57,453 nt of DNA from Serinicoccus chungangensis (GTDB lineage: Bacteria; Actinomycetota; Actinomycetes; Actinomycetales; Dermatophilaceae). A program made the translations under genes and the position numbers. The stretch covers positions 70,146-127,598 of the forward strand of contig NZ_LQBL01000029.1 of the NCBI RefSeq assembly GCF_001483745.1. The letters run 5' to 3'. The notes below the pieces were generated by a model. That model was given only the letters and a program-made list of their open reading frames with translations. It had not been told where the DNA came from and made no database searches. Shown here piece after piece: positions 1-57,453 of the stretch (positions are counted from its first letter, which is position 1; each line of letters starts with the position of its first letter).

Positions 1-48
1 ACCGGCCACTACGACGACAACATCATCGTCTTCGCCCGCGAGGTGTGA
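1..48 (+). CDS. 3' end of an unidentified gene (partial)
   Basis: The first 16 codons read in frame to a TGA and give a 15-residue tail ending in DNIIVFAREV. The rest of the gene lies upstream of the window. Only 3 bases separate its stop from the GTG start of the CopD-type gene, so the two are probably co-transcribed. The tail is too short to assign to a family. Confidence 0.55.
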   Translation, partial: TGHYDDNIIVFAREV

Positions 49-51
49 CCG

Positions 52-1662
52 GTGGCCCTGTCTCCCCTGGAGCGTCCGTCCACGGACCGCCCGGAGGCCA
101 CCGCCGAGGACGCTGGTGAGTCCGCCCGCCCGGTCGCTGCCGGAGGGCCGCGGCACCCCCGGCGCCGACCAGCCGCCGCCGCGGTCGTGGTCGTCGTCGC
201 CGGCCTGCTCGCGGTCCTGGTCCTCGCGCTCGTCGTCGGTGGCGGGACGCCGAGCCCGCCCCCCGGAGGACTGCCCGACGCGGGTGCCCTGACCGGCTGG
301 GGGCTCCCCGTGGCCGACCTGGCCGTCCGCGTGCTGGCCGTCCTCACCGTCGGTCAGCTCCTGCTCCCGGCGGTGCTCGCCCCCCTCGGCTCCGGGGCGT
401 CCTCGAGGTCGCTGCGCGGTGCCTCCTGGACGGCCACGGGCTGGCTGGTGGCCGAGCTGGTGGTCCTGGTGCTGACGGTGAGCACGATCTACGGCGTGCC
501 GGTGTGGCGGCTGTCCACCCAGTCCGTGCTGGCGGTGCTCACCGCCCTGCCGGTGGGCCGCGCCGCGCTGGGCGTCACCGTCCTGCTCCTCCCGGTCGTG
601 GCCGGCAGCGCGGCTCTGGCCCGCCGCCCCGCGCACCGCGCCCGGGCCGCGGCCGGCACGCTCCTGGTCGCTGCCTGCGGCGTGGTCCTCGTGCCGGCCG
701 TCCTCGCCGGTCACTCCGCGGCGGCGGGCAACCACGTGCCCGCCGTGCTGGCGCTGTCGGTCCACATCCTCGCCGCGAGCCTCTGGGTGGGTGGTCTGGC
801 CGCGGTGCTCCTGCACGGGCGCGGCCGGTCCGGCCGCGTCGACACGGTGCGCCGGTTCAGCGCCCTGGCCCTGGGCTGCGTGCTGCTGCTCCTGCTGTCC
901 GGGGTGGCGTCGGCCCTGCTGGTCGCCGGGTCGCCGTCCTGGTCGTGGGCGGGCGAGGGATGGGTGCACCTGCTCGTCGTCAAGAGCGTGCTGCTGGCCG
1001 CCCTCGTGCTCCTCGGGGCCCAGCACCGGAGGGCCACCCTGCCGGCGCTGGCGGCCGGGAGGCCCGGGGCCTTCGTGCGCCTGGGGGCGGTCGAGGTCGC
1101 CCTCATGGCGGCGACGATCGCCGTCTCGGTGGCGCTCGGGACGTCCCCGTCCCCCACCTCTCCTCCCGGCCCGGACTCCGGGGCCGTGGGGAGCGCCGCG
1201 TCGCAGGACGCCGACCCGGGAGCCGGTGGGGGGACGTCGGGCGAGACTGGTGCGGACACCCTCCAGGACGACGGCGACCCGGGGACGGCCGACGACCCCG
1301 GAGCCGGGGACGAGCCGGTGGGCGCCCGGCCCTCCGACGAGCCGCTCGTCGAGGACATGAGCGGGCACGACCACGGCGACCTCTCGGTGACGGTGCTCGT
1401 CGACGACGAACGGTTCCACGTCACCGCGACCGTCCGGCCCGGTCAGCGGGTCACCGTCTACAACAGCAGCGACGCCGCCGCCACCCTCACCGCCGACGGC
1501 CCCGCGGGCGGGGTCTCCGCCTTCGACGTCGACGTCCCGGCCCGGACCTTCGTCACCTTCGAGGCGCCCGACCAGGAGGGCGACTACGCCTTCGTCAGCC
1601 GACCTGGAGGCGCCGAGGTCGACGGCTTCGCCGACACCCTCCTGGTCCGCGCGGACCCCTGA
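52..1662 (+). CDS. CopD-domain copper-resistance-type membrane protein with C-terminal extracytoplasmic domain
   Basis: 536-residue protein with a GTG start. Hydrophobic segments run from about residue 45 to 360. The motif HILAASLWVGGL (about 234-245) is the His/Trp-Gly signature of CopD-type membrane domains linked to copper handling. After the last membrane segment comes an acidic Asp/Gly/Pro linker (about 365-440). A short beta-rich region follows (about 440-536), opening with a His-containing MSGHDHGD that could bind metal. No CopC domain precedes the membrane part, so this is not a full CopC-CopD fusion. Copper as substrate is inferred from the family. Confidence 0.75.
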   Translation: MALSPLERPSTDRPEATAEDAGESARPVAAGGPRHPRRRPAAAAVVVVVAGLLAVLVLALVVGGGTPSPPPGGLPDAGALTGWGLPVADLAVRVLAVLTVGQLLLPAVLAPLGSGASSRSLRGASWTATGWLVAELVVLVLTVSTIYGVPVWRLSTQSVLAVLTALPVGRAALGVTVLLLPVVAGSAALARRPAHRARAAAGTLLVAACGVVLVPAVLAGHSAAAGNHVPAVLALSVHILAASLWVGGLAAVLLHGRGRSGRVDTVRRFSALALGCVLLLLLSGVASALLVAGSPSWSWAGEGWVHLLVVKSVLLAALVLLGAQHRRATLPALAAGRPGAFVRLGAVEVALMAATIAVSVALGTSPSPTSPPGPDSGAVGSAASQDADPGAGGGTSGETGADTLQDDGDPGTADDPGAGDEPVGARPSDEPLVEDMSGHDHGDLSVTVLVDDERFHVTATVRPGQRVTVYNSSDAAATLTADGPAGGVSAFDVDVPARTFVTFEAPDQEGDYAFVSRPGGAEVDGFADTLLVRADP

Positions 1663-1711
1663 CGCCCGGGCGAGGTCCGGCGGCAGCCCGACGACCGCGG
1701 CAGTCCCACCC

Positions 1712-2563
1712 TCAGCCGTGCAGCACCTGGCAACCGGGGCACCAGTAGGCCGTCTGCAGCCCCATCCGCTCGGCGCGGACCGTGTCGCCGCAGCGCGGGC
1801 AGGGCCGGCCACGGCGCAGGTAGACGGCGTAGCGCCGACGCCAGCGAGGGACGGGCGCCCCGCGGGTGAGCAGGTCGCGTGCGTCGCCGAGCTGCCGGGC
1901 ATCGGTGACGATCCAGCCCGCTCCGAGCCCGACCGTCATCAGGTCGATGGCGTCCTGCCACAGCCCCTGCAGCGCCTCGACCGGGACCGCCCGGCCGGGC
2001 GAGTGCGGGTCGATCCGGGCCCGCCACAGCAGCTCGGCCCGGTAGACGTTGCCGATACCGGAGACGACACCCTGGTCGAGCAGCAGCACGCCGAGCGCCC
2101 GCCGTGAGCGGTGGAGGCGAGCGACCGCCGCCTCGGGGTCGGCGTCGTCGCGCAGGGGGTCCGGGCCGAGTCGGTCGTGCAGCGCTGCCACGCCCTCGGC
2201 GTCCAGCACCTCGCAGATGGTCGGCCGGGTCACCTCGAGACAGTCGGTGGCCGTGAGGAACCTCCAGGCCAGACCCTCGGGCGTCGGCGGGTCGGTCCGG
2301 GGCAGACCGTCCGCGCCGAGGGCCCGCCGGTGGCGACGTACCGAGACGCGGCCGTGCATGCCGAGGTGGAGGTGCGCCGTGACCGGGGAGCCGGTCATCC
2401 GGACGAGCAGGTGCTTGCCGTGCGCCTCGGCGTCCCGGACCGCCAGCCCGTCGTGGACGGCCGGGTCGAAGACCTCGCCCGGCGGGCCCGAGGACCGTCC
2501 CGGCTGACCGACCAGCCGACGCACCCGCGCGGCCATCCCGTGGACGGCGTGACCTTCGGCCAT
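1712..2563 (-). CDS. Fpg/Nei family DNA glycosylase (endonuclease VIII-like), residue 2 is Ala
   Basis: 283-residue base-excision-repair glycosylase/AP lyase. The start MAEGHAVHG aligns with the usual MPEGHxxHR start of actinobacterial Nei proteins, keeping the catalytic Glu3. The N-terminal nucleophile proline is replaced by alanine (codon GCC instead of CCN). A helix-two-turn-helix region follows with LLLDQGVVSGIGNVYRAE. The C-terminal zinc finger is CPRC (255-258), 16 residues, then CPGC (275-278). A free alpha-amine on Ala2 could still form the Schiff base, as a non-proline N-terminus does in NEIL3, so activity may be kept but altered. A second family member lies at 37031. Confidence 0.88.
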   Translation of the reverse strand: MAEGHAVHGMAARVRRLVGQPGRSSGPPGEVFDPAVHDGLAVRDAEAHGKHLLVRMTGSPVTAHLHLGMHGRVSVRRHRRALGADGLPRTDPPTPEGLAWRFLTATDCLEVTRPTICEVLDAEGVAALHDRLGPDPLRDDADPEAAVARLHRSRRALGVLLLDQGVVSGIGNVYRAELLWRARIDPHSPGRAVPVEALQGLWQDAIDLMTVGLGAGWIVTDARQLGDARDLLTRGAPVPRWRRRYAVYLRRGRPCPRCGDTVRAERMGLQTAYWCPGCQVLHG

Positions 2564-2606
2564 GCCCAGAGCCTAGGTCCAGCCGCCCTCGGTCGGCCGG
2601 CCACGC

Positions 2607-3401
2607 TCAGTCGGCGAGCGGCGTGACGTACGCCGAGCTGATCCCGCCGTCGACGAGGAACTCGGCCGCCGTCATGAACGAGCTGTCGTCGCTGGCGAGG
2701 AAGGCCACGGCCGCGGCCATCTCCTCGGGACGGCCGAAGCGCCCCATCGGCACGTGCACCAGCCGTCGCTGCGCCCGCTCGGGGTCGGAGGCGAAGAGCT
2801 CGGTCAGCAGCGGGGTGTCGACCGGCCCGGGGCACAGCGCGTTGACCCGGATGCCCTCGCGGGCGAACTGCACGCCGAGCTCGCGGGTCATCGACAGGAC
2901 CCCGCCCTTGGAGGCGGAGTAGGAGATCTGCGAGGTCGCCGCCCCCATGACCGCCACGAAGGAGGCCGTGTTGATGATCGACCCGCGTCCCTGCTCGAGC
3001 ATGTGCGGGAGCACGGCCCGGCAGCACAGGTAGACGCTGGTGAGGTTGACCTCCTGGACCCGTCGCCAGGCGTCCAGGTCGGTGGTGAGGATCGAGTCGT
3101 CCTCGGGCGGTGAGATGCCGGCGTTGTTGAAGGCGATGTCGATGCTGCCGTAGGTCTCCTTGGCGGTGGCGAACAGCCGCTCCACCTGCTCGGCGTCGGT
3201 GACGTCGGTGCGGACGAAGAGCCCGCCGAGGTCCTGCGCCAGCGCCTCGCCGACGGACTGCTCGCAGATGTCCGCGAGGACCACGCGGGCGCCCTCGGCG
3301 GCCAGGCGGCGGGCCGAGGCCAGGCCGATGCCGCTGGCGCCTCCGGTGACGACGGCGACCCGGCCGGCCAGGCGCTGGGTCAGGTCGATGCTCGTGCTCA
3401 T
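2607..3401 (-). CDS. SDR family oxidoreductase
   Basis: 264-residue classical short-chain dehydrogenase. Visible: cofactor motif TGGASGIG (about 19-26), NNAG, the catalytic YxxxK as YSASK, and a C-terminal VDGG. It is the last gene of the minus-strand operon that runs from the permease through the glutamine-synthetase-like ligase, the hydrolase and aldehyde dehydrogenase, 22 bases after the dehydrogenase. The substrate cannot be read from the sequence. The context suggests an alcohol or carbonyl produced during amine degradation. Confidence 0.88.
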   Translation of the reverse strand: MSTSIDLTQRLAGRVAVVTGGASGIGLASARRLAAEGARVVLADICEQSVGEALAQDLGGLFVRTDVTDAEQVERLFATAKETYGSIDIAFNNAGISPPEDDSILTTDLDAWRRVQEVNLTSVYLCCRAVLPHMLEQGRGSIINTASFVAVMGAATSQISYSASKGGVLSMTRELGVQFAREGIRVNALCPGPVDTPLLTELFASDPERAQRRLVHVPMGRFGRPEEMAAAVAFLASDDSSFMTAAEFLVDGGISSAYVTPLAD

Positions 3402-3423
3402 GTCGTGCCTCGTTCCTGGTCGG

Positions 3424-4788
3424 TCAGTCGCCGGTGGCGATGAAGACGGTCTTGGTCTCGGTGAAGGCGTCCAGCGCGTGCGGGCCGAGCTCGCGGCCGA
3501 GCCCGGACTGCCCGAAGCCTCCGAAGGGGGTGTTGTACCGGACGGAGGCGTGGCTGTTGACGGCGAGGTTGCCCGCCTCCAGCCGGCGGGCGACCCGCAG
3601 CGCCCGTCCCACGTCGCGCGTCCAGATGGAGCCGGCGAGCCCGTAGGCCGTGTCGTTGGCGATCCGCAGCGCGTCCTCCTCGTCGCGGAACGGCAGCACC
3701 GAGATCACCGGCCCGAAGATCTCCTCGGTGAAGGCGGGGTCGTCCTCGGCGCGGGTCCGCAGCACGGTGGGCGGGTGCCAGAAGCCGGGACCCTCCGGGG
3801 CGCTGCCCTGGATGAGTACCTCGGCGTCGCGGACGTAGCCCGCGACCGTGTCCCGCTGGCCCGCGGAGATGAGCGGGCCCATACCGCTCGCGGCCTCACC
3901 CGGTGGTCCGCACACGAAGCCGTGCACCGCGGGCTCGAGCCGCACCAGGAAGGCGTCGAGCACCTCGGCCTGCACGAGCAGCCGCGACCGGGCGCAGCAG
4001 TCCTGGCCGGCGTTGTCGAAGGCCCCGCCGGGCGCCGCCGCGGCGGCCGCGTCGAGGTCGGCGTCGGCGAAGACGATGTTGGCGTTCTTCCCGCCGAGCT
4101 CCAGGGTCACCCGCTTGACCTGGTCGGCGCACCCGGCCATGACCCGCTTGCCGACGGCCGTCGAGCCGGTGAAGACCACCTTGCGGACGAGCGGGTGGGT
4201 GACGAAGCGCTCGCCGACGACCGACCCGGCGCCGGGGAGCACCTGGAGCACGCCCTCGGGGATCCCGGCCTCCAGGGCCAGCTCGGCCAGCCGCATCGCG
4301 GTGAGCGGGGTCAGCTCGGCGGGCTTGAGGACCACGGTGTTGCCGGCGGCGAGCGCGGGTCCGATCGCCCACCCGGCGATCGGCATGGGGAAGTTCCACG
4401 GCACGATGACCCCCACCACCCCGAGCGGCTCGGCGAAGGTCATGGCCACACCGCCGTCCACCGGGATGGTCTCGCCGCCGGGCCGCTCCGGCGCCCCGGC
4501 GTAGTAGGCCAGCACGTCGCGGACGTTGCCCGCCTCCCAGCGCGCGTTGCCGATGGTGTGCCCGGCGTTGGCGACCTCCAGGCGGGCCAGCTCCTCGACG
4601 TGCTCGTCGACCACGGCGGCGAAGCGCCGCAGGAGCCGGGCCCGGTCGGCGGGGCTCACCTCGCGCCAGGTCTGGTAGGCCCGGTGGGCCGCCTCGACGG
4701 CGGCGTCGGTCCGCTCCTCGTCGGCGAGCTCGAGGGTGGTGATGACCTCCTCGGTGGCCGGGTCGACGACGTCGGTGGTGGTGCTCAT
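3424..4788 (-). CDS. NAD(P)-dependent aldehyde dehydrogenase
   Basis: 454-residue ALDH superfamily enzyme. Key parts: VVPWNFP near 130, the glutamate motif LELGGKNANIVFADADLD, and the catalytic cysteine in FDNAGQDCCARS. The fold continues to a normal C-terminus with FGGFGQSGLGRELG. Its start overlaps the stop of the upstream hydrolase gene by 4 bases. In related pathways (PuuC-type) this step oxidises the gamma-glutamyl aldehyde after deamination of the glutamylated amine. That role here is inferred from the neighbours. Confidence 0.9.
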   Translation of the reverse strand: MSTTTDVVDPATEEVITTLELADEERTDAAVEAAHRAYQTWREVSPADRARLLRRFAAVVDEHVEELARLEVANAGHTIGNARWEAGNVRDVLAYYAGAPERPGGETIPVDGGVAMTFAEPLGVVGVIVPWNFPMPIAGWAIGPALAAGNTVVLKPAELTPLTAMRLAELALEAGIPEGVLQVLPGAGSVVGERFVTHPLVRKVVFTGSTAVGKRVMAGCADQVKRVTLELGGKNANIVFADADLDAAAAAAPGGAFDNAGQDCCARSRLLVQAEVLDAFLVRLEPAVHGFVCGPPGEAASGMGPLISAGQRDTVAGYVRDAEVLIQGSAPEGPGFWHPPTVLRTRAEDDPAFTEEIFGPVISVLPFRDEEDALRIANDTAYGLAGSIWTRDVGRALRVARRLEAGNLAVNSHASVRYNTPFGGFGQSGLGRELGPHALDAFTETKTVFIATGD

Positions 4789-5597
4789 GCGGTCGATCTC
4801 TCCTCTCCTGCTGCGGTTCTGGACATCGCTTTCTGGTGCCCGTCCCCCAGATTGCTATGTCCACTTCGGGGGGTGGCGGCGCGGGGGGTGCTGGTGCGGG
4901 GGGTGCTGGCGTGGTGGACCAGAGCCTGGAAGAGGCGCCGGTCGGCGGGGTTCTCCTCGGGGTGGAACTGCACGCCGACCGCCCAGCCGGGGGCGTCGGC
5001 GGGCTCCAGGGCCTGCACCACCCCGTCGGCCGAGCGCGCGGTGACGACGAGCCCGTCGGCGACCCGGTCGACCCCCTGGTGGTGGTAGCACGGCGAGGCC
5101 GCCTCCGCCCCCAGGACCTCGGCGATGCGGGACCCGGGCTCGGTGCGGAAGGTCACCTCGCCGAAGACCCCCGGGCTCGGCTGGTATGCCGTGTGCCCCA
5201 GCCGGTCCGGCAGGTGCTGGTCGAGGGTGCCGCCGAGGGCGACGTTGAGCACCTGCACCCCGCGGCAGATCGCGAGCAGCGGCACCCCCTGCTCCAGCGC
5301 CGCGCGCGCCAGCGCGAGCTCCGGGGCGTCGCGCACCGGCTCGGGCGCGGTGCTCGGGTGGGGTGTGCCGGCGTACTGCGCGGCGTCGACGTCCGCCCCG
5401 CCGATGAGGACCAGCCCGTCGAGCACGTCGAGCACCGAGGGGTCGGACCCCACGGGTGGCAGCAGCAACGGCGTGCCACCGGCGGCGGCGACCCCCTCCA
5501 CGTAGACGGCCGGCACGATCGCCGCGGGCCGTCGCCAGACTCCCCAGGCCGCCTCCTTGTAGTAGGTGGTCAGCCCGATCCGTGGGCGGTCGGTCAC
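4785..5597 (-). CDS. gamma-glutamyl-GABA hydrolase family protein (PuuD-like class I amidotransferase fold)
   Basis: 270-residue member of the peptidase C26 / class I glutamine amidotransferase fold. The nucleophile elbow is AICRGVQVLNV with the catalytic Cys, and the His-Glu pair is in VQFHPEENP. In PuuD the reaction releases glutamate from the gamma-glutamyl product. It overlaps the ligase gene upstream by 4 bases and the aldehyde dehydrogenase downstream by 4 bases, so all three are translationally coupled. The C-terminal tail (about 240-270) carries a short Thr/Pro/Arg-rich repeat outside the fold. Confidence 0.88.
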   Translation of the reverse strand: MTDRPRIGLTTYYKEAAWGVWRRPAAIVPAVYVEGVAAAGGTPLLLPPVGSDPSVLDVLDGLVLIGGADVDAAQYAGTPHPSTAPEPVRDAPELALARAALEQGVPLLAICRGVQVLNVALGGTLDQHLPDRLGHTAYQPSPGVFGEVTFRTEPGSRIAEVLGAEAASPCYHHQGVDRVADGLVVTARSADGVVQALEPADAPGWAVGVQFHPEENPADRRLFQALVHHASTPRTSTPRAATPRSGHSNLGDGHQKAMSRTAAGEERSTA

Positions 5598-6958
5598 AGG
5601 CGCTCGAACCCCCGCCGCAGCTCCCAGTCGGTGACGGCCGCGTCGAAGGCGGTGATCTCGATGTCCGCCATGTTGACGTAGTGGTCCACCACCTCCTGCC
5701 CGAAGGCCTCCCTGGCCACCTCGGAGGCGGCGAAGAGGTCACGGGCCTCGCGGAGGGTGTGCGGCACGAGCGGTGCGTCGGACTCGTAGGCGTTGCCGGT
5801 CATCATCGGCTCCAGCTCGAGCTCCTGCTCGATGCCGTGCAGCCCGCCGGCCATCATGGCCGCGACCGCGAGGTAGGGGTTGCAGTCCCCGCCGGGCACG
5901 CGGTTCTCCATGCGGGCGCCGGAGCCCTCACCCACGGTGCGCACCGCGCAGGTGCGGTTGTCCTGCCCCCACGCCACGGCCGTCGGCGCGAAGGAGCCCT
6001 GGGCGAAGCGCTTGTAGGAGTTGATGTTGGGGGCGTAGAAGAGGGTGAACTCGCGCATCGTCGCGAGCACGCCGGCGATGAAGTGGTCGTAGAGCGCGGT
6101 GCGCCCGCCCTCGTCCCAGAAGACCGTCGAGCCGTCCAGCCCGCGCAGCGAGAGGTGGATGTGGCAGGAGCTGCCCTCCCGCTCGTTGGGCTTGGCCATG
6201 AAGGTCAGGGACTGACCGAGCTGGGCTGCGATCATCTTGGCGCCGGTCTTGTAGACGCTGTGGTTGTCGCACGTGGTGACGACCTCGTCGAAGAGGAAGC
6301 CGATCTCGTGCTGGCCGAAGTTGCACTCGCCCTTGGCCGACTCCACGGTCATGCCGGCCTGGTACATGTCGCTGCGGATCCGGCGCAGCAGCGGCTCCAC
6401 CCGGCCCGAGCCGATGATCGAGTAGTCCACGTTGTACTGGTTCGCCGGGGTGAGACCCGTATACCCCTTGGCCCAGGCCTCCTCGTAGGAGTCGCGGTAG
6501 ACGACGAACTCCAGCTCGGTGCCGGCGACCGCCGACCACCCGTGCCCCGCCGCCCGCTCGACCTGCGAGGCCAGCATCGAGCGCGGTGACATGGGGACCG
6601 GGGACCCGTCGGTGAGCGCGAGGTCGCACTGCACCATCACCGTGCGCTCCAGCCACGGCACCCGGCGGATGGTGTCGGTGTCGAGGGTGAACTCCATGTC
6701 GCCGTAGCCCGCCTCCCAGGAGGAGATGGCGTAGCCGTCGACGGTGTTCATCTCGGGGTCGACGGCCAGCAGGTAGTTGCAGCCCTCGACCCCGTGCCCC
6801 AGCGCGTGCTGGACGAAGTAGGGGGCATGCAGGTACTTGCCCTGGAGCCGGCCCTGCATGTCGGTGAACGCGACGATGACCGTCTCGATGCTCTCGTCGG
6901 CGACCCCCGCCCGGAGCTGGTCGACGGTGAGCATGCGCTCGCTGCGGGGGTGGGTCAT
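5594..6958 (-). CDS. glutamine synthetase family gamma-glutamyl-amine ligase
   Basis: 454-residue type I glutamine-synthetase-fold ligase. Visible: EVESAKGE-like metal region as VESAKGECNFGQHE, then the ATP site FMAKPNEREGSSCHIH, then NSYKRFAQGSFAP, and ENRVPGGDCNPYLA. The last two differ from true nitrogen-assimilating GlnA and match PuuA/GlnA3/GlnA4-type enzymes that glutamylate amines. The ATG at 6958 was chosen because it overlaps the permease stop by 4 bases. The frame stays open upstream, but that stretch lies antisense-phase within the permease. Next to an ethanolamine-type permease, ethanolamine is the likeliest substrate, with a polyamine as the alternative. Confidence 0.9.
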   Translation of the reverse strand: MTHPRSERMLTVDQLRAGVADESIETVIVAFTDMQGRLQGKYLHAPYFVQHALGHGVEGCNYLLAVDPEMNTVDGYAISSWEAGYGDMEFTLDTDTIRRVPWLERTVMVQCDLALTDGSPVPMSPRSMLASQVERAAGHGWSAVAGTELEFVVYRDSYEEAWAKGYTGLTPANQYNVDYSIIGSGRVEPLLRRIRSDMYQAGMTVESAKGECNFGQHEIGFLFDEVVTTCDNHSVYKTGAKMIAAQLGQSLTFMAKPNEREGSSCHIHLSLRGLDGSTVFWDEGGRTALYDHFIAGVLATMREFTLFYAPNINSYKRFAQGSFAPTAVAWGQDNRTCAVRTVGEGSGARMENRVPGGDCNPYLAVAAMMAGGLHGIEQELELEPMMTGNAYESDAPLVPHTLREARDLFAASEVAREAFGQEVVDHYVNMADIEITAFDAAVTDWELRRGFERL

Positions 6959-8388
6959 CGCAGGTCTCCTTCGGCTGTGCTGATCTGGTCGAACTCCTCC
7001 TCCGGGGCGGAGGAGACGAGGTGGTGGCGGCTGTAGAACCAGAAGTAGGCGAGGAACCCGGCGAAGACGGCGGCCGTGATGCCGGCGGCCAGGATGTCGA
7101 CGACGAAGGTGGCGATGACGGCGACGACGCTGAGGACGAGCGCGATGCCGGTCGTCACCGTACCTCCGGGGGTGCGGTAGCCGCGCTCGAGGTCGGGCTC
7201 GCGCCGGCGCAGCACGATGTGCGAGAGGTTGAGCAGCACGTAGGACACGGTGGCGCCGAAGACCGCGATGTTGATGAGCAGCGCGCCGTTCTGGGTGATG
7301 GCGGCGAGCAGGAAGCCGATGGTGCCGGGGACGAGGAGTCCCACCCAGGGCGTCTGTCGTGAGCCGGTGAGCGACAGCACCCGGGGCAGGTAGCCGGCCC
7401 GGGACAGGGCGAACAGCTGCCGGGAGTAGGCGTAGATGATGGAGAAGAAGCTCGCGACCAGCCCGGCGAGCCCGGCGTAGTTGACGAACGCGGCGATCGC
7501 CGAGTCGTCGCCGAGGGCGGTGCGCAGCGCCAGCGGCAGCGGGTTGTCCGAGTCGCGCACGGTCTCCGCGCCCGCCGACCCCGGCACGAGCAGGAGCATG
7601 AGGGCGGCGAAGACGAGCAGGATGCTGATCGCCACGATGATCCCGCGGGGCATGTCCCGCTTGGGGTCGGAGGTCTCCTCCGCGGCCAGCGGCACGCCCT
7701 CGACGGCCAGGAAGAACCAGATGCCGTAGACCAGCGCGGCGAGCGCTCCCGCGAAGCCGTAGGGCAGGAAGGCGCTGGCGCCGGCGGCGTCGGTCACGGT
7801 GATGTCGAAGAGGTTGTCGACCCGGAAGTGCGGCAGCAGGCCGACGACCGTCGCCACCAGGGCGACGACTGCGATGGCGGTGATGGCGAACATCACCTTG
7901 AGGGCCTCGCCGACGCCCCACACGTGCAGGCCGATGAAGATGAGGTAGGCGACGAGGTAGATCGGCCAGCCGTTGGTCAGCCCGAACAGCCCCAGGGCCT
8001 CGACGTAGCCGCCGATGAACACCGCGATCGCGGCGGGGGCGACGGCATACTCGATGAGGACGGCGACGCCGGTCGCGTAGCCGCCGAGCGGACCCAGCGC
8101 CCGCCGGGCGAAGCCGTAGCCGGCGCCCGCCGTGGGCAGGGTCGAGGACATCTCGGCCAGCCCGAGCACCATGCAGGTGTACATCACCGCCATGAGCACC
8201 GTGGCGATGAGCAGACCGCCCCACCCGCCCTCGTCGATGCCGAAGTTCCAGCCCGCGAAGTCGCCGGAGATGACGTAGCTGACCCCCAGGCCGGCCAGCA
8301 GGATCCAGCCGGCCGCCCCCTTCTTGAGCTGCCGGTGCTGGTGGTAGTCGTCCGCGACGTTCTGGTAGTCGACCCTGCGCTTGGCCAT
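6955..8388 (-). CDS. APC family amine/amino acid permease, ethanolamine permease-like
   Basis: 477-residue transporter with about 12 hydrophobic segments. The N-terminus, with LKKGAAGWILLAGLGVSY followed by ISGDFAGWNFG, closely matches what I remember of bacterial ethanolamine permeases, and FARRALGPLGGYATG and HVWGVGEALKVMF agree. It is the first gene of the minus-strand operon. A FadR-type operator lies 21 bases upstream of its start, between it and the divergent regulator. The family call is firm; ethanolamine as substrate is from recalled similarity. Confidence 0.88.
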   Translation of the reverse strand: MAKRRVDYQNVADDYHQHRQLKKGAAGWILLAGLGVSYVISGDFAGWNFGIDEGGWGGLLIATVLMAVMYTCMVLGLAEMSSTLPTAGAGYGFARRALGPLGGYATGVAVLIEYAVAPAAIAVFIGGYVEALGLFGLTNGWPIYLVAYLIFIGLHVWGVGEALKVMFAITAIAVVALVATVVGLLPHFRVDNLFDITVTDAAGASAFLPYGFAGALAALVYGIWFFLAVEGVPLAAEETSDPKRDMPRGIIVAISILLVFAALMLLLVPGSAGAETVRDSDNPLPLALRTALGDDSAIAAFVNYAGLAGLVASFFSIIYAYSRQLFALSRAGYLPRVLSLTGSRQTPWVGLLVPGTIGFLLAAITQNGALLINIAVFGATVSYVLLNLSHIVLRRREPDLERGYRTPGGTVTTGIALVLSVVAVIATFVVDILAAGITAAVFAGFLAYFWFYSRHHLVSSAPEEEFDQISTAEGDLR

Positions 8389-8408
8389 GGGGAAGCCTTC
8401 CCTGAGAT

Positions 8409-8432
8409 CAATGGATCAGGTGTGGTCCATTG
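8409..8432. promoter_or_regulatory. inverted-repeat operator for the FadR/GntR-type regulator
   Basis: Arms CAATGGA (8409-8415) and TCCATTG (8426-8432) are perfect inverted repeats around a 10-base centre that itself has CA/TG symmetry, so 9 of 12 positions pair. It lies in the 110-base gap between the permease (minus) and the regulator (plus). FadR-subfamily proteins bind palindromes of the TGGTnnnACCA type, which this resembles. Binding is inferred. Confidence 0.65.
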
Positions 8433-8485
8433 GTGTGGGTCGAGTCTGGTGCGGTCCGGGCGACCCCGTCAAGGGTGCGGGAGCC

Positions 8486-8491
8486 TAGATT
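8486..8491 (+). promoter_or_regulatory. -10 box of a probable leaderless promoter
   Basis: TAGATT ends 7 bases before the ATG at 8499, the spacing at which transcription would begin at or next to the start codon. There is no Shine-Dalgarno sequence in front of the ATG. The same arrangement recurs at 13477, 21722, 35954 and 55895. Confidence 0.5.
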
Positions 8492-8498
8492 TGGTCGT

Positions 8499-9200
8499 AT
8501 GTCCTCCTCAGAGCCACCGTGGGTGCGGCCGGTGCGCAGCGGCAACGTCTTCGAGGAGACCACCGAGCACCTGCTCCGGCTGCTGCACCTGGGCACCTTC
8601 CCGCCCGGCGCCAAGCTGCCGGCCGAGCGGGAGCTGGCCGAGTCGCTGCGGGTCTCGCGGACCACCCTGCGGGAGGTCCTGGGCGAGCTGCAGAAGGCGG
8701 GCTACGTCACGGTGAGCCGCGGCAGGTACGGCGGCACCCACGTCGCACCGACGCTGCCGCCACGCCGGGGGGAGGAAGCGCTCGACCCGGCGGAGGTCGA
8801 CGACCTGCTCACGCTGCGGGCCATCGTCGAACCCGCCGCGGCCGGCCTGGCCGCCGCCCGGGACCTCTCCATAGAGCAGCGACAGCGGCTGCGGGACGTC
8901 GCGGGGGACTGTGCCGCGGCCGGGGTGGAGCAGTACCGACCCCTTGACGCCCGGCTGCACCTCACCCTGGCCGAGCTGAGCGGCTCGCCCAGCCTGGCCG
9001 GGGTGGTGGCTGACGTCCGGGACCGCGTCACGGCGATGCTCGACCGCATCCCGCTGCTGCCTCCCAACCTCGCCCACTCCACCGACCAGCACGAGACGGT
9101 CGTGGCCGCGGTCCTGGCCGGCCGCCAGGCGGAGGCGCGGGAGGCGATGGGTGAGCACCTCGAGGGCACGGCGTCCCTGCTGCGCGGCTTCCTCGCCTGA
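8499..9200 (+). CDS. FadR/GntR family transcriptional regulator
   Basis: 233-residue regulator. The N-terminal winged helix (about 15-80) has the GntR pattern in FPPGAKLPAERELAESL, VSRTTLREVLGELQ and YGGTHV. The C-terminal FCD domain (about 100-225) is all-helical with the metal-site acidic/His residues typical of FadR members. I start it at the ATG at 8499 rather than an in-frame upstream start, because a TAGATT box sits 7 bases upstream and the added residues are poorly conserved-looking. It is divergent from the amine-catabolic operon and probably represses it until the substrate or a glutamylated intermediate binds. Confidence 0.88.
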   Translation: MSSSEPPWVRPVRSGNVFEETTEHLLRLLHLGTFPPGAKLPAERELAESLRVSRTTLREVLGELQKAGYVTVSRGRYGGTHVAPTLPPRRGEEALDPAEVDDLLTLRAIVEPAAAGLAAARDLSIEQRQRLRDVAGDCAAAGVEQYRPLDARLHLTLAELSGSPSLAGVVADVRDRVTAMLDRIPLLPPNLAHSTDQHETVVAAVLAGRQAEAREAMGEHLEGTASLLRGFLA

Positions 9201-9213
9201 GCTCGTCCCGGTA

Positions 9214-9227
9214 CGCGGGGCCCCGCG
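9214..9227. terminator. palindrome between convergent genes, possible bidirectional terminator
   Basis: A perfect 14-base GC palindrome (CGCGGGG/CCCCGCG) lies in the 29-base gap between the converging regulator and FHA genes. There is no T-run. The lack of a loop makes an effective hairpin uncertain. Confidence 0.35.
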
Positions 9228-9229
9228 CC

Positions 9230-10108
9230 TCAGCGCTCGTAGCGGTCCGGCCGTCGCTGCGGCCGCTGGCGGCTGAACTCCCCGCCCTCACGCCCGCCGT
9301 AGGGCCGACCGTGGTCGGCGAACTCCTCCCGGACGTAGACGAACCGCTGGTCCCCGCAGGTCACCGTGGCCCCGGTGCGCAGGACCACGCCCTCGCCGAC
9401 GACCGCCCCGGCGACCGACACGTCCCCGTCGACGGCGTGCACGAGGTACTCGTCGACGGACGGGTCGCGCCGCACCTCGGCGTGGTGCGCCGCGAGGCCG
9501 GGGACGACGACGTCGCTGCCCGGGTCCGACCCGATCGTGGTCGTGCCCCGTCGCAGGTATGCCGTCTCCCGCGGGCTGCCCTGCTCCGGGCCGGGGGGCA
9601 GGTAGTAGACGAGGCGGGGGTCGCCCCGTCCGAGCGGGTCGTGGGTCGTCGTGACGCGGCGCCGCCGCTGCGACGGCACGACGGGCACGGGCGGCCACGG
9701 GGTGCCGGGGGGTGTGAGGTCGGCCAGCGACGGACCTGCCTCGCCGGAGCGCCGCAGCATGCGGAGCGCGGCCCGGCGGTCCCGCACCGCCACGTGACGC
9801 GAGCCCGTGACGGCGCGGTCCAGGAACCGGGAGCGGACGTCGCCGAGGGCGAGCACCGGTCCGTCCGGGCCGGACACGACCACCGTCAGCCCGGCCTCGG
9901 CCGCCAGGGTGCCGACGTCCGAGGCGAGGTCGGCGGCTTGCCGCCGGCCCATGCCGAGCGGCAGCCCGACCAGGCGGTCCAGCGTCACCTCGATCTGTGC
10001 GCCGTCACCCCGGATGTGTGCCGTCAGCCCGTCGTCCTGGGAGCCGTCGGACGGCGACGGGGAGACGGTGAGCGTGAGGTCGGCCTCGACGCGCAGCTGC
10101 TCGACCAT
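9230..10108 (-). CDS. FHA-domain protein
   Basis: 292-residue protein. The C-terminal part (about 185-262) is a forkhead-associated domain with TTTIGSDPGSDVVVPG and AAHHAEVRRD. The usual Arg of the GR motif is replaced by Ser and the SxxH motif is relaxed, so phosphothreonine binding may be weak. The N-terminal 140 residues are alpha/beta and unrecognised. A Pro/Arg-rich linker joins the two, and a 30-residue Arg-rich tail ends the protein. No signal peptide or membrane segment is seen. It starts 3 bases after the small gene at 10112-10345, so the two form an operon. Confidence 0.75.
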   Translation of the reverse strand: MVEQLRVEADLTLTVSPSPSDGSQDDGLTAHIRGDGAQIEVTLDRLVGLPLGMGRRQAADLASDVGTLAAEAGLTVVVSGPDGPVLALGDVRSRFLDRAVTGSRHVAVRDRRAALRMLRRSGEAGPSLADLTPPGTPWPPVPVVPSQRRRRVTTTHDPLGRGDPRLVYYLPPGPEQGSPRETAYLRRGTTTIGSDPGSDVVVPGLAAHHAEVRRDPSVDEYLVHAVDGDVSVAGAVVGEGVVLRTGATVTCGDQRFVYVREEFADHGRPYGGREGGEFSRQRPQRRPDRYER

Positions 10109-10111
10109 CGC

Positions 10112-10345
10112 TCAGCCCTGGTGCTCGCGGTCCTCGGTGGTGATCCGCAGCGTCCCGTCCAGCTTCCACGTCGCGCGCGGTGCGTCCGGGCCGGTGTCGC
10201 GGGGCACCTCGACCGACATGTCCTGGAAGGTGTAGTTGATCGCCGCCCCCTGGCCGGTCAGGTAGTTCCACATCTCCTTGCCGAGGTCCGTCCACGACAC
10301 GGTCTCGCCGCTGGTCCCGGTCATCTGTCCCTGCTGCTCGCTCAT
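10112..10345 (-). CDS. small hypothetical protein, FHA-protein partner
   Basis: 77 residues. It contains SWTDLGKEMWNYLTGQGAAI, then a predicted beta-strand region around VEVPRDTG and WKLDGTLRITT. It looks like a compact conserved domain rather than a spurious frame, has a Shine-Dalgarno AAGGAG upstream, and is followed after 3 bases by the FHA gene. I do not recognise the family. Possible CarH-type repeats lie 22 bases upstream of its start. Confidence 0.65.
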   Translation of the reverse strand: MSEQQGQMTGTSGETVSWTDLGKEMWNYLTGQGAAINYTFQDMSVEVPRDTGPDAPRATWKLDGTLRITTEDREHQG

Positions 10346-10366
10346 GCTCAGCTCCTTGCGTCGGGG

Positions 10367-10398
10367 AACACGTCCAATGTGTGTTCAATGTTGTCCCA
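10367..10398. promoter_or_regulatory. short direct repeats resembling a CarH/LitR-type operator
   Basis: On the minus strand three units TGGGACAACA, TTGAACACACA and TTGGACGTGTT follow each other, with the AC core spaced 10 and then 11 bases. They share TnGRACR with the repeats upstream of the B12-binding MerR gene (26075-26107). The site lies in the divergent gap between the FHA pair and the DUF4397/sortase pair. The assignment to CarH is inference. Confidence 0.4.
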
Positions 10399-10561
10399 CT
10401 ATGGACCGCGCCTCGGACCCTCGCAACCGCAGATCCGGGACCCCTTCCACAGCTTTCGCACAAACTGTGGACAAAGGCTGAATCCGCAGCCCGGTGCCCG
10501 GACGTAGTGGGGGGTGAGGGCAGAACAGGTCTGTCCCAGCTGCGATGAAGGAGCACCCCTC

Positions 10562-11374
10562 ATGCGGAAGATCACTGCGACCACCACGGCGGCCCTGCTG
10601 GCCGGAGCCGGCACGGCGGCCTTCGCCGCCCCGGCCATGGCGGACAACCACGAGGCCACCGTCTCGGTCCTGCACGCCGTACCCGGGCTGACCGTCGACG
10701 TCTACGTCAACGGCGAGGAGACCGTCCCCGACTTCGAGCCGGGCACCCTGACCGACCCCCTCATGCTTCCGGAGGGGACCTACGACGTGGAGGTCTACGC
10801 CGACGGCGACGACCCGGAGTCCGCCGAGCCGGCGATCTCCGCCGAGGGTCTGGAGGTGCCGGGCGGTGCGAACCTCACCCTGGCCGCCCACCTGGCCGAG
10901 GACGGCACCCCGATGCTGTCCGCCTTCGTCAACGACACCTCCACGCTGGACGCCGGGCAGTCCAGGCTCACCGTCCGGCACGCCGCCGCCGCCCCGGCGG
11001 TCGACGTCCGTGCGGGTGGCAGCCCGGTGATCGAGGGCCTGACCAACCCCGACGAGGAGGTGCTCAACCTCGACGCCGGCACCGTGTCGGCCGACGTGGT
11101 GCTCGCGGGCACCGAGGACGTCGTCATCGGCCCGGCCGACCTGGACCTCGCCGAGGGCACCAACACGATCGTCTACGCGTGGGGCTCCGCCGAGGAGGGC
11201 ACCCTCGACCTGGCGGTGCAGACCATCGACGGCCTGCACGGCGACCCGGGCGGCGTGCCCTCCGGCCAGGGTGGCATCGCCACCTCGACCGGGGTGCTCA
11301 CCGTGCTCCTCATGGCCGGCGCTGCGGGCGCGGTGCTCGCCGGCAGCCGCCTGGTCCGTCGCGAGGTGGCCTGA
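10562..11374 (+). CDS. DUF4397 surface protein with C-terminal membrane anchor
   Basis: 270 residues. A signal peptide (cleavage near APAMA, about residue 25) is followed by two DUF4397-like halves beginning VSVLHAVPGLTVDVYVNG and LTVRHAAAAPAVDV. A Gly/Ser linker then leads to ATSTG, a hydrophobic segment (about 240-260) and a basic RREVA tail, which together look like a degenerate cell-wall sorting signal. I start it at 10562 because AAGGAG sits about 10 bases upstream and the signal peptide begins there. The class F sortase gene follows after 3 bases, so it is the likely sortase substrate. Confidence 0.82.
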   Translation: MRKITATTTAALLAGAGTAAFAAPAMADNHEATVSVLHAVPGLTVDVYVNGEETVPDFEPGTLTDPLMLPEGTYDVEVYADGDDPESAEPAISAEGLEVPGGANLTLAAHLAEDGTPMLSAFVNDTSTLDAGQSRLTVRHAAAAPAVDVRAGGSPVIEGLTNPDEEVLNLDAGTVSADVVLAGTEDVVIGPADLDLAEGTNTIVYAWGSAEEGTLDLAVQTIDGLHGDPGGVPSGQGGIATSTGVLTVLLMAGAAGAVLAGSRLVRREVA

Positions 11375-11377
11375 CCC

Positions 11378-12139
11378 TTGCACCGGACCCAGCCCCGCCG
11401 CGGCCGGCTCTCGCCGGCCGCGGCGGCGGCCCTGCTCCTCAGTCTCGCGGTCGTCGTCGGGGCCCTCTGGGGCCTGCAGCGAGGACCGCTCCCGGCTGCT
11501 GCCGACTTCGGGTCGCCCGCCCCGGCGCCCACGACCGGTCCGGCAGCACCGGGCGCCGCGGTGGACCCTGTCCCCACCGCGGCGCCACCGGGGGGCGGAG
11601 GGGACGACGCACCCGCGGGGCAGGCCGCCCCGCGGGTCGTCGTGCCCCCACCCGACGTCCGGGACGCCTCGGTGGAGGCCGCGGCGGCGCAGGGCGCTCC
11701 GGCCCCCACGCGCCTGCTGGCTCCCAGTCTCGGGCTGGACGTGCCCCTGGACGCCGTCGGCGTCACCGGCGACGGACTCATGGAGATCCCCGAGGACGCC
11801 GACCGGGCCGGGTGGTACCGGCACGGGCCGGCCCCGGGGGAGGACGGCTCCGCGGTCATCGCCGGCCACGTCGACGACCGGGAGGGGCCCGGGGCCTTCC
11901 TCGCCCTCAACAGTGCCGAGCAGGGCACCCCGGTGACCATCGTCCGCGAGGACGGTTCTCGGCTCGACTACGTCGTCACCGCGCGGCGGACGACCGACAA
12001 GAAGGAGCTGCCCGTCGATGACCTCTTCGACCGTGAGGGAGAGCAGCGCCTGCAGCTCATCACCTGCACCGGCGAGTGGTCCGAGCGTGCCGGGAGCTAC
12101 ACCGACAACCTCGTCATCACCGCCACGCCGGCGCCCTGA
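11378..12139 (+). CDS. class F sortase
   Basis: 253 residues, TTG start 3 bases after the DUF4397 gene. One N-terminal membrane segment (about 12-34) is followed by a long Pro/Gly/Ala linker to about 105. The sortase barrel then follows: catalytic His in VIAGHVDD, catalytic Cys in LQLITCTGEW and a nearby Arg in SERAGSYTDN. Class F enzymes in actinobacteria are commonly paired with a DUF4397 or similar surface protein. Its substrate is probably the protein encoded just upstream. Confidence 0.87.
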   Translation: MHRTQPRRGRLSPAAAAALLLSLAVVVGALWGLQRGPLPAAADFGSPAPAPTTGPAAPGAAVDPVPTAAPPGGGGDDAPAGQAAPRVVVPPPDVRDASVEAAAAQGAPAPTRLLAPSLGLDVPLDAVGVTGDGLMEIPEDADRAGWYRHGPAPGEDGSAVIAGHVDDREGPGAFLALNSAEQGTPVTIVREDGSRLDYVVTARRTTDKKELPVDDLFDREGEQRLQLITCTGEWSERAGSYTDNLVITATPAP

Positions 12140-12143
12140 GCCC

Positions 12144-12172
12144 GGCGGCGGGGCCTCAGCCCCCGGGCCGCC
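12144..12172. terminator. GC-rich hairpin between convergent sortase and methyltransferase genes
   Basis: Left arm GGCGGCGGGGC pairs with the right arm ending GGGCCGCC, with a small bulge and the loop near 12155-12158. The stop codon of the minus-strand methyltransferase gene falls inside it. No T-run follows, as usual in this GC-rich genome. Confidence 0.4.
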
Positions 12173-13430
12173 GCAGGAGCAGCTGGTCCACGCCCATCCG
12201 ACCCGCCGCGAAGGTCCAGGCCGCGCCCGCGAGGTAGAGCTCCCAGACCCGGGTGACCTCCTCCCCGACGAGGCGGGCGACGTCCTCGCGCCGACGCCGC
12301 AGCCGCTCCTCCCAGGAGCGGATCGTCCAGACGTAGTGCTCGCGCAGCGCCTCGACCCCGCGCAGCTCCAGCCCGGCCCGCTCCAGCAGCTGCACGGTCG
12401 CGCCGACCGGACGCATCGACATGTCCGGGGCGATGAACGACTCGATGAACGGGCCCCCACCGGGGTTGCGGCCCGGCCGGCTCATCTGCTGCACGAGCAC
12501 GGGTGCGCCCGGGGCGGCCAGCCGGTGCAGCGTCGCGGCGTACGTCGCGTAGTTGCGGTCGCCCACGTGCTCGCCCATCTCGATCGAGGCCACGGCGTCG
12601 AAGCCGGACTCCGGCACCTCCCGGTAGTCCTGCAGCCGCACGTCGACCAGGTCGCTCACCCCCTGCTCCCCGGCCCGGGCCTGCACGAAGGCCTGCTGCT
12701 CCCGGCTGATGGTGACCGCGGTGACCCGCGCGCCGTGCTCGCGGGCGGCGTGCAGGGTGAGCGAGCCCCAGCCGCACCCGACGTCGGCCAGCCGCTGGTC
12801 CGGCCGGGTGTGCAGGCCCAGTTTGCGGCAGACCAGCTCCAGCTTGTCCGACTGCGCCTGCTCGAGGGTGTATGCCGCGTCCTCCCGGCCGCCGAGCAGG
12901 TCCGCCCCGTCGGCGGTGACGTAGGCGCAGGAGTAGGCCATCTGCGCGTCCAGGACGAGCTCGTAGAAGTCGTTGGACAGGTCGTAGTGGTGGCTGATCG
13001 CCGCCCGGTCGCGGGTCAGGCTGTGCAGGCGTCCCCGGACGACCGCCTGGGAGGCCGGTGCCGCGGGTGGCCGCCCGATGAGGCCGAGGTCCTTGGCGAG
13101 CAGGCCCAGCCCGGCGACCGCCCGGGCCCGCTCGGCCGGGGTCGGCCGGGGGGCGCGGCGCGCGAGCTCGTCCCGGACCTGGGTGAGGGCCACGCCGAGC
13201 TCACCGTCCACGAGGACCTCGCCGGTGACGAAGGCCTGGGCGGCGCCGAGCTCACCCGGCGCCCAGAGCAGCCGCCGCAGGGCCTGGGGGCTGGTCAGCC
13301 GCACCGTCGGGTGGGACCCCGGGTCGGCCCCCGCCGTCGACCCGTCCCAGGCGACGAGGTGGACCGGCAGCGGGCCACCGGCCAGCGGCTCGAGCAGGGT
13401 GGTCAGACGGGGGGCGACGGGGGAGGGCAT
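12156..13430 (-). CDS. cyclopropane-fatty-acyl-phospholipid synthase family methyltransferase (first copy)
   Basis: 424 residues. CFA/MMA-type SAM-dependent lipid methyltransferase. The N-terminal domain (about 1-130) is the lipid-binding cap. ISHHYDLSNDFYELVLD and MAYSCAYV mark the entry to the catalytic fold, the SAM loop is ADVGCGWGSLTLH, and QDYREVP and IEMGEHVG follow. These enzymes add a methyl or methylene group to double bonds of membrane phospholipid acyl chains. It is divergent from the sigma-factor gene, and a second homolog is at 18340. The two are clearly not recent duplicates. Confidence 0.87.
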   Translation of the reverse strand: MPSPVAPRLTTLLEPLAGGPLPVHLVAWDGSTAGADPGSHPTVRLTSPQALRRLLWAPGELGAAQAFVTGEVLVDGELGVALTQVRDELARRAPRPTPAERARAVAGLGLLAKDLGLIGRPPAAPASQAVVRGRLHSLTRDRAAISHHYDLSNDFYELVLDAQMAYSCAYVTADGADLLGGREDAAYTLEQAQSDKLELVCRKLGLHTRPDQRLADVGCGWGSLTLHAAREHGARVTAVTISREQQAFVQARAGEQGVSDLVDVRLQDYREVPESGFDAVASIEMGEHVGDRNYATYAATLHRLAAPGAPVLVQQMSRPGRNPGGGPFIESFIAPDMSMRPVGATVQLLERAGLELRGVEALREHYVWTIRSWEERLRRRREDVARLVGEEVTRVWELYLAGAAWTFAAGRMGVDQLLLRRPGG

Positions 13431-13476
13431 ACCCTCGACCTAAGCACACCATGCCCGCGTCGCGCGGCGGTTCGCC

Positions 13477-13482
13477 TAGGGT
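13477..13482 (+). promoter_or_regulatory. -10 box of a probable leaderless promoter for the sigma-factor operon
   Basis: TAGGGT ends 6 bases before the ATG at 13489, with no Shine-Dalgarno sequence between. Transcription would start at or next to the start codon. Confidence 0.5.
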
Positions 13483-13488
13483 TGCGCC

Positions 13489-14028
13489 ATGAGTGTGGAG
13501 GACGGCGATGACGACGCGATCGCCGCGGCGTGGGAGAACACCGAGCCGGACGCGCTGGAGCGCGCCTACCGGCGGTGGGGCGGGCTCGTCCACGGCCTCG
13601 CCCGACGCGCCGTGGGTCCGGACGACGCCGACGACGTCACCCAGGCGGTCTTCGTGTCGGCCTGGCGCGGGCGGGCGACCTACGACCGCGCCTCGGCCCC
13701 GCTCGGGGCCTGGCTGGTCGGCATCACCCGACGCCGCATCGCCGACCAGCTGCGTGCCCGGCAGCGCCAGGCCCCCGTCGCGCAGGAGCAGCAGGACGTC
13801 CCGGACGACGGCGCCTGGACGGCGGCCGACAGCACCGACCTGCTCACCATCTACGAGGAGCTGGAGCGGATCGGCGACCCGCAGCGCCGCATCATCCTGC
13901 TCGCCTACGTGGAGGACCTCACGCAGCGGGAGATCGCCGAGCGGCTCGACCTCCCGCTGGGCACGGTCAAGACCCATACGAACCGAACCCTGGCACGGCT
14001 CCGAACTCTTCTCGGAGGTGCGCGATGA
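13489..14028 (+). CDS. sigK: ECF RNA polymerase sigma factor, SigK-like
   Basis: 179 residues. Region 2 (about 22-90) contains AVGPDDADDVTQAVFVSAW, and region 4 (about 110-172) has the helix-turn-helix EDLTQREIAERLDLPLGTVK. The next gene encodes an RskA-type anti-sigma factor with a 4-base overlap. Nearby are a DUF1365 gene, an FAD oxidoreductase gene and a CFA-type methyltransferase gene, the set found at M. tuberculosis sigK (Rv0444c-Rv0449c). That gene neighbourhood, more than sequence detail, supports the SigK call. Confidence 0.85.
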   Translation: MSVEDGDDDAIAAAWENTEPDALERAYRRWGGLVHGLARRAVGPDDADDVTQAVFVSAWRGRATYDRASAPLGAWLVGITRRRIADQLRARQRQAPVAQEQQDVPDDGAWTAADSTDLLTIYEELERIGDPQRRIILLAYVEDLTQREIAERLDLPLGTVKTHTNRTLARLRTLLGGAR

Positions 14029-14756
14029 ACCACGATGAGCGGTATGCCGGACGGCCCGCCGACGACGACGGCACGCCGGAGCGTGCGCCGGAGCTGCTGG
14101 CGCGCGGCGGCGCCCTGGACGAGGCGCCGGGGCCCGCGGTGTGGGAGCGCATCCGCGCGGAGGTCGCCGGTGAGGACCAGCTCGCGTCGCGCCGCCGGGC
14201 GCGGGGTGCGGGCGCGCGGCGTCGACCCGGGCGCTGGCCCCTGCTCGCGGCGGCCGCGGCCGGTGCCCTGGTCGCCTGGGTCGGCACGCAGGTCGTGGGG
14301 GCGGGCCAGCAGGACGAGGAGATCGTGGTCGCCGACGCGACGCTGCAGGACCTGCCCGAGGCCGGCGAGACCGTCGACGGGAGCGCGGAGGTCATCAGCG
14401 TCGACGGGGAGCGGCGCCTGCGGGTGCAGCTCGACGAGCTGCCCGACACCGGGTCGGGCTACCTCGAGGTGTGGCTGCTGCGGCCGGACGTCAGCGGGCT
14501 GGTGACCGTCGGCGTCATCTCGGGCACCACCGCGGAGTTCAGCCTCCCCGCGACCGTCGACCTCGAGGAGTACCCCGTCGTCGACATCTCGCGGGAGCAG
14601 GTGGACGGCGACCCCTCGCACGGTGGCGAGAGCCTCGTCCGTGGCGAGCTGCAGACCGCCAGCGCGAGCGGAGCCGTCCCCGCCGACCCGCCACCCGTGG
14701 CCACCGACCTCCTGACCGACACCACGTCCCCCCACGACCGAGAGGCACGACCATGA
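14025..14756 (+). CDS. rskA: anti-sigma factor, RskA family
   Basis: 243 residues. The N-terminal 75 residues are cytoplasmic and would bind the sigma factor; I see no HxxxCxxC zinc motif. A membrane segment follows (about 76-95). The extracytoplasmic C-terminal domain has the RskA pattern LPDTGSGYLEVWLL and then YPVVDIS. The start at 14025 overlaps the sigma stop by 4 bases. RskA proteins are cleaved by membrane proteolysis to free the sigma factor. The signal sensed here is unknown. Confidence 0.87.
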   Translation: MNHDERYAGRPADDDGTPERAPELLARGGALDEAPGPAVWERIRAEVAGEDQLASRRRARGAGARRRPGRWPLLAAAAAGALVAWVGTQVVGAGQQDEEIVVADATLQDLPEAGETVDGSAEVISVDGERRLRVQLDELPDTGSGYLEVWLLRPDVSGLVTVGVISGTTAEFSLPATVDLEEYPVVDISREQVDGDPSHGGESLVRGELQTASASGAVPADPPPVATDLLTDTTSPHDREARP

Positions 14757-15289
14757 CCGAGCACCACGACTCCAGCCCGTCCGACCCGGTGACCGTCACC
14801 TCCGACCCCGAGGCGGTGAAGGAGGCCCACGAGGTCATGTCCACCATGGACGTGGCCATGCTCACCACCGTCGACTCCAGCTCGGGCGACGGCCGCCTCA
14901 CCAGCCGGCCGCTGTCGACCCAGGTGCACGAGGAGGACGGCGACGTGCTCTTCCTCGTGCGCGCGAGCAGCGCCGTGGTGACCGACGTGCGGGCCCACCC
15001 CAACGTCAACGTCGCCTACTCCTCGGCCAAGGCCTGGGTCTCCCTCGCCGGCAGCGCCACCGTCATCGAGGACCGCGAGCTGGTCGAGCAGCTGTGGTCC
15101 AAGGGCGCCGACGCCTTCATGGAGGGCGGTCCGGACAACCCGGACAACGTCGTGCTGAAGGTCAACGGCGACACCGTCATGTACTGGGGCGGGGGGTCGC
15201 TGGTCGGGACGGCCATCGACACCCTCAAGATGATCACCGGCAGGGGGGACCAGGAGGACGCCGGCCCGACCGTCGTCGAGCTGCCGTGA
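14753..15289 (+). CDS. pyridoxamine 5'-phosphate oxidase-fold general stress protein
   Basis: 178 residues. FMN-binding split-barrel of the general-stress-protein-26 type. Typical elements are MLTTVDSSSGDGRLTSRPLS, LFLVRASSAVVTDVRAHP and VNVAYSSAKAWVSLAGSA. It overlaps the anti-sigma stop by 4 bases and the next gene by 4 bases, so it belongs to the sigma operon. Such proteins bind flavin or F420. The substrate is unknown. Confidence 0.8.
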   Translation: MTEHHDSSPSDPVTVTSDPEAVKEAHEVMSTMDVAMLTTVDSSSGDGRLTSRPLSTQVHEEDGDVLFLVRASSAVVTDVRAHPNVNVAYSSAKAWVSLAGSATVIEDRELVEQLWSKGADAFMEGGPDNPDNVVLKVNGDTVMYWGGGSLVGTAIDTLKMITGRGDQEDAGPTVVELP

Positions 15290-16092
15290 GCACCCGCGCC
15301 CAGCAGGTCCTCGTGACCCTGGCCGCCGTCGTGTGGGTCGGCGGGACCCTCCTCGGCACCGGCGTCGTCGCCGGCGGCGGGGTGGAGACCCAGGGCGGCG
15401 GGCTCTTCTCCGACAGCGCGACGCTCATCGCGCCGCAGGGCCCGGCCTTCTCCATCTGGTCGGTCATCTACCTCGGTCTGGCCGGCTACGTCGTGTGGCA
15501 GTGGCTCCCGGCCGTCGCCGGCTCCCGCTGGGCCGACGTCACCCGCCTCCCGGCCGCGGCGGCCATCGCGCTCAACGGGATCTGGCTGCTCGTCGTCTTC
15601 GCCGGATGGATCCTGGTCTCCGTGCTCGTCATGCTCGGCATCGTCGTCTCGCTCGGCCTGGTCCTGCGCGCGACCGCGGGCCTGCCCCGGCAGGGCGTGG
15701 GGGCGGACGTCTGGGTGTCGGCGACCTTCGGGCTCTACCTCGGCTGGATCTGCGTCGCCACGTGCGCCAACATCGCCTCCTGGCTGGTCGGCCTGGGCGT
15801 GGCGACGGACAGCGCCGCGTCCACCTGGGTGACCGTCGCGGTGCTCGCCGCCGTCGTCGTCATCGCGACCCTCCTGCTGCGCAGGACCGACCAGCGGCTC
15901 TTCCAGCTCGGCCTCGCCGCGGCCGTCGTCTGGGGCACCGCCTGGGTGGCCTCAGGGCGGTTGACCGGCGAGCTGCGCTCCGAGGTCGTCGGCGTCGCCG
16001 CGGCGCTGACGGCTGTCGTCGTCGCCGCCGTGGCGGTGTGGGCGCTGGCCCGGTCCCGGCCGGGCGTCGAGGGTCGGGGCCGGACCGCCTAG
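15286..16092 (+). CDS. TspO/MBR-like membrane protein
   Basis: 268 residues with about eight hydrophobic segments and a GTG start overlapping the previous stop. The motif GPAFSIWSVIYLGLAGYVVWQ resembles the TspO/MBR (tryptophan-rich sensory protein) motif with FxxWxxxY, but the protein is longer than the usual 160 residues and probably carries an extra half. TspO proteins are linked to tetrapyrrole and oxidative stress. It is the last gene before a strong hairpin, so it ends the sigma operon. Confidence 0.65.
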   Translation: MSTRAQQVLVTLAAVVWVGGTLLGTGVVAGGGVETQGGGLFSDSATLIAPQGPAFSIWSVIYLGLAGYVVWQWLPAVAGSRWADVTRLPAAAAIALNGIWLLVVFAGWILVSVLVMLGIVVSLGLVLRATAGLPRQGVGADVWVSATFGLYLGWICVATCANIASWLVGLGVATDSAASTWVTVAVLAAVVVIATLLLRRTDQRLFQLGLAAAVVWGTAWVASGRLTGELRSEVVGVAAALTAVVVAAVAVWALARSRPGVEGRGRTA

Positions 16093-16095
16093 GTC

Positions 16096-16142
16096 CCCGT
16101 CCGGGCACCGGCCGCCCGAGGTGCGGGCGGTGCCCCGACGGG
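16096..16142 (+). terminator. hairpin terminator after the sigma-factor operon
   Basis: Arms 16096-16110 and 16128-16142 pair over 15 positions with one mismatch (CCCGTCCGGGCACCG against CGGTGCCCCGACGGG), loop 17 bases. There is no T-run. It separates the sigma operon from the FAD/DUF1365/methyltransferase operon. Confidence 0.55.
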
Positions 16143-16183
16143 ACGGGGGTGCAGGTCAGCGTGGGTGCCCGGCCCCGGTGGGG

Positions 16184-16211
16184 CAATCCGATCGGTGCCC
16201 GGGGCACGAAC
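16184..16211 (+). promoter_or_regulatory. possible SigK-type promoter for the FAD oxidoreductase operon
   Basis: CAATCC (16184-16189), 16 bases, then ACGAAC (16206-16211) resembles the mycobacterial SigK consensus CCATCC-N16/17-CCGAAT at 9 of 12 positions. The -10 element ends 7 bases before the ATG at 16219, which would give a leaderless message. The match is suggestive only. Confidence 0.35.
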
Positions 16212-16218
16212 ACCCGGC

Positions 16219-17591
16219 ATGACCAGCCCCCCGCCGACGACCTCCGACGCCGCCGCTGCCGACGTCACCGACGCCACCGACGAGCGACCCTCCGTGGCCG
16301 TCGTCGGTGCCGGTGTCGCGGGCCTGAGCGCGGCATACCACCTGCGTCACAGTCACCGGGTGCTGCTGCTCGAGGCCGACGGGCGGCTGGGCGGGCACGC
16401 GGACACCCACGACGTGCTCACCGACCGGGGGAGCGGCTGGCCGTCGACTCCGGGTTCATCGTCCACAACGACCGGACCTACCCCGTGCTGCGGCGCATCT
16501 TCGACGAGCTCGACATCCCCACGCAGGAGACCGAGATGTCCATGTCGGTCACCTGCGACGGGTGCGGGCTGTCGTTCGCCGGCGCCAAGGGTCTCGGCGG
16601 GCTGCTGGCGCAGCCGACCCGTGTGCTGGACCGTCGCTACCGGCGGCTGCTGCGCGAGGTGCCCCGCTTCCATCGGGCCGCGCTCGACGAGCTCGCGGCG
16701 TCCCGCCGTGGCGAGGCCGCACCGATCACCTGGGGCGGCTTCCTCGAGCGGGGTCGCTTCGACCCCTACTTCGTGCAGCACTACGCCATCCCGCTCATCT
16801 CCTGCGTCTGGTCCTCCGGGCACGAGGACGCCGCGGCCTACCCCGCCCACCACCTCTTCGAGTTCCTGGACCACCACGGTCTGCTCACCGTGGGTGGGTC
16901 GCCGACGTGGCGCACGGTCGTCGGCGGCAGCCGGATCTACGTCGAGCGCATCCGGGAGGCGCTGCTCGCGGCCGGGGCGACGGTGCGCACGGGCGTCCCC
17001 GTGACGGCGGTGCGCCGGCACGCGGACCGGGTCGAGGTGAGCACCGGTGGTGCCGCGCCGGCCACCGAGACCGTCGACCGGGTGGTCCTCGCGACGCACG
17101 CGGACGTCGCCCTGCGCGTGCTCGACGACGCGACCGAGGCGGAGCGTGCCGACCTCGGGTCCATCCGCTACTCGCTCAACCCGACCGTCCTGCACACCGA
17201 CCCGGGGGTGCTGCCGACGGCCCGTCGGGCCCGGGCGGCGTGGAACTACCGGCTCACGGGGTGCGAGGCCCGCGAGGACCGGGTGCTCGTGAGCTACTGG
17301 ATGAACACCCTGCACCGGCTGGGCCCCGACGTCCCCGACGACTACGTCGTCACCCTCAACCACGTCGGGCGGGTGGACCCGGCCCGGGTGCTCGTGGAGC
17401 GGGAGTACGCTCATCCGGTGTTCACGCACGAGGCCATCGGGGCCGCGGCGCGACTGCGCGAGGCGGGCGGGCCGAGGCTGGCCTTCGCCGGCGCGCACCT
17501 GGGCTGGGGCTTCCACGAGGACGGCGCGCGCTCGGGCCTGCAGGCCGCGCGAGCGTTGGAGGGCGAGCTGGCGCTCGGCGGGGTGGCATGA
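16219..17591 (+). pseudogene. FAD-dependent amine-oxidase-type oxidoreductase with a frameshift
   Basis: The N-terminus (from 16219) has the dinucleotide-binding motif VAVVGAGVAGLSAAYHL and GGHADTHDV in one frame. The rest, from VDSGFIVHNDRTYP to the C-terminal AGAHLGWGFHEDGARSG, is in another. The switch falls at a run of five G (16427-16431). A sixth G would rejoin the frames into a normal protein of about 457 residues. The downstream part shows no other lesion, so this is a recent mutation, a phase-variable run or a sequencing error. Homologs (e.g. Rv0449c) sit with DUF1365 and CFA-type genes and are thought to act on lipid acyl chains. The DUF1365 start overlaps its stop by 4 bases. Confidence 0.82.
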
Positions 17592-18343
17592 GCAGCGCCG
17601 TCCTGGATCCCCCGGCGGTGCCCGCCCTGGTCGTCGGCACCGTGGCGCACACCCGGCACCGGCCGGTGCACCACGCCTTCCGCTACCGCGCCTACCAGTG
17701 GCTCGTCGACATCGACGACCTTCCTGCCCACCGCGGGTGGCGGCGTCTGGTCAGCGGGTTCTCCGCGGCCGACCACCTCGACGGCGGCCGGCTGGGCGGC
17801 GGGCTGCGCGGCGACCTGCAGCGGTTCTGCGCGCGGCGCGGGGTGCCGCTCGCGCCCGACGACCAGGTGCTCATGCTCGCCAACGCCCGGGTGCTGGGCT
17901 ACGTCTTCGACCCGCTCACCGTGTTCTGGGTCCGCACCGCCGACGGGCGCCTGCGGACGGTCGTCCTCGAGGTCCACAACACCTACGGCGAGCGGCACGG
18001 CTACCTGCTGGACCTCGACGAGGCCGGCCGCGGCAGCATGGACAAGGAGTTCTACGTCTCGCCCTTCAACGACACCCGGGGGCGGTATGCCGTGTCCCTG
18101 CGGCTGACCCCCGGGCGCGTCGTCGTGGGCGTCGGCCTCGAGCGCGAGGGCGAGCGGGTCATCACCGCGGTGACCGACGGCACGCCCCGCCCGGCGACCC
18201 CCCGGGCGGTGGCCCGCGTGGTCCGCCGACACCTGCTCATGCCGCAGGTCGTCACCCTCCTCATCCGGCTGCACGGGCTGCGCCTGTGGCGCCGGCTGCC
18301 CCTCCACGACCGCCTCACGCACCCGAAGGAGGCCGTCCGATGA
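17588..18343 (+). CDS. DUF1365 family protein
   Basis: 251 residues. DUF1365 signature: HRPVHHAFRYRAYQWLVDID near the N-terminus, then LANARVLGYVFDPLTVFW, EVHNTYGERHGY, and MDKEFYVSPFND. Members are almost always encoded beside an FAD oxidoreductase and a CFA-type methyltransferase, as here, with ATGA overlaps on both sides. A related trio is induced by singlet oxygen in Rhodobacter and linked to acyl-chain modification (from memory). The exact reaction is not settled for this family. Confidence 0.87.
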   Translation: MSSAVLDPPAVPALVVGTVAHTRHRPVHHAFRYRAYQWLVDIDDLPAHRGWRRLVSGFSAADHLDGGRLGGGLRGDLQRFCARRGVPLAPDDQVLMLANARVLGYVFDPLTVFWVRTADGRLRTVVLEVHNTYGERHGYLLDLDEAGRGSMDKEFYVSPFNDTRGRYAVSLRLTPGRVVVGVGLEREGERVITAVTDGTPRPATPRAVARVVRRHLLMPQVVTLLIRLHGLRLWRRLPLHDRLTHPKEAVR

Positions 18344-19617
18344 CCGGCCCAGCCCCCATCCCCGTCCGCACCGACCCCGTGGCCCGGGCCCGCGCGGCCG
18401 CCGCCCGACGGGTCATGGAGCAGGTGCTGCGCCGGGTCGAGGTGGAGCTCGTCGACGAGGCGGACGAGCGCCGCCGCTCCGCCGGCGGGACCGACCGGGC
18501 CGCCGGGCCCGAGGGCCGGCCGGTCGTCGTCCTGCACGAACCGGAGTGCTTCTACGCCCGCCTCGGCGCCTCGCACAAGGTGGCGGTGGGGGAGGGCTAC
18601 ACCGAGGGCGACTGGAGCCCGGCCCCCGGCCACGACCTCGCCGCGGTCCTGCTCCCCTTCGCGCAGCGGCTGGGTGACGGCCTGCCCCGCCCCCTGCGGG
18701 CCCTGCGACACCTGGCCGACCAGGCGCTGCCCCGGTCCACCCGCAACACCCTGGACGGGTCGCGCCGCAACATCGAGGCGCACTACGACCTGTCCAACGA
18801 GATGTTCGCGGCGTTCCTGGACGAGTCGATGACCTACTCCTGCGCGCTCTTCGACGAGGACGCCCCCTGGCACGCCCAGACGCTCGAGGACGCGCAGCTG
18901 CGCAAGGTCGACGCGGCCCTGGACCGGGCGGGGGTCCAGGAGGGGAGCCGGCTGCTGGAGATCGGGACGGGGTGGGGCACGCTGGCCGTCCGGGCGGCCC
19001 AGCGGGGGGCGCAGGTGCGCACGATCACCCTCTCGGGCGAGCAGGCGGCCTGGGCCGAGAAGCGGGTGGCCGAGGCCGGGCTGGCGGACCGGGTCGAGGT
19101 GCGGGTCCAGGACTACCGCGAGGTGGAGGGCGAGTTCGACGCCGTGGTGTCGGTGGAGATGGTCGAGGCGGTGGGGGAGGAGTTCTGGCCGACCTACTTC
19201 GGGACCATCGACGCCCGGCTTGCCCCGGGAGGGACGGCGGTGGTCCAGGCGATCACCCTCCCGCACGACCGCTACCTGTCGACCCGCAACACCTACGGCT
19301 GGATCCAGAAGTACGTCTTCCCCGGCGGCGCGCTGCCCAGCCTCGACGCGATGGAGCGGACGTGCACCCGGCACACCTCGCTCCGGCTGCGCGAGGCGCA
19401 CGTGTTCGGTCAGCACTACGCGGAGACGCTGCGCCGCTGGCGGACCGGCTTCGGGCAGGCCTGGCCGCGTATCGCCGAGCTCGGCTTCGACGAGCGGTTC
19501 CGGCGCATCTGGGAGTTCTACCTCGCCTACTGCCAGGCCGGGTTCACGGCCGGAACCATCGACGTGGGCCAGGTGGTCCTCGCTCGCCCCGTGCGGGGCC
19601 CGGTGGCGGCGGGCTGA
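18340..19617 (+). CDS. cyclopropane-fatty-acyl-phospholipid synthase family methyltransferase (second copy, UfaA1-like)
   Basis: 425 residues. NIEAHYDLSNEMFAAFLDE and MTYSCALF lead into the SAM loop LEIGTGWGTLAVRAA. Downstream are VQDYREVEGEFDAVVSVEM and GWIQKYVFPGG, typical of CFA synthases with the active-site Tyr/His network. It ends the FAD-DUF1365-methyltransferase operon. In M. tuberculosis the equivalent gene (ufaA1, Rv0447c) has been linked to tuberculostearic acid (10-methyl branch) synthesis. The product here could be a cyclopropane, a methyl branch or a furan precursor. Confidence 0.88.
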   Translation: MTGPAPIPVRTDPVARARAAAARRVMEQVLRRVEVELVDEADERRRSAGGTDRAAGPEGRPVVVLHEPECFYARLGASHKVAVGEGYTEGDWSPAPGHDLAAVLLPFAQRLGDGLPRPLRALRHLADQALPRSTRNTLDGSRRNIEAHYDLSNEMFAAFLDESMTYSCALFDEDAPWHAQTLEDAQLRKVDAALDRAGVQEGSRLLEIGTGWGTLAVRAAQRGAQVRTITLSGEQAAWAEKRVAEAGLADRVEVRVQDYREVEGEFDAVVSVEMVEAVGEEFWPTYFGTIDARLAPGGTAVVQAITLPHDRYLSTRNTYGWIQKYVFPGGALPSLDAMERTCTRHTSLRLREAHVFGQHYAETLRRWRTGFGQAWPRIAELGFDERFRRIWEFYLAYCQAGFTAGTIDVGQVVLARPVRGPVAAG

Positions 19618-19657
19618 CGGGCCGGCCTGCACCAGAGGCGCGATCCCACACGGAAGT

Positions 19658-19731
19658 GGGCTGTGCACGCGACGGCGGACGGTACGAGTGTTTCCCGCCA
19701 CCCGTACCGGCCGCTGTCCCGTGCACAGCCC
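19658..19731. repeat. near-perfect 33-bp inverted repeat (long hairpin)
   Basis: Arms 19658-19690 and 19699-19731 pair at 29 of 33 positions plus one G-T, around an 8-base loop. The outer 12 bases (GGGCTGTGCACG / CGTGCACAGCCC) are perfect. It begins 41 bases after the methyltransferase stop inside a 329-base gene-free stretch (19618-19946). It may be a terminator, a palindromic repeat element or a structured RNA. Apart from it, the stretch holds only the promoter near 19900 and two possible 11-base-spaced TGTnnNA half-sites at 19808-19828. Confidence 0.75.
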
Positions 19732-19899
19732 GGAGGGGGTTTCCGCACCCGCTCTCGACGGAGACGGACACGGCGTCACCACCACCAGGATGACGCCGAA
19801 GGCCCGCTGTTGTCAAGGGTTTGTCACATGTTCAGCCGCGTGGTTCTGCCGCCCTGGCGTCCTGTGCGCGTCCGGAAGGCGCCCGCCTCGGCCCGGCTG

Positions 19900-19905
19900 T
19901 AGCAT
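19900..19905 (+). promoter_or_regulatory. -10 box upstream of the CPBP protease gene
   Basis: TAGCAT fits the actinobacterial TAnnnT -10 consensus and lies 41 bases before the GTG at 19947. The same hexamer precedes the Tad operon at 39095. No convincing -35 element is visible. Confidence 0.35.
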
Positions 19906-19946
19906 GTTTGTGACAGGAGGGACGACAGGCTTCGAGAGGCGGACCG

Positions 19947-20696
19947 GTGCCAGGTACGGCAGGGTGGGCAAGCGTGAACCCCGTCACCGAGCTGCGCGCC
20001 TTCCTCCGTGCAGCCCTGGTGACCAAGGTGCCCCGGGACCACCGTGACCCGCCGGCCGTCCGGGTGCGCCGCCAGGTGGTGGCCGGCCTGACGTTGCTCG
20101 TCGGCACGGCCCTGCTGTGGTGGTCCCTGCGCCTGGAGCCCGGCAACCCGCTCTTCTACCTGGGCAGCACCGCCCTCGCCGCCACATGGGTCGTCGGCGC
20201 CTTCGCCTCGGGTCGCCTCTACCTCGGGCGCGGCCACACCCGTCGGGGGGAGTCCTACGCGCGCCCGGTCGTGCAGTCCCTCGCCCTCGGCGTGCTGCTC
20301 CTCGCCGTCTTCACCGCCGGTGCCCTCCTCATCGCCCAGGTGCCGTTCCTGCTCGGCCCGGTCAACGAGCTGCTGGACCACGTCCGCTTCGCCTCGGTCC
20401 CGCTCGTGCTCGTCATCACGGTCATGAACGGCATCGCCGAGGAGATCTTCTTCCGCGGGGCGCTCTACGCCGCCATCCCCGAGCGCTGGACCGTTATCCT
20501 CAGCACGGCGATCTACGCCCTGACGACCGTCGTGGCCGGCGTGCCGCTGCTCGTCTTCGCCGCCGTGTGCCTGGGGCTCGTGTGCGGGCTGCAGCGCCGG
20601 GTCACCGGTGGGATCCTCGGCCCGGCCATCACGCACATCACCTGGTCCTCCGGCATGCTCCTCATCCTGCCCCCTCTCCTGTCGATCGTGAGCTGA
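19947..20696 (+). CDS. CPBP family intramembrane metalloprotease
   Basis: 249 residues with about seven membrane segments. The CPBP/Abi signature is present: GIAEEIFFRGALYA (Glu-Glu and Arg, about 163-176) and a later conserved HITWSSGMLLI with the metal-binding His. I use the GTG at 19947 with GAGAGG upstream. A GTG at 19974 is an alternative. Family members process prenylated or peptide substrates in the membrane, and the substrate here is unknown. The next gene starts 4 bases later. Confidence 0.82.
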   Translation: MPGTAGWASVNPVTELRAFLRAALVTKVPRDHRDPPAVRVRRQVVAGLTLLVGTALLWWSLRLEPGNPLFYLGSTALAATWVVGAFASGRLYLGRGHTRRGESYARPVVQSLALGVLLLAVFTAGALLIAQVPFLLGPVNELLDHVRFASVPLVLVITVMNGIAEEIFFRGALYAAIPERWTVILSTAIYALTTVVAGVPLLVFAAVCLGLVCGLQRRVTGGILGPAITHITWSSGMLLILPPLLSIVS

Positions 20697-20700
20697 CACC

Positions 20701-21645
20701 ATGACCTCCTCCCCCTCCGACACCCCCACCCCCGCCGGCGACGCCCGCGTGGCCCTGGTCACGGGCGCCACCGGTTACGTCGGTGGGCTCCTCGTCCCGC
20801 GCCTGCTGGACGCCGGGTACACGGTCCGTGCCCTCACCCGGTCGGCCGACAAGCTGCCCGAGGAGTGGGCCGACCGCGTCGAGGTCGCCGAGGGGGACGC
20901 CAACGAGCCGGCCGACCTGGCGTCGGCGCTGATCGGTGCCGACCTCGCCTACTACTTCATCCACTCGATGGACGGCTCGGGGGACTTCGTCGAGCGGGAC
21001 CGACGGCTGGCCCGCGAGTTCGGTCGCGCGGCCCGCGAGGCCGGGGTGGGCCGCATCGTCTACCTCTCCGGTCTGCACCCGCAGGGCAAGCTGTCCAAGC
21101 ACCTGGCCTCCCGGGTGGAGGTCGGCGAGATCCTCATGGCCTGCGGGGTGCCGACCGCGGTGCTGCAGGCCGCGACGGTCATCGGCTCGGGGTCGGCGAG
21201 CTTCGAGATGCTGCGCCACCTCACCAAGCGGCTCCCGGTCATGGTCGCGCCGAAGTGGTTGAAGAACCGGATCCAGCCGGTGGGGATCGACGACGTGCTG
21301 CACTACCTCGTCGCGGCCGCGGACCTGCCGCCGGAGGTCAACCGGACCTTCGACATCGGTGGCCCGGACGTGCTGACCTACAAGGCGATGATGCAGGGCT
21401 TCGCCGAGGAGACCGGCCTGCGGCACCGGATGATCGTCACCCTGCCCGTGCTGACCCCGTGGCTCGCCAGTCACTGGGTCGGCCTCGTGACGCCCGTCGA
21501 CGCGGGGGTGGCCAAGCCGCTGGTCGGCTCGCTGGTCCACGAGGTCGTCTGCCAGGAGGACGACCTGCGCGAGATGGTGGGTGCCCCGCCCGGGGGGCCG
21601 ACGCCCTACCGCGACGCCGTGCGGTCCGCCGTCGGCACCCGCTAG
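20701..21645 (+). CDS. NAD(P)H-binding atypical SDR (NmrA/epimerase-like)
   Basis: 314 residues. The cofactor motif TGATGYVGGLLVPRLL is at the N-terminus. Further on are ADLAYYFIHSMDGSGDF and a YLSGLHP segment in place of the classical YxxxK, placing it with the atypical SDR5-type sugar-epimerase-like proteins often found beside stress genes. The gene follows the CPBP gene by 4 bases. Substrate unknown. Confidence 0.8.
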   Translation: MTSSPSDTPTPAGDARVALVTGATGYVGGLLVPRLLDAGYTVRALTRSADKLPEEWADRVEVAEGDANEPADLASALIGADLAYYFIHSMDGSGDFVERDRRLAREFGRAAREAGVGRIVYLSGLHPQGKLSKHLASRVEVGEILMACGVPTAVLQAATVIGSGSASFEMLRHLTKRLPVMVAPKWLKNRIQPVGIDDVLHYLVAAADLPPEVNRTFDIGGPDVLTYKAMMQGFAEETGLRHRMIVTLPVLTPWLASHWVGLVTPVDAGVAKPLVGSLVHEVVCQEDDLREMVGAPPGGPTPYRDAVRSAVGTR

Positions 21646-21721
21646 CCCGTGCCGGCAGCGCCTCCCGCGCCCGCCCACCCTCCCGGGGACCGCCTGGGGT
21701 GCCGGTGTCGGGCTCACCCCG

Positions 21722-21727
21722 TAGGGT
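21722..21727 (+). promoter_or_regulatory. -10 box of a probable leaderless promoter for the osmoprotectant transporter
   Basis: TAGGGT ends 7 bases before the ATG at 21735, with no Shine-Dalgarno sequence between them. Confidence 0.5.
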
Positions 21728-21734
21728 CTGGGTG

Positions 21735-22814
21735 ATGATCCGCTTCGAGAGCGTGACCAAGAGGTATCCCGACGGCACCACGGCCGTGGACGACCTCAGT
21801 CTGGAGGTCCCCCGGGGCGGCATCACCGTCTTCGTCGGGCCGTCGGGCTGCGGCAAGACGACGAGCCTGCGGATGATCAACCGCATGGTGGAGCCGACCG
21901 AGGGGCGGATCCTCATCAACGACGAGGACGTCGCCGACCGGAAGCCCGCCCGCTTGCGCCGGTCCATCGGCTACGTCATCCAGCACGCGGGGCTCTTCCC
22001 GCACCGCACCGTGCTGGCCAACGTCATGACGGTGCCCACCCTCATCGGGTGGGACAAGGGCCGTGCCCGCACGGCCGCGATGGAGGCCATCGAGAAGGTC
22101 GGCCTCACCGCCGACCAGGCCTCGCGCTACCCGGCCCAGCTCTCCGGGGGGCAGCAGCAGCGCGTCGGTGTCGCCCGCGCGCTCGCCAGCGACCCCGAGG
22201 TGGTGCTCATGGACGAGCCCTTCAGCGCGGTCGACCCCCTGGTGCGCACCGACCTCCAGAACGAGGTGCGACGACTGCAGCGCGAGCTCGGCATCACCGT
22301 CGTGCTCGTCACCCACGACATCGACGAGGCCATCAGCCTGGGCGACCACGTCGCGGTCATGCGCCAGGGCGGTCACCTCGCCCAGCTCGCCAGCCCCGGG
22401 GAGCTGCTCACCGAGCCCGCCGACGACTTCGTGGCCAGCTTCGTCGGCAAGGACCGCGGCTACCGCAAGCTGGGGTTCACCACCACGCAGGTCGAGTCCG
22501 ACCCGGAGGAGACCGTCGCTCTGGGCGAGGACGTCGCGGCCGGGCGCGGCTGGGTCCTCGTCGCCGACGAGGACGGGCAGCCGCTCGGGTGGGTCGACCG
22601 TCGGTCCGGTCCGGGCGGCGCGGTGCGCGAGGAGGAGCTGCACCGTATGGGGTCGCTCGCCGAGGTCGGCGACTCCGCCCGGGTGTTCCTCGACGCCGCG
22701 CTCTCGGCGCCCTCCGGCCGGGGGGTCGTGGTCGAGGACGGCCGGGTGGTCGGGACCGTGGTGCCCGAGCGCGTGCTGGAGGCGATCAGGGCCCAGGGCG
22801 GGAGCGCCGCGTGA
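21735..22814 (+). CDS. osmoprotectant ABC transporter ATP-binding protein
   Basis: 359 residues. Walker A is GPSGCGKTTS (about 36-45), the signature is LSGGQQQRVGVARAL, Walker B is VVLMDEPFSAVD, and the switch His is in VLVTHDIDEA. A C-terminal region of about 110 residues corresponds to the CBS/regulatory portion of ProV/OpuCA-type subunits, which senses ionic strength in characterised members. The start at 21735 fits a TAGGGT box. It is the first of four coupled genes for a glycine-betaine/choline/carnitine-class importer. Confidence 0.9.
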   Translation: MIRFESVTKRYPDGTTAVDDLSLEVPRGGITVFVGPSGCGKTTSLRMINRMVEPTEGRILINDEDVADRKPARLRRSIGYVIQHAGLFPHRTVLANVMTVPTLIGWDKGRARTAAMEAIEKVGLTADQASRYPAQLSGGQQQRVGVARALASDPEVVLMDEPFSAVDPLVRTDLQNEVRRLQRELGITVVLVTHDIDEAISLGDHVAVMRQGGHLAQLASPGELLTEPADDFVASFVGKDRGYRKLGFTTTQVESDPEETVALGEDVAAGRGWVLVADEDGQPLGWVDRRSGPGGAVREEELHRMGSLAEVGDSARVFLDAALSAPSGRGVVVEDGRVVGTVVPERVLEAIRAQGGSAA

Positions 22815-23452
22815 TCGGGGGCGTCGCCTGGTCCACTGTCGGCGACCTCCTCCTGCGCCACCTCTACCTCGCCGGCGTGCCGCTGCTGGTGGGGCTGCTC
22901 ATCAGCCTGCCCCTCGGGTGGCTGGCGACGCGGTACCGCTGGCTGGCCCCGCCGATGATCGCAGGCACCGGGCTGCTCTACACCATCCCCTCGCTGGCGC
23001 TGTTCATCCTGCTGCCGCTGGTGCTGGGCACCCGGGTGCTGGACGACGCCAACGTCCTGGTGGCGATGACCCTCTACTCGGTCGCGCTGCTCACCCGCAC
23101 GGTGGCCGACGGCCTGGGCTCGGTGCCCGGGGCGACCCGCCAGGCGGCCACGGCCATGGGCTACGGCGAGCTGCGCCGCACCCTCGTGGTGGACCTGCCG
23201 CTGGCCGTCCCGGTCATCACCGCGGGCCTGCGCGTGGCCGCGGTGAGCAACGTCTCCATCGTCTCGGTGGCCGCGCTCATCGGGGTGAGCCAGCTGGGGC
23301 AGCTGTTCACCGAGGGCTTCAACCGCAACGACATGGGGCCGATCGTCGTCGGCATCGCCGCGTGCGTCGCGCTGGCGCTCGTCCTGGACGCCGGGATCGC
23401 GCTGCTCTCCCGGGTGCTCACGCCGTGGCTGCGGGCGGGGGTGGCCCGATGA
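22811..23452 (+). CDS. osmoprotectant ABC transporter permease (first)
   Basis: 213 residues, GTG start overlapping the ATPase stop by 4 bases. It has five to six membrane segments. The binding-protein-dependent transport signature includes AATAMGYGELRRTLVVDLP, which contacts the ATPase. It probably forms a heterodimer with the next gene's product. Confidence 0.88.
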   Translation: MIGGVAWSTVGDLLLRHLYLAGVPLLVGLLISLPLGWLATRYRWLAPPMIAGTGLLYTIPSLALFILLPLVLGTRVLDDANVLVAMTLYSVALLTRTVADGLGSVPGATRQAATAMGYGELRRTLVVDLPLAVPVITAGLRVAAVSNVSIVSVAALIGVSQLGQLFTEGFNRNDMGPIVVGIAACVALALVLDAGIALLSRVLTPWLRAGVAR

Positions 23453-24138
23453 TCTCGCTCACCTGGCAGTGGCTCGTCGACCCCGCCACCTGGACCGGCC
23501 CCGGCGGGATCATCGCCCAGAGCCTCACCCACCTGCGGATCTCCGTCGTGGCGCTGGTCCTGGCGGCGCTCGTCGCCGTGCCCGTGGGCCTGTTCATCGG
23601 CCACACGGGCCGTGGTCGGTGGCTGGCGATCAACCTGGCCGGCGCGTTCCGCGCCATCCCCTCGCTCGGCGTCCTCTTCGTGGCCACCCTGCTGCTCCTG
23701 CCGCGGCTGAGCGGCAACCTGGCCTTCGAGCTGCCGGTCGTCCTCGTGCTGGTGCTCCTGGCCGTCCCCCCGGTGCTGTCCGGCACGTATGCCGGGGTCG
23801 AGGCCGTCGACCCGGCCGCCCGGGACGCCGCCCGCGGCGTCGGGATGACCGAGGCCCAGATCCTGTGGCAGGTGGAGTTCCCGGCCGCCCTGCCCCTGCT
23901 CATCTCCGGGCTGCGCTCGGCCATGCTGCAGATCATCGCCACGGCGACCATCGCGGCCATCGTGGGGATCGGCGGGCTGGGCCGCTACCTCATCGACGGT
24001 CAGGCCTCCCGCCAGTACGAGGTCATGGCCGGCGGCGCCATCGTCGTCGCCCTACTCGCGCTGCTCGTCGACCTGGTCATGGCCGGCGTCCAGCGCGTCG
24101 TCGTCTCGCCCGGGCTCGTCGTCGCCAAGGAGCACTGA
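23449..24138 (+). CDS. osmoprotectant ABC transporter permease (second)
   Basis: 229 residues, ATG overlapping the preceding stop by 4 bases. Its EAA-type motif is AARGVGMTEAQILWQVEFP. Membrane segments and length match OpuCB/OpuCD-type permeases. Having two different permeases in one operon is typical of this importer class. Confidence 0.88.
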   Translation: MISLTWQWLVDPATWTGPGGIIAQSLTHLRISVVALVLAALVAVPVGLFIGHTGRGRWLAINLAGAFRAIPSLGVLFVATLLLLPRLSGNLAFELPVVLVLVLLAVPPVLSGTYAGVEAVDPAARDAARGVGMTEAQILWQVEFPAALPLLISGLRSAMLQIIATATIAAIVGIGGLGRYLIDGQASRQYEVMAGGAIVVALLALLVDLVMAGVQRVVVSPGLVVAKEH

Positions 24139-24241
24139 GGCGCCCCGATCCCGTGACCACATCGTGACCCAGCACCCGGCATACCCCACCCGGACCCGAC
24201 GTTCGACCAGACAACCCAACCCGATCGGGAGGACACCCCTC

Positions 24242-25165
24242 ATGCGACGCACCGCAGTCATCACCCTTGCCCTGAGCGCGACCCTCGGCCTGGCCGCCTG
24301 CGGCGGCGGCAGCGACCCCATGGACACCGGCGGTGACTCCGACGCCGGTGGCAGCGAGGACGCCGGCGCCGGCAGCATCACCATCGGGTCGGCGAACTTC
24401 CCGGAGAACGAGCTGCTCGCGGAGATCTACGCGGCCGCCCTCTCCGACGCCGGGGTCGACGTCGACACCCAGCTCAACATCGGCAGCCGTGAGGCCTACA
24501 TCGCCGGCATCCAGGACGGGTCGATCGACGCGCTGCCGGAGTACTCCGGTGGTCTCGCCACCTACCTCAACCCCGAGATCACCGCCACCTCCTCCGAGGA
24601 CGTGCTCGCCGACCTGCAGGAGAACCTGCCGGACGACCTGCAGGTCCTGGAGATCAGCGAGGCGGAGAACAAGGACTCCCTGGTCGTCACCGGGGAGACG
24701 GCCGAGGAGCTGGGGCTCACCACGATCGGCGACCTGTCCGAGCACGCCGGGGACATGACCCTCGGGGGCCCGCCGGAGTTCGAGACCCGACCGAACGGCG
24801 TCGACGGCCTCCAGGAGGTCTACGGCCTGGAGTTCGGCAGCTTCCGCTCGCTGGCGGCCGGCGCCAACCTCACCGTGCAGTCGCTGGCCAACGGTCAGGT
24901 GGACGTCGCCAACATCTTCACCACCAACCCCGCGGTCGAGGAGAACGGCTTCGTCGTCCTCGAGGACCCCGAGTCGCTCTTCGCGGCCCAGAACATCGTG
25001 CCCCTCCTGCGTGCCGACGCGGTCAACCCGACCATCGAGGAGACCCTCAACGAGGTGTCGGCCGCGCTGAACACCGAGAACCTCACCTCGATGATGGTGC
25101 AGGTGCAGACCGAGGGCCAGGACCCGGCCGAGGTGGCCCGGGAGTTCGTCGACGGGAACCTCTGA
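24242..25165 (+). CDS. osmoprotectant-binding lipoprotein (OpuAC/QAT family)
   Basis: 307 residues. The lipoprotein signal ends in LGLAACGGGS with the lipidated Cys at residue 20. An acidic Gly/Asp linker precedes the binding fold, which opens ITIGSANFPENELLAEIYAA and contains ALPEYSGGLATYL, typical of quaternary-amine binding proteins. I start at 24242 because GGGAGG precedes it and the signal peptide begins there; an upstream in-frame GTG would add an unlikely basic leader. The 103-base gap after the permease gene may carry a separate signal, but I see none. Confidence 0.9.
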   Translation: MRRTAVITLALSATLGLAACGGGSDPMDTGGDSDAGGSEDAGAGSITIGSANFPENELLAEIYAAALSDAGVDVDTQLNIGSREAYIAGIQDGSIDALPEYSGGLATYLNPEITATSSEDVLADLQENLPDDLQVLEISEAENKDSLVVTGETAEELGLTTIGDLSEHAGDMTLGGPPEFETRPNGVDGLQEVYGLEFGSFRSLAAGANLTVQSLANGQVDVANIFTTNPAVEENGFVVLEDPESLFAAQNIVPLLRADAVNPTIEETLNEVSAALNTENLTSMMVQVQTEGQDPAEVAREFVDGNL

Positions 25166-25174
25166 GCGCTCCCG

Positions 25175-26053
25175 TCACCGCCGCAGGAGGTCGCGCGACA
25201 CGGCGCGCGCGGCCTCCACGGCCGAGGGCGGCAGCGTGCGCCCGAAGGGGTGGGTGGAGCTGCCGTGGCCGCCGACCCACACCGGGAGGCCGGGGTGGGC
25301 CTGGGTCAGCCGCTCGATGAGCTCGCCCGCCGGCTCCGCGTCCTGCGGCATCGGCACCGAGACGACGACACCCGCCGGGCCGAGGGTCCGCACCGAGTGG
25401 TCCCAGCTGGCGACCGGGACGTCCGCGCCGAGGAACCGCACGTCGATGCCCTGACGACGCAGGCAGACGGCGAAGGCCAGCGCGCCGAGCTGGTGCAGCG
25501 CCCCGGGGGGCAGTCCGACCAGCGTCACCGGGGCGCCCTCGTTGAGCCCGGCCGCGTCGAAGGCGGCCGACAGCCGCCGGTGGACCGCGGCCGAGACGAA
25601 GTGCTCGCTGGCCACGTCCACCTCACCGCGCTCCCAGGCGTGCCCCAGCTCGGTGAGGGCGGGCATGAGCCACCCCTCGAGCGCGTGCTCGAAGGACGTC
25701 CGCGCCATGGCCCGGTCGAGCACCGCGGTCAGCAGGGTCTGGTCGTAGCGCTGGGCGGCCAGGATGAGGTCGGCGACGGGTGGGCCCTCACCGGGGCGGA
25801 ACTCACCGTTGCTCGTCGGCTCGGAGGTCTCCTCCTGCACCTGCGTCGCGGCCAGGGAGGCCGGGCTGCCCCCGCGCACCAGCTCGGCCATGCGGCTCAG
25901 CCGCCGGATGTCGGTGTCGTCGTAGAGCCGGTAGCGCGAGCTGCTGCGCTGCGGCTCGACCACGGCGTACCGGCGCTCCCAGGCGCGGAGGGTGGCGGGG
26001 GCGACCCCGGTGAGATCGGCCACCTGCTTGACCGTGTAGCGCGCCTGCCCCAT
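25175..26053 (-). CDS. MerR-family regulator with B12-binding domain, CarH/LitR-like photoreceptor
   Basis: 292 residues. The N-terminal MerR helix-turn-helix reads YTVKQVADLTGVAPATLRAW. A helical cap domain (about 90-165) holds the Wx9EH motif of AdoCbl photoreceptors (W140, E150, H151). A Rossmann-type B12 domain follows, with the lower-ligand His at 187 in GALHQLG. The canonical Asp two before that His is Ala here. The W-to-His spacing nearly equals that of Thermus CarH. CarH/LitR tetramers repress in the dark and fall apart in light. The start at 26053 fits the family; an in-frame ATG at 26104 is the alternative. It is convergent with the transporter operon (9-base gap). Confidence 0.85.
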   Translation of the reverse strand: MGQARYTVKQVADLTGVAPATLRAWERRYAVVEPQRSSSRYRLYDDTDIRRLSRMAELVRGGSPASLAATQVQEETSEPTSNGEFRPGEGPPVADLILAAQRYDQTLLTAVLDRAMARTSFEHALEGWLMPALTELGHAWERGEVDVASEHFVSAAVHRRLSAAFDAAGLNEGAPVTLVGLPPGALHQLGALAFAVCLRRQGIDVRFLGADVPVASWDHSVRTLGPAGVVVSVPMPQDAEPAGELIERLTQAHPGLPVWVGGHGSSTHPFGRTLPPSAVEAARAVSRDLLRR

Positions 26054-26074
26054 GGTCGCGGCCGCCTCTCCATC

Positions 26075-26107
26075 TAGGACAAAAGTGTGACGATCATTGA
26101 ACAACGT
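26075..26107. promoter_or_regulatory. three 11-bp direct repeats upstream of the CarH-like gene
   Basis: Plus-strand units TAGGACAAAAG, TGTGACGATCA and TTGAACAACGT are contiguous and keep an AC core at exactly 11-base spacing (26079, 26090, 26101). Thermus CarH binds three 11-bp direct repeats with an ACA core, so this is a plausible autoregulatory operator over the gene's own promoter. Confidence 0.55.
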
Positions 26108-26192
26108 AGGCTGACTGTACCGCGTGGGGGCCGTCGCGGTCAGGTCGTCGCCGTTCAGGACCGGGAGGGCGGCCGTGAGGCCCCGACGAACG

Positions 26193-26233
26193 CACCGAGG
26201 GCCGCCACCCGGGATGGGTGGCGGCCCTCGGTG
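26193..26233 (-). terminator. strong hairpin terminator downstream of the 5'-nucleotidase gene
   Basis: Arms 26193-26210 and 26216-26233 are a perfect 18-bp inverted repeat with a 5-base loop, 72 bases beyond the stop of the minus-strand gene at 26305. Otherwise the gene-free stretch 26108-26304 shows only a plus-strand TAGGCT box at 26107-26112 with no gene behind it. Confidence 0.75.
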
Positions 26234-26304
26234 GTCCTTCCGACGGACCGTCAGGTCAGCGGCGGGTGGGTCCCGCGGCGTCCGGCGCCGCGGGACCGTG
26301 GTGC

Positions 26305-29007
26305 TCAGAGACCGTCGACGCGGCTCTCCGGAGCGGTGAGGTCCGGGTTGGCCCGGAGGTAGTCGACCAGGTTGGCCAGGTCCTCGGGGCCGCCGACGAG
26401 GTCGGTGCCCTCGGTGAACGCGGTGAAGCTGTCGCCGCCCTGCTGGAGGAAGTTCAGGGTGGAGACCCGGTAGGTCTCGTCCATCTCCAGCGCGACGCCG
26501 TCCAGCGCCATGTCGCTCACCTTGCCGCCCTCGGGCTGGCTGTCGTCCCAGGTGTAGGTGAAGCCCTCCGAGACGCCCAGCGCGAGGTACTGGCGGCCAC
26601 GGTCGGGGACGTACTGCTGCTCGAGCACGGCCTTGATCTGCTCACCCGTCATGTCGATCGAGACGATGATGTTGCCGAACGGCATGACGTTGTAGGCCTC
26701 CTGGTAGGTGACCTCGCCCGCCTCCTCGTCGTTGCTGATCTGGTCGACGAGCAGGCTCGCGCGCACCCCGCCGACATTCATGAAGGAGATCTGCGCCCCG
26801 CCCTCGTCGTCGCCGTCGGTGCCGGCGAGGATCGAGTCGGCGACCAGGTTGGCCATCGGGGTCTCGATGCCGCGGTCGCCACCGGCGTCACCGGTGATGT
26901 CCTCGGCGACGGTGCCGACGACCTCGCCCGCCAGGACCTCGGCCCGGGCGACCCACGTGTCGACGACCTCGGCCATCTCCGGGTCGTCCGCGATGGACTG
27001 CAGCACCAGGTGGTTGTCGGCGTAGGCCCGGTCGCGGGTCACGTCGCCGGAGCTGCGGGAGATGGTGAGCGCGGTCTCGGTGACCACGCGGCCGTACTGG
27101 TTGGCGCTGGTCACCAGGCGGTCGGCACCGGCCGGGTCCGGGATGGAGCAGACGTAGGGCTGGTGGGTGTGACCGGTGACCACGGCGTCGATGGCCGGGT
27201 CGAGGTTCTCGGCGATCTCGACGACCGGCCCGGAGATGCCCTCGCACTGGTCGTAGGTGCCGGTCTGGTAGCCGCCCTCGTGCAGCAGCACGACGATCGA
27301 CTCGACGCCCTGCTCCCGCAGCTGCGCGGCCTGGGCGTTGGCGGTCTCGACCTCGTCGAGGAAGTCGACGCTCGCGACCCCGCCGGGGCTGACCAGCGTC
27401 GGGGTCTCCTCGAGGGTCATGCCGATGAAGCCGACGTCCACGCCGTCGACGGTGCGGACCTCGGTCGCGGGCAGGATGGACTCGCCCGTCTCCTTGTCCA
27501 CGACGTTGGCCGCGAGCCACTGGAAGTCGGCCCCGTCGTAGGGCTCGTCACCGAAGCAGCCCCGCTCGGGGTGGCAGCCGCCCTCCTGCATCCGCAGGAG
27601 CTCGTCCACGCCCTCGTCGAACTCGTGGTTGCCGACGCCGGAGATGTCCAGGCCCGCGACCTCCAGGGTCTCGACCGACGGCTCGTCCTGGAAGAGACCG
27701 GACACGAACGTCGACCCGCCGATGAGGTCGCCCGCCGCCACCGTCAGCGTCTGGTCCTCGAAGGACCGGGTCCGCAGCGCGTCCAGCGTCGAGCTGAGGT
27801 TGACCGCACCGCCGACGAGGTTCTGGTCGGGGTCCTGCTCCTCGTCGAGCGTCCCGTCCTCCTCCTCGATGTGTCCGTGGTAGTCGTTGAACGAGAGCAT
27901 CTGCACGACGAGCTCGTCGACCCAGACGGGCAGCCACGTCTCGAGGGGCGTCGCCACCCCCGCGTCGGAGAGGGCTCCCTCGCCGCCGAAGAGCACCATG
28001 CCCTGGGGGGAGATCCGGTCGAGCGCGCCGACCGTGGGTGCGGGCACCTCGGTGGCGCGGCTCAGCAGGAGCGGACCGCCGTAGTAGGCGGCCAGCGCCC
28101 CACCGGTGAGGGCGTCCGGGTAGTCCTGCCCGCTGGCGAGGTAGGACACCGAGTCGAACTCGTAGGAGGAGGCCAGGGCGACGGCGGTCTCGTAGCGGTT
28201 GGCGCCGAAGACCCGGGTCGTGTCGGGCACCAGGGCCGTGACCGCCTCCACGACGTCGTCGGAGACGGCGCCGGACCCCCCGAGCACGACGACCGACTGG
28301 GGCTGCAGCGCGGCGATCGCCTCGGCCGTGCTGGCGCGCAGCTCGTCCGGGTCGGTGAGCAGCAGGGGGGCGCCGTCACGCCCGGCGCGCGCCCCACCGG
28401 TGAGGGCGTCCGGGAAGTCGGTGCCGGTCGCGAGGTAGAGGACCGGGAGGCCGCTGGGGAAGAGCGCGGCGATCTCGGCGGAGGTGTCGTACCGGTTCTC
28501 GCCCGAGACGCGCACCACCTCGGCGCCGAAGCCCTCGAGCTGGGTCTCGACCTCGTCGGAGACGGCCACGGTGCCGCCGACGACGATGATCTGGCTCGGC
28601 GCCAGGTCGCTCAGCGCCTCGGCGGTCGCCTCGGGCAGGGTGTCCTGCTTGGTCAGCAGCATCGGCACCGGCAGGCCGGCGGCCTCGGCGTTGTCCGGGC
28701 GGGACATCCCGCCGGCGGCGCCGGCGGAGCCCGACGGCATCTGCGCGCTGAGCGCGTCCGGGAAGGACTGCCCGGAGGCGATGACCACGGTGCCCGTCGC
28801 CTCCTCGGGGAAGGCACGGGCGATCTCGGCGGCGGTCTCGTAGCGGTCGGCGCCCGCGATGCGGTGCACCTGGGTGGGGTCATCGATCTCCGGGGCCGCG
28901 GGCAGGCTGGGCGCGCTCGTCGCGGCGGCGGCACCGCCACCGACGAGGGCGACCGCTGCGCCGACGGCCACGAGGCCACGACGTGCGGAAGGGGTTTGGG
29001 GGGACAT
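26305..29007 (-). CDS. cell-wall-anchored 5'-nucleotidase/metallophosphatase with three CWB2 repeats
   Basis: About 900 residues. After a signal peptide (Ala-rich, ending near residue 35) come three cell-wall-binding type 2 repeats (about 40-340; each opens with a VxRxxGxxRYxTA-like stretch such as VHRIAGADRYETAAEIA and contains FPDAL). A calcineurin-like phosphatase domain (LSFNDYHGH, GNHEFDEG, GHTHQPYV) and a C-terminal 5'-nucleotidase domain (PFGNIIVSIDMTG) follow. Secreted enzymes of this type release phosphate from nucleotides or UDP-sugars. I start at 29007, where GAGGAGA lies 9-10 bases upstream; in-frame ATGs at 29025 and 29079 are less likely. Confidence 0.87.
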   Translation of the reverse strand: MSPQTPSARRGLVAVGAAVALVGGGAAAATSAPSLPAAPEIDDPTQVHRIAGADRYETAAEIARAFPEEATGTVVIASGQSFPDALSAQMPSGSAGAAGGMSRPDNAEAAGLPVPMLLTKQDTLPEATAEALSDLAPSQIIVVGGTVAVSDEVETQLEGFGAEVVRVSGENRYDTSAEIAALFPSGLPVLYLATGTDFPDALTGGARAGRDGAPLLLTDPDELRASTAEAIAALQPQSVVVLGGSGAVSDDVVEAVTALVPDTTRVFGANRYETAVALASSYEFDSVSYLASGQDYPDALTGGALAAYYGGPLLLSRATEVPAPTVGALDRISPQGMVLFGGEGALSDAGVATPLETWLPVWVDELVVQMLSFNDYHGHIEEEDGTLDEEQDPDQNLVGGAVNLSSTLDALRTRSFEDQTLTVAAGDLIGGSTFVSGLFQDEPSVETLEVAGLDISGVGNHEFDEGVDELLRMQEGGCHPERGCFGDEPYDGADFQWLAANVVDKETGESILPATEVRTVDGVDVGFIGMTLEETPTLVSPGGVASVDFLDEVETANAQAAQLREQGVESIVVLLHEGGYQTGTYDQCEGISGPVVEIAENLDPAIDAVVTGHTHQPYVCSIPDPAGADRLVTSANQYGRVVTETALTISRSSGDVTRDRAYADNHLVLQSIADDPEMAEVVDTWVARAEVLAGEVVGTVAEDITGDAGGDRGIETPMANLVADSILAGTDGDDEGGAQISFMNVGGVRASLLVDQISNDEEAGEVTYQEAYNVMPFGNIIVSIDMTGEQIKAVLEQQYVPDRGRQYLALGVSEGFTYTWDDSQPEGGKVSDMALDGVALEMDETYRVSTLNFLQQGGDSFTAFTEGTDLVGGPEDLANLVDYLRANPDLTAPESRVDGL

Positions 29008-29254
29008 GCGTGGTGTTCTCCTCATGAGGGTGTCCGTCGCAGGTTCCTCGGCGAACCCGCCGGAAGCAACGTAGCCCATCGTCGCCCGCCCGCACCCGAC
29101 GAGAAGGTCACGGTCTGGTGAACCCGAGAAGGCTCGCGGGGTGCACCCGTGGTGCGCAAGGGAATGGTGTGGTCAGTGAGGACTCTGGGGGCGCGCGGAT
29201 GACGACTTGGTAAAGAAGGGCTGGTGAGGGGTACCGCGGGCGGCGCGGGCCACG

Positions 29255-29260
29255 TAGGCT
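29255..29260 (+). promoter_or_regulatory. -10 box in the divergent intergenic region before the peptidoglycan hydrolase gene
   Basis: TAGGCT lies about 100 bases before the ATG at 29363, within CGTAGGCTGAC, an 11-mer found identically at 26105-26115. No -35 element is convincing. The stretch 29008-29362 separates two divergent cell-surface genes. I see no gene in it and cannot rule out a leader regulatory RNA. Confidence 0.3.
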
Positions 29261-29362
29261 GACGGCAGCGCCGGACCGCCCCACCGAGGTGGTGGTCGGC
29301 GCTCGTCATGCACACGTCAGGTCGCCGCGGCGTCCACGAGACAGGTCAGGGGTCAGAGGTCG

Positions 29363-31225
29363 ATGGCAGGCACAGGGGGACGACGTCGGGGTGGGGTCCG
29401 CCTGCTCGTGACGACGATGCTGACCGGGGCGCTCGCGCTCTCCTGCTCGGTGGCGGTCGCCGACGAGGAGACGAGCACCGATCCCGCCGCCCCGGTCGCC
29501 GCGGGCGCGGAGCGCACCGGGGGTGCGGGCGACGGGCACGACCACACCGGTGACGCCGACCCGCCCGCCGACGGCGCCTCGGGGGACGGCACCCAGGGCA
29601 CCGGCGCCCCGACCGCCCCCGCCCCGGGCGGCGGGGGGTACTCGCACAGCGGGTCGCCCGCCGGGCCGGCGAGCTTCGTGCAGTTGCCGGAGGACCCCGC
29701 CTATCCCGTCCCCGGGCCCCCGCAGAACGACGACCTGCCGGTCGAGGTCGACGAGGACACGGCATACCAGAACCAGCTGTCCTGCGACCCCGAGGACCGT
29801 CCGGGCGTCATCGCCTTCGCGCTCCTCCTCACCGAGCACTACGGCCGCCCGGGGTGGACCGGTGCGCGCCCGTGCATCGACTACATGAGCCAGCACCACG
29901 ACGGCCGTGCCCTGGACTGGCAGCTGGACGCCTTCGACCCGCACGAGCGTCGGATCGGGGACGCCGCCGTGGCCTGGCTGACCGAGGACGACGGCGAGAT
30001 GATGCGCCGCTTCGGCATCGAGTACATCATCTGGAACGGCCTCGTCTTCATGAAGGACGACAACGAGTGGCGGCACTACGTCGGCCCCAGCCCGCACACC
30101 GACCACGTGCACCTGTCCTTCACCTGGGACGGCGCGATGATGCGGACCTCCTGGTGGACCGGTGTCGCGGTGACCCGGCCCGACCTCGGGCCGTGCGACA
30201 CCGTCACGCGGGAGTACGCCGCGCTGCACACCTTCCCCCGGTTCGAGCCGTGCGCCGACCCGGCCGTGGCCGCCCCCGCGAGCGACCTCGCGCGGGTGCG
30301 TCCCGGTGAGTCGGGGCCGGGGGTGTCGATGCTGCAGACCGTCCTCGGCATCGAGCCCACCGGGGTCCTGGACGCGCCCACCCGCACCGCCCTCGTCGAG
30401 TGGCAGACCGAGCACGAGCTGCCGGCGACCGGCGTCGCGGACGCCCTGACCTACGCCGCGGCCCAGGGGTGGGACCTGGACGAGGTCCCGGCCTCGGCGC
30501 TCTCGGTCACCCCCGAGGACTGGCAGGTCTCGCAGTTCACCCCCTACCGGCGCACCACCGTGACCCAGGGCGACCAGGGCAAGGCCGTCACGGTGCTCCA
30601 GGAGGCCCTGGGCGCCGAGCCCGACGGGGACTTCGGGCCGAAGACCGCCGAGGCGCTGGCGGAGTGGGAGCAGACCGTCCCGGTGCTCGCCGAGCAGGCC
30701 GAGCGGCGGGGTGACGAGCCCGCCGTGGTGACCCCGCTGACCTGGGTCTACCTCGAGCGGGCGGCGCACCCGACCATGGCGCTGCGCGACGTCGAGCTCG
30801 CCGAGGGCAGCCGCGACATCGGCGCGGACCCGGACGGCGAGCTCGCCGCCCGCGCCGCGGTCGAGGGTCGTGACGACAGCCCCTACGCCGGCGGCGCGGT
30901 GGCCGTGCTCCAGGAGCTGCTCGGTGTCGAGGCCGACGGCAGCTTCGGCCCGCTGACCGCGCAGGCCGTCCGCGAGGTCCAGGAGGACGCTGGGCTCGAG
31001 GCGACCGGCGAGGTCGACGGCCCCACCTGGGTCGCGGTCGAGGCGGCGGCCATCGACGCCGAGCGCGTGGCGGGTGCCCCCGGCCTGGAGGCGCAGCGCG
31101 CCCGCGAGGAGGCCGCGAAGGAGAAGGAGCGCCAGGAGGAGAAGCGTCAGGAGCGTGAGGCCGAGCTGGAGCGGCAGCGCGCCCGGGAGCGGCACGAGGC
31201 GGCCGTCGAGGACGCCGGCCGTTGA
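29363..31225 (+). CDS. secreted peptidoglycan-binding cell-wall hydrolase-like protein
   Basis: 620 residues. A signal peptide (about 1-33) is followed by a Gly/Pro/Asp-rich region. A domain at about 135-270 has HHDGRALDWQLD and HTDHVHLSF, the paired His/Asp motifs of LAS/ARB_07466-type zinc D,D-peptidase relatives. Three peptidoglycan-binding type 1 domains follow (about 312-372, 395-450, 508-560; e.g. DGDFGPKTAEALAEW and ADGSFGPLTAQAVREVQ). A highly charged Glu/Arg helix, probably coiled coil, ends the protein (about 565-620). The next gene starts 16 bases later. Confidence 0.8.
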   Translation: MAGTGGRRRGGVRLLVTTMLTGALALSCSVAVADEETSTDPAAPVAAGAERTGGAGDGHDHTGDADPPADGASGDGTQGTGAPTAPAPGGGGYSHSGSPAGPASFVQLPEDPAYPVPGPPQNDDLPVEVDEDTAYQNQLSCDPEDRPGVIAFALLLTEHYGRPGWTGARPCIDYMSQHHDGRALDWQLDAFDPHERRIGDAAVAWLTEDDGEMMRRFGIEYIIWNGLVFMKDDNEWRHYVGPSPHTDHVHLSFTWDGAMMRTSWWTGVAVTRPDLGPCDTVTREYAALHTFPRFEPCADPAVAAPASDLARVRPGESGPGVSMLQTVLGIEPTGVLDAPTRTALVEWQTEHELPATGVADALTYAAAQGWDLDEVPASALSVTPEDWQVSQFTPYRRTTVTQGDQGKAVTVLQEALGAEPDGDFGPKTAEALAEWEQTVPVLAEQAERRGDEPAVVTPLTWVYLERAAHPTMALRDVELAEGSRDIGADPDGELAARAAVEGRDDSPYAGGAVAVLQELLGVEADGSFGPLTAQAVREVQEDAGLEATGEVDGPTWVAVEAAAIDAERVAGAPGLEAQRAREEAAKEKERQEEKRQEREAELERQRARERHEAAVEDAGR

Positions 31226-31241
31226 CCGGCCCCTCCCGCGG

Positions 31242-32771
31242 ATGAGCCACCCACGTCGACGTCGCGGCGGCGCTGTCCTGGCCTCCGCACTGCTCGTGGG
31301 GATCCTGGGCGCGGGCGGTCTCGGCGTGGTGGCGACCTCGGCGGCGGACCCCGGGGCGGAGGGGGAGCCCGGCTGGTCGCAGGTGCAGGCGGCCACCCCG
31401 GGAGCGGTCGGGTGGTCCGGCCTGGGGCAGGCCCCCTGCCCGGAGGGCATGACGCGGCGCGTGAGCGTGGGCAGCTGGAGCATGGACTCGGCCGTCCCGC
31501 AGGCGCGGTTCAACGACGGCTGGGGCCGGGTGTCCTCCCGCGACGGCGGGGCCGCCTGGGCGGTGGTGTCCGCCGCCGACCCGAGCGACCACTTCTTCCT
31601 GCCCTACGTCAAGGTCTCCGTCGACCGTCGCACCATGCTCGCCCTGTCCACCCGCGGCACCCAGGGCAACTCGGCGCACACCCGCGTCCAGATGAACTCC
31701 GTGGACCTGCGGGTCTACGCCGGGTCGTCCTGGGACGGCCGGGTCTACGACGTCACCGCCGCCACGGACGACGAGAACGGCCACCTCGGCACGTGGTTCG
31801 AGCACACGAGCCGCGACGGGGCGAGCACCCGCTGGGACGTCGACAACGTCCAGGTCTACACCTGCCGGGACGCGCCGGTCTCCCGCATCTCCGGCTCGGA
31901 CCGGTATGCCTCCGCCGCCCGCATCGCGGCGACGTACCCGGCCGGGGTGCCGGTCGCCTACCTCGCGACGGGGGAGAACTTCCCCGACGCCATCGGCGCC
32001 TCGGCGCTGGCGGCCCAGCGGGACGCGCCCGTGCTGCTCACCCGCTCGGACCGCCTGCCCGGCGCGACCGCGGCCCAGCTGGACCGGCTCTCGCCGCAGC
32101 GCCTCGTGGTGCTCGGCGGCACGGGCGCGGTCAGCTCGACGGTCGCCCAGGAGGCCGGGGCCTACGCCGGCACGACGAGCCGGGTGACCGGCGCCACCCG
32201 CTACGACGTCTCGGCGGCGCTCGCCGAGACCTACGCCCCGGGCCGGCCGGTCCTCTACGTCGCCAGCGGCGCCAACTTCCCCGACGCCCTGGCCATCGGT
32301 GCCCTGGCGGGCGACCAGGGGGCCCCGGTGCTGCTCACGCCGACCGGGGGGCTGCACCCGGCGGTGGAGGAGCAGATCGGCCGGCTCGACCCGGGCCGCA
32401 TCGTCGTGGTCGGTGGCCCGGTCGCGGTCTCCGACACCGTGGTCGGCCAGCTGCGCCGGCACACCTCGGGCTCGGTGACCCGCCTCACCGGCAGCAACCG
32501 GTATGCCGTGGCCGCCGCCGTCGCCCGCCAGTTCGACGAGGAGCCCGCGCGCGTCTACGTCGCCACCGGCACCGCGTTCCCGGACGCCCTCGTGGGCGCC
32601 GCGCGCGCAGGCAGCCAGGGGGTGCCGGTGGTCCTCACCCGGCAGGACCAGCTCGTCAGCGACGCCCGGTCGGCCCTGCAGGCGCTGGACCCGCTGCGGG
32701 GGGTCCTGCTGGGCGGGCAGGTCGCGCTGAGCTCGGTCGTCATGGACCAGGTCGGCGCGCAGGTCGGGTGA
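31242..32771 (+). CDS. secreted protein with three C-terminal CWB2 cell-wall-binding repeats
   Basis: 509 residues, starting at the ATG at 31242. A signal peptide (about 8-36) precedes an unrecognised beta-rich domain (about 45-210) with conserved-looking Trp and Asp residues. Three CWB2 repeats follow (about 215-505), each with the ISGSDRYASAARIAA-like opening and FPDAL/FPDAI core. CWB2 repeats bind anionic cell-wall polymers. It may be the first gene of the MauE/MauD-like operon, since the next gene begins 9 bases on with a good ribosome site overlapping this stop. Confidence 0.82.
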   Translation: MSHPRRRRGGAVLASALLVGILGAGGLGVVATSAADPGAEGEPGWSQVQAATPGAVGWSGLGQAPCPEGMTRRVSVGSWSMDSAVPQARFNDGWGRVSSRDGGAAWAVVSAADPSDHFFLPYVKVSVDRRTMLALSTRGTQGNSAHTRVQMNSVDLRVYAGSSWDGRVYDVTAATDDENGHLGTWFEHTSRDGASTRWDVDNVQVYTCRDAPVSRISGSDRYASAARIAATYPAGVPVAYLATGENFPDAIGASALAAQRDAPVLLTRSDRLPGATAAQLDRLSPQRLVVLGGTGAVSSTVAQEAGAYAGTTSRVTGATRYDVSAALAETYAPGRPVLYVASGANFPDALAIGALAGDQGAPVLLTPTGGLHPAVEEQIGRLDPGRIVVVGGPVAVSDTVVGQLRRHTSGSVTRLTGSNRYAVAAAVARQFDEEPARVYVATGTAFPDALVGAARAGSQGVPVVLTRQDQLVSDARSALQALDPLRGVLLGGQVALSSVVMDQVGAQVG

Positions 32772-32780
32772 GGAGGACCC

Positions 32781-33494
32781 ATGCAGACCACGCACCGACT
32801 GCTCTCCGGTGAGGGGGTCCTCGTCGACGTGCCCGACGCCACCGCCCTGCCGGGTGGCACGGCGCTGGCGGTCCTGGCCCTGGAGGGCGCCGGCCAGCTG
32901 GAGGTCACCTCCGGCACCGAGGCGGACCTCGGCTTCTACCTCGAGGTGACCGGGACCACCCTGCAGCGGGAGGTGGCGCTGCGCGACGGCCGGTCGCTGC
33001 GCTACGGCCGCCTCGGCGGCGACCCGGAGCAGGGGCTGGGCTGGTCGGTCGCGGTCGGGGCCCACCACGTCTACGGCTCGACCGTCCCGGCCATGGACGT
33101 CGAGGCCCTCAGCGGCTACCTCGCCGACGTGGACGTCCGGGAGGACCGGCTGGGACCGGTGCTGACCCCCACCGGCCGGGCCAGCTGGTCGCCCTACCGC
33201 ACGCAGACCCTCGCCCAGGTGGTCGAGCTGGCCGGGACCGGCGGCGGCGACGGTTCGCCCCCGGGCTACCTGCTCGACATCCGGCGGGCCCGCACCGGTC
33301 AGCTGCAGGGCGGGCGCTCCTCCGGCGCACCCGTGCGGGGCGGGCTGCTGTCGCGGTCCTCGGGCGAGGAGCGGCACCCCTACGCCGTCCTCGAGAGCGC
33401 CGACTTCGTGACCTACGGCATGCCGGGCAGCGAGGAGGCCGTCGACGCGGTCATCGCCTCGATGACCGAGGTCACCGTGGGGCTGGTCCGGTGA
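32781..33494 (+). CDS. hypothetical protein, first gene of the MauE/MauD-like cluster
   Basis: 237 residues, ATG with GAGGAGGA just upstream. It has no signal peptide or membrane segment. The sequence is predicted mostly beta in the first half, with a Gly/Ser-rich region (about 150-200) and a short helical end. I do not recognise the family, and it is not a MauB-type beta-propeller, which would be much longer. Its stop overlaps the start of the MauE-like gene by 4 bases, so it is likely to work with that membrane protein and thioredoxin. Confidence 0.65.
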   Translation: MQTTHRLLSGEGVLVDVPDATALPGGTALAVLALEGAGQLEVTSGTEADLGFYLEVTGTTLQREVALRDGRSLRYGRLGGDPEQGLGWSVAVGAHHVYGSTVPAMDVEALSGYLADVDVREDRLGPVLTPTGRASWSPYRTQTLAQVVELAGTGGGDGSPPGYLLDIRRARTGQLQGGRSSGAPVRGGLLSRSSGEERHPYAVLESADFVTYGMPGSEEAVDAVIASMTEVTVGLVR

Positions 33495-34063
33495 GCGTGC
33501 TCGCGGCGGCCGGCCTGTGGGCCGTCGGCCTCGTGCTGCTCGTCTCGGGGCTGTCGCACGCGCGGGCGCCCCGGTCGACGCGGGTGGCGCTGCGGGCCCA
33601 CGGCACGCTCCCGCCCGCCGCCCACCGGGGGGTGGCTCTCGTGCTGGGCCCCGTCGAGCTCGTGCTGGCCCTGGGCCTGCTCGCGGGCGGGCTGGGCGTG
33701 CTCGACGCTGCGGCGGTGCGAGCCCTGGGTCTGGGCGCCGCCCTGCTCTGCCTGGCCTTCGCGGCCTACCTCCGGGTGGTGCGGCGGCGCACCGCCGGGC
33801 AGGAGGTCCCCTGCGGCTGCGGCCTCGGCACCACCCCGGTCACCGGCTGGAGCGTGGTGCGGGCCGGGTTGCTGGGTGCCCTGGCGCTCACGGGTGCGGC
33901 CCTGCCGACCGGTCCGTGGGACGCCGGCACCGGCGCGCCGGTCTGGGCACAGGTCGTCGTGGCCGCCGCCGGCGGGCTGGCGCTCGCCGTGGCCACGGCC
34001 GCGCTGCCCGCCGCGCGCGCCGTCCCCGCCGGGCTCACCACCCTCACCGGGGCGGCGCGATGA
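33491..34063 (+). CDS. MauE/DoxX family redox-associated membrane protein
   Basis: 190 residues, GTG start, five hydrophobic segments. The motif EVPCGCGLG (about 99-107) is the CGC signature of MauE-type proteins, which help form disulfides in the methylamine dehydrogenase light chain. It is coupled by 4-base overlaps to the gene before and the MauD-like gene after. Methylamine metabolism is not implied: no large-subunit gene is visible. Confidence 0.8.
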   Translation: MSVLAAAGLWAVGLVLLVSGLSHARAPRSTRVALRAHGTLPPAAHRGVALVLGPVELVLALGLLAGGLGVLDAAAVRALGLGAALLCLAFAAYLRVVRRRTAGQEVPCGCGLGTTPVTGWSVVRAGLLGALALTGAALPTGPWDAGTGAPVWAQVVVAAAGGLALAVATAALPAARAVPAGLTTLTGAAR

Positions 34064-34653
34064 GCTTCACCGCCTCCGCCCTGGTGCTCGCCTTCGTCGC
34101 CATCGCCCTCCTGGCGCTGGGGCTGGCCGGGCTGCTGCGGCAGGTCAGCCTCCTCACCCAGCAGCTCGAGGGCGGCGCGGCGGCACCGCGCCAGGGCGCC
34201 GGGGCACGGACCACCCGCGAGCTGGTGGGCTTCCGGCTACCGGGTGATCTGGCGACCGATCTCGTCGACCCGGCCGCACGGCATACCCTCCTGGCCTTCG
34301 TCTCGCCCGGGTGCAGCTCGTGCTCGCTCACCCTGCGCGCGCTCGCCCTGGACCCTGAGGTCGCGGACGGGTCGGTGGCACTGACCCTCGTCTCCGCGGG
34401 CTCCTGCGCACCCGCCCTCCGGGACGCCGAGGGGGCCGGGCGGCTGCGCTGCCTGCCGCAGGGCCGGACGGCGATGGACCGGCTGGCCGTCCCGGCCACC
34501 CCCTACCTCGCGCTGCTCGACGCCTCGGGCACCCTCCGGGCGGCTCTCCTGCCCGAGGAGGACACCGACCTGGGCGGCTGGCTCCGCCAGGCCGACACGA
34601 CGCTTCACCAGGCCGGGGCACGACCGTCGACGAGGGAGGACGGCCCGTCATGA
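34060..34653 (+). CDS. MauD-like membrane-anchored thioredoxin-fold protein
   Basis: 197 residues. One N-terminal membrane anchor (about 6-27) precedes an extracytoplasmic thioredoxin-like domain. The active site is FVSPGCSSCS (CSSC, about 84-93), and the cis-Pro loop is VPATPYLALLD. Two further Cys (SAGSCAP and LRCLP) could form a second disulfide. MauD acts on disulfides of the periplasmic methylamine dehydrogenase light chain. The natural substrate here is probably the 10-cysteine Tat protein encoded next, with which it overlaps by 4 bases. Confidence 0.8.
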   Translation: MSFTASALVLAFVAIALLALGLAGLLRQVSLLTQQLEGGAAAPRQGAGARTTRELVGFRLPGDLATDLVDPAARHTLLAFVSPGCSSCSLTLRALALDPEVADGSVALTLVSAGSCAPALRDAEGAGRLRCLPQGRTAMDRLAVPATPYLALLDASGTLRAALLPEEDTDLGGWLRQADTTLHQAGARPSTREDGPS

Positions 34654-35162
34654 TGCGCTTCGAGGACCTGCCGGTGGCCGACACCGGCCGGCTGCGGGAC
34701 CGGCTGCGGGAGAGCCCCAGCCGGCGCGGCTTCCTGGCCCGCGTGCTGGGGGCGGGCACGGCGGTCGGTGTCGGGTCGCTGGCGCTGGTCAACCGCGGGG
34801 GCAGCCAGGTGCGGGCCCAGGCCGCCTACTTCCTGGACTACACCGACACCTCGACCGGGCCGTGCGCCACCTACGCCCGCGACCACACCGAGAACGGCAT
34901 CCAGTGCGGTCCCTCGCCCATGTGCCGTGACGGGTCCTGCTGCTGGAAGTACCGCTCCGGCGCCGGCAACGTCGTGGCCTGGCACAAGAACGGACCGGGC
35001 GTCGACCGCTACTACACCCACCGGCCGGACGACTGCTGGGGCGGCGTCTACGACTCCTGGCACTGGAAGTTCAGCGACGGCCGGACCTACCGCTGCTCCG
35101 ACGGCTGGACCTGCTCCGGCTCCGGCTCCTGCGTCGCGACGATCTGCCCGTGGGCGATCTAG
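34650..35162 (+). CDS. Tat-exported Cys/Trp-rich protein resembling a methylamine dehydrogenase light chain
   Basis: 170 residues. SRRGFL (24-29) and the following hydrophobic stretch form a twin-arginine signal, so the protein should be exported folded. The mature part (about 58-170) has ten Cys (72, 86, 92, 97, 98, 129, 149, 155, 161, 166) and seven Trp (99, 111, 130, 137, 139, 153, 168). CATYARDH and the late GRTYRCSDG recall the Cys-rich light chain of methylamine dehydrogenase, whose two Trp make the TTQ cofactor, but identity looks low. Upstream MauE- and MauD-like genes support a disulfide-matured product. No Trp pair can be assigned as a cofactor from sequence alone. Confidence 0.72.
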   Translation: MMRFEDLPVADTGRLRDRLRESPSRRGFLARVLGAGTAVGVGSLALVNRGGSQVRAQAAYFLDYTDTSTGPCATYARDHTENGIQCGPSPMCRDGSCCWKYRSGAGNVVAWHKNGPGVDRYYTHRPDDCWGGVYDSWHWKFSDGRTYRCSDGWTCSGSGSCVATICPWAI

Positions 35163-35956
35163 AGGACCCGGACCTGCCGGTCGTGGCGGACGCCGCGACC
35201 GGGGTCTCCGCGCGTCGCCGCTGGGCCGCCGACCCGTTGCCGCTGCTGCTGCTCCTCGGGGCCGGCGGGCTGGCCTGCCTGCTGCTGCTCCCGGTGTCCG
35301 GACCGACGTGGGTCGTCCCGGCCCTCTTCGCGGTGACCGTGGCCGGGGTGGCGCTCTCCGGCTCCACCTGAGGCGTCAACAGCGCGTGGGCGCTGGTGGC
35401 CTCGGTCCGGGGCCGACAACGACAGCTCTCCCTCTGGGGAGCCTTCGCCGCCGGGACGACCCTCGGCGGTGCGACCACCGGGCTGGCCCTCGGTGTGCTG
35501 GCCGGGCTGGTCAGCCCGGTGCCCGAGCAGGTGCGCCTGGTGCTGCTGGTCGTGCTCGTCCTGGCCCTGGTGGTGCTCGACGCGCTCACGCCCCGGCTGC
35601 CGCTGCCGCAGCGCTCGATCCTCATCCCGCAGGAGGTCTTCGCCCGGGGCATGGCCCGCGGCGGGCTGCGCTTCGGCCTGGAGTACGGCTGCGGGTGGCG
35701 GACCCTCGTGCCGTCGGCCGCGGCATACCTCGCTGCGCTGTTCGTCCTGCTCGTCGTGCCGCCGTGGTGGGTCGCCGTCCTCCTGGGCGCGGCCTTCGGC
35801 CTCTCCCGGTCCTGGGCGGTCCTGCTCTGGATCGGCCTGGGGTCACCCGGGTGGCAGACCTTCCTGGCCGGGCACTCGCGCGTCCTCGAACGGACCGGCA
35901 GCGTCCTCGCCGGGCTGCTGCTGCTCGCGGCGGCCTGGTCGCGGCTGGGCGGATAG
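35150..35956 (+). pseudogene. polytopic membrane protein gene interrupted by one in-frame UGA
   Basis: GTG at 35150, overlapping the Cys-rich gene by 13 bases. One frame runs to 35956 with a single UGA at 35369-35371 (codon 74), read ...VALSGST-stop-GVNSAWALVAS.... Both sides are membrane segments, about six in all, so this is one gene split in place. The C-terminal part holds FGLEYGCGWRTLVPS, and a MauF/DsbD-like role is possible but unproven. The UGA may be a TGG or TGC that mutated or was misread, a real truncation, or less likely a selenocysteine codon: a 6-bp stem with loop GTGG starts 8 bases after it. If only the second half is made, an in-frame GTG at 35396 could start it. Confidence 0.65.
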
Positions 35957-35959
35957 GGT
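35954..35959 (+). promoter_or_regulatory. -10 box of a probable leaderless promoter for the App1-type gene
   Basis: TAGGGT (35954-35959) ends 7 bases before the ATG at 35967. It overlaps the stop codon of the interrupted membrane gene, so this would begin a new transcription unit. Confidence 0.5.
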
Positions 35960-35966
35960 GGGTGGT

Positions 35967-37031
35967 ATGGCGCGTCCCCACATCGCCGCGCAGCTCGAGG
36001 ACTCCGTCCGACGGCGCATGAGCTCCAGCCTGCGTCGACGTGGCTGGCACGAGCGGTTGTTCGGCTACACCGGCTACGGCACGCCCGACCGGGTGCGGGT
36101 CTTCGCGCGGGTGCTGTTGTCCCGGCACGAACCGGAGGAGTCGCGCACCGCACTCACCCACGCGCAGGACTCGCTGCTCGACATCGCGCAGCGCGGGTGG
36201 CGGCTCTTCCTCACCGCGCCCGCGGTGGGCGTGACCGTGCACGTCCGGCTCGGCGAGGCGCAGGCGAGCGCCCGCAGCGACCGCGGTGGCTACGTCGACG
36301 TCGAGCTGGAGGGCCACGGGCTCGGCCCGGGCTGGCAGGAGGCGCACCTCGACCTCGGCAACGGCGACTCGCTCACGGTGTCGGTGCTGGTCGTGGACCC
36401 CGCCGTCGGCGTCGGGCTGGTCAGCGACATCGACGACACGGTGATGGTGACCCACCTGCCCCGCATCCTCATCGCGGGGTGGAACACCTTCGTCCGCTCC
36501 GAGCAGGTGCGCCAGGCCGTCCCCGGCATGAGCGCGATGTACCGCGCCCTGCTGGCCGAGGACCCGCTCATGCCGGTCTTCTACCTCTCGACCGGGGCGT
36601 GGAACACCGCGCCCGCCCTCACCCGCTTCCTGCGGCGCCACGACTTCCCGGTCGGCCCGATGCTCCTCACCGACTGGGGGCCCACCAACACCGGCTGGTT
36701 CCGGTCGGGGCAGGAGCACAAGGAGGCCGAGCTGCGACGGCTCCGGGAGGACTTCCCCGGGATGCGGTGGATCCTCGTCGGTGACGACGGCCAGCACGAC
36801 CCGGTGATCTACGGCCAGTTCGCCCAGGAGCACCCGGAGGCCGTCGAGGCGATCTGCCTGCGTGAGCTGACCCCCGCCGAGCAGGTCCTCTCCAGCGGTC
36901 TGCCGGTCGCGACCGACGAGCTGTTGGGCAAGCGCGTGCAGGTGCCGATGCTCAAGGCGTCCAACGGCTTCGGGCTGCACCAGCTCCTCGTCGGCGCCCG
37001 GAACCGGACCCGGCCGGGGGGGCAGGCCTGA
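35967..37031 (+). CDS. App1/DUF2183-type phosphatase domain protein
   Basis: 354 residues. A beta-rich N-terminal part leads to the HAD-like catalytic motif VSDIDDTVMVTHLP (about 150-163), then YLSTGAWNTAPALTRFL and LTDWGPTNTGWFRSG, and ILVGDDGQHDPVIYGQF. The set is the DUF2183 signature shared with yeast phosphatidate phosphatase App1. Bacterial members are likely phosphatases on lipid or other phosphoesters, with the substrate unknown. The stop shares one base with the start of the Fpg gene (TGATG). Confidence 0.85.
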   Translation: MARPHIAAQLEDSVRRRMSSSLRRRGWHERLFGYTGYGTPDRVRVFARVLLSRHEPEESRTALTHAQDSLLDIAQRGWRLFLTAPAVGVTVHVRLGEAQASARSDRGGYVDVELEGHGLGPGWQEAHLDLGNGDSLTVSVLVVDPAVGVGLVSDIDDTVMVTHLPRILIAGWNTFVRSEQVRQAVPGMSAMYRALLAEDPLMPVFYLSTGAWNTAPALTRFLRRHDFPVGPMLLTDWGPTNTGWFRSGQEHKEAELRRLREDFPGMRWILVGDDGQHDPVIYGQFAQEHPEAVEAICLRELTPAEQVLSSGLPVATDELLGKRVQVPMLKASNGFGLHQLLVGARNRTRPGGQA

Positions 37032-37891
37032 TGCCCGAGCTGCCGGAGGTCCAGGCCCTCACGGACTTCCTGTCCGAGCGGGTCACCGGACGGGTCGTCA
37101 CCGACACCGAGCTCGGCTCGATCGCGGTGCTCAAGACCTTCGACCCGCCGCCGTCCGCCCTCGTCGGGGCGCCCGTGGACGCGGTCCGCCGGCACGGGAA
37201 GTTCGTCGATCTCGACGTCGACGGCACCCACCTGGTCTTCCACCTGGCCCGGGCGGGGTGGCTGCGCTGGTACGACGAGGTGCCCCGGACGCAGGTCCGC
37301 CCCGGGCGCAGCCCCATCGCGCTGCGGGTGAGGCTGGACGACGGGGCCGGCTTCGACCTCACCGAGGCGGGGACCAAGAAGGGCCTCGCGGCCTACGTCG
37401 TGACCGACCCGGCGAAGGTCCCGGGGGTGGCCTCGCTGGGTCCGGACCCCCTGGCCGACGACTTCGACGAGGCGGCCCTCTCCGCGCTGCTGCAGGGACG
37501 CCGGACCCAGATCAAGGGGGTGCTGCGCGACCAGTCGATCCTCGCCGGGGTCGGCAACGCCTACTCCGACGAGATCCTGCACGCGGCCCGGCTCTCGCCC
37601 TTCGCCCTGGCGGCCGGTCTCACCCCCGAGCAGGTCGGTGAGCTCTACCAGGCGCTGCGCACCACGCTGCAGGCGGCGGTGATGGCGGCCGAGGGCAAGC
37701 CGGCGGCCGCGCTGAAGGACGCCAAGCGCGCCGGCATGAACGTCCACGGCCGCACCGGCGAGGCCTGCCCGGTGTGCGGCGACACCGTCCGCGAGGTCTC
37801 CTTCGCCGACTCCTCCCTGCAGTACTGCCCCACCTGCCAGACCGGCGGCAAGCCCCTCGCCGACCGCCGCATGTCCCGCCTCCTGCGCTGA
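37031..37891 (+). CDS. Fpg/Nei family DNA-formamidopyrimidine glycosylase
   Basis: 286 residues, starting MPELPEVQ with the catalytic Pro2 and Glu3. The K57-equivalent is in RRHGKFVDLDVDG. The helix-two-turn-helix has LRDQSILAGVGNAYSDE. The zinc finger at the C-terminus is CPVC, 17 residues, CPTC. It removes oxidised bases and nicks the abasic site. Compared with the Nei-type protein at 1712-2563 it keeps all canonical N-terminal residues. Its start overlaps the App1 stop by one base, so the two are co-transcribed. Confidence 0.92.
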   Translation: MPELPEVQALTDFLSERVTGRVVTDTELGSIAVLKTFDPPPSALVGAPVDAVRRHGKFVDLDVDGTHLVFHLARAGWLRWYDEVPRTQVRPGRSPIALRVRLDDGAGFDLTEAGTKKGLAAYVVTDPAKVPGVASLGPDPLADDFDEAALSALLQGRRTQIKGVLRDQSILAGVGNAYSDEILHAARLSPFALAAGLTPEQVGELYQALRTTLQAAVMAAEGKPAAALKDAKRAGMNVHGRTGEACPVCGDTVREVSFADSSLQYCPTCQTGGKPLADRRMSRLLR

Positions 37892-37911
37892 GCGCTTCCC
37901 GGCCGGACAGC

Positions 37912-37975
37912 GCGCGACTGCACCGGGTATGTCGCGCAACTGCCCTGCTGGGCGACACATCCGCTGCAGTCGCGC
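37912..37975. repeat. long imperfect hairpin between convergent genes
   Basis: Outer arms 37912-37922 and 37965-37975 are perfect (GCGCGACTGCA / TGCAGTCGCGC). Inside, the stem continues for about 18 more positions with four mismatches and one G-T around a 6-base loop, giving roughly 24 pairs of 29. It lies 20 bases after the Fpg stop and 52 bases before the end of the converging HAD gene. It could be a bidirectional terminator or a palindromic repeat. The rest of the 136-base gap shows nothing. Confidence 0.65.
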
Positions 37976-38027
37976 ACCACCGGACGCGGGACCGGGCCGA
38001 GCGGGACGTCGGGCTGCGCGGAGCGGG

Positions 38028-38627
38028 TCAGCGCGGGAGGGTGAACAGCCGGCCGCGCCAGCCGAAGGCCCGCGCGCCGTCGACGTGGTCGGCGCGGTCG
38101 TCGGTGAAGGCGACCTCCGCCGGCGCCACGCGACGACCGAGGCGCCGCTCGATCGCGGCGTGCGCTGCGGCATACGCCTCGGTGTCGGGCTTGGCGGCGC
38201 CCAGGTCGTCGGTGTTGAGCAGCATCGGGATGACGCGGGCCAGGCCGATCTCCTCCAGCTCGGCCGCCACCCGGTCCGGCCGGTCGGTGAGCGGGACGAC
38301 GGGTGCGCCGCCTGTCGCCAGGGTGTCGAGGAGCGGCACGACGGGGCCATGGAGAGGCACCCCGTCGAGGTCGAGCACGGCCACGCCGGCGCGTCGCAGG
38401 AAGGCGGCGACCCGCCAGGGCCGGTCGGGGACCGGCTTGGCGGCGACCACGTCCACCTGCCGGATGCGCACCTCGCCACGCCGGCCGACGACGACCAGCT
38501 CGTCCTCGGTGGCGGTGATCAGCTCGCCGATGGTGTCGGTCGCCCGCTCCCCGGCCTCGACGAGGTGACGCACCACGACCCGGGATCCGACCGTCAGGGG
38601 TCGTCGACGGGGATCAGGCACGGGCAC
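38028..38627 (-). CDS. SH3-like domain fused to a HAD-type hydrolase domain
   Basis: 199 residues. The N-terminal 65 residues, with VGSRVVVRH, GELITATEDELVVVG and GEVRIRQVDVVAAKPVP, resemble the small SH3-like domain that precedes GNAT acetyltransferases of the Rv0428c type. The C-terminal part is HAD-like: VAVLDLDGVPL (motif I), VPLTDR (motif II), GAAKPD and FTDDRADHVDGARAFGW (motif IV). I have not met this pairing often. The HAD part is short, lacking a large cap. Function unknown. Confidence 0.7.
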   Translation of the reverse strand: MPVPDPRRRPLTVGSRVVVRHLVEAGERATDTIGELITATEDELVVVGRRGEVRIRQVDVVAAKPVPDRPWRVAAFLRRAGVAVLDLDGVPLHGPVVPLLDTLATGGAPVVPLTDRPDRVAAELEEIGLARVIPMLLNTDDLGAAKPDTEAYAAAHAAIERRLGRRVAPAEVAFTDDRADHVDGARAFGWRGRLFTLPR

Positions 38628-38702
38628 CCCACCGGACTCGCGAGGAGAGTATGCCCATCTCTTGTCCCACGGTAAGAAAGAGGAAGACTCGCGCAGAGGC
38701 AG

Positions 38703-39035
38703 TCAGACGACCGTCGGCTCCTGGCCGTCCGCCCCGCCGACCATGCTCTTGCCCGCCCGGTTCCACGCCTGCATGCCGCCCTCGACGTTGACGACGTCGA
38801 AACCCTGCTGCACGAGCCACTCGACGGCCCGGCCCGACCGTCCACCGCTGCGGCACACGACCGGCAGCGACGCGGAGGTCTCGGGCAGCTCGTCGATGCG
38901 GGCCGGGATGTCGCCCAGGGGGAGGTGGACGGCGCCGGGCGCGTGGCCGGCCGCCCACTCCTCGGGCTCCCGCACGTCGACGACGACCGCGTCGTCCGCG
39001 AGCTCGGTGACGGGGATGCTGGGGATGTCGCTCAT
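38703..39035 (-). CDS. rhodanese-like sulfurtransferase domain protein
   Basis: 110 residues, a single rhodanese domain. It has VVDVREPEEWAAGHAPGAVH, the active-site loop VVCRSGGRS with the catalytic Cys, and VNVEGGMQAW. It is cytoplasmic. I start it at 39035 because the domain begins there and the upstream in-frame stretch lacks any family match. It lies divergent from the Tad operon across a 149-base gap. Confidence 0.87.
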   Translation of the reverse strand: MSDIPSIPVTELADDAVVVDVREPEEWAAGHAPGAVHLPLGDIPARIDELPETSASLPVVCRSGGRSGRAVEWLVQQGFDVVNVEGGMQAWNRAGKSMVGGADGQEPTVV

Positions 39036-39094
39036 GCCCTCACTATGGCACCGCTCCCGGTCGCGTGGCGCTAGGGGGAAGTCGGCGGCGGGGT

Positions 39095-39100
39095 TAGCAT
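39095..39100 (+). promoter_or_regulatory. -10 box of the probable Tad operon promoter
   Basis: TAGCAT lies 84 bases before the ATG at 39185, implying a 5' leader of about 75 bases. GGGAGGGGA near 39168 serves as ribosome site. No clear -35 element is seen. Confidence 0.4.
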
Positions 39101-39184
39101 GGTCCGCGGCTGGGCACCGCACAAGGGTGATCGCCGCACCACCGACTCGATGTTCCGGTCTGTGCCGGGAGGGGACGACACCGT

Positions 39185-39862
39185 ATGACCACCGCCACCT
39201 CTGGCGCGAACGCGTCACGCCTGCCTGCGCGCAGCCGCGACAAGCGTCCCGCCCTCGCGTTGCTCGCGCTCCTGCTGGTCCTCGTCGGGGCGCTCGGCAG
39301 CGCGCTGCTCGTCTACCGCACCGGCAACCGCGTGCCGGTCCTCGTCGCCTCCCAGACCATCCAGCAGGGTGCCGAGGTGACCGAGGACGACTTCACCGTG
39401 ACCGAGATCGCCTTCGAGGAGGGCGCCCAGGTGGTGAGCGCCGAGTCGCTGCCGCAGTTCGTCGGCTCCCAGGCGGTGAGCACCATCCCCCAGGGCAGCC
39501 TCGTCTCGGGCCAGATGTTCACCCCGTCCGAGCTGGCCGAGCCCGGGGTGCAGCAGGTCGGCGTGGTCGTGGCGTCCGCGGGGCGGCCGGCCGACGCGAT
39601 GCGGGCCGGTGACATCGTGCGCGTCTTCGCGACCGCCCCCGAGTCGGCGGTGGCCGCCGCCGAGGACGCCCAGCAGCTGGTCGAGGCCGCCAAGGTGGTC
39701 GCGGTCGGTCCGGTCGTGGACACCAGCGACACCATCCACGTCACGCTGCTGCTGCCCGAGGACGCCGCACCTGCCGTCGTCGCCGCCAGCGCGACCGGCA
39801 CCGTGGCGCTGTCGCTGCTGCCGGCCGACACCGCGCCGGTGGTCGACTGGCGCACGGAGTGA
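39185..39862 (+). CDS. cpaB: SAF-domain pilus assembly protein, CpaB/RcpC-like
   Basis: 225 residues. One N-terminal membrane segment (about 22-44) precedes an SAF domain (VLVASQTIQQGAEVTEDDF, then GSLVSGQMF) and a second beta domain with MRAGDIVRVFA. CpaB/RcpC proteins sit at the secretin/peptidoglycan level of the Tad pilus in Gram-negatives. In actinobacteria they probably guide the pilus through the wall. It is the first gene of the Tad operon and 7 bases ahead of the CpaE-like gene. Confidence 0.82.
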   Translation: MTTATSGANASRLPARSRDKRPALALLALLLVLVGALGSALLVYRTGNRVPVLVASQTIQQGAEVTEDDFTVTEIAFEEGAQVVSAESLPQFVGSQAVSTIPQGSLVSGQMFTPSELAEPGVQQVGVVVASAGRPADAMRAGDIVRVFATAPESAVAAAEDAQQLVEAAKVVAVGPVVDTSDTIHVTLLLPEDAAPAVVAASATGTVALSLLPADTAPVVDWRTE

Positions 39863-39869
39863 GCTCGAC

Positions 39870-40862
39870 ATGGCCCTGATCTCCTTCTTCAGCGCCAAGG
39901 GCGCACCCGGCGTCACGAGCACGGCGATGCTCGTGGCCGCCCTCTGGCCGCGCCCGACGCTGCTCGTCGACGCCGACGGCAACGGCGGCGACCTGCTCAT
40001 GCGGCTCCCCTCCGAGTCGGGCCTGCCGCTGACCCAGCACCCGGGGCTGCTCACCCTGCTGCCGCTCGCCCGGCACGGACTGTCCTCGGGCGTCGTCCTG
40101 GACCACTCGCAGGTGGCCCTCGGTGGCCAGCAGGTGCTCGTGGGACTGGAGACCTCCGAGCAGGCCGAGGCGTCGGCCGCGCTGTGGCCGACCCTCGCCC
40201 GCGCCTTCCGCGAGGTGCCGGGCACCGACGTGGTCGTCGACGCCGGCCAGCTCGCCGCGCGCTCCGGCCAGCTCTCGCTGGTGCAGCGCAGCGACCTCGT
40301 CGTCGGGGTCGTGCGGGCCGAGCCGGCCAGCGTCATGCACATGCGCGAGCGGCTGACGGTGCTGACCCAGACCTTCGCCGCCCTGGGGGCCGACGCCCCG
40401 AGGGTCGGGCTCGTCGCGCTCTCCGGTGTGCAGCGTCAGGACGAGGCGTCCTCGGCGATCACCACGGTGCGGGCCGACTTCCCCGACGTGCTGGACCTCG
40501 GCCAGGTCGCCCTCGACCCCCGCCCGGAGCGGATGTTCCACGGCGACCCGGTGTCGCGCCCGGAGCGCACCATGCTGGTGCGCTCGGGCCGTTCCCTCGT
40601 CGAGCGCCTCGTCGCGGCCCTCGGCCCCGCCGTGGTCCTCGACACGGGGGCCGCCGGGCACGCGGACGCGGACACAGACGCCGCGACCGGGGACCAGCCC
40701 CCCGCACCCGCGACGGGGCAGCAGGAGCGGGCGGACGGCATACCCGAGCGTGAGCCCGAGGGCCAGGCCGCGGACGCCGACGCCGGTGACCAGGACGCGG
40801 GCCGGGGCGAGAGGCGCCGGCGCCGCGAGCGACCCAGGAAGACCAGGTGGAGCCTGCGATGA
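39870..40862 (+). CDS. CpaE/MinD-like ATPase homolog of the Tad operon
   Basis: 330 residues, starting MALISFFSAKGAPGVTST. The MinD-type deviant P-loop KGGxGKT reads KGAPGVTST, lacking the second Lys, so ATP hydrolysis may be weak or absent. VDADGNGGDLL and VVVDAGQLA correspond to later Walker/switch parts. The C-terminal 75 residues are a Gly/Asp/Glu/Arg-rich tail, probably disordered. CpaE-type proteins place or organise the Tad machine. The stop overlaps the CpaF start by 4 bases. Confidence 0.78.
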   Translation: MALISFFSAKGAPGVTSTAMLVAALWPRPTLLVDADGNGGDLLMRLPSESGLPLTQHPGLLTLLPLARHGLSSGVVLDHSQVALGGQQVLVGLETSEQAEASAALWPTLARAFREVPGTDVVVDAGQLAARSGQLSLVQRSDLVVGVVRAEPASVMHMRERLTVLTQTFAALGADAPRVGLVALSGVQRQDEASSAITTVRADFPDVLDLGQVALDPRPERMFHGDPVSRPERTMLVRSGRSLVERLVAALGPAVVLDTGAAGHADADTDAATGDQPPAPATGQQERADGIPEREPEGQAADADAGDQDAGRGERRRRRERPRKTRWSLR

Positions 40863-42217
40863 CCACGTCCTCGACCCCCCTGCTGGCGGGCGCGAGCCCC
40901 GAGCAGCAGGCGGAGATGAACCAGCTGGTCCGCACCCTGCGCTCGCAGGTCGCCGACCGGCTCAACCAGCAGCGCCGCCGCGACGAGGTCGCCGGACGCT
41001 CGCCCATGAGCAGCGAGGACGAGCGGCACTTCGCCCGCTCCCTCATCGTCCAGGTCCTCGAGGACCACGCCACCCTCATGATCACCGAGGGACGGGTGCC
41101 GCCCACCGCGGAGGAGGAGGAACGGGTCGCCGCGGCGATCCACGCCGCGCTCTTCGGGGTCGGCCGGCTGCAGCCGCTGCTGGAGGACCGCGAGGTCGAG
41201 AACATCGACATCAACGGCTGCGACCGGGTCTTCGTGGGGTATGCCGACGGTCACGAGGAGATCGCACCCCCGGTCGCGGACAGCGACGAGGAGCTCATCG
41301 AGCTCATCCAGATCCTCGCGGCCAACGTGGGTCTGACCTCCCGACCCTTCGACTCGGCCAACCCGCAGCTGGACCTGCGGCTGCCGGACGGCTCCCGGCT
41401 CTCGGCCGTCATGGGCGTCTGCCAGCGGCCGTCGCTGTCGATCCGCCGGGCCCGGCTCGGCCAGGTCAGCCTGGAGGACCTGCTGTCGACCCAGACCTTC
41501 AGCGAGGACGTCATGCGCTTCCTCAAGGCGGCGGTCGCGGCCCGCAAGAACATCATGATCGCGGGGGCCACCAACTCCGGCAAGACGACGATGCTGCGCG
41601 CGATGGCCGCCGAGATCCCGCCCGAGGAGCGCCTCATCACGGTGGAGCGGGCGCTGGAGCTGGGGCTGGACAAGTTCGAGGACCAGCACCCCAACGTCGT
41701 CGCCTTCGAGGAGCGGCTGCCCAACTCCGAGGGCGTCGGCATGGTGTCGATGGCCGAGCTGGTGCGCCGTAGCCTGCGGATGAACCCCTCACGGGTCATC
41801 GTCGGCGAGGTGCTGGGCGACGAGATCGTCACCATGCTCAACGCGATGAGCCAGGGCAACGACGGGTCCCTGTCGACGATCCACGCCAACTCCTCGATGG
41901 AGGTGTTCAACCGCATCGCGACGTATGCGTTGCAGGCCGAGGAGAACCTCCCGGTCGAGGCCACCCACATGCTCATCGCGGGCTCCGTCAACTTCGTCGT
42001 GTTCCTCCGCAAGAAGAACGAGCACGCGACCGGCGGCGGCCTCATGCGCGGGGTGCAGTCGATCCGGGAGGTCACCGGTGTCGACGGGCGGGTGCTCTCC
42101 TCCGAGGTCTTCGCGGCCGGACCGGACGGCGTGGCGCGGGCCAAGGCGCCCATCGAGTGCATCGACGACCTGGTGCCCTTCGGCTACACGCCGACGCCGG
42201 TCACCCGGTGGGACTGA
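40859..42217 (+). CDS. cpaF: Tad pilus assembly ATPase CpaF/TadA
   Basis: 452 residues. Secretion ATPase of the GspE/VirB11 class. Walker A is IAGATNSGKTTMLRA (about 231-245), Walker B SRVIVGEVLGDE, and the His box GSLSTIHANS. The N-terminal 100 residues are helical. I choose the ATG at 40859, giving a 4-base overlap with the previous stop; a GTG 12 bases upstream is possible. It powers pilin polymerisation together with TadB/TadC. Confidence 0.92.
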   Translation: MTTSSTPLLAGASPEQQAEMNQLVRTLRSQVADRLNQQRRRDEVAGRSPMSSEDERHFARSLIVQVLEDHATLMITEGRVPPTAEEEERVAAAIHAALFGVGRLQPLLEDREVENIDINGCDRVFVGYADGHEEIAPPVADSDEELIELIQILAANVGLTSRPFDSANPQLDLRLPDGSRLSAVMGVCQRPSLSIRRARLGQVSLEDLLSTQTFSEDVMRFLKAAVAARKNIMIAGATNSGKTTMLRAMAAEIPPEERLITVERALELGLDKFEDQHPNVVAFEERLPNSEGVGMVSMAELVRRSLRMNPSRVIVGEVLGDEIVTMLNAMSQGNDGSLSTIHANSSMEVFNRIATYALQAEENLPVEATHMLIAGSVNFVVFLRKKNEHATGGGLMRGVQSIREVTGVDGRVLSSEVFAAGPDGVARAKAPIECIDDLVPFGYTPTPVTRWD

Positions 42218-43158
42218 TGGGCCAGCTCTACACGCTGCTCCTGCCCATGGCGACGGGTGCGGTCGTCGGGCTGGGGCTCTACGTCGCCGTCCTCGCGGTC
42301 GTCGGTCTGCCCGAGCGCGACCCGTCCACGCCGCGGCGCTTCGAGAACGTCACGCTGGGCGGGGTCAGCCGTCGCCTCGTCGCCGGCGTCGTGGTCGGCC
42401 TGCTCGTGCTCCTGCTGACCCGCTGGGTGGTGGCCGCGGTCGGGATCGGGCTGCTCGCCGGGCTGTGGGACCAGCTCACCGGCGACTCCCGCGCCGAGAC
42501 CGCCGGCATCAACAAGCTCGAGGCGCTGGCCACGTGGACCGAGTCGTTGCGCGACACCATCGCCGGGGCCGTCGGGCTGGAGCAGGCCATCCCCGCCACG
42601 GCCGTCAACGCCGGGCCCTCCATCCGGTCCTCGCTCAACCTCCTCGTCGACCGGCTGCGCATCCGCGAGCCGCTGTCGGAGGCCCTCATCGACTTCGCCG
42701 AGGACCTCGACGACCCCTCCGCCGACGTCATCTGCTCGGCGCTCGTGCTCAACGCGCGGCTGCGCGGGCCGGGCCTGCGCGACGTCCTGGGCGCGCTCGC
42801 GGTGTCCACCCGCGAGGAGCTGGACATGCGGCGGCGCATCTCCGCCAGCCGGCGCTCCATCCGGCGCTCGGTGAAGATCATCGTCGTCATCGTGCTGTCC
42901 GTCATGGGTGGTCTGGCCCTCTTCAACCGGGTCTACGTGGAGCCCTACGGCACCCTGGCCGGCCAGGGGGTGCTGCTCGTCGTGGCCGGCCTGTTCGCCG
43001 GCGGTCTGCTGTGGATGCGCAGGCTGTCCGAGCCACAGAAGCTCAGCCGGTTCCTCGTGGTCAACCGGGAGGCCCGGGCGCGGGACATGGAGCAGCTGCT
43101 CGACGACGTGCGCGAGGGTGCCCAGACCGGTCGGACGGACCGGGGAGGCCGACGATGA
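42217..43158 (+). CDS. tadB: Tad pilus inner-membrane platform protein TadB
   Basis: 313 residues. Type II secretion F domain (about 115-240) with the helical pattern around LEQAIPATAVNAGPSIRSSL, and membrane segments at both ends. The stop of cpaF and this ATG share one base. It forms the membrane platform with TadC. Confidence 0.88.
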   Translation: MGQLYTLLLPMATGAVVGLGLYVAVLAVVGLPERDPSTPRRFENVTLGGVSRRLVAGVVVGLLVLLLTRWVVAAVGIGLLAGLWDQLTGDSRAETAGINKLEALATWTESLRDTIAGAVGLEQAIPATAVNAGPSIRSSLNLLVDRLRIREPLSEALIDFAEDLDDPSADVICSALVLNARLRGPGLRDVLGALAVSTREELDMRRRISASRRSIRRSVKIIVVIVLSVMGGLALFNRVYVEPYGTLAGQGVLLVVAGLFAGGLLWMRRLSEPQKLSRFLVVNREARARDMEQLLDDVREGAQTGRTDRGGRR

Positions 43159-44099
43159 GCCCGATGGTCTGGCCGATGCTGGCCGGTGGCCTCGTCGGCC
43201 TCGGCATCTACCTCTTCATCCGCACGCTGCTGCGTCCGCGGCCCGGCGTGGCCACCCTCGTGGCCCGGATCGACGCGGGCTCCCGGTCGATGCAGACCCA
43301 CACGCTGTCGGAGTACGACACGTCGTTCGCCGACATGAGCAGCCGTGGCCGCTCGGTCATGACGGGTCTCGCGGACCGCTTCGAGGTGCTGGCCGCCCAG
43401 CGTGGCTGGCAGATGAGCCGGCACCGCGCCGACCTCACGATCCTCAACCGCAGCGTCGGCGCCATGCTGGCGCTCAAGGTCGTGAGCGGCACGATGCTGC
43501 TCCTCGTGGGGCCCCTGGTGTGGGGCGCGCTGCGCCTCGGTGGCCTCGACATCGGCCCGTCCATGCCCCTCGGCCTGGGGCTCCTGCTGGGCCTGCTCGG
43601 CTTCTTCCTGCCCGACCTCTCGCTGCGGGCCGAGGCCGAGCAGCGGCGTCGGGAGTTCCGCCGGACGGTGGGGATCTTCCTCGACCTCGTCGCCATGAAC
43701 CTCGCCGGTGGCCGCGGTCTCCCCGAGGCCCTCCTCGCGGCCTCCTCGGTGAGCGACCACTGGTCCGTGGTCCGCATCCGGCAGACCCTGGCCAACGCGC
43801 GGCTGTTCGGCACCACCCCCTGGGAGGCGCTCGGTCGGCTCGGCAAGGAGATCGGCCTGGAGGAGCTGGAGAGCCTGTCCGGTGCCCTGGTCCTGGCGGC
43901 CGACGACGGGGCCAAGATCCGGCAGTCCCTCACCGCCCGGGCCACCACCATGCGCCGCAAGGCGCTGTCCGAGGCCGAGGGGGACGAGGGGGAGCGGTCC
44001 CAGTCGATGCTCATCGCCCAGATGCTGCTCGTCGTGGCCTTCCTCGTCTACCTCGCCTACCCGGCCCTGGTCGCGCTCATGACCGAGCAGGCCATCTGA
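43155..44099 (+). CDS. tadC: Tad pilus inner-membrane platform protein TadC
   Basis: 314 residues. Type II secretion F domain: EFRRTVGIFLDLVAMNLAGG and SLTARATTMRRKALSEAEGD, plus four membrane segments. It overlaps tadB by 4 bases. It is the last gene before the pilin promoter, with a 101-base gap. Confidence 0.88.
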   Translation: MSPMVWPMLAGGLVGLGIYLFIRTLLRPRPGVATLVARIDAGSRSMQTHTLSEYDTSFADMSSRGRSVMTGLADRFEVLAAQRGWQMSRHRADLTILNRSVGAMLALKVVSGTMLLLVGPLVWGALRLGGLDIGPSMPLGLGLLLGLLGFFLPDLSLRAEAEQRRREFRRTVGIFLDLVAMNLAGGRGLPEALLAASSVSDHWSVVRIRQTLANARLFGTTPWEALGRLGKEIGLEELESLSGALVLAADDGAKIRQSLTARATTMRRKALSEAEGDEGERSQSMLIAQMLLVVAFLVYLAYPALVALMTEQAI

Positions 44100-44142
44100 G
44101 GGAACTTCCGGACGAGTGGCGTCGTCCAGGGAGGTGTGCAAC

Positions 44143-44176
44143 TATCCTGAGTTGCGACCCCGGCCCTTCCCGGGGT
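44143..44176 (+). promoter_or_regulatory. internal promoter and leader hairpin before the pilin gene
   Basis: TATCCT (44143-44148) fits a -10 box, and just downstream a perfect 7-bp stem (ACCCCGG 44157-44163 / CCGGGGT 44170-44176, 6-base loop) lies in the leader of the pilin gene. A separate promoter fits the need for much more pilin than machinery. The hairpin could stabilise the message or attenuate read-through from tadC. Confidence 0.45.
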
Positions 44177-44200
44177 TCTGACCATGACCGAGGGGTGTCC

Positions 44201-44410
44201 ATGAAATCGATGAGAGCGTATGCGCTGCGGGTCCGGCGCGACCTGATCTCCCAGAAGGACCGCGGGGCGTCCGCGCTGGAGTGGGCCCTCATCGCGGCGG
44301 TCGTCGTCGTCGCGGCGGCCCTCATCGGCGCCGCCGTCTACAACGTCATCGCCACGCGGGCCGCGCAGGTCGAGTCGTGCGGCAACGTGGGGCCGGGCGG
44401 CACCTGCTGA
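44201..44410 (+). CDS. Flp-type pilin
   Basis: 69 residues. A basic leader (about 1-26) ends in DRG, then ASALEWALIAAVVVVAAALI gives the type IVb/Flp prepilin pattern G-AxxxE with Glu at +5 after cleavage, followed by the hydrophobic stem. The short mature tail ends VESCGNVGPGGTC, so one disulfide is possible. No prepilin peptidase gene is in the window. It shares one base with the next start. Confidence 0.87.
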   Translation: MKSMRAYALRVRRDLISQKDRGASALEWALIAAVVVVAAALIGAAVYNVIATRAAQVESCGNVGPGGTC

Positions 44411-44874
44411 TGCCGCTTCGCCGTCGCCCGCAGGTGCGGACGCGGCGGGAGGCCCGTGGGGGCGTCGAGCGCGGCAGCTCGGCGCTGGAGCTGGCGATCG
44501 TGGCGCCGGTCCTGCTGTCGTTGATCTTCTTCAGCCTGCAGGCGGCGTTCTTCTTCTACGGACGGGCCGCCGCCACGCACGCCGCCCGGGAAGGGGTGTC
44601 GATGCTCCGCCTCGCCGAGGACCGTTCCGCCTACGCCGCGCTGGAGCCGGACGCGGTCGCCCGCACCGAGCGCTTCGCCGCCAACGTCGGTGGCCCGGGC
44701 CTGACGGACCCCGAGGTGGGGAGCACCTACGTCGAGGAGGGCGACGGCACCGCCCGGGTGACCGTGACGGTGAGCGGGCGCGTCATCACGCTCGTGCCGG
44801 GGCTGCGGCTGACCGCCACCGCCGACGCCTCCGGGTCCGTGGAGCGCTTCCTCGAGCCCGAGCTCGCGCCCTGA
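44410..44874 (+). CDS. TadE-like pseudopilin
   Basis: 154 residues. The prepilin-like RGSSALELAIVAPVLLSLIF (about 21-40) has the Glu of TadE proteins, followed by a Phe-rich hydrophobic stretch and a beta-rich extracytoplasmic part. TadE/F pseudopilins are minor components needed for pilus assembly. It overlaps the pilin stop by one base. Confidence 0.82.
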   Translation: MPLRRRPQVRTRREARGGVERGSSALELAIVAPVLLSLIFFSLQAAFFFYGRAAATHAAREGVSMLRLAEDRSAYAALEPDAVARTERFAANVGGPGLTDPEVGSTYVEEGDGTARVTVTVSGRVITLVPGLRLTATADASGSVERFLEPELAP

Positions 44875-44929
44875 CCTGACCCACCCCTCCCAGAGACCAC
44901 CGACAGCAGAGCACCGAGACGAGGACGAG

Positions 44930-45352
44930 ATGGGACGGCATACCGCCACCCGGGAGCGCGGGTCCATCGCGCTCGAGTTCGCCTTCGCCGCGCCCATCGT
45001 GCTCCTCATGCTCGCCCTGGCCTGGACCTTCGGCCGGGTCGCCTGGGCCAACGGGCACCTCGAGGCCGGCACCCGCGACGCCGCCCGGGTCGCCACCCAG
45101 GCCCGGTCCATGCCGGAGGCGCGCAGCAGCGCCATGGCGGTGCTCCAGGAGAACACCCGGGCGATCGACGGCTGCCCGGCCAGCCTCACGGTGCAGATCA
45201 CCGGCGACTTCGAGCCCGGCTCGACGCTCACGGTCCAGGCCAGCTGCAGCTACGCCCTGTCCGACATCGGTATGCCCGGTGCCCCGGGGAGCGTCTCCCC
45301 CTCCTCCTCCTTCGCCTCCGTCGTGGACCAGTACCGCGGGGTGGACCCGTGA
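44930..45352 (+). CDS. second TadE/TadF-like pseudopilin
   Basis: 140 residues. RERGSIALEFAFAAPIVLLM gives the TadE-type N-terminal motif with Glu. The rest is a small soluble domain with two Cys (CPAS and ASCSY) that could pair. GTGA overlap with the next gene. Confidence 0.82.
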   Translation: MGRHTATRERGSIALEFAFAAPIVLLMLALAWTFGRVAWANGHLEAGTRDAARVATQARSMPEARSSAMAVLQENTRAIDGCPASLTVQITGDFEPGSTLTVQASCSYALSDIGMPGAPGSVSPSSSFASVVDQYRGVDP

Positions 45353-45948
45353 CCGGCCTCGTCCAGGTGCTGCGCGCCGGCCGGGAGCGGGGGTCGATCC
45401 TGCCGGTGATCCCGGTGGTGGCTCTGGCGCTGCTGCTCATCGCCGGGCTCGTCATCGACGCCTCGCGCCAGCTCAACGCCCGCAGCCAGGCGGTCGCCTA
45501 CGCCGAGGAGGCCGCGAGGGCCGGCGCCCAGGCGGTCGATCCCGAACCGCCGGCCACGCTGGACCCGCAGCAGGCCCGGCGCAACGTCGGGGACTACTGC
45601 GCCCAGGTGCTCCAGCGCAGCGCCGTGACCAGCTGCGGCGTCACCGACATCGAGCCGGCCGAGGACAGCCCCCGTCCCTACACCATGGTCGTACGGGTGG
45701 AGACGCAGATCCCGACGACCCTGCTGGGCATGGTGGGCCTGCGCAGCCTCAGCGCCTCCGGCGTCGGGCGCGCCGAGCCCGTGGCCGGGGAGCTGCTGCC
45801 GCCCGCGCCGGACCCCGAGCCCGACCCGGACCCCGGGCCCGACCCGGGGCCCGACCCCGACCCCGGACCTGAGCCGGGACCGCCCGACCCCGGACCTGAG
45901 CCGGGACCCCCCGACCCTGACCCTGAGCCCGGACCCCCCGCCCCCTGA
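45349..45948 (+). CDS. TadG-like pilus-associated protein with Pro/Asp/Gly/Glu-rich tail
   Basis: 199 residues, GTG start. RERGSILPVIPVVALALLLI is the membrane segment typical of TadG/pilus-assembly proteins. A small extracytoplasmic domain (about 45-145) follows, then a 50-residue tail made of Pro with Asp, Glu and Gly (about 150-199). The tail is encoded in part by a 27-bp tandem repeat. It is short of the full TadG with a von Willebrand domain. Confidence 0.75.
   Translation: MTGLVQVLRAGRERGSILPVIPVVALALLLIAGLVIDASRQLNARSQAVAYAEEAARAGAQAVDPEPPATLDPQQARRNVGDYCAQVLQRSAVTSCGVTDIEPAEDSPRPYTMVVRVETQIPTTLLGMVGLRSLSASGVGRAEPVAGELLPPAPDPEPDPDPGPDPGPDPDPGPEPGPPDPGPEPGPPDPDPEPGPPAP
45859..45912 (+). 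repeat. two 27-bp tandem repeats in the Pro-rich tail of the TadG-like gene
   Basis: Units 45859-45885 and 45886-45912 differ at one base. Flanking, more diverged copies encode the same Pro-Asp/Glu-Pro-Gly pattern. As the unit is a multiple of three, gain or loss would change tail length without shifting frame. Confidence 0.75.
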
Positions 45949-45956
45949 GGACCACG

Positions 45957-46718
45957 ATGACGACGACGACCTCCCCGTCGAGGACCGTTCCTGCCCGCGC
46001 CCGGTTGCTGGCCGGCTGCGCCCTGCCGCTCCTGCTGGGAGCCTGCGGCACCTCGAGCGACGTGCCGGAGAGCTCCCCGACGGCCCTGTCCTCCGACGAC
46101 GCGGCCGCCGAGACGGACGAGCCGACCACCGAGGACGCGGCCCCCACCTCCGCGCAGACCTCGGAGCAGGACCAGACCACCGAGGAGGAGCAGACCACGG
46201 AGGAGCAGGCCTCGCAGGACGACGCCGAGGACCGGCCGGACACCTGGGCCACCTTCACCGCGGAGCCGCCCCCGCTCGCCGTCGAGGAGGGCGAGCTCGA
46301 CGAGGACCCGCGCGTCCTGGCGGTCGAGCGCTTCAACGAGGCGTTCGCCCGTGCGGCGACGGCGGACGACCCCCAGGACCAGGACTGGCTCGCCACCCTC
46401 GACGAGGGCGGTCTGGAGGGTCTTGTGGAGGTCTTCGAGGAGGAGTTCGGTCGCGCCTACCCCGGCCCGCTGCCCTTCACCCCGTTGCAGGTCACCGAGC
46501 TGGAGGACGGGACATGGTCGGTCCAAGGATGTATGGTGACGGACGGGTTCTCGGCCGATCCCTCGCGCTCGGACGACGGCATGACGGGTCTGGAGGTGTC
46601 GTCGATCGAGTACTCGCTCGTGGACGACCCGGGCGCGGAGGGGGACTATCTCGTCGAGGCGCTGTACTCCGGCACCATCAACTGCTCGACCACCGAGGTG
46701 GAGACACGATCATGGTAA
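45957..46718 (+). CDS. lipoprotein of the Tad operon, unknown function
   Basis: 253 residues. The lipobox LLLGACGTSS (Cys about 30) is followed by an acidic Thr/Glu/Gln-rich stretch (about 35-95) and a small globular domain with two Cys. The start is 8 bases after the TadG-like stop. Its stop overlaps the next start by 7 bases. I do not recognise the domain. Confidence 0.75.
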   Translation: MTTTTSPSRTVPARARLLAGCALPLLLGACGTSSDVPESSPTALSSDDAAAETDEPTTEDAAPTSAQTSEQDQTTEEEQTTEEQASQDDAEDRPDTWATFTAEPPPLAVEEGELDEDPRVLAVERFNEAFARAATADDPQDQDWLATLDEGGLEGLVEVFEEEFGRAYPGPLPFTPLQVTELEDGTWSVQGCMVTDGFSADPSRSDDGMTGLEVSSIEYSLVDDPGAEGDYLVEALYSGTINCSTTEVETRSW

Positions 46719-47674
46719 GCATGCCCGCCCTGCGCTCGCGCGGCGCCGCGGCCGCCCTGGCCGGTGCCCTCGTGCTCGCGACCGTGCCTCCGGTGGCCCA
46801 GGCCGGGGTCAACACCGAGCCCCGCGAGGGCCAGCCCGTGGTGTGGCCCTCCGAGAACCGCACGCGGATCAAGACCTACCAGACCGGCGGTGGGGCGTGC
46901 TCGCTCATCGCGTCGCCGAACTCTGTGGGCGGGGTGTGCGTCTCGGCCAACGCCTCCGACGGGCCCAGCATCCGCGAGGTGCTGAAGGGGGACGACCTGC
47001 CGGACTGCTGGCACGAGCGCCTCACCCCGGAGGAGCTCAGCGACATCGAGCTGCAGGCGCCGCCGGAGGGCACGCACTACTACTGGCACCGCTGCCTGCG
47101 CGGCATCGACCGCAAGACCTTCGACATCGAGCCGGGCGGTCTGTTCTTCGCCGTCGGCATCTGGATCTACGAGCCCGACGACCCGGAGCTCACCGAGCTC
47201 ACCCCCAACCAGCAGGCCTTCATCGACCGTTTCGTGCGCCGCGGCAACGTGCCCGACCCGGTCATGCTCTCCTCGCCCAGCGCTGTGCCGTGGGTCAACG
47301 ACGACGTCGCCTTCTACAACGCGGGCGAGGACGAGCTGCACGTCGACCTCTCCATCCCGGGGGTGGAGATGCGAGGTCGCATCACCGAGCTGCTCGTCTA
47401 CCCCGAGGGACGCGGGGGGCCGGTCGTGCGCTGCCCCGGCGGCGGTCGCGAGGTCGAGGCCGACGACACCCCGCGCACCGTGCCCGGGGCGTGCTGGCAC
47501 GCCTACGAGCAGGCCAGCCAGACCCAGCCGGACGACACCTACCAGGGCGAGATCCACGCCCAGTGGCAGATCGACGCGCGCATCCAGGGCGAGTGGCAGC
47601 CCTTCCACTCCTTCGTCAAGAGCGGCGAGGGACTCATGCAGGTCAACGAGGTCCAGGCCCTGGTCCGCCCGTGA
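46712..47674 (+). CDS. secreted hypothetical protein of the Tad operon
   Basis: 320 residues. It has a signal peptide (about 1-30, ending PVAQA), then a Trp/Cys-rich extracytoplasmic domain with about six Cys (e.g. GGACSLIASP, GGVCVSAN, LPDCWHE, YWHRCLRG, VRCPGGG, GACWHAYE). I do not recognise the family. Located between the lipoprotein and the LysM-BTAD gene it is probably a pilus- or wall-associated factor. Confidence 0.75.
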   Translation: MVSMPALRSRGAAAALAGALVLATVPPVAQAGVNTEPREGQPVVWPSENRTRIKTYQTGGGACSLIASPNSVGGVCVSANASDGPSIREVLKGDDLPDCWHERLTPEELSDIELQAPPEGTHYYWHRCLRGIDRKTFDIEPGGLFFAVGIWIYEPDDPELTELTPNQQAFIDRFVRRGNVPDPVMLSSPSAVPWVNDDVAFYNAGEDELHVDLSIPGVEMRGRITELLVYPEGRGGPVVRCPGGGREVEADDTPRTVPGACWHAYEQASQTQPDDTYQGEIHAQWQIDARIQGEWQPFHSFVKSGEGLMQVNEVQALVRP

Positions 47675-47707
47675 CCTGAGCCGACAGCGATCCGGGGAGG
47701 ATCACCG

Positions 47708-50608
47708 ATGAGCACCACCACACCCAGGCGTCCCAGGTCCGGGCGCACCCCGTCGGCAGGCTTCCAGCCGCGCACGGCGGCCGACCACCTGCCCCGCCCG
47801 GAGCAGAGCGAGCGGTCCGTCCCCCGCGGGCTGGCGGCCCTGCTCGGGCTGCTCGTGCTGGTCGTCGGGGTGCCGGTGGGCCTCGTGCTCCTCGTCGGCA
47901 ACCCGCTCCCGACCGCCGCACCGAGCCTCGACTGGCTGACCGCCCCGGTGACCGCCGAGGCGCTCATCAACATCGTGGCGGTGCTGGTGTGGCTCGTGTG
48001 GGCCCACTTCGTGGTCTGCCTGCTCGCCGAGTGGAGGGCGGTGCGCGCCGGCCGGCTGCCCGGGATGGTGCCGGCGGGGGCCGGGTCCCAGCTCGTCGCC
48101 CGCCGTCTCATCGCCGGCGTCCTCCTCCTGGCGGGGTCGGCCACCATGACGGGTCAGGCACCCGGGCAGTCCGGGGCCCCGGCGGCCTCCGTGGTGAGCA
48201 CCGCGCAGGCCGGCGCCGCCGCCGAGCAGGGCGCGACGGGCGGGGTCGGCGTCGGGGAGGTCGGGGCGAAGGAGGACGCCGCCCCCACCGCGTCCGGCGC
48301 CGTGGCCGAGACCGCGGTCGCCTCCTCCACCGTCACCAAGTTCTACGAGGTCAAGCCGCCGTCCGGCCGCCACCACGACACCCTCTGGGACATCGCGGAC
48401 CGGACGCTGGGGGACCCCTACCGCTACAAGGAGCTCTACCAGCTCAACCAGGGCCGGACGCAGCCCGACGGACGCAAGCTGCAGGAGGCCGACCTCATCC
48501 AGCCGGGCTGGCAGCTCGTCATGCCGGCCGACGCGACCGGCCCCGACATCACCTCGGTGCGCACCCAGGCGCCAGCCGCCGCGCCCACGCCGGGCCCGGA
48601 GGCCAGCCAGGCCGTCCTGGACGAGCTGGGCGGGCGCACGGCGGACGTCACCGCGCAGGCCGCGGGAGAGGCCGGCTCCGGTGCGGTCGACCGGGCCGCC
48701 GACCTCGCCGCCCCCGCCGAGGGCGGGGCCTCGGGGGACACCGCAGCCGCCGCGACCGAGGGTGGCGCGGCCGAGCAGGTCCCGTTGGGCGACCTGGCCC
48801 TCGGCGGCGGCATGGTGCTGGCCGGCCTCGCGCTGGCGCTCTCCACCCGCCGCGGCGCCTACGGCGACCCCGGTGCGCCCGAGCAGGCGCTCCGGCTGGC
48901 GGCCGACGGCGGACGGGCCGAGCTGCTCGACCGAGGCCTGCGGGTGCTGGCGGCCGGACACCGCGACCAGGGGCTCGACCTGCCGGACGCGGCCGCGGTC
49001 TACGTCGGGGACGAGCAGCTCGTCGTCCACCTCGCGGGGGGCGCCGACCACCCCGCACCCCCGGCGCCCTGGCAGCAGACCGAGGAGGGCGGTGTCTGGG
49101 TCCTGCGTTCGGGCGACCTGGAGGGTCACCCCGTGACCGGTCCGGCCCCCTGGCCGGCCCTGGTCAACGTGGCCCGGTCCCACGGCTTCGACCTGCTCGT
49201 CGACCTGGAGTACGCCCCCGGCCTGGTGAGCATCGGCGGCGACCCGCAGGTCGCCCGGGAGGTCGCCCTGTCCACCGTCGTCGACCTCGTGACCCACCCG
49301 TGGTCGGACGGGGCGCGGGCCACGCTGGTCGGCTTCGCCGGGAGCGGCACCGAGGCGTTGACCGACCTCGCTCCCGGACGCGTCCACCAGGTCCGCTCGA
49401 TCGAGGAGGCGCTGCAGGTGGGTCGGCGGGATGTGGAGGCCCACCGCTCCCGGTTGCGCGGGCTCGGGGTCGACGGGGTGCTCGCGGGGCGCTCGGCGGG
49501 TGCGGGTCAGGACCTGCGGCCGCACGTCATCGTCCTGTCCGGCAGCCCGGGACCCGAGGAGGCGCAGCAGCTGACCGAGCTGCTCGCCGCGGGCCGCACC
49601 GGGCTGGCGGTCCTCTGCGTGGGCCAGACCCTGGCCGCGCGCTGGCGGTTCGTCGTCGACGGATCGGGGCAGCTGGACCTGGGCGTCCTCGGGCTGTCGG
49701 GCACGGCCCGTCGGCTGCGCCACGGCGACCTGGACCGGATCGCCGGGTGGGTGCGCGAGGCCGCCGAGGACGGTGCCGAGGCCGCCGCCCGCGCGGCCGC
49801 GCTCGGACCCCTGGACGCCGTCGCGACCCTGCCCGCGCAGCGTCGCCCCGCCGCGCAGGCCGCCCCGATGTGGGACCGGCAGTCGGCCCTCGCCCACGTC
49901 GGGCTCCTCGGCCCGGTGCTGGTCCAGGCCCCTGGGCAGGTCACCCCCGCCCGGGAGGAGCTGCTGACCGAGCTGGTCACCCTGGTCGCCCTGCACCCGG
50001 ACGGCGTCCACGACGCGGTGCTGCGGATCTCCTTGTGGCCCCGCGGGGTCGAGGACGACGTGGTGGAGGCGACCTTGGCCTCGGCCACGCAGTGGCTCGG
50101 CACCGACAGCGACGGCACCCCGCTGCTGGACCGCGACGAGTCCGGTCGCTGGCGGCTCGGCCCGCAGGTGCACGTCGACTGGTCGGAGCTGACGGCCCTG
50201 GCCGGGCGGCGCGACGCCCCGCCGCGAGACCTGGCGGAGGTCCTGGGTCAGGCCCGCGGACCGGCCTTCTCCGGCACCCCCGGCACCCGCTACGGCTGGT
50301 TGGCCTTCCACCAGGCCGCCCGGGACGCCCGTGTCGTCATCACCGCCGTCGCCCGGCACACCGCCTCGGCCCTCGCCGGCTCCGGGGACCGGACGGCCGC
50401 CGAGCAGGCCCTCCGGGACGGCCTGACCCTCGTGCCGCAGGCCCAGGCCCTGTGGCGCGACCTGCTGCGCCTCCTCGGCGGGTCCGACCCCGACCACGCG
50501 GCCGGGGTGACCAGGGAGATGACGGCCGCCCTGGGCGACGCCGCCCTGGAGCCGGAGACCGTGTCCCTCGTCCAGCACCTCAGCCCGGACCTGCGCGAGC
50601 TCGGGTGA
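47708..50608 (+). CDS. LysM and BTAD domain membrane protein
   Basis: 966 residues. Three membrane segments (about 42-65, 85-107, 131-147) precede a LysM-type module (about 208-272: FYEVKPPSG, DTLWDIADRTLGDPYRY, LIQPGWQLVMP). A further membrane segment lies near 365-380, and the C-terminal 220 residues (about 750-966) form an SARP-type bacterial transcriptional activator (BTAD) domain, with TPR-like helices at the end. This LysM-BTAD combination accompanies actinobacterial Tad loci. It may link wall sensing to regulation. The EssC-type gene starts 4 bases later. Confidence 0.8.
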   Translation: MSTTTPRRPRSGRTPSAGFQPRTAADHLPRPEQSERSVPRGLAALLGLLVLVVGVPVGLVLLVGNPLPTAAPSLDWLTAPVTAEALINIVAVLVWLVWAHFVVCLLAEWRAVRAGRLPGMVPAGAGSQLVARRLIAGVLLLAGSATMTGQAPGQSGAPAASVVSTAQAGAAAEQGATGGVGVGEVGAKEDAAPTASGAVAETAVASSTVTKFYEVKPPSGRHHDTLWDIADRTLGDPYRYKELYQLNQGRTQPDGRKLQEADLIQPGWQLVMPADATGPDITSVRTQAPAAAPTPGPEASQAVLDELGGRTADVTAQAAGEAGSGAVDRAADLAAPAEGGASGDTAAAATEGGAAEQVPLGDLALGGGMVLAGLALALSTRRGAYGDPGAPEQALRLAADGGRAELLDRGLRVLAAGHRDQGLDLPDAAAVYVGDEQLVVHLAGGADHPAPPAPWQQTEEGGVWVLRSGDLEGHPVTGPAPWPALVNVARSHGFDLLVDLEYAPGLVSIGGDPQVAREVALSTVVDLVTHPWSDGARATLVGFAGSGTEALTDLAPGRVHQVRSIEEALQVGRRDVEAHRSRLRGLGVDGVLAGRSAGAGQDLRPHVIVLSGSPGPEEAQQLTELLAAGRTGLAVLCVGQTLAARWRFVVDGSGQLDLGVLGLSGTARRLRHGDLDRIAGWVREAAEDGAEAAARAAALGPLDAVATLPAQRRPAAQAAPMWDRQSALAHVGLLGPVLVQAPGQVTPAREELLTELVTLVALHPDGVHDAVLRISLWPRGVEDDVVEATLASATQWLGTDSDGTPLLDRDESGRWRLGPQVHVDWSELTALAGRRDAPPRDLAEVLGQARGPAFSGTPGTRYGWLAFHQAARDARVVITAVARHTASALAGSGDRTAAEQALRDGLTLVPQAQALWRDLLRLLGGSDPDHAAGVTREMTAALGDAALEPETVSLVQHLSPDLRELG

Positions 50609-50612
50609 GCCG

Positions 50613-53600
50613 GTGCGGTTGCTGATCACGGCGATCGCCGCGGCCGAGGGCCCCTCGGACCCGCTGGACCTCGTCGTCGACACCGAGGACGACGCCACCG
50701 TCGGCGATCTCGCCCTCGCCCTGGCCCGCCGCGTGGCCGACGCCACGGCGCACCGACGCCCGTTCGCCGCGCTGGGCGCGGGCGGGGGTGCCGAGGCCCA
50801 GGTTCCCCAGCTGCGCGTCGTGCGGAGCGAGGACGGACCCTCCTCGGCCCCGGTCGCGCTCGCCGACCGGGAGCGTGAGGCCGTGACCGCCCCACCGCTC
50901 TACGTGGGTGACCGGCGGCTCGACCCCGCTATGCCGCTGGCCGCCAGCCCGGTGCGCCACGGCTCGGTGGTGGGCGTCGGCGGGTCGGTGGGCGACCTGC
51001 TGGCCGAGCCGCACGGGGCGGTGGAGGTCCGCATCTCCTCCGGGCCCGGGGCGGGAACCGTGGCCCGGCTCAGCACCGGCGAGCACGTGGTCGGCAGCAC
51101 GGTGCACGCGGCGGTGGCCATGCCCCCGGTGGGTCTGCCCGGGGTCTGCCTGACCGTGCAGGTGCGTCCCGACGGCACCGTCCTCCTCGACCCGGACCCG
51201 GACCTGCTGGGCGTGCTGCAGCAGCCGGTGTGGCGCAGCCGCCCGTTGCCGGGCCCGATCGTGCTCGACGCCGAGGCCGAGATCCAGCAGCGGCGCGCCG
51301 GCGAGAGCACCTACAGCGAGCTGCCGCCGGGGACCCGGGTCATCAGCGCCGACGCACCCACGCCCCTGCTGCACATCGACCGCGAGGAGGTGGCGCCGGG
51401 GCAGGTGTGGGAGCCGGGACAGGCCCTCGTGGTGGGTCCCTGCCTGCTCGAGCTCACCGTGCCGACCGTGCCGGACGCCTCGCTGTCGCTCAGCCCGCAG
51501 GGCGCCACGCTGGACTACAACCGGCCGCCCCGGCTGCTGCCCGCGGCCCGGCAGACCGAGTTCACCCTGCCCAACGAGCCACGGCGGCCGCTGGGCCAGC
51601 AGATCCCCTGGGCGTTCATCTTCCTGCCGGCCTTCGCCGGCCTGGCGATGTACCTCATCACCGGACGCCTCTACACCCTCATCTTTATCGCGTTGACGCC
51701 GCTCATGGCCATCTCCAACTGGGTGAGCGGTCGGTCGCAGGAACGCAAGCGCTACCGCAACGACTTCGCCGAGTACACCGCGCGGATGCGGAAGGTGCAG
51801 CAGAGCGCCCTGGCCGGCCTCTCCGACGAGCGGTCCGCCCGACGGCGCGACTTCGCCGACCCGGGCGAGGTGCTCATGACCGCCATCGGGCCGCGGCGCC
51901 GGCTCTGGGAGCGGCGCCGCAGCGACCCCGACTGGCTCGTCGCCCGCTTCGGGACGGCCGACCAGGTGTCCTCGGTGACGGTGAAGTCCAACGCCCGTGA
52001 GGAGCACGAGGGGGACCTGGCGTGGACCGCCCCCGACGTGCCCGTCACCGTGAGCCTGCTCGAGGCCGGCGTGACCGGCCTGGCCGGACCGGCCCGCCGC
52101 GCGGTGGGCCGGTGGGTGGTGGCCCAGCTGGCGGTCCTGCACTCGCCGGTGGACCTCGACATGACCCTGCTCACCTCGGCCGACGGCGAGGCCGACTGGC
52201 ACTGGGCGCGGTGGTTGCCGCACCTGCGCTCCGACGACGGAGACCCCGAGCTGGCCCAGGTCGGCGTGGACGACGAGACCACCTCGCGGCGGATCGCCGA
52301 GCTGGTGGCCGAGCTCGAGCGGCGTCTCGAGCTCGCCGACTCGGGCTCGTTCTCGAGCAAGGGCGTGAGCTTCCCTCCGCTGCTGGTCGTGCTCGACGGC
52401 TCCCGGCGGTTGCGCCTGCTGCCCGGCATGGTGCCGCTGCTGCAGCGTGGCCCCTCGGTCGGGATCACCTTCCTGTGCCTGGACGAGGACGAGCGGCTGC
52501 TGCCGGAGGAGTGCCGGGCCGTCGTCCAGGCCGACGAGCCCCTCATGCGGGTGACGGTGAGCGAGCAGTGGGTCATCGAGGGGGTCCGACCCGACCTCGT
52601 CAGCCCGGCATGGGGGGAGCGGGTGGCGCGCGCGGTGGCCCCGGTGCGGGACGTGTCCGCCGAGGATGCCGCCGCGACGATCCCCACCTCGAGCCGCCTG
52701 CTCGACGTGCTGCGGCTCGACCCGCCCACCGCCGCCGCCGTGCAGGAGCGCTGGGTGTCGGTCGGGCGCACCACCCGGGCCGTCATCGGGGAGGGCACGG
52801 AAGGGGCCTTCGCCATCGACATGGTCAAGGACGGCCCCCACGGTCTGGTGGCCGGCACCACGGGCTCGGGCAAGTCCGAGCTGCTGCAGACCGTCATCGC
52901 CTCGCTCGCCGTGCACAACCGGCCCGACGAGATGACCTTCGTGCTCGTCGACTACAAGGGCGGCGCGGCCTTCAAGGACTGCAACCGGCTGCCGCACACC
53001 GTCGGGATGGTGACCGACCTGGACGGCCACCTCACCGGCCGGGCGCTGGAGTCGCTGGGCGCCGAGCTGCGCCGTCGCGAGCACCAGCTGGCGGGCGCCG
53101 ACGCCAAGGACATCGAGGACTACCTCGCGACCAGGGGTCCCGACGACGAGCCGATGCCCCGGCTGCTCATCGTCATCGACGAGTTCGCCGCGCTCGTGGC
53201 CGAGCTGCCCGACTTCGTCACCGGCCTGGTCGACATCGCCCGGCGCGGGCGCTCCCTGGGGGTGCACCTCATCCTGGCGACGCAGCGGCCGGCCGGGGTG
53301 GTGAGCGCCGAGATCAAGTCCAACACCAACCTGCGGATCGCACTGCGCGTGACCGACTCGGGCGACTCCCAGGACGTCATCGAGGCCCGCGACGCGGCCG
53401 AGATCTCCCAGTCGACGCCGGGCCGCGCCTACGCCCGGCTCGGCCACTCCTCCCTCATCCCGTTCCAGTCCTCGCGCGTCGGGGGCCGGCCGCGCGGGGA
53501 GGGCAGGGCCGCCGAGGTCGAGCTGCGGGGTATGCCGTTCGCCGAGCTCGGGGTCGCGCCGCCGCGGGTGCAGGCGGCGGAGGAGGACGCCACGGTCCCG

Positions 53601-55292
53601 ACCGACCTCGCCGCCCTGGTGCAGGCCTGCCAGCAGGCGAGCGAGGAGTCGGGGGTGCACGCCCCGGCCAGCCCGTGGCTGCCGGCGCTCGACGACGTGG
53701 TGACCCTCGAGCAGGTGCTGGAGCAGTTCCCGGACGCGGTGCCCGAGCCCGGTCGGATGCGGCTGCCGCTGGGGGTCGTCGACCTGCCCGCGCAGCAGCG
53801 TCGGGACGTGGCGGCATACAGCCTCGCCACCGGGTCCCACCTCGCGATCGTCGGGGCGGCGCGCACCGGCCGGTCGAGCGCGCTGCGGGTGCTGGCCGGC
53901 GCTGTCGCGCGGGACCTGTCGCCCGAGGACGTGCACGTCTACGGCGTGGACTGCGGCAACAACGCGCTGCTGCCGCTGCAGTCTCTTCCGCACGTGGGCG
54001 CCGTCGTCCTGCGCGACCAGACCGACCGGATGGAGCGGCTCGTGGGCCGCCTGCGCGCGCTCATCAGCGAGCGCCAGCAGCTGCTGGCGCAGGCCGGGTA
54101 CGCCGACGTCGCCGAGCAGCGGGCCGCGGTGCCGCAGGAGGAGCGGCTGCCCTACGTCCTCGTCCTCCTCGACCGCTGGGAGGGCTTCTTCCAGGTCTAC
54201 GACTCCCTCGACGGTGGCCGGCTGGTGGCCGCCGTCCAGCAGATCCTCCAGGAGGGTGCCGCGGTGGGGGTGCGGGTCGTCATGACCGGCGACCGCTCCG
54301 TGGTCATGGGTCGCATGGGCACGCTGCTGGACGACAAGATCATGATGCGGATGACCGACCCCAGCGACTTCTCCAATATCGGCATGCCGGCCAAGAAGGT
54401 CCCCGAGCGGATGCCGGAGGGGCGTGGTTTCCGGGCCGAGGGGCTCCGCGAGACGCAGTTCGCGCTGCTGGCCGACGACCCGGCCGGCACCGCGCAGGTG
54501 CGTGCCCTGCAGGCGCTCGGCAAGGCCGCCACGCAGCGGTATGCCGACCTGCCGCGCTCGCGCCGGCCGTTCCATGTGGACCTGCTGCCGGTCCGGTTCA
54601 CCGCGCAGGAGGCGCACCGGCTGCGCGAGGAGGAGCAGGCGCAGGGACTCACCGTCCCCGACACCGCGCTGGCCGTCGCCGTGGGCGGCGACACCCTCGG
54701 CCTGCGGCACCTCGACGCGGTCGAGCACGGTCCCGCCGTGCTGGTCACCGGGCCGCGCCGCAGCGGTCGCTCCACGGTCCTGCGCCAGCTGGCCGGCGAG
54801 GCGCTGCGGGCGCGGTGCCAGGTGGCCCTGGTCACGCCCCGGAAGAGCCCGCTGCGCGAGCTCGCCGGGTCCCCGGGGGTGCACGGCCCCTGGGACCTGG
54901 GCAGCGACCAGAGCGAGGTGACCGAGCAGCTCACCGCCCTCGTGGCAGGCGAGGAACCCCTGGTCGTGCTCGTCGACGACACCGAGCTGGTCGGGTCGGA
55001 CGGGTGGCTGGCCGAGGCCCTGGTCAAGGCCGTCGAGCAGATGCGCGACTCCGACAGCATGCTCGTGGGAGCCGGCACGGCCTCGGACATGCAGAGCCAC
55101 TACCGCGGGCCGTCGGCGGTGCTGAAGAAGGCCGGCACCGGTGTCCTGCTCAACCCGCAGTCCAGCGCCGACGCCGACATGTTCGGCGCCCGTCTGAACC
55201 GGTCCGCCTACGGTCAGTCGCTGCCCCCGGGCGGCGGCTACCTCGTCGTGGCCGGCCAGGCGGAGCGGGTGCAGGTCGTCTGGCCCGGCTGA
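50613..55292 (+). CDS. type VII secretion FtsK/SpoIIIE-type ATPase (EssC/EccC-like)
   Basis: 1559 residues, GTG start. The N-terminal 300 residues contain ubiquitin-like and FHA-like parts, as in EssC. Two membrane segments follow (about 330-372). Three ATPase domains come next: the first has an intact Walker A GTTGSGKSE (about 748-756) and Walker B LLIVIDEFAAL. The second and third carry degenerate loops AARTGRSSAL (about 1080) and GPRRSGRSTVL (about 1378), as usual for this family. It drives export of WXG100 proteins, and such a gene lies 213 bases downstream. No EccB, EccD, EccE or mycosin genes are present nearby. Confidence 0.88.
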   Translation: MRLLITAIAAAEGPSDPLDLVVDTEDDATVGDLALALARRVADATAHRRPFAALGAGGGAEAQVPQLRVVRSEDGPSSAPVALADREREAVTAPPLYVGDRRLDPAMPLAASPVRHGSVVGVGGSVGDLLAEPHGAVEVRISSGPGAGTVARLSTGEHVVGSTVHAAVAMPPVGLPGVCLTVQVRPDGTVLLDPDPDLLGVLQQPVWRSRPLPGPIVLDAEAEIQQRRAGESTYSELPPGTRVISADAPTPLLHIDREEVAPGQVWEPGQALVVGPCLLELTVPTVPDASLSLSPQGATLDYNRPPRLLPAARQTEFTLPNEPRRPLGQQIPWAFIFLPAFAGLAMYLITGRLYTLIFIALTPLMAISNWVSGRSQERKRYRNDFAEYTARMRKVQQSALAGLSDERSARRRDFADPGEVLMTAIGPRRRLWERRRSDPDWLVARFGTADQVSSVTVKSNAREEHEGDLAWTAPDVPVTVSLLEAGVTGLAGPARRAVGRWVVAQLAVLHSPVDLDMTLLTSADGEADWHWARWLPHLRSDDGDPELAQVGVDDETTSRRIAELVAELERRLELADSGSFSSKGVSFPPLLVVLDGSRRLRLLPGMVPLLQRGPSVGITFLCLDEDERLLPEECRAVVQADEPLMRVTVSEQWVIEGVRPDLVSPAWGERVARAVAPVRDVSAEDAAATIPTSSRLLDVLRLDPPTAAAVQERWVSVGRTTRAVIGEGTEGAFAIDMVKDGPHGLVAGTTGSGKSELLQTVIASLAVHNRPDEMTFVLVDYKGGAAFKDCNRLPHTVGMVTDLDGHLTGRALESLGAELRRREHQLAGADAKDIEDYLATRGPDDEPMPRLLIVIDEFAALVAELPDFVTGLVDIARRGRSLGVHLILATQRPAGVVSAEIKSNTNLRIALRVTDSGDSQDVIEARDAAEISQSTPGRAYARLGHSSLIPFQSSRVGGRPRGEGRAAEVELRGMPFAELGVAPPRVQAAEEDATVPTDLAALVQACQQASEESGVHAPASPWLPALDDVVTLEQVLEQFPDAVPEPGRMRLPLGVVDLPAQQRRDVAAYSLATGSHLAIVGAARTGRSSALRVLAGAVARDLSPEDVHVYGVDCGNNALLPLQSLPHVGAVVLRDQTDRMERLVGRLRALISERQQLLAQAGYADVAEQRAAVPQEERLPYVLVLLDRWEGFFQVYDSLDGGRLVAAVQQILQEGAAVGVRVVMTGDRSVVMGRMGTLLDDKIMMRMTDPSDFSNIGMPAKKVPERMPEGRGFRAEGLRETQFALLADDPAGTAQVRALQALGKAATQRYADLPRSRRPFHVDLLPVRFTAQEAHRLREEEQAQGLTVPDTALAVAVGGDTLGLRHLDAVEHGPAVLVTGPRRSGRSTVLRQLAGEALRARCQVALVTPRKSPLRELAGSPGVHGPWDLGSDQSEVTEQLTALVAGEEPLVVLVDDTELVGSDGWLAEALVKAVEQMRDSDSMLVGAGTASDMQSHYRGPSAVLKKAGTGVLLNPQSSADADMFGARLNRSAYGQSLPPGGGYLVVAGQAERVQVVWPG

Positions 55293-55338
55293 GGCGGAGG
55301 GAGAGCCCCCGCGGCCCCGGGAGCAGGAGGGGAGGCTG

Positions 55339-55358
55339 ATCGGCAGGATGCTGCCGAT
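55339..55358. terminator. short perfect hairpin after the EssC-type gene
   Basis: ATCGGCAG (55339-55346), loop GATG, CTGCCGAT (55351-55358). It lies 46 bases after the EssC stop and upstream of the WXG100 promoter. There is no T-run. Confidence 0.4.
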
Positions 55359-55392
55359 GTGCGAGTTTGGCGCGAAGATGACGTCGAGAAGG

Positions 55393-55421
55393 TGGACATG
55401 GCGCCCGGGTCTGCCTAGGGT
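55393..55421 (+). promoter_or_regulatory. promoter of the WXG100 gene
   Basis: TGGACA (55393-55398), 17 bases, TAGGGT (55416-55421) is the best -35/-10 pair in the window. It gives a leader of about 78 bases ahead of the ATG at 55506, with GGGGAG as ribosome site. Confidence 0.6.
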
Positions 55422-55505
55422 GAGAGGCGGCCGCACCGCCGAGGGGTTTCATGGGGGATGCGGTCGGGACCATTTCCACGAACCCTCGGAAGGGGAGTAC
55501 CACTC

Positions 55506-55781
55506 ATGGCCGTTGGTGGTGAACTCGCGACTCTGCGAGACCTGCACAAGACGCTCGACACCTCCGCCCTGGACATCCAGCGGGTGTCCGAGGACATCGA
55601 CAAGTCGCTCAACAGCACCGTCTGGACCGGTGCCAACTCGGAGAAGTTCAAGGACGCCTGGCAGACGTTCAAGCCGACGCTGACCCCCAAGCTGGTCGAC
55701 GCGCTCAACGAGGCCAAGGAAGACATCAAGACGCAGCACAACAACCTGGCCGCCGCCACCGGCGAGTCGGACCGCATCTGA
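55506..55781 (+). CDS. WXG100 family type VII secretion substrate
   Basis: 91 residues with the central turn TVWTGANSEKFKDAW (WTG, about 37-39) between two amphipathic helices, as in EsxA-type proteins. The start at 55506 is set by the ribosome site GGGGAG and family length; an in-frame upstream ATG would add an atypical leader. It has its own promoter and terminator, so it is expressed apart from the EssC operon. Only one WXG100 gene is present, suggesting a homodimer. Confidence 0.9.
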   Translation: MAVGGELATLRDLHKTLDTSALDIQRVSEDIDKSLNSTVWTGANSEKFKDAWQTFKPTLTPKLVDALNEAKEDIKTQHNNLAAATGESDRI

Positions 55782-55792
55782 GTCATCCGGCG

Positions 55793-55831
55793 GCAGGGGC
55801 CGGGGAGCGCGAGGCGCCCCCCGGCCCCTGC
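55793..55831 (+). terminator. strong terminator after the WXG100 gene
   Basis: GCAGGGGCCGGGG (55793-55805) pairs perfectly with CCCCGGCCCCTGC (55819-55831). The 13-base loop may itself form a short GCGC stem. It begins 11 bases after the stop. Confidence 0.75.
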
Positions 55832-55894
55832 TGTGTGTCCGGGTCGACGATGACCGAGTCTGCGTGTCTCTGAAAGATCTGCTAGAGAACCGCA

Positions 55895-55900
55895 TACAGT
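55895..55900 (+). promoter_or_regulatory. -10 box of a probable leaderless promoter for the AAA+ gene
   Basis: TACAGT ends 6 bases before the GTG at 55907, with no Shine-Dalgarno sequence. CTGAAA at 55870 is a possible but distant -35 element. Confidence 0.45.
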
Positions 55901-55906
55901 GCCATC

Positions 55907-57115
55907 GTGGATCCCATCCGTAACCCCTACGCCCCCGGCGCCGGCCAGCGCCCGCCCGAGCTCGCCGGTCGCGACGAGCAGCTCGACCGCTTCCGCGTGG
56001 TGCTCGAGCGCATCCAGCGCGGCCGCCCCGAGCGCAGCATGGTGCTCACCGGTCTGCGCGGGGTCGGCAAGACCGTGCTGCTCAACGCGCTGCGCGGGGC
56101 GGCCGTGCGCTCCCGCTGGGGGACGGGCAAGTACGAGGCGCGCCCGGAGCAGGGCATGCGCCGACCCATGGCGGCGGCGCTGCACGTGGCGGTGCGCGAG
56201 CTCGGGCACCCGCAGGGGGACGAGGTCGACCACGTGCTCGGCGTCATCAAGGCGTTCGCCCAGAAGGACCAGCCGGGCGCCAAGCTGCGGGACCGGTGGA
56301 ACCCCGGCATCGAGGTCGCCGCGGTCACCGGGCGTGCCGACTCCGGCGACATGGAGATCGACCTCGTGGAGCTGCTCTCCGACGTGGGCGGTCTCGCGGC
56401 GGACGTCGGCAAGGGCGTCGGCGTCTTCATCGACGAGATGCAGGACCTGCAGCCCGACGACGTGTCGGCGATCTGCGCGGCCTGCCACGAGCTGAGCCAG
56501 TCGGCGCTGCCGGTCATCGTCGTCGGCGCCGGGCTGCCCCACCTGCCCGCGGTGCTGTCGGCGAGCAAGTCCTACTCCGAGCGGCTCTTCCGCTACACCC
56601 GCATCGACCGGCTCTCCCGCGAGCAGGCCGAGCGGGCGCTGCAGCTGCCCGCGGAGGACGAGGACGCGACGTGGTCGCCCGAGGCCCTGGCGGCGATGTA
56701 TGCCGCGACCGGCGGCTACCCCTACTTCCTGCAGGCCTACGGCAAGGAGGTGTGGGACCTCGCCCCGCAGTCCCCCATCACCGCCGAGGACGTGCGGGTG
56801 GCGGGGCCGGAGGCCGAGGCCGAGCTGGCGGTCGGCTTCTTCGGCAGCCGCTACGAGCGGGCCACCCCGGGGGAGCGGGAGTACCTCCGGGCGATGGCCG
56901 ACCTCGCCGCGCAGCGGGTGGAGACGGGGGAGGAGGTCGACGAGATCGAGTCGGTCGCGACGGCCGACATCGCCAGCCACCTGGGCCGCAAGCCGCAGTC
57001 GCTGTCGCCGCCGCGGGACGCGCTGCTCAAGAAGGGCCTCATCTACTCCGGGGAGCGCGGGCGCATCGCCTTCACGGTGCCGCACTTCGGCCGCTACCTG
57101 CGCGAGAACACCTGA
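55907..57115 (+). CDS. AAA+ ATPase with C-terminal winged-helix region
   Basis: 402 residues, GTG start. The Walker A is TGLRGVGKTVLL (about 47-58), and Walker B VGVFIDEMQDLQ. A sensor-like region follows with VVGAGLPHLPAVLS, and the C-terminal 70 residues look like a winged helix (SPPRDALLKKGLIYSGERGRI, split here). This is the STAND/Orc-like ATPase type often encoded in mobile or defence contexts. The function is unknown. It stands alone between the WXG100 terminator and a repeat-rich gene-free end. Confidence 0.75.
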   Translation: MDPIRNPYAPGAGQRPPELAGRDEQLDRFRVVLERIQRGRPERSMVLTGLRGVGKTVLLNALRGAAVRSRWGTGKYEARPEQGMRRPMAAALHVAVRELGHPQGDEVDHVLGVIKAFAQKDQPGAKLRDRWNPGIEVAAVTGRADSGDMEIDLVELLSDVGGLAADVGKGVGVFIDEMQDLQPDDVSAICAACHELSQSALPVIVVGAGLPHLPAVLSASKSYSERLFRYTRIDRLSREQAERALQLPAEDEDATWSPEALAAMYAATGGYPYFLQAYGKEVWDLAPQSPITAEDVRVAGPEAEAELAVGFFGSRYERATPGEREYLRAMADLAAQRVETGEEVDEIESVATADIASHLGRKPQSLSPPRDALLKKGLIYSGERGRIAFTVPHFGRYLRENT

Positions 57116-57142
57116 GCCGCCCGTGTCCAGTTCGAGCGAAAA

Positions 57143-57229
57143 TGAGACGTGGGCGAGCGAAACGAGACTCGTGAGACCAGGCCCACTCCAGACGTGAGAA
57201 ATGAGACAACGAAGCGGGCAATCTGAGAC
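57143..57229 (+). repeat. TGAGAC direct repeats in the gene-free end of the window
   Basis: TGAGAC or a one-base variant occurs at 57143, 57163, 57172, 57195, 57202 and 57224, partly with a 29-30 base rhythm. The stretch GAGCGAAAATGAGAC is echoed by GAGCGAAACGAGAC. It starts 28 bases after the AAA+ stop. Such repeats can be transposase or regulator sites. The gene-free stretch is 57116-57453, and its base composition is less GC-rich than the rest. Confidence 0.55.
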
Positions 57230-57374
57230 GCCAGATGTCGAGATGCAGTGAAGATTGCGCGCTCGCGAGCGTCGGACCTGCAGGATCCGGCCCCGGCCGT
57301 GGGTCCGGCCAAAGTAGACCGCCCGGCCCGACAGTCGCGCTCACGTCGCCGCGAGTCCGAGTACCGTCGTGCTA

Positions 57375-57440
57375 GCGGACATGCCAATCTCCCTGTTGGC
57401 GGACACGTGCTTCCCTGCTGACGGACAGCTCATCTCCCTG
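57375..57440 (+). repeat. three GGACA-CTCCCTG direct repeats at the window edge, possible insertion-element end
   Basis: GCGGACA...CTCCCTG recurs from 57375, 57399 and 57421 with spacing of about 23-24 bases; the middle copy has TTCCCTG. Multiple internal repeats of this size near an end are typical of IS21-type elements, but no transposase is in view. Confidence 0.5.
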
Positions 57441-57453
57441 CCCGTGGCCAAGG

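Follow-up and report, generated by a model that had tools for sequence, protein, structure and literature searches.

A putative membrane selenoprotein in a conserved MauE/MauD-like redox cassette of Serinicoccus chungangensis and other Actinomycetota

Which process could be served by five tightly coupled genes of Serinicoccus chungangensis that encode MauE- and MauD-like proteins next to an exported Cys-rich protein, is the question raised by this locus (Table 1; the window is the whole analysed stretch of 57,453 nucleotides, and L and G numbers denote loci and genomes, respectively). The genes lie head to tail, the U237/MauE, MauE/MauD and MauD/Cys-rich pairs overlapping by 4 nt each and the Cys-rich and membrane protein genes by 13 nt. 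Their order is identical in all 15 other loci of the genus that were fetched (with MauE broken across two frames in L031), where a CWB2 gene also immediately precedes U237, and the order MauE–MauD–Cys-rich–membrane protein is found in five loci from other families of the class (L042–L046, with MauD broken across two frames in L046). Since the gene order repeats in the genus loci and in L042–L046, the arrangement is not due to chance, and the sequence-only reading of five real, coupled genes forming a conserved MauE/MauD-like redox cassette with an exported Cys-rich protein holds; no methylamine dehydrogenase (MADH) light chain (PF02975) is recognised. That reading also took the fifth gene as uninterrupted, overlooking an in-frame UGA that alters the nature of the system. 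Judging from sequence, the cassette is probably an extracytoplasmic disulfide-maturation module around a new selenoprotein family with a Sec-decoded UGA and a CcdA/DsbD-like relay.

Table 1. Features of the cassette region (positions in the window). Coordinates of the CWB2 neighbour are those of the longest ORF, and its true start is possibly further in.
Feature	Position	Strand	Evidence
CWB2 cell-wall-binding-repeat protein, upstream neighbour	31074..32771	+	PF04122, E 1.8e-50
U237, 237-aa soluble protein, family not assigned	32781..33494	+	Homologues in genus loci
MauE membrane protein, motif EVPCGCGLG	33491..34063	+	PF07291, E 5.9e-17, 62.6 bits (above cut-off 27)
MauD-like membrane-anchored thioredoxin, CSSC	34060..34653	+	TIGR02661, 18.4 bits (short of the cut-off, 188.6)
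Tat-exported Cys-rich protein, 10 Cys	34650..35162	+	TIGR01409, 17.1 bits (just above cut-off 16.7)
Selenoprotein candidate, membrane protein, GTG start	35150..35956	+	Translation with TGA as a residue
In-frame UGA, proposed Sec codon, residue 74	35369..35371	+	Alignment column, Cys counterparts
SECIS-like hairpin	35397..35415	+	Loop GGU 32 nt past UGA

The in-frame UGA and the SECIS-like hairpin

TGA occupies the same alignment column, within the motif SG-S-[T/V]-U-xxNS, in 56 of 58 relatives, and the conserved NS residues resume directly past it. A divergent branch with the motif WSP[U/C]G includes, among the members read, 15 with UGA and six with Cys (TGC) at the residue equivalent to Sec74 (L110, L147, L155, L156, L157, and L159), e.g., WSPU (TGA) in L111 and WSPC (TGC) in L110; Cys forms are confined to this branch, with none in the SG-S-x-U branch. 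The 19 loci fetched from the phylum sample comprise 14 WSPUG/YSPUG and five WSPCG forms, and the family as a whole, Sec and Cys forms together, was found in 39 of 246 genomes of this sample. Position U74 is the sole invariant Cys/Sec position, both in 20 and in 37 aligned rows (alignment A1 leaves out L036, for which the automatic start is too far upstream; A4 covers 36 of the 58 places plus the window). The stops listed by a read-through genome search, with any stop allowed, were TGA and, once, an additional TAG. The mid-gene UGA very probably encodes selenocysteine. Due to this in-frame TGA, mechanical ORF calling splits the fifth gene and gives its C-terminal part as 35396–35956, and gene callers would likewise split this widespread family at the UGA. 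The window protein is hydrophobic and multi-span according to its hydropathy; PDB sequence searches with the membrane protein yielded one chance match (E 1.2) or none, and the quality of AlphaFold models, limited to the window and L017–L019, was too low for further use (pLDDT 45.5 and 34.6).

Bacterial SECIS elements are described, in the part of PMC1088965 considered here, as hairpins directly past the UGA with a G in a small apical loop, and such a hairpin is present in the window and its relatives. Of 58 U-forms, 57 have a GGU starting 29–33 nt past the UGA and one has AGU, and 395 of 406 stem pairs are formed across the U-forms, compensatory changes being present (the anchor was placed by hand in L104 and L100b, and L110 was left out). 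For 28 distinct hairpins in one register, 95.5% of cells are paired vs. 77.1 ± 2.0 in shuffled data, and the covariation is 0.588 vs. 0.258 (0 of 500 shuffles in both cases), followed by pairs with a double change (6 vs. 4.1, three of 500 shuffles) and further pair types (13 vs. 10.4, nine of 500). Across the ten columns beginning at U+2, 62 of 756 codon pairs differ synonymously, compared with 4811 of 12022 from U+17 on; the ten-column synonymous diversity is 0.08 at the hairpin, with rather low values elsewhere too, namely 0.18 at the start and 0.19 at U+82. Sequence comparison shows the predicted hairpin to be under selection.

Selenocysteine machinery and known selenoproteins

The genome itself encodes SelA, SelB, and SelD, all above the NCBIfam cut-offs, and a tRNA-SeC (UCA), that is, selC. 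As the SelB model matched all 38 genomes, eight of them above the cut-off, and the matches were mostly other GTPases, presence or absence of the machinery was judged by tRNA-Sec. The latter was found in 16 of 16 genus genomes with the cassette vs. four of eight without it, and, in the class sample, in 15 of 15 TGA-form genomes vs. 86 of 379 others (p 6e-10, the tRNA-Sec p-values ignoring relatedness). Within the WSP branch, tRNA-Sec accompanies 15 of 15 TGA-forms read vs. one of six Cys-forms read, a comparison that leaves out 16 of the 30 genomes flagged as TGA-forms (own genome aside) whose position was unread; with position-unread TGA-form genomes included, the ratio is 28 of 31 vs. one of six. 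The comparison likewise leaves out the no-TGA genomes G707, G781, and G819, whose site was unread. No tRNA-Sec was found in the TGA-form-flagged genomes G623, G745, and G752 (220–280 contigs), and it is present in the Cys-form genome G699. Moreover, 15 of the 57 loci fetched themselves contain tRNA-SeC, and sel genes are sometimes adjacent.

Sec-formate dehydrogenase was not found in seven of the 16 genus cassette genomes, and the family offers a concrete client for Sec decoding there; judged by formate dehydrogenase alone, the membrane gene is the only use found for the Sec machinery in several genomes. Few Sec-using organisms without known selenoproteins are reported in the consulted part of PMC5029168, where these are said to be mostly incomplete genomes and new selenoproteins are not excluded. 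Among the NCBIfam families listed for 37 members of the membrane protein family, there was no selenoprotein model, only scattered weak matches. Of the 119 selenoprotein families inventoried in 2026 (PMC13188914 Table 1), none is, by name or motif, MauE/MauD-linked or of the SG-S-x-U type, and the present family is new relative to that inventory in this sense. Its TsoB entry (NF045694), a rhodanese/DsbD fusion-like selenoprotein, similarly has Sec in a DsbD-like context, but differs in the UxxxxU motif with two Sec and in the rhodanese part.

The putative membrane carrier and its cassette partners

In individual scans of all 21 WSP[U/C]G members, the gathering score of DsbD_2 was reached by L142, L143, and L145, and that of DsbD_TM by L142 and L146, so that four of 21 are at or above a PF02683/PF13386 cut-off and 17 of 21 are below both; the match in L143 starts past the motif Cys. 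The profile comparison of A1 with A8 (17 of the 21 WSP members) gave a probability of 99.1 (E 4.7e-19) and aligned Sec74 with the Cys of WSPCG. Since the window protein matches no DsbD family, its link to DsbD runs solely through the WSP[U/C]G branch, which, judging from these profile matches, probably belongs to the CcdA/DsbD-type membrane electron carriers. CcdA and DsbD use a Cys pair in the membrane. The cassette resembles these carriers (PF02683, PF13386) in the similarity of the WSP[U/C]G branch and in the adjoining membrane-anchored thioredoxin, but the two conserved membrane Cys are absent, the putative Sec replaces Cys as the single conserved chalcogen, and the partner is a Cys-rich Tat protein.

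The sequence-only reading had bound the Cys-rich protein to MauE and MauD as its maturation partners, and this association largely holds. The Cys-rich partner accompanies the membrane gene in 54 of 55 SG-S-x-U loci, and a MauD profile match is present in all of the first 20 loci and in 28 of 37 further ones (none in nine); MauE was detected in only 16 of the 37 further loci and not in 21, and therefore is not constant. In the MauD-like protein, Cys85 and Cys88 are invariant (16 aligned rows). For U237, Pfam gave nothing at E values of 1 or less and NCBIfam only UreE (E 0.19); homologues occupy the same position in the 15 other loci of the genus, and weaker ones (E 2e-5 to 6e-4) occur in L113, L114, L117, and L135.

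The cassette is similar to the mau cluster in having MauE by Pfam, a MauD-like protein, and a Cys-rich exported substrate, and differs from it in that no MADH light chain is found by Pfam, MauD is far under the equivalog cut-off, and a putative selenoprotein is added. The search for mauB matched none of 38 genomes, the positive control likewise giving no signal.

Proposed mechanism and alternatives

We propose that the UGA would be read as selenocysteine with the aid of the downstream hairpin, and that the resulting membrane protein would be a transmembrane carrier remotely related to the CcdA/DsbD type, with a single conserved chalcogen. Sec74 would accept reducing equivalents from the cytoplasm, probably from thioredoxin; these would be handed across the membrane, with the participation of MauE in loci that have it, to the CSSC of the MauD-like thioredoxin, which would reshuffle disulfides of the Tat-exported Cys-rich protein, presumably the product or client of the cassette, acting in or at the cell wall. 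We infer Sec insertion, the direction of electron flow, the order of the partners, and the identity of the client; the conserved UGA, its Cys counterparts, the selection on the hairpin, the Sec machinery, the gene linkage, and the DsbD similarity of the WSP branch are seen in the sequences. More tentatively, Sec-dependent oxidative folding of a dedicated cell-wall protein (by the Sec-CcdA-like protein, MauE, and the MauD-like protein) may be widespread in Actinomycetota and may be the main, sometimes the only, reason why Sec decoding is kept. The family would also be a naturally occurring example of selenium serving thiol transfer across the membrane and the maturation of disulfides, and its natural Cys forms would allow a comparison.

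MauE/MauD with Cys-rich "precursors" have already been noticed as RiPP candidates in Streptomyces: the part of PMC7794033 consulted describes three candidate families with mauE, one of them also with mauD, and predicted precursors with at least eight Cys. By analogy, the Cys-rich protein might be a RiPP-like precursor that is modified by enzymes of the cassette. We consider this unlikely, as the Tat signal is followed by more than 100 residues, many of them at conserved positions, and peptidoglycan-binding domains are fused to the Cys-rich protein in two of 21 members scanned (L045, L046), which fits a secreted protein better than a peptide precursor; PMC7794033 treats its families as peptide precursors, and its main text has no word beginning with "selen". 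The RiPP and disulfide-maturation readings can overlap. By appearance, the Cys-rich protein of L135 is a peptidoglycan-binding fusion as well. PDB sequence searches with the Cys-rich proteins yielded peptidoglycan-binding parts and weak matches (E 0.04 and worse), no match to the Cys-rich protein was obtained among plasmids, and marginal matches in G157 and G353 were dropped for want of cassette mates.

A hydrophobic membrane protein with a single conserved chalcogen, sometimes adjacent to sel genes, could also transport or sense selenium or sulphur species instead of carrying electrons, similar to the YeeE/YedE selenoprotein in PMC13188914 Table 1. This appears quite unlikely: Sulf_transp (PF04143) does not appear in the family listings of 20 A1 and 17 A8 members, the WSP branch matches DsbD families instead, and the membrane gene usually has genes for a thioredoxin and an exported Cys-rich protein next to it.

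The sequence-only reading further suggested a Trp-derived cofactor in the exported protein for electron transfer or catalysis. C72, C86, C98, C129, C149, C166, W137, and W139 are invariant in 21 rows (alignment A3 leaves out L030, L036, L038, L039, and L046), and W-x-W is present in all nine further Cys-rich proteins aligned. This conserved W-x-W is the sole hint, and the suggestion is unsupported and very improbable: PF02975 gave no match in 10 Cys-rich proteins at a limit of E 10 or in 21 at a limit of E 5, and no Trp-modifying enzyme is recognised within the cassette.

Finally, a plain stop at the UGA, yielding a 73-aa membrane protein and, by re-initiation, a separate C-terminal membrane protein, would agree with TGA as the usual terminator (in the genus loci, the other cassette genes end in TGA in 52 of 59 cases) and with a GTG at 35396 following the UGA, but is hardly credible given the six relatives with Cys in an unbroken frame, the TGA stops (once plus TAG) listed by the read-through search, NS conservation right past the UGA, the hairpin, and the association and linkage with tRNA-Sec.

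An in-frame UGA in the fifth cassette gene

The sequence-only reading described a cluster of five genes encoding a 237-residue protein (U237), MauE, a MauD-type thioredoxin, a Tat-exported protein with 10 cysteines, and a membrane protein; its coordinates are confirmed, with successive overlaps of 4, 4, 4, and 13 nt. MauE exceeds the Pfam cut-off, and the fourth protein indeed has 10 cysteines and a Tat signal barely above the cut-off. The thioredoxin is MauD-like, but a remote MauD according to NCBIfam, and U237 belongs to no Pfam or NCBIfam family. The frame of the fifth gene runs to its end as described, but an internal TGA, which that reading passed over without mention, lies within it (see the table). 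This codon, corresponding to residue 74, is almost certainly read as selenocysteine (Sec).

Of 38 genomes searched, 16 encode the Cys-rich protein, all of them among the 24 that belong to the genus of the window; three loci from a named collection are assigned to Serinicoccus. In the membrane protein genes of 15 other genus loci and five loci from other families of the class, TGA follows LSGST or LSGSV, and the frame continues for 190–194 residues. In overlapping genome sets, a profile of the window-type family (A1) detected the gene in 16/394 genomes (class), 31/120 (one family), and 2/121 (another family); every place detected was fetched. TGA occupies one column in 56 out of 58 aligned places, and the remaining two have a divergent form, WSPUG (TGA) in locus L111 and WSPCG (TGC) in L110. 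A wider profile (A4) yielded matches in 39 of 246 phylum-sample genomes; of the 19 loci fetched, 14 have WSPUG or YSPUG (TGA), and five, WSPCG (TGC). Profile comparison aligned Sec74 of the window family with Cys of WSPCG (probability 99.1, E 4.7e-19). In genomes G217, G078, G186, G469, and G495, the gene for the membrane selenoprotein occurs twice, the pair in G217 (L100) lying within about 5 kb.

Table 1 of the 2026 selenoprotein inventory (PMC13188914) comprises 119 families, none of which corresponds to this protein in name or motif. NCBIfam gave scattered weak matches only (37 members), and Pfam, nothing beyond a DsbD link for the membrane family. No earlier report of this selenoprotein was found in a literature search, subscription papers and preprints being outside its reach. 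Streptomyces mauE/mauD clusters with Cys-rich precursors have already been noticed and interpreted as RiPP candidates (PMC7794033), in a paper whose main text has zero words starting with “selen.”

Coordinates of features in the window and in the fetched loci (L-numbers)
Sequence	Feature	Coordinates	Strand
Window	Large cell-wall-type protein upstream of the cassette	26305-29079	-
Window	Large cell-wall-type protein upstream of the cassette	29363-31225	+
Window	Large cell-wall-type protein upstream of the cassette	31074-32771	+
Window	Five-gene cassette	32781-35956	+
Window	Membrane protein gene, GTG start	35150-35956	+
Window	In-frame TGA	35369-35371	+
L041	tRNA-SeC and SelB-like match	3549-3643 onward	
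L031	MauE, split over two frames	8629-9197	
L046	MauD, split over two frames	5917-6513	
L146	ORF with 26 Cys	2271-3068	-
L148	ORF with 22 Cys	54-692	
L135	ORF with peptidoglycan-binding-like repeats	3904-4752	
L135	ORF with peptidoglycan-binding-like repeats	12221-13090	

Selenocysteine machinery and the potential hairpin

The genome of the window encodes tRNA-SeC (UCA), followed by selA, selB, and selD, scoring 389, 250, and 364 bits against cut-offs of 268, 242, and 125, respectively. In the genus, tRNA-Sec above 60 bits is present in all 16 genomes with the cassette vs. four of eight without it (p 0.007, ignoring relatedness). In the class sample, where 101 of 394 genomes have tRNA-Sec, it is present in 15 out of 15 TGA-form genomes (p 6e-10, again ignoring relatedness), and it was not found in G144, the sole genome with the gene but without TGA. 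For the phylum sample combined with G288 and G144, the tally is 15/15 genomes with TGA read vs. 1/6 with Cys read (p 3e-4, relatedness likewise ignored); adding tool-flagged TGA positions, it is 28/31 vs. 1/6. G699 (L155) has the Cys form, yet retains tRNA-Sec. The tRNA-SeC gene lies within 15 of 57 fetched stretches (9–20 kb), where random placement in 3.5-Mb genomes would give 0.27; these 15 loci are not independent, including close relatives (L103/L123/L124 and L105/L107) and four genomes with two loci. In G016 (L041), tRNA-SeC and a SelB-like match are located no more than a few kb upstream of the cassette.

Among other selenoproteins, the survey of the genus covered formate dehydrogenase alone. 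Its Sec-type, with an internal TGA, was found in nine of 16 cassette genomes and in all four cassette-free genomes with tRNA-Sec (G014, G017, G020, G023), and thus each of the 20 tRNA-Sec genomes of the genus carries at least one of the two, cassette or dehydrogenase. It was not found in the genome of the window, G007, G011, G012, G016, G018, and G022, which have only a 115–122-bit relative without TGA. G005 (84% complete) has TGA-bearing dehydrogenase pieces and no tRNA-Sec match above the cut-off.

Immediately 3′ of the UGA lies a potential hairpin with GGU in the loop. Among the 58 U-forms outside the phylum sample, GGU starts 29–33 nt past the UGA in 57 (AGU in L100b), and 395 out of 406 stem pairs in 58 sequences are standard, given two registers that we assigned by group. 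Within the larger group, 28 distinct hairpins showed pairing in 95.5% of cells vs. 77.1 ± 2.0 in shuffled data (0/500), two-sided changes in 33 cells vs. 12.1 ± 2.3 (0/500), and double changes in six pairs vs. 4.1 (3/500), these tests being inflated by related sequences. Sliding the partner along decreased pairing to 36–57%, although a structure derived from the sequences favors the unslid version. The Cys form in L110 has a degenerate hairpin without GGU.

In the window and 14 genus sequences (L036 excluded), synonymous differences amount to 62/756 over ten columns starting at U+2; six of these codons show none, nor do the next two. The respective values are 171/1334 for U+1 to U+16, 1610/3895 before the UGA, and 4811/12022 from U+17; low synonymous diversity is also seen in two other ten-column blocks (0.18, 0.19). 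Five distant sequences yielded 27/114 vs. 381/919.

Partner genes and predicted function

MauD was identified by profile in 20/20 first loci, 28/37 further loci (on the opposite strand in L110), and 16/19 phylum-sample loci, and MauE, in 20/20 first and 16/37 further loci. At spots missed by the MauD profile, L101, L106, L125, and L134 have a readable CxxC thioredoxin-like ORF. MauE of L031 and MauD of L046 are split by a frameshift or an assembly error.

A Cys-rich homolog, defined by a match to either of two profiles and at least four Cys in the protein, adjacency to the membrane gene not being demanded, is present in 54 out of 55 loci of the window-type SG-S-x-U branch (the exception is L134) and, by those two profiles, in none of the 21 loci of the divergent WSP[U/C]G branch. 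ORFs with 10–26 Cys and RR motifs were seen in five of 20 WSP loci inspected by eye (L146, L148, L155, L158, L159). Those of L146 and L148 look exported, neighbor WSPUG forms, and have no Pfam match; in L155, a single ORF combines a CxxC thioredoxin-like part and a Cys-rich Tat part.

Compared with Pfam at E up to 10, WSP[U/C]G members matched DsbD_2 (8/17) and DsbD_TM (4/17). In single scans of all 21 members, four reached the gathering score: L142 for both families (29.7 and 27.6 bits), L143 and L145 for DsbD_2, and L146, equaling the DsbD_TM cut-off. The motif Cys/Sec lies inside the match in L142 and L146, and the L143 match begins past this residue. The window protein has no Pfam match to DsbD_2 or DsbD_TM. 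Given the matches in the WSP branch, we interpret the membrane protein as a distant carrier of the CcdA/DsbD type, and, judging from sequence, a redox carrier role is likely.

The CcdA/DsbD family is reductive, its partner being an extracytoplasmic thioredoxin. MauD would be such a partner of the membrane carrier, and MauE, where present, would serve as a second membrane redox partner. The Cys-rich protein would be a client of MauD, an assignment that we hold plausible with slightly less confidence than the carrier role. With its one conserved chalcogen, the carrier would probably act via mixed selenosulfides with partner thiols. For MauE, a role in disulfide formation in the methylamine dehydrogenase beta subunit has been speculated, and the MauD function has been termed unclear (PMC7794033, citing van der Palen 1997).

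The Cys-rich proteins of L045 and L046 carry fused peptidoglycan-binding domains (L135 is similar by appearance), and a cell-wall-binding (CWB2) protein directly precedes U237 in 15 out of 15 fetched genus loci. Taken together, these observations point to a tie between the cassette and the cell wall. The peptidase-like protein with peptidoglycan-binding repeats, another of the three large proteins preceding the cassette in the window, is encoded upstream in seven of 15 genus loci; in the rest, it was detected at another position or not at all. In L135, two ORFs with similar repeats flank the cassette on both sides.
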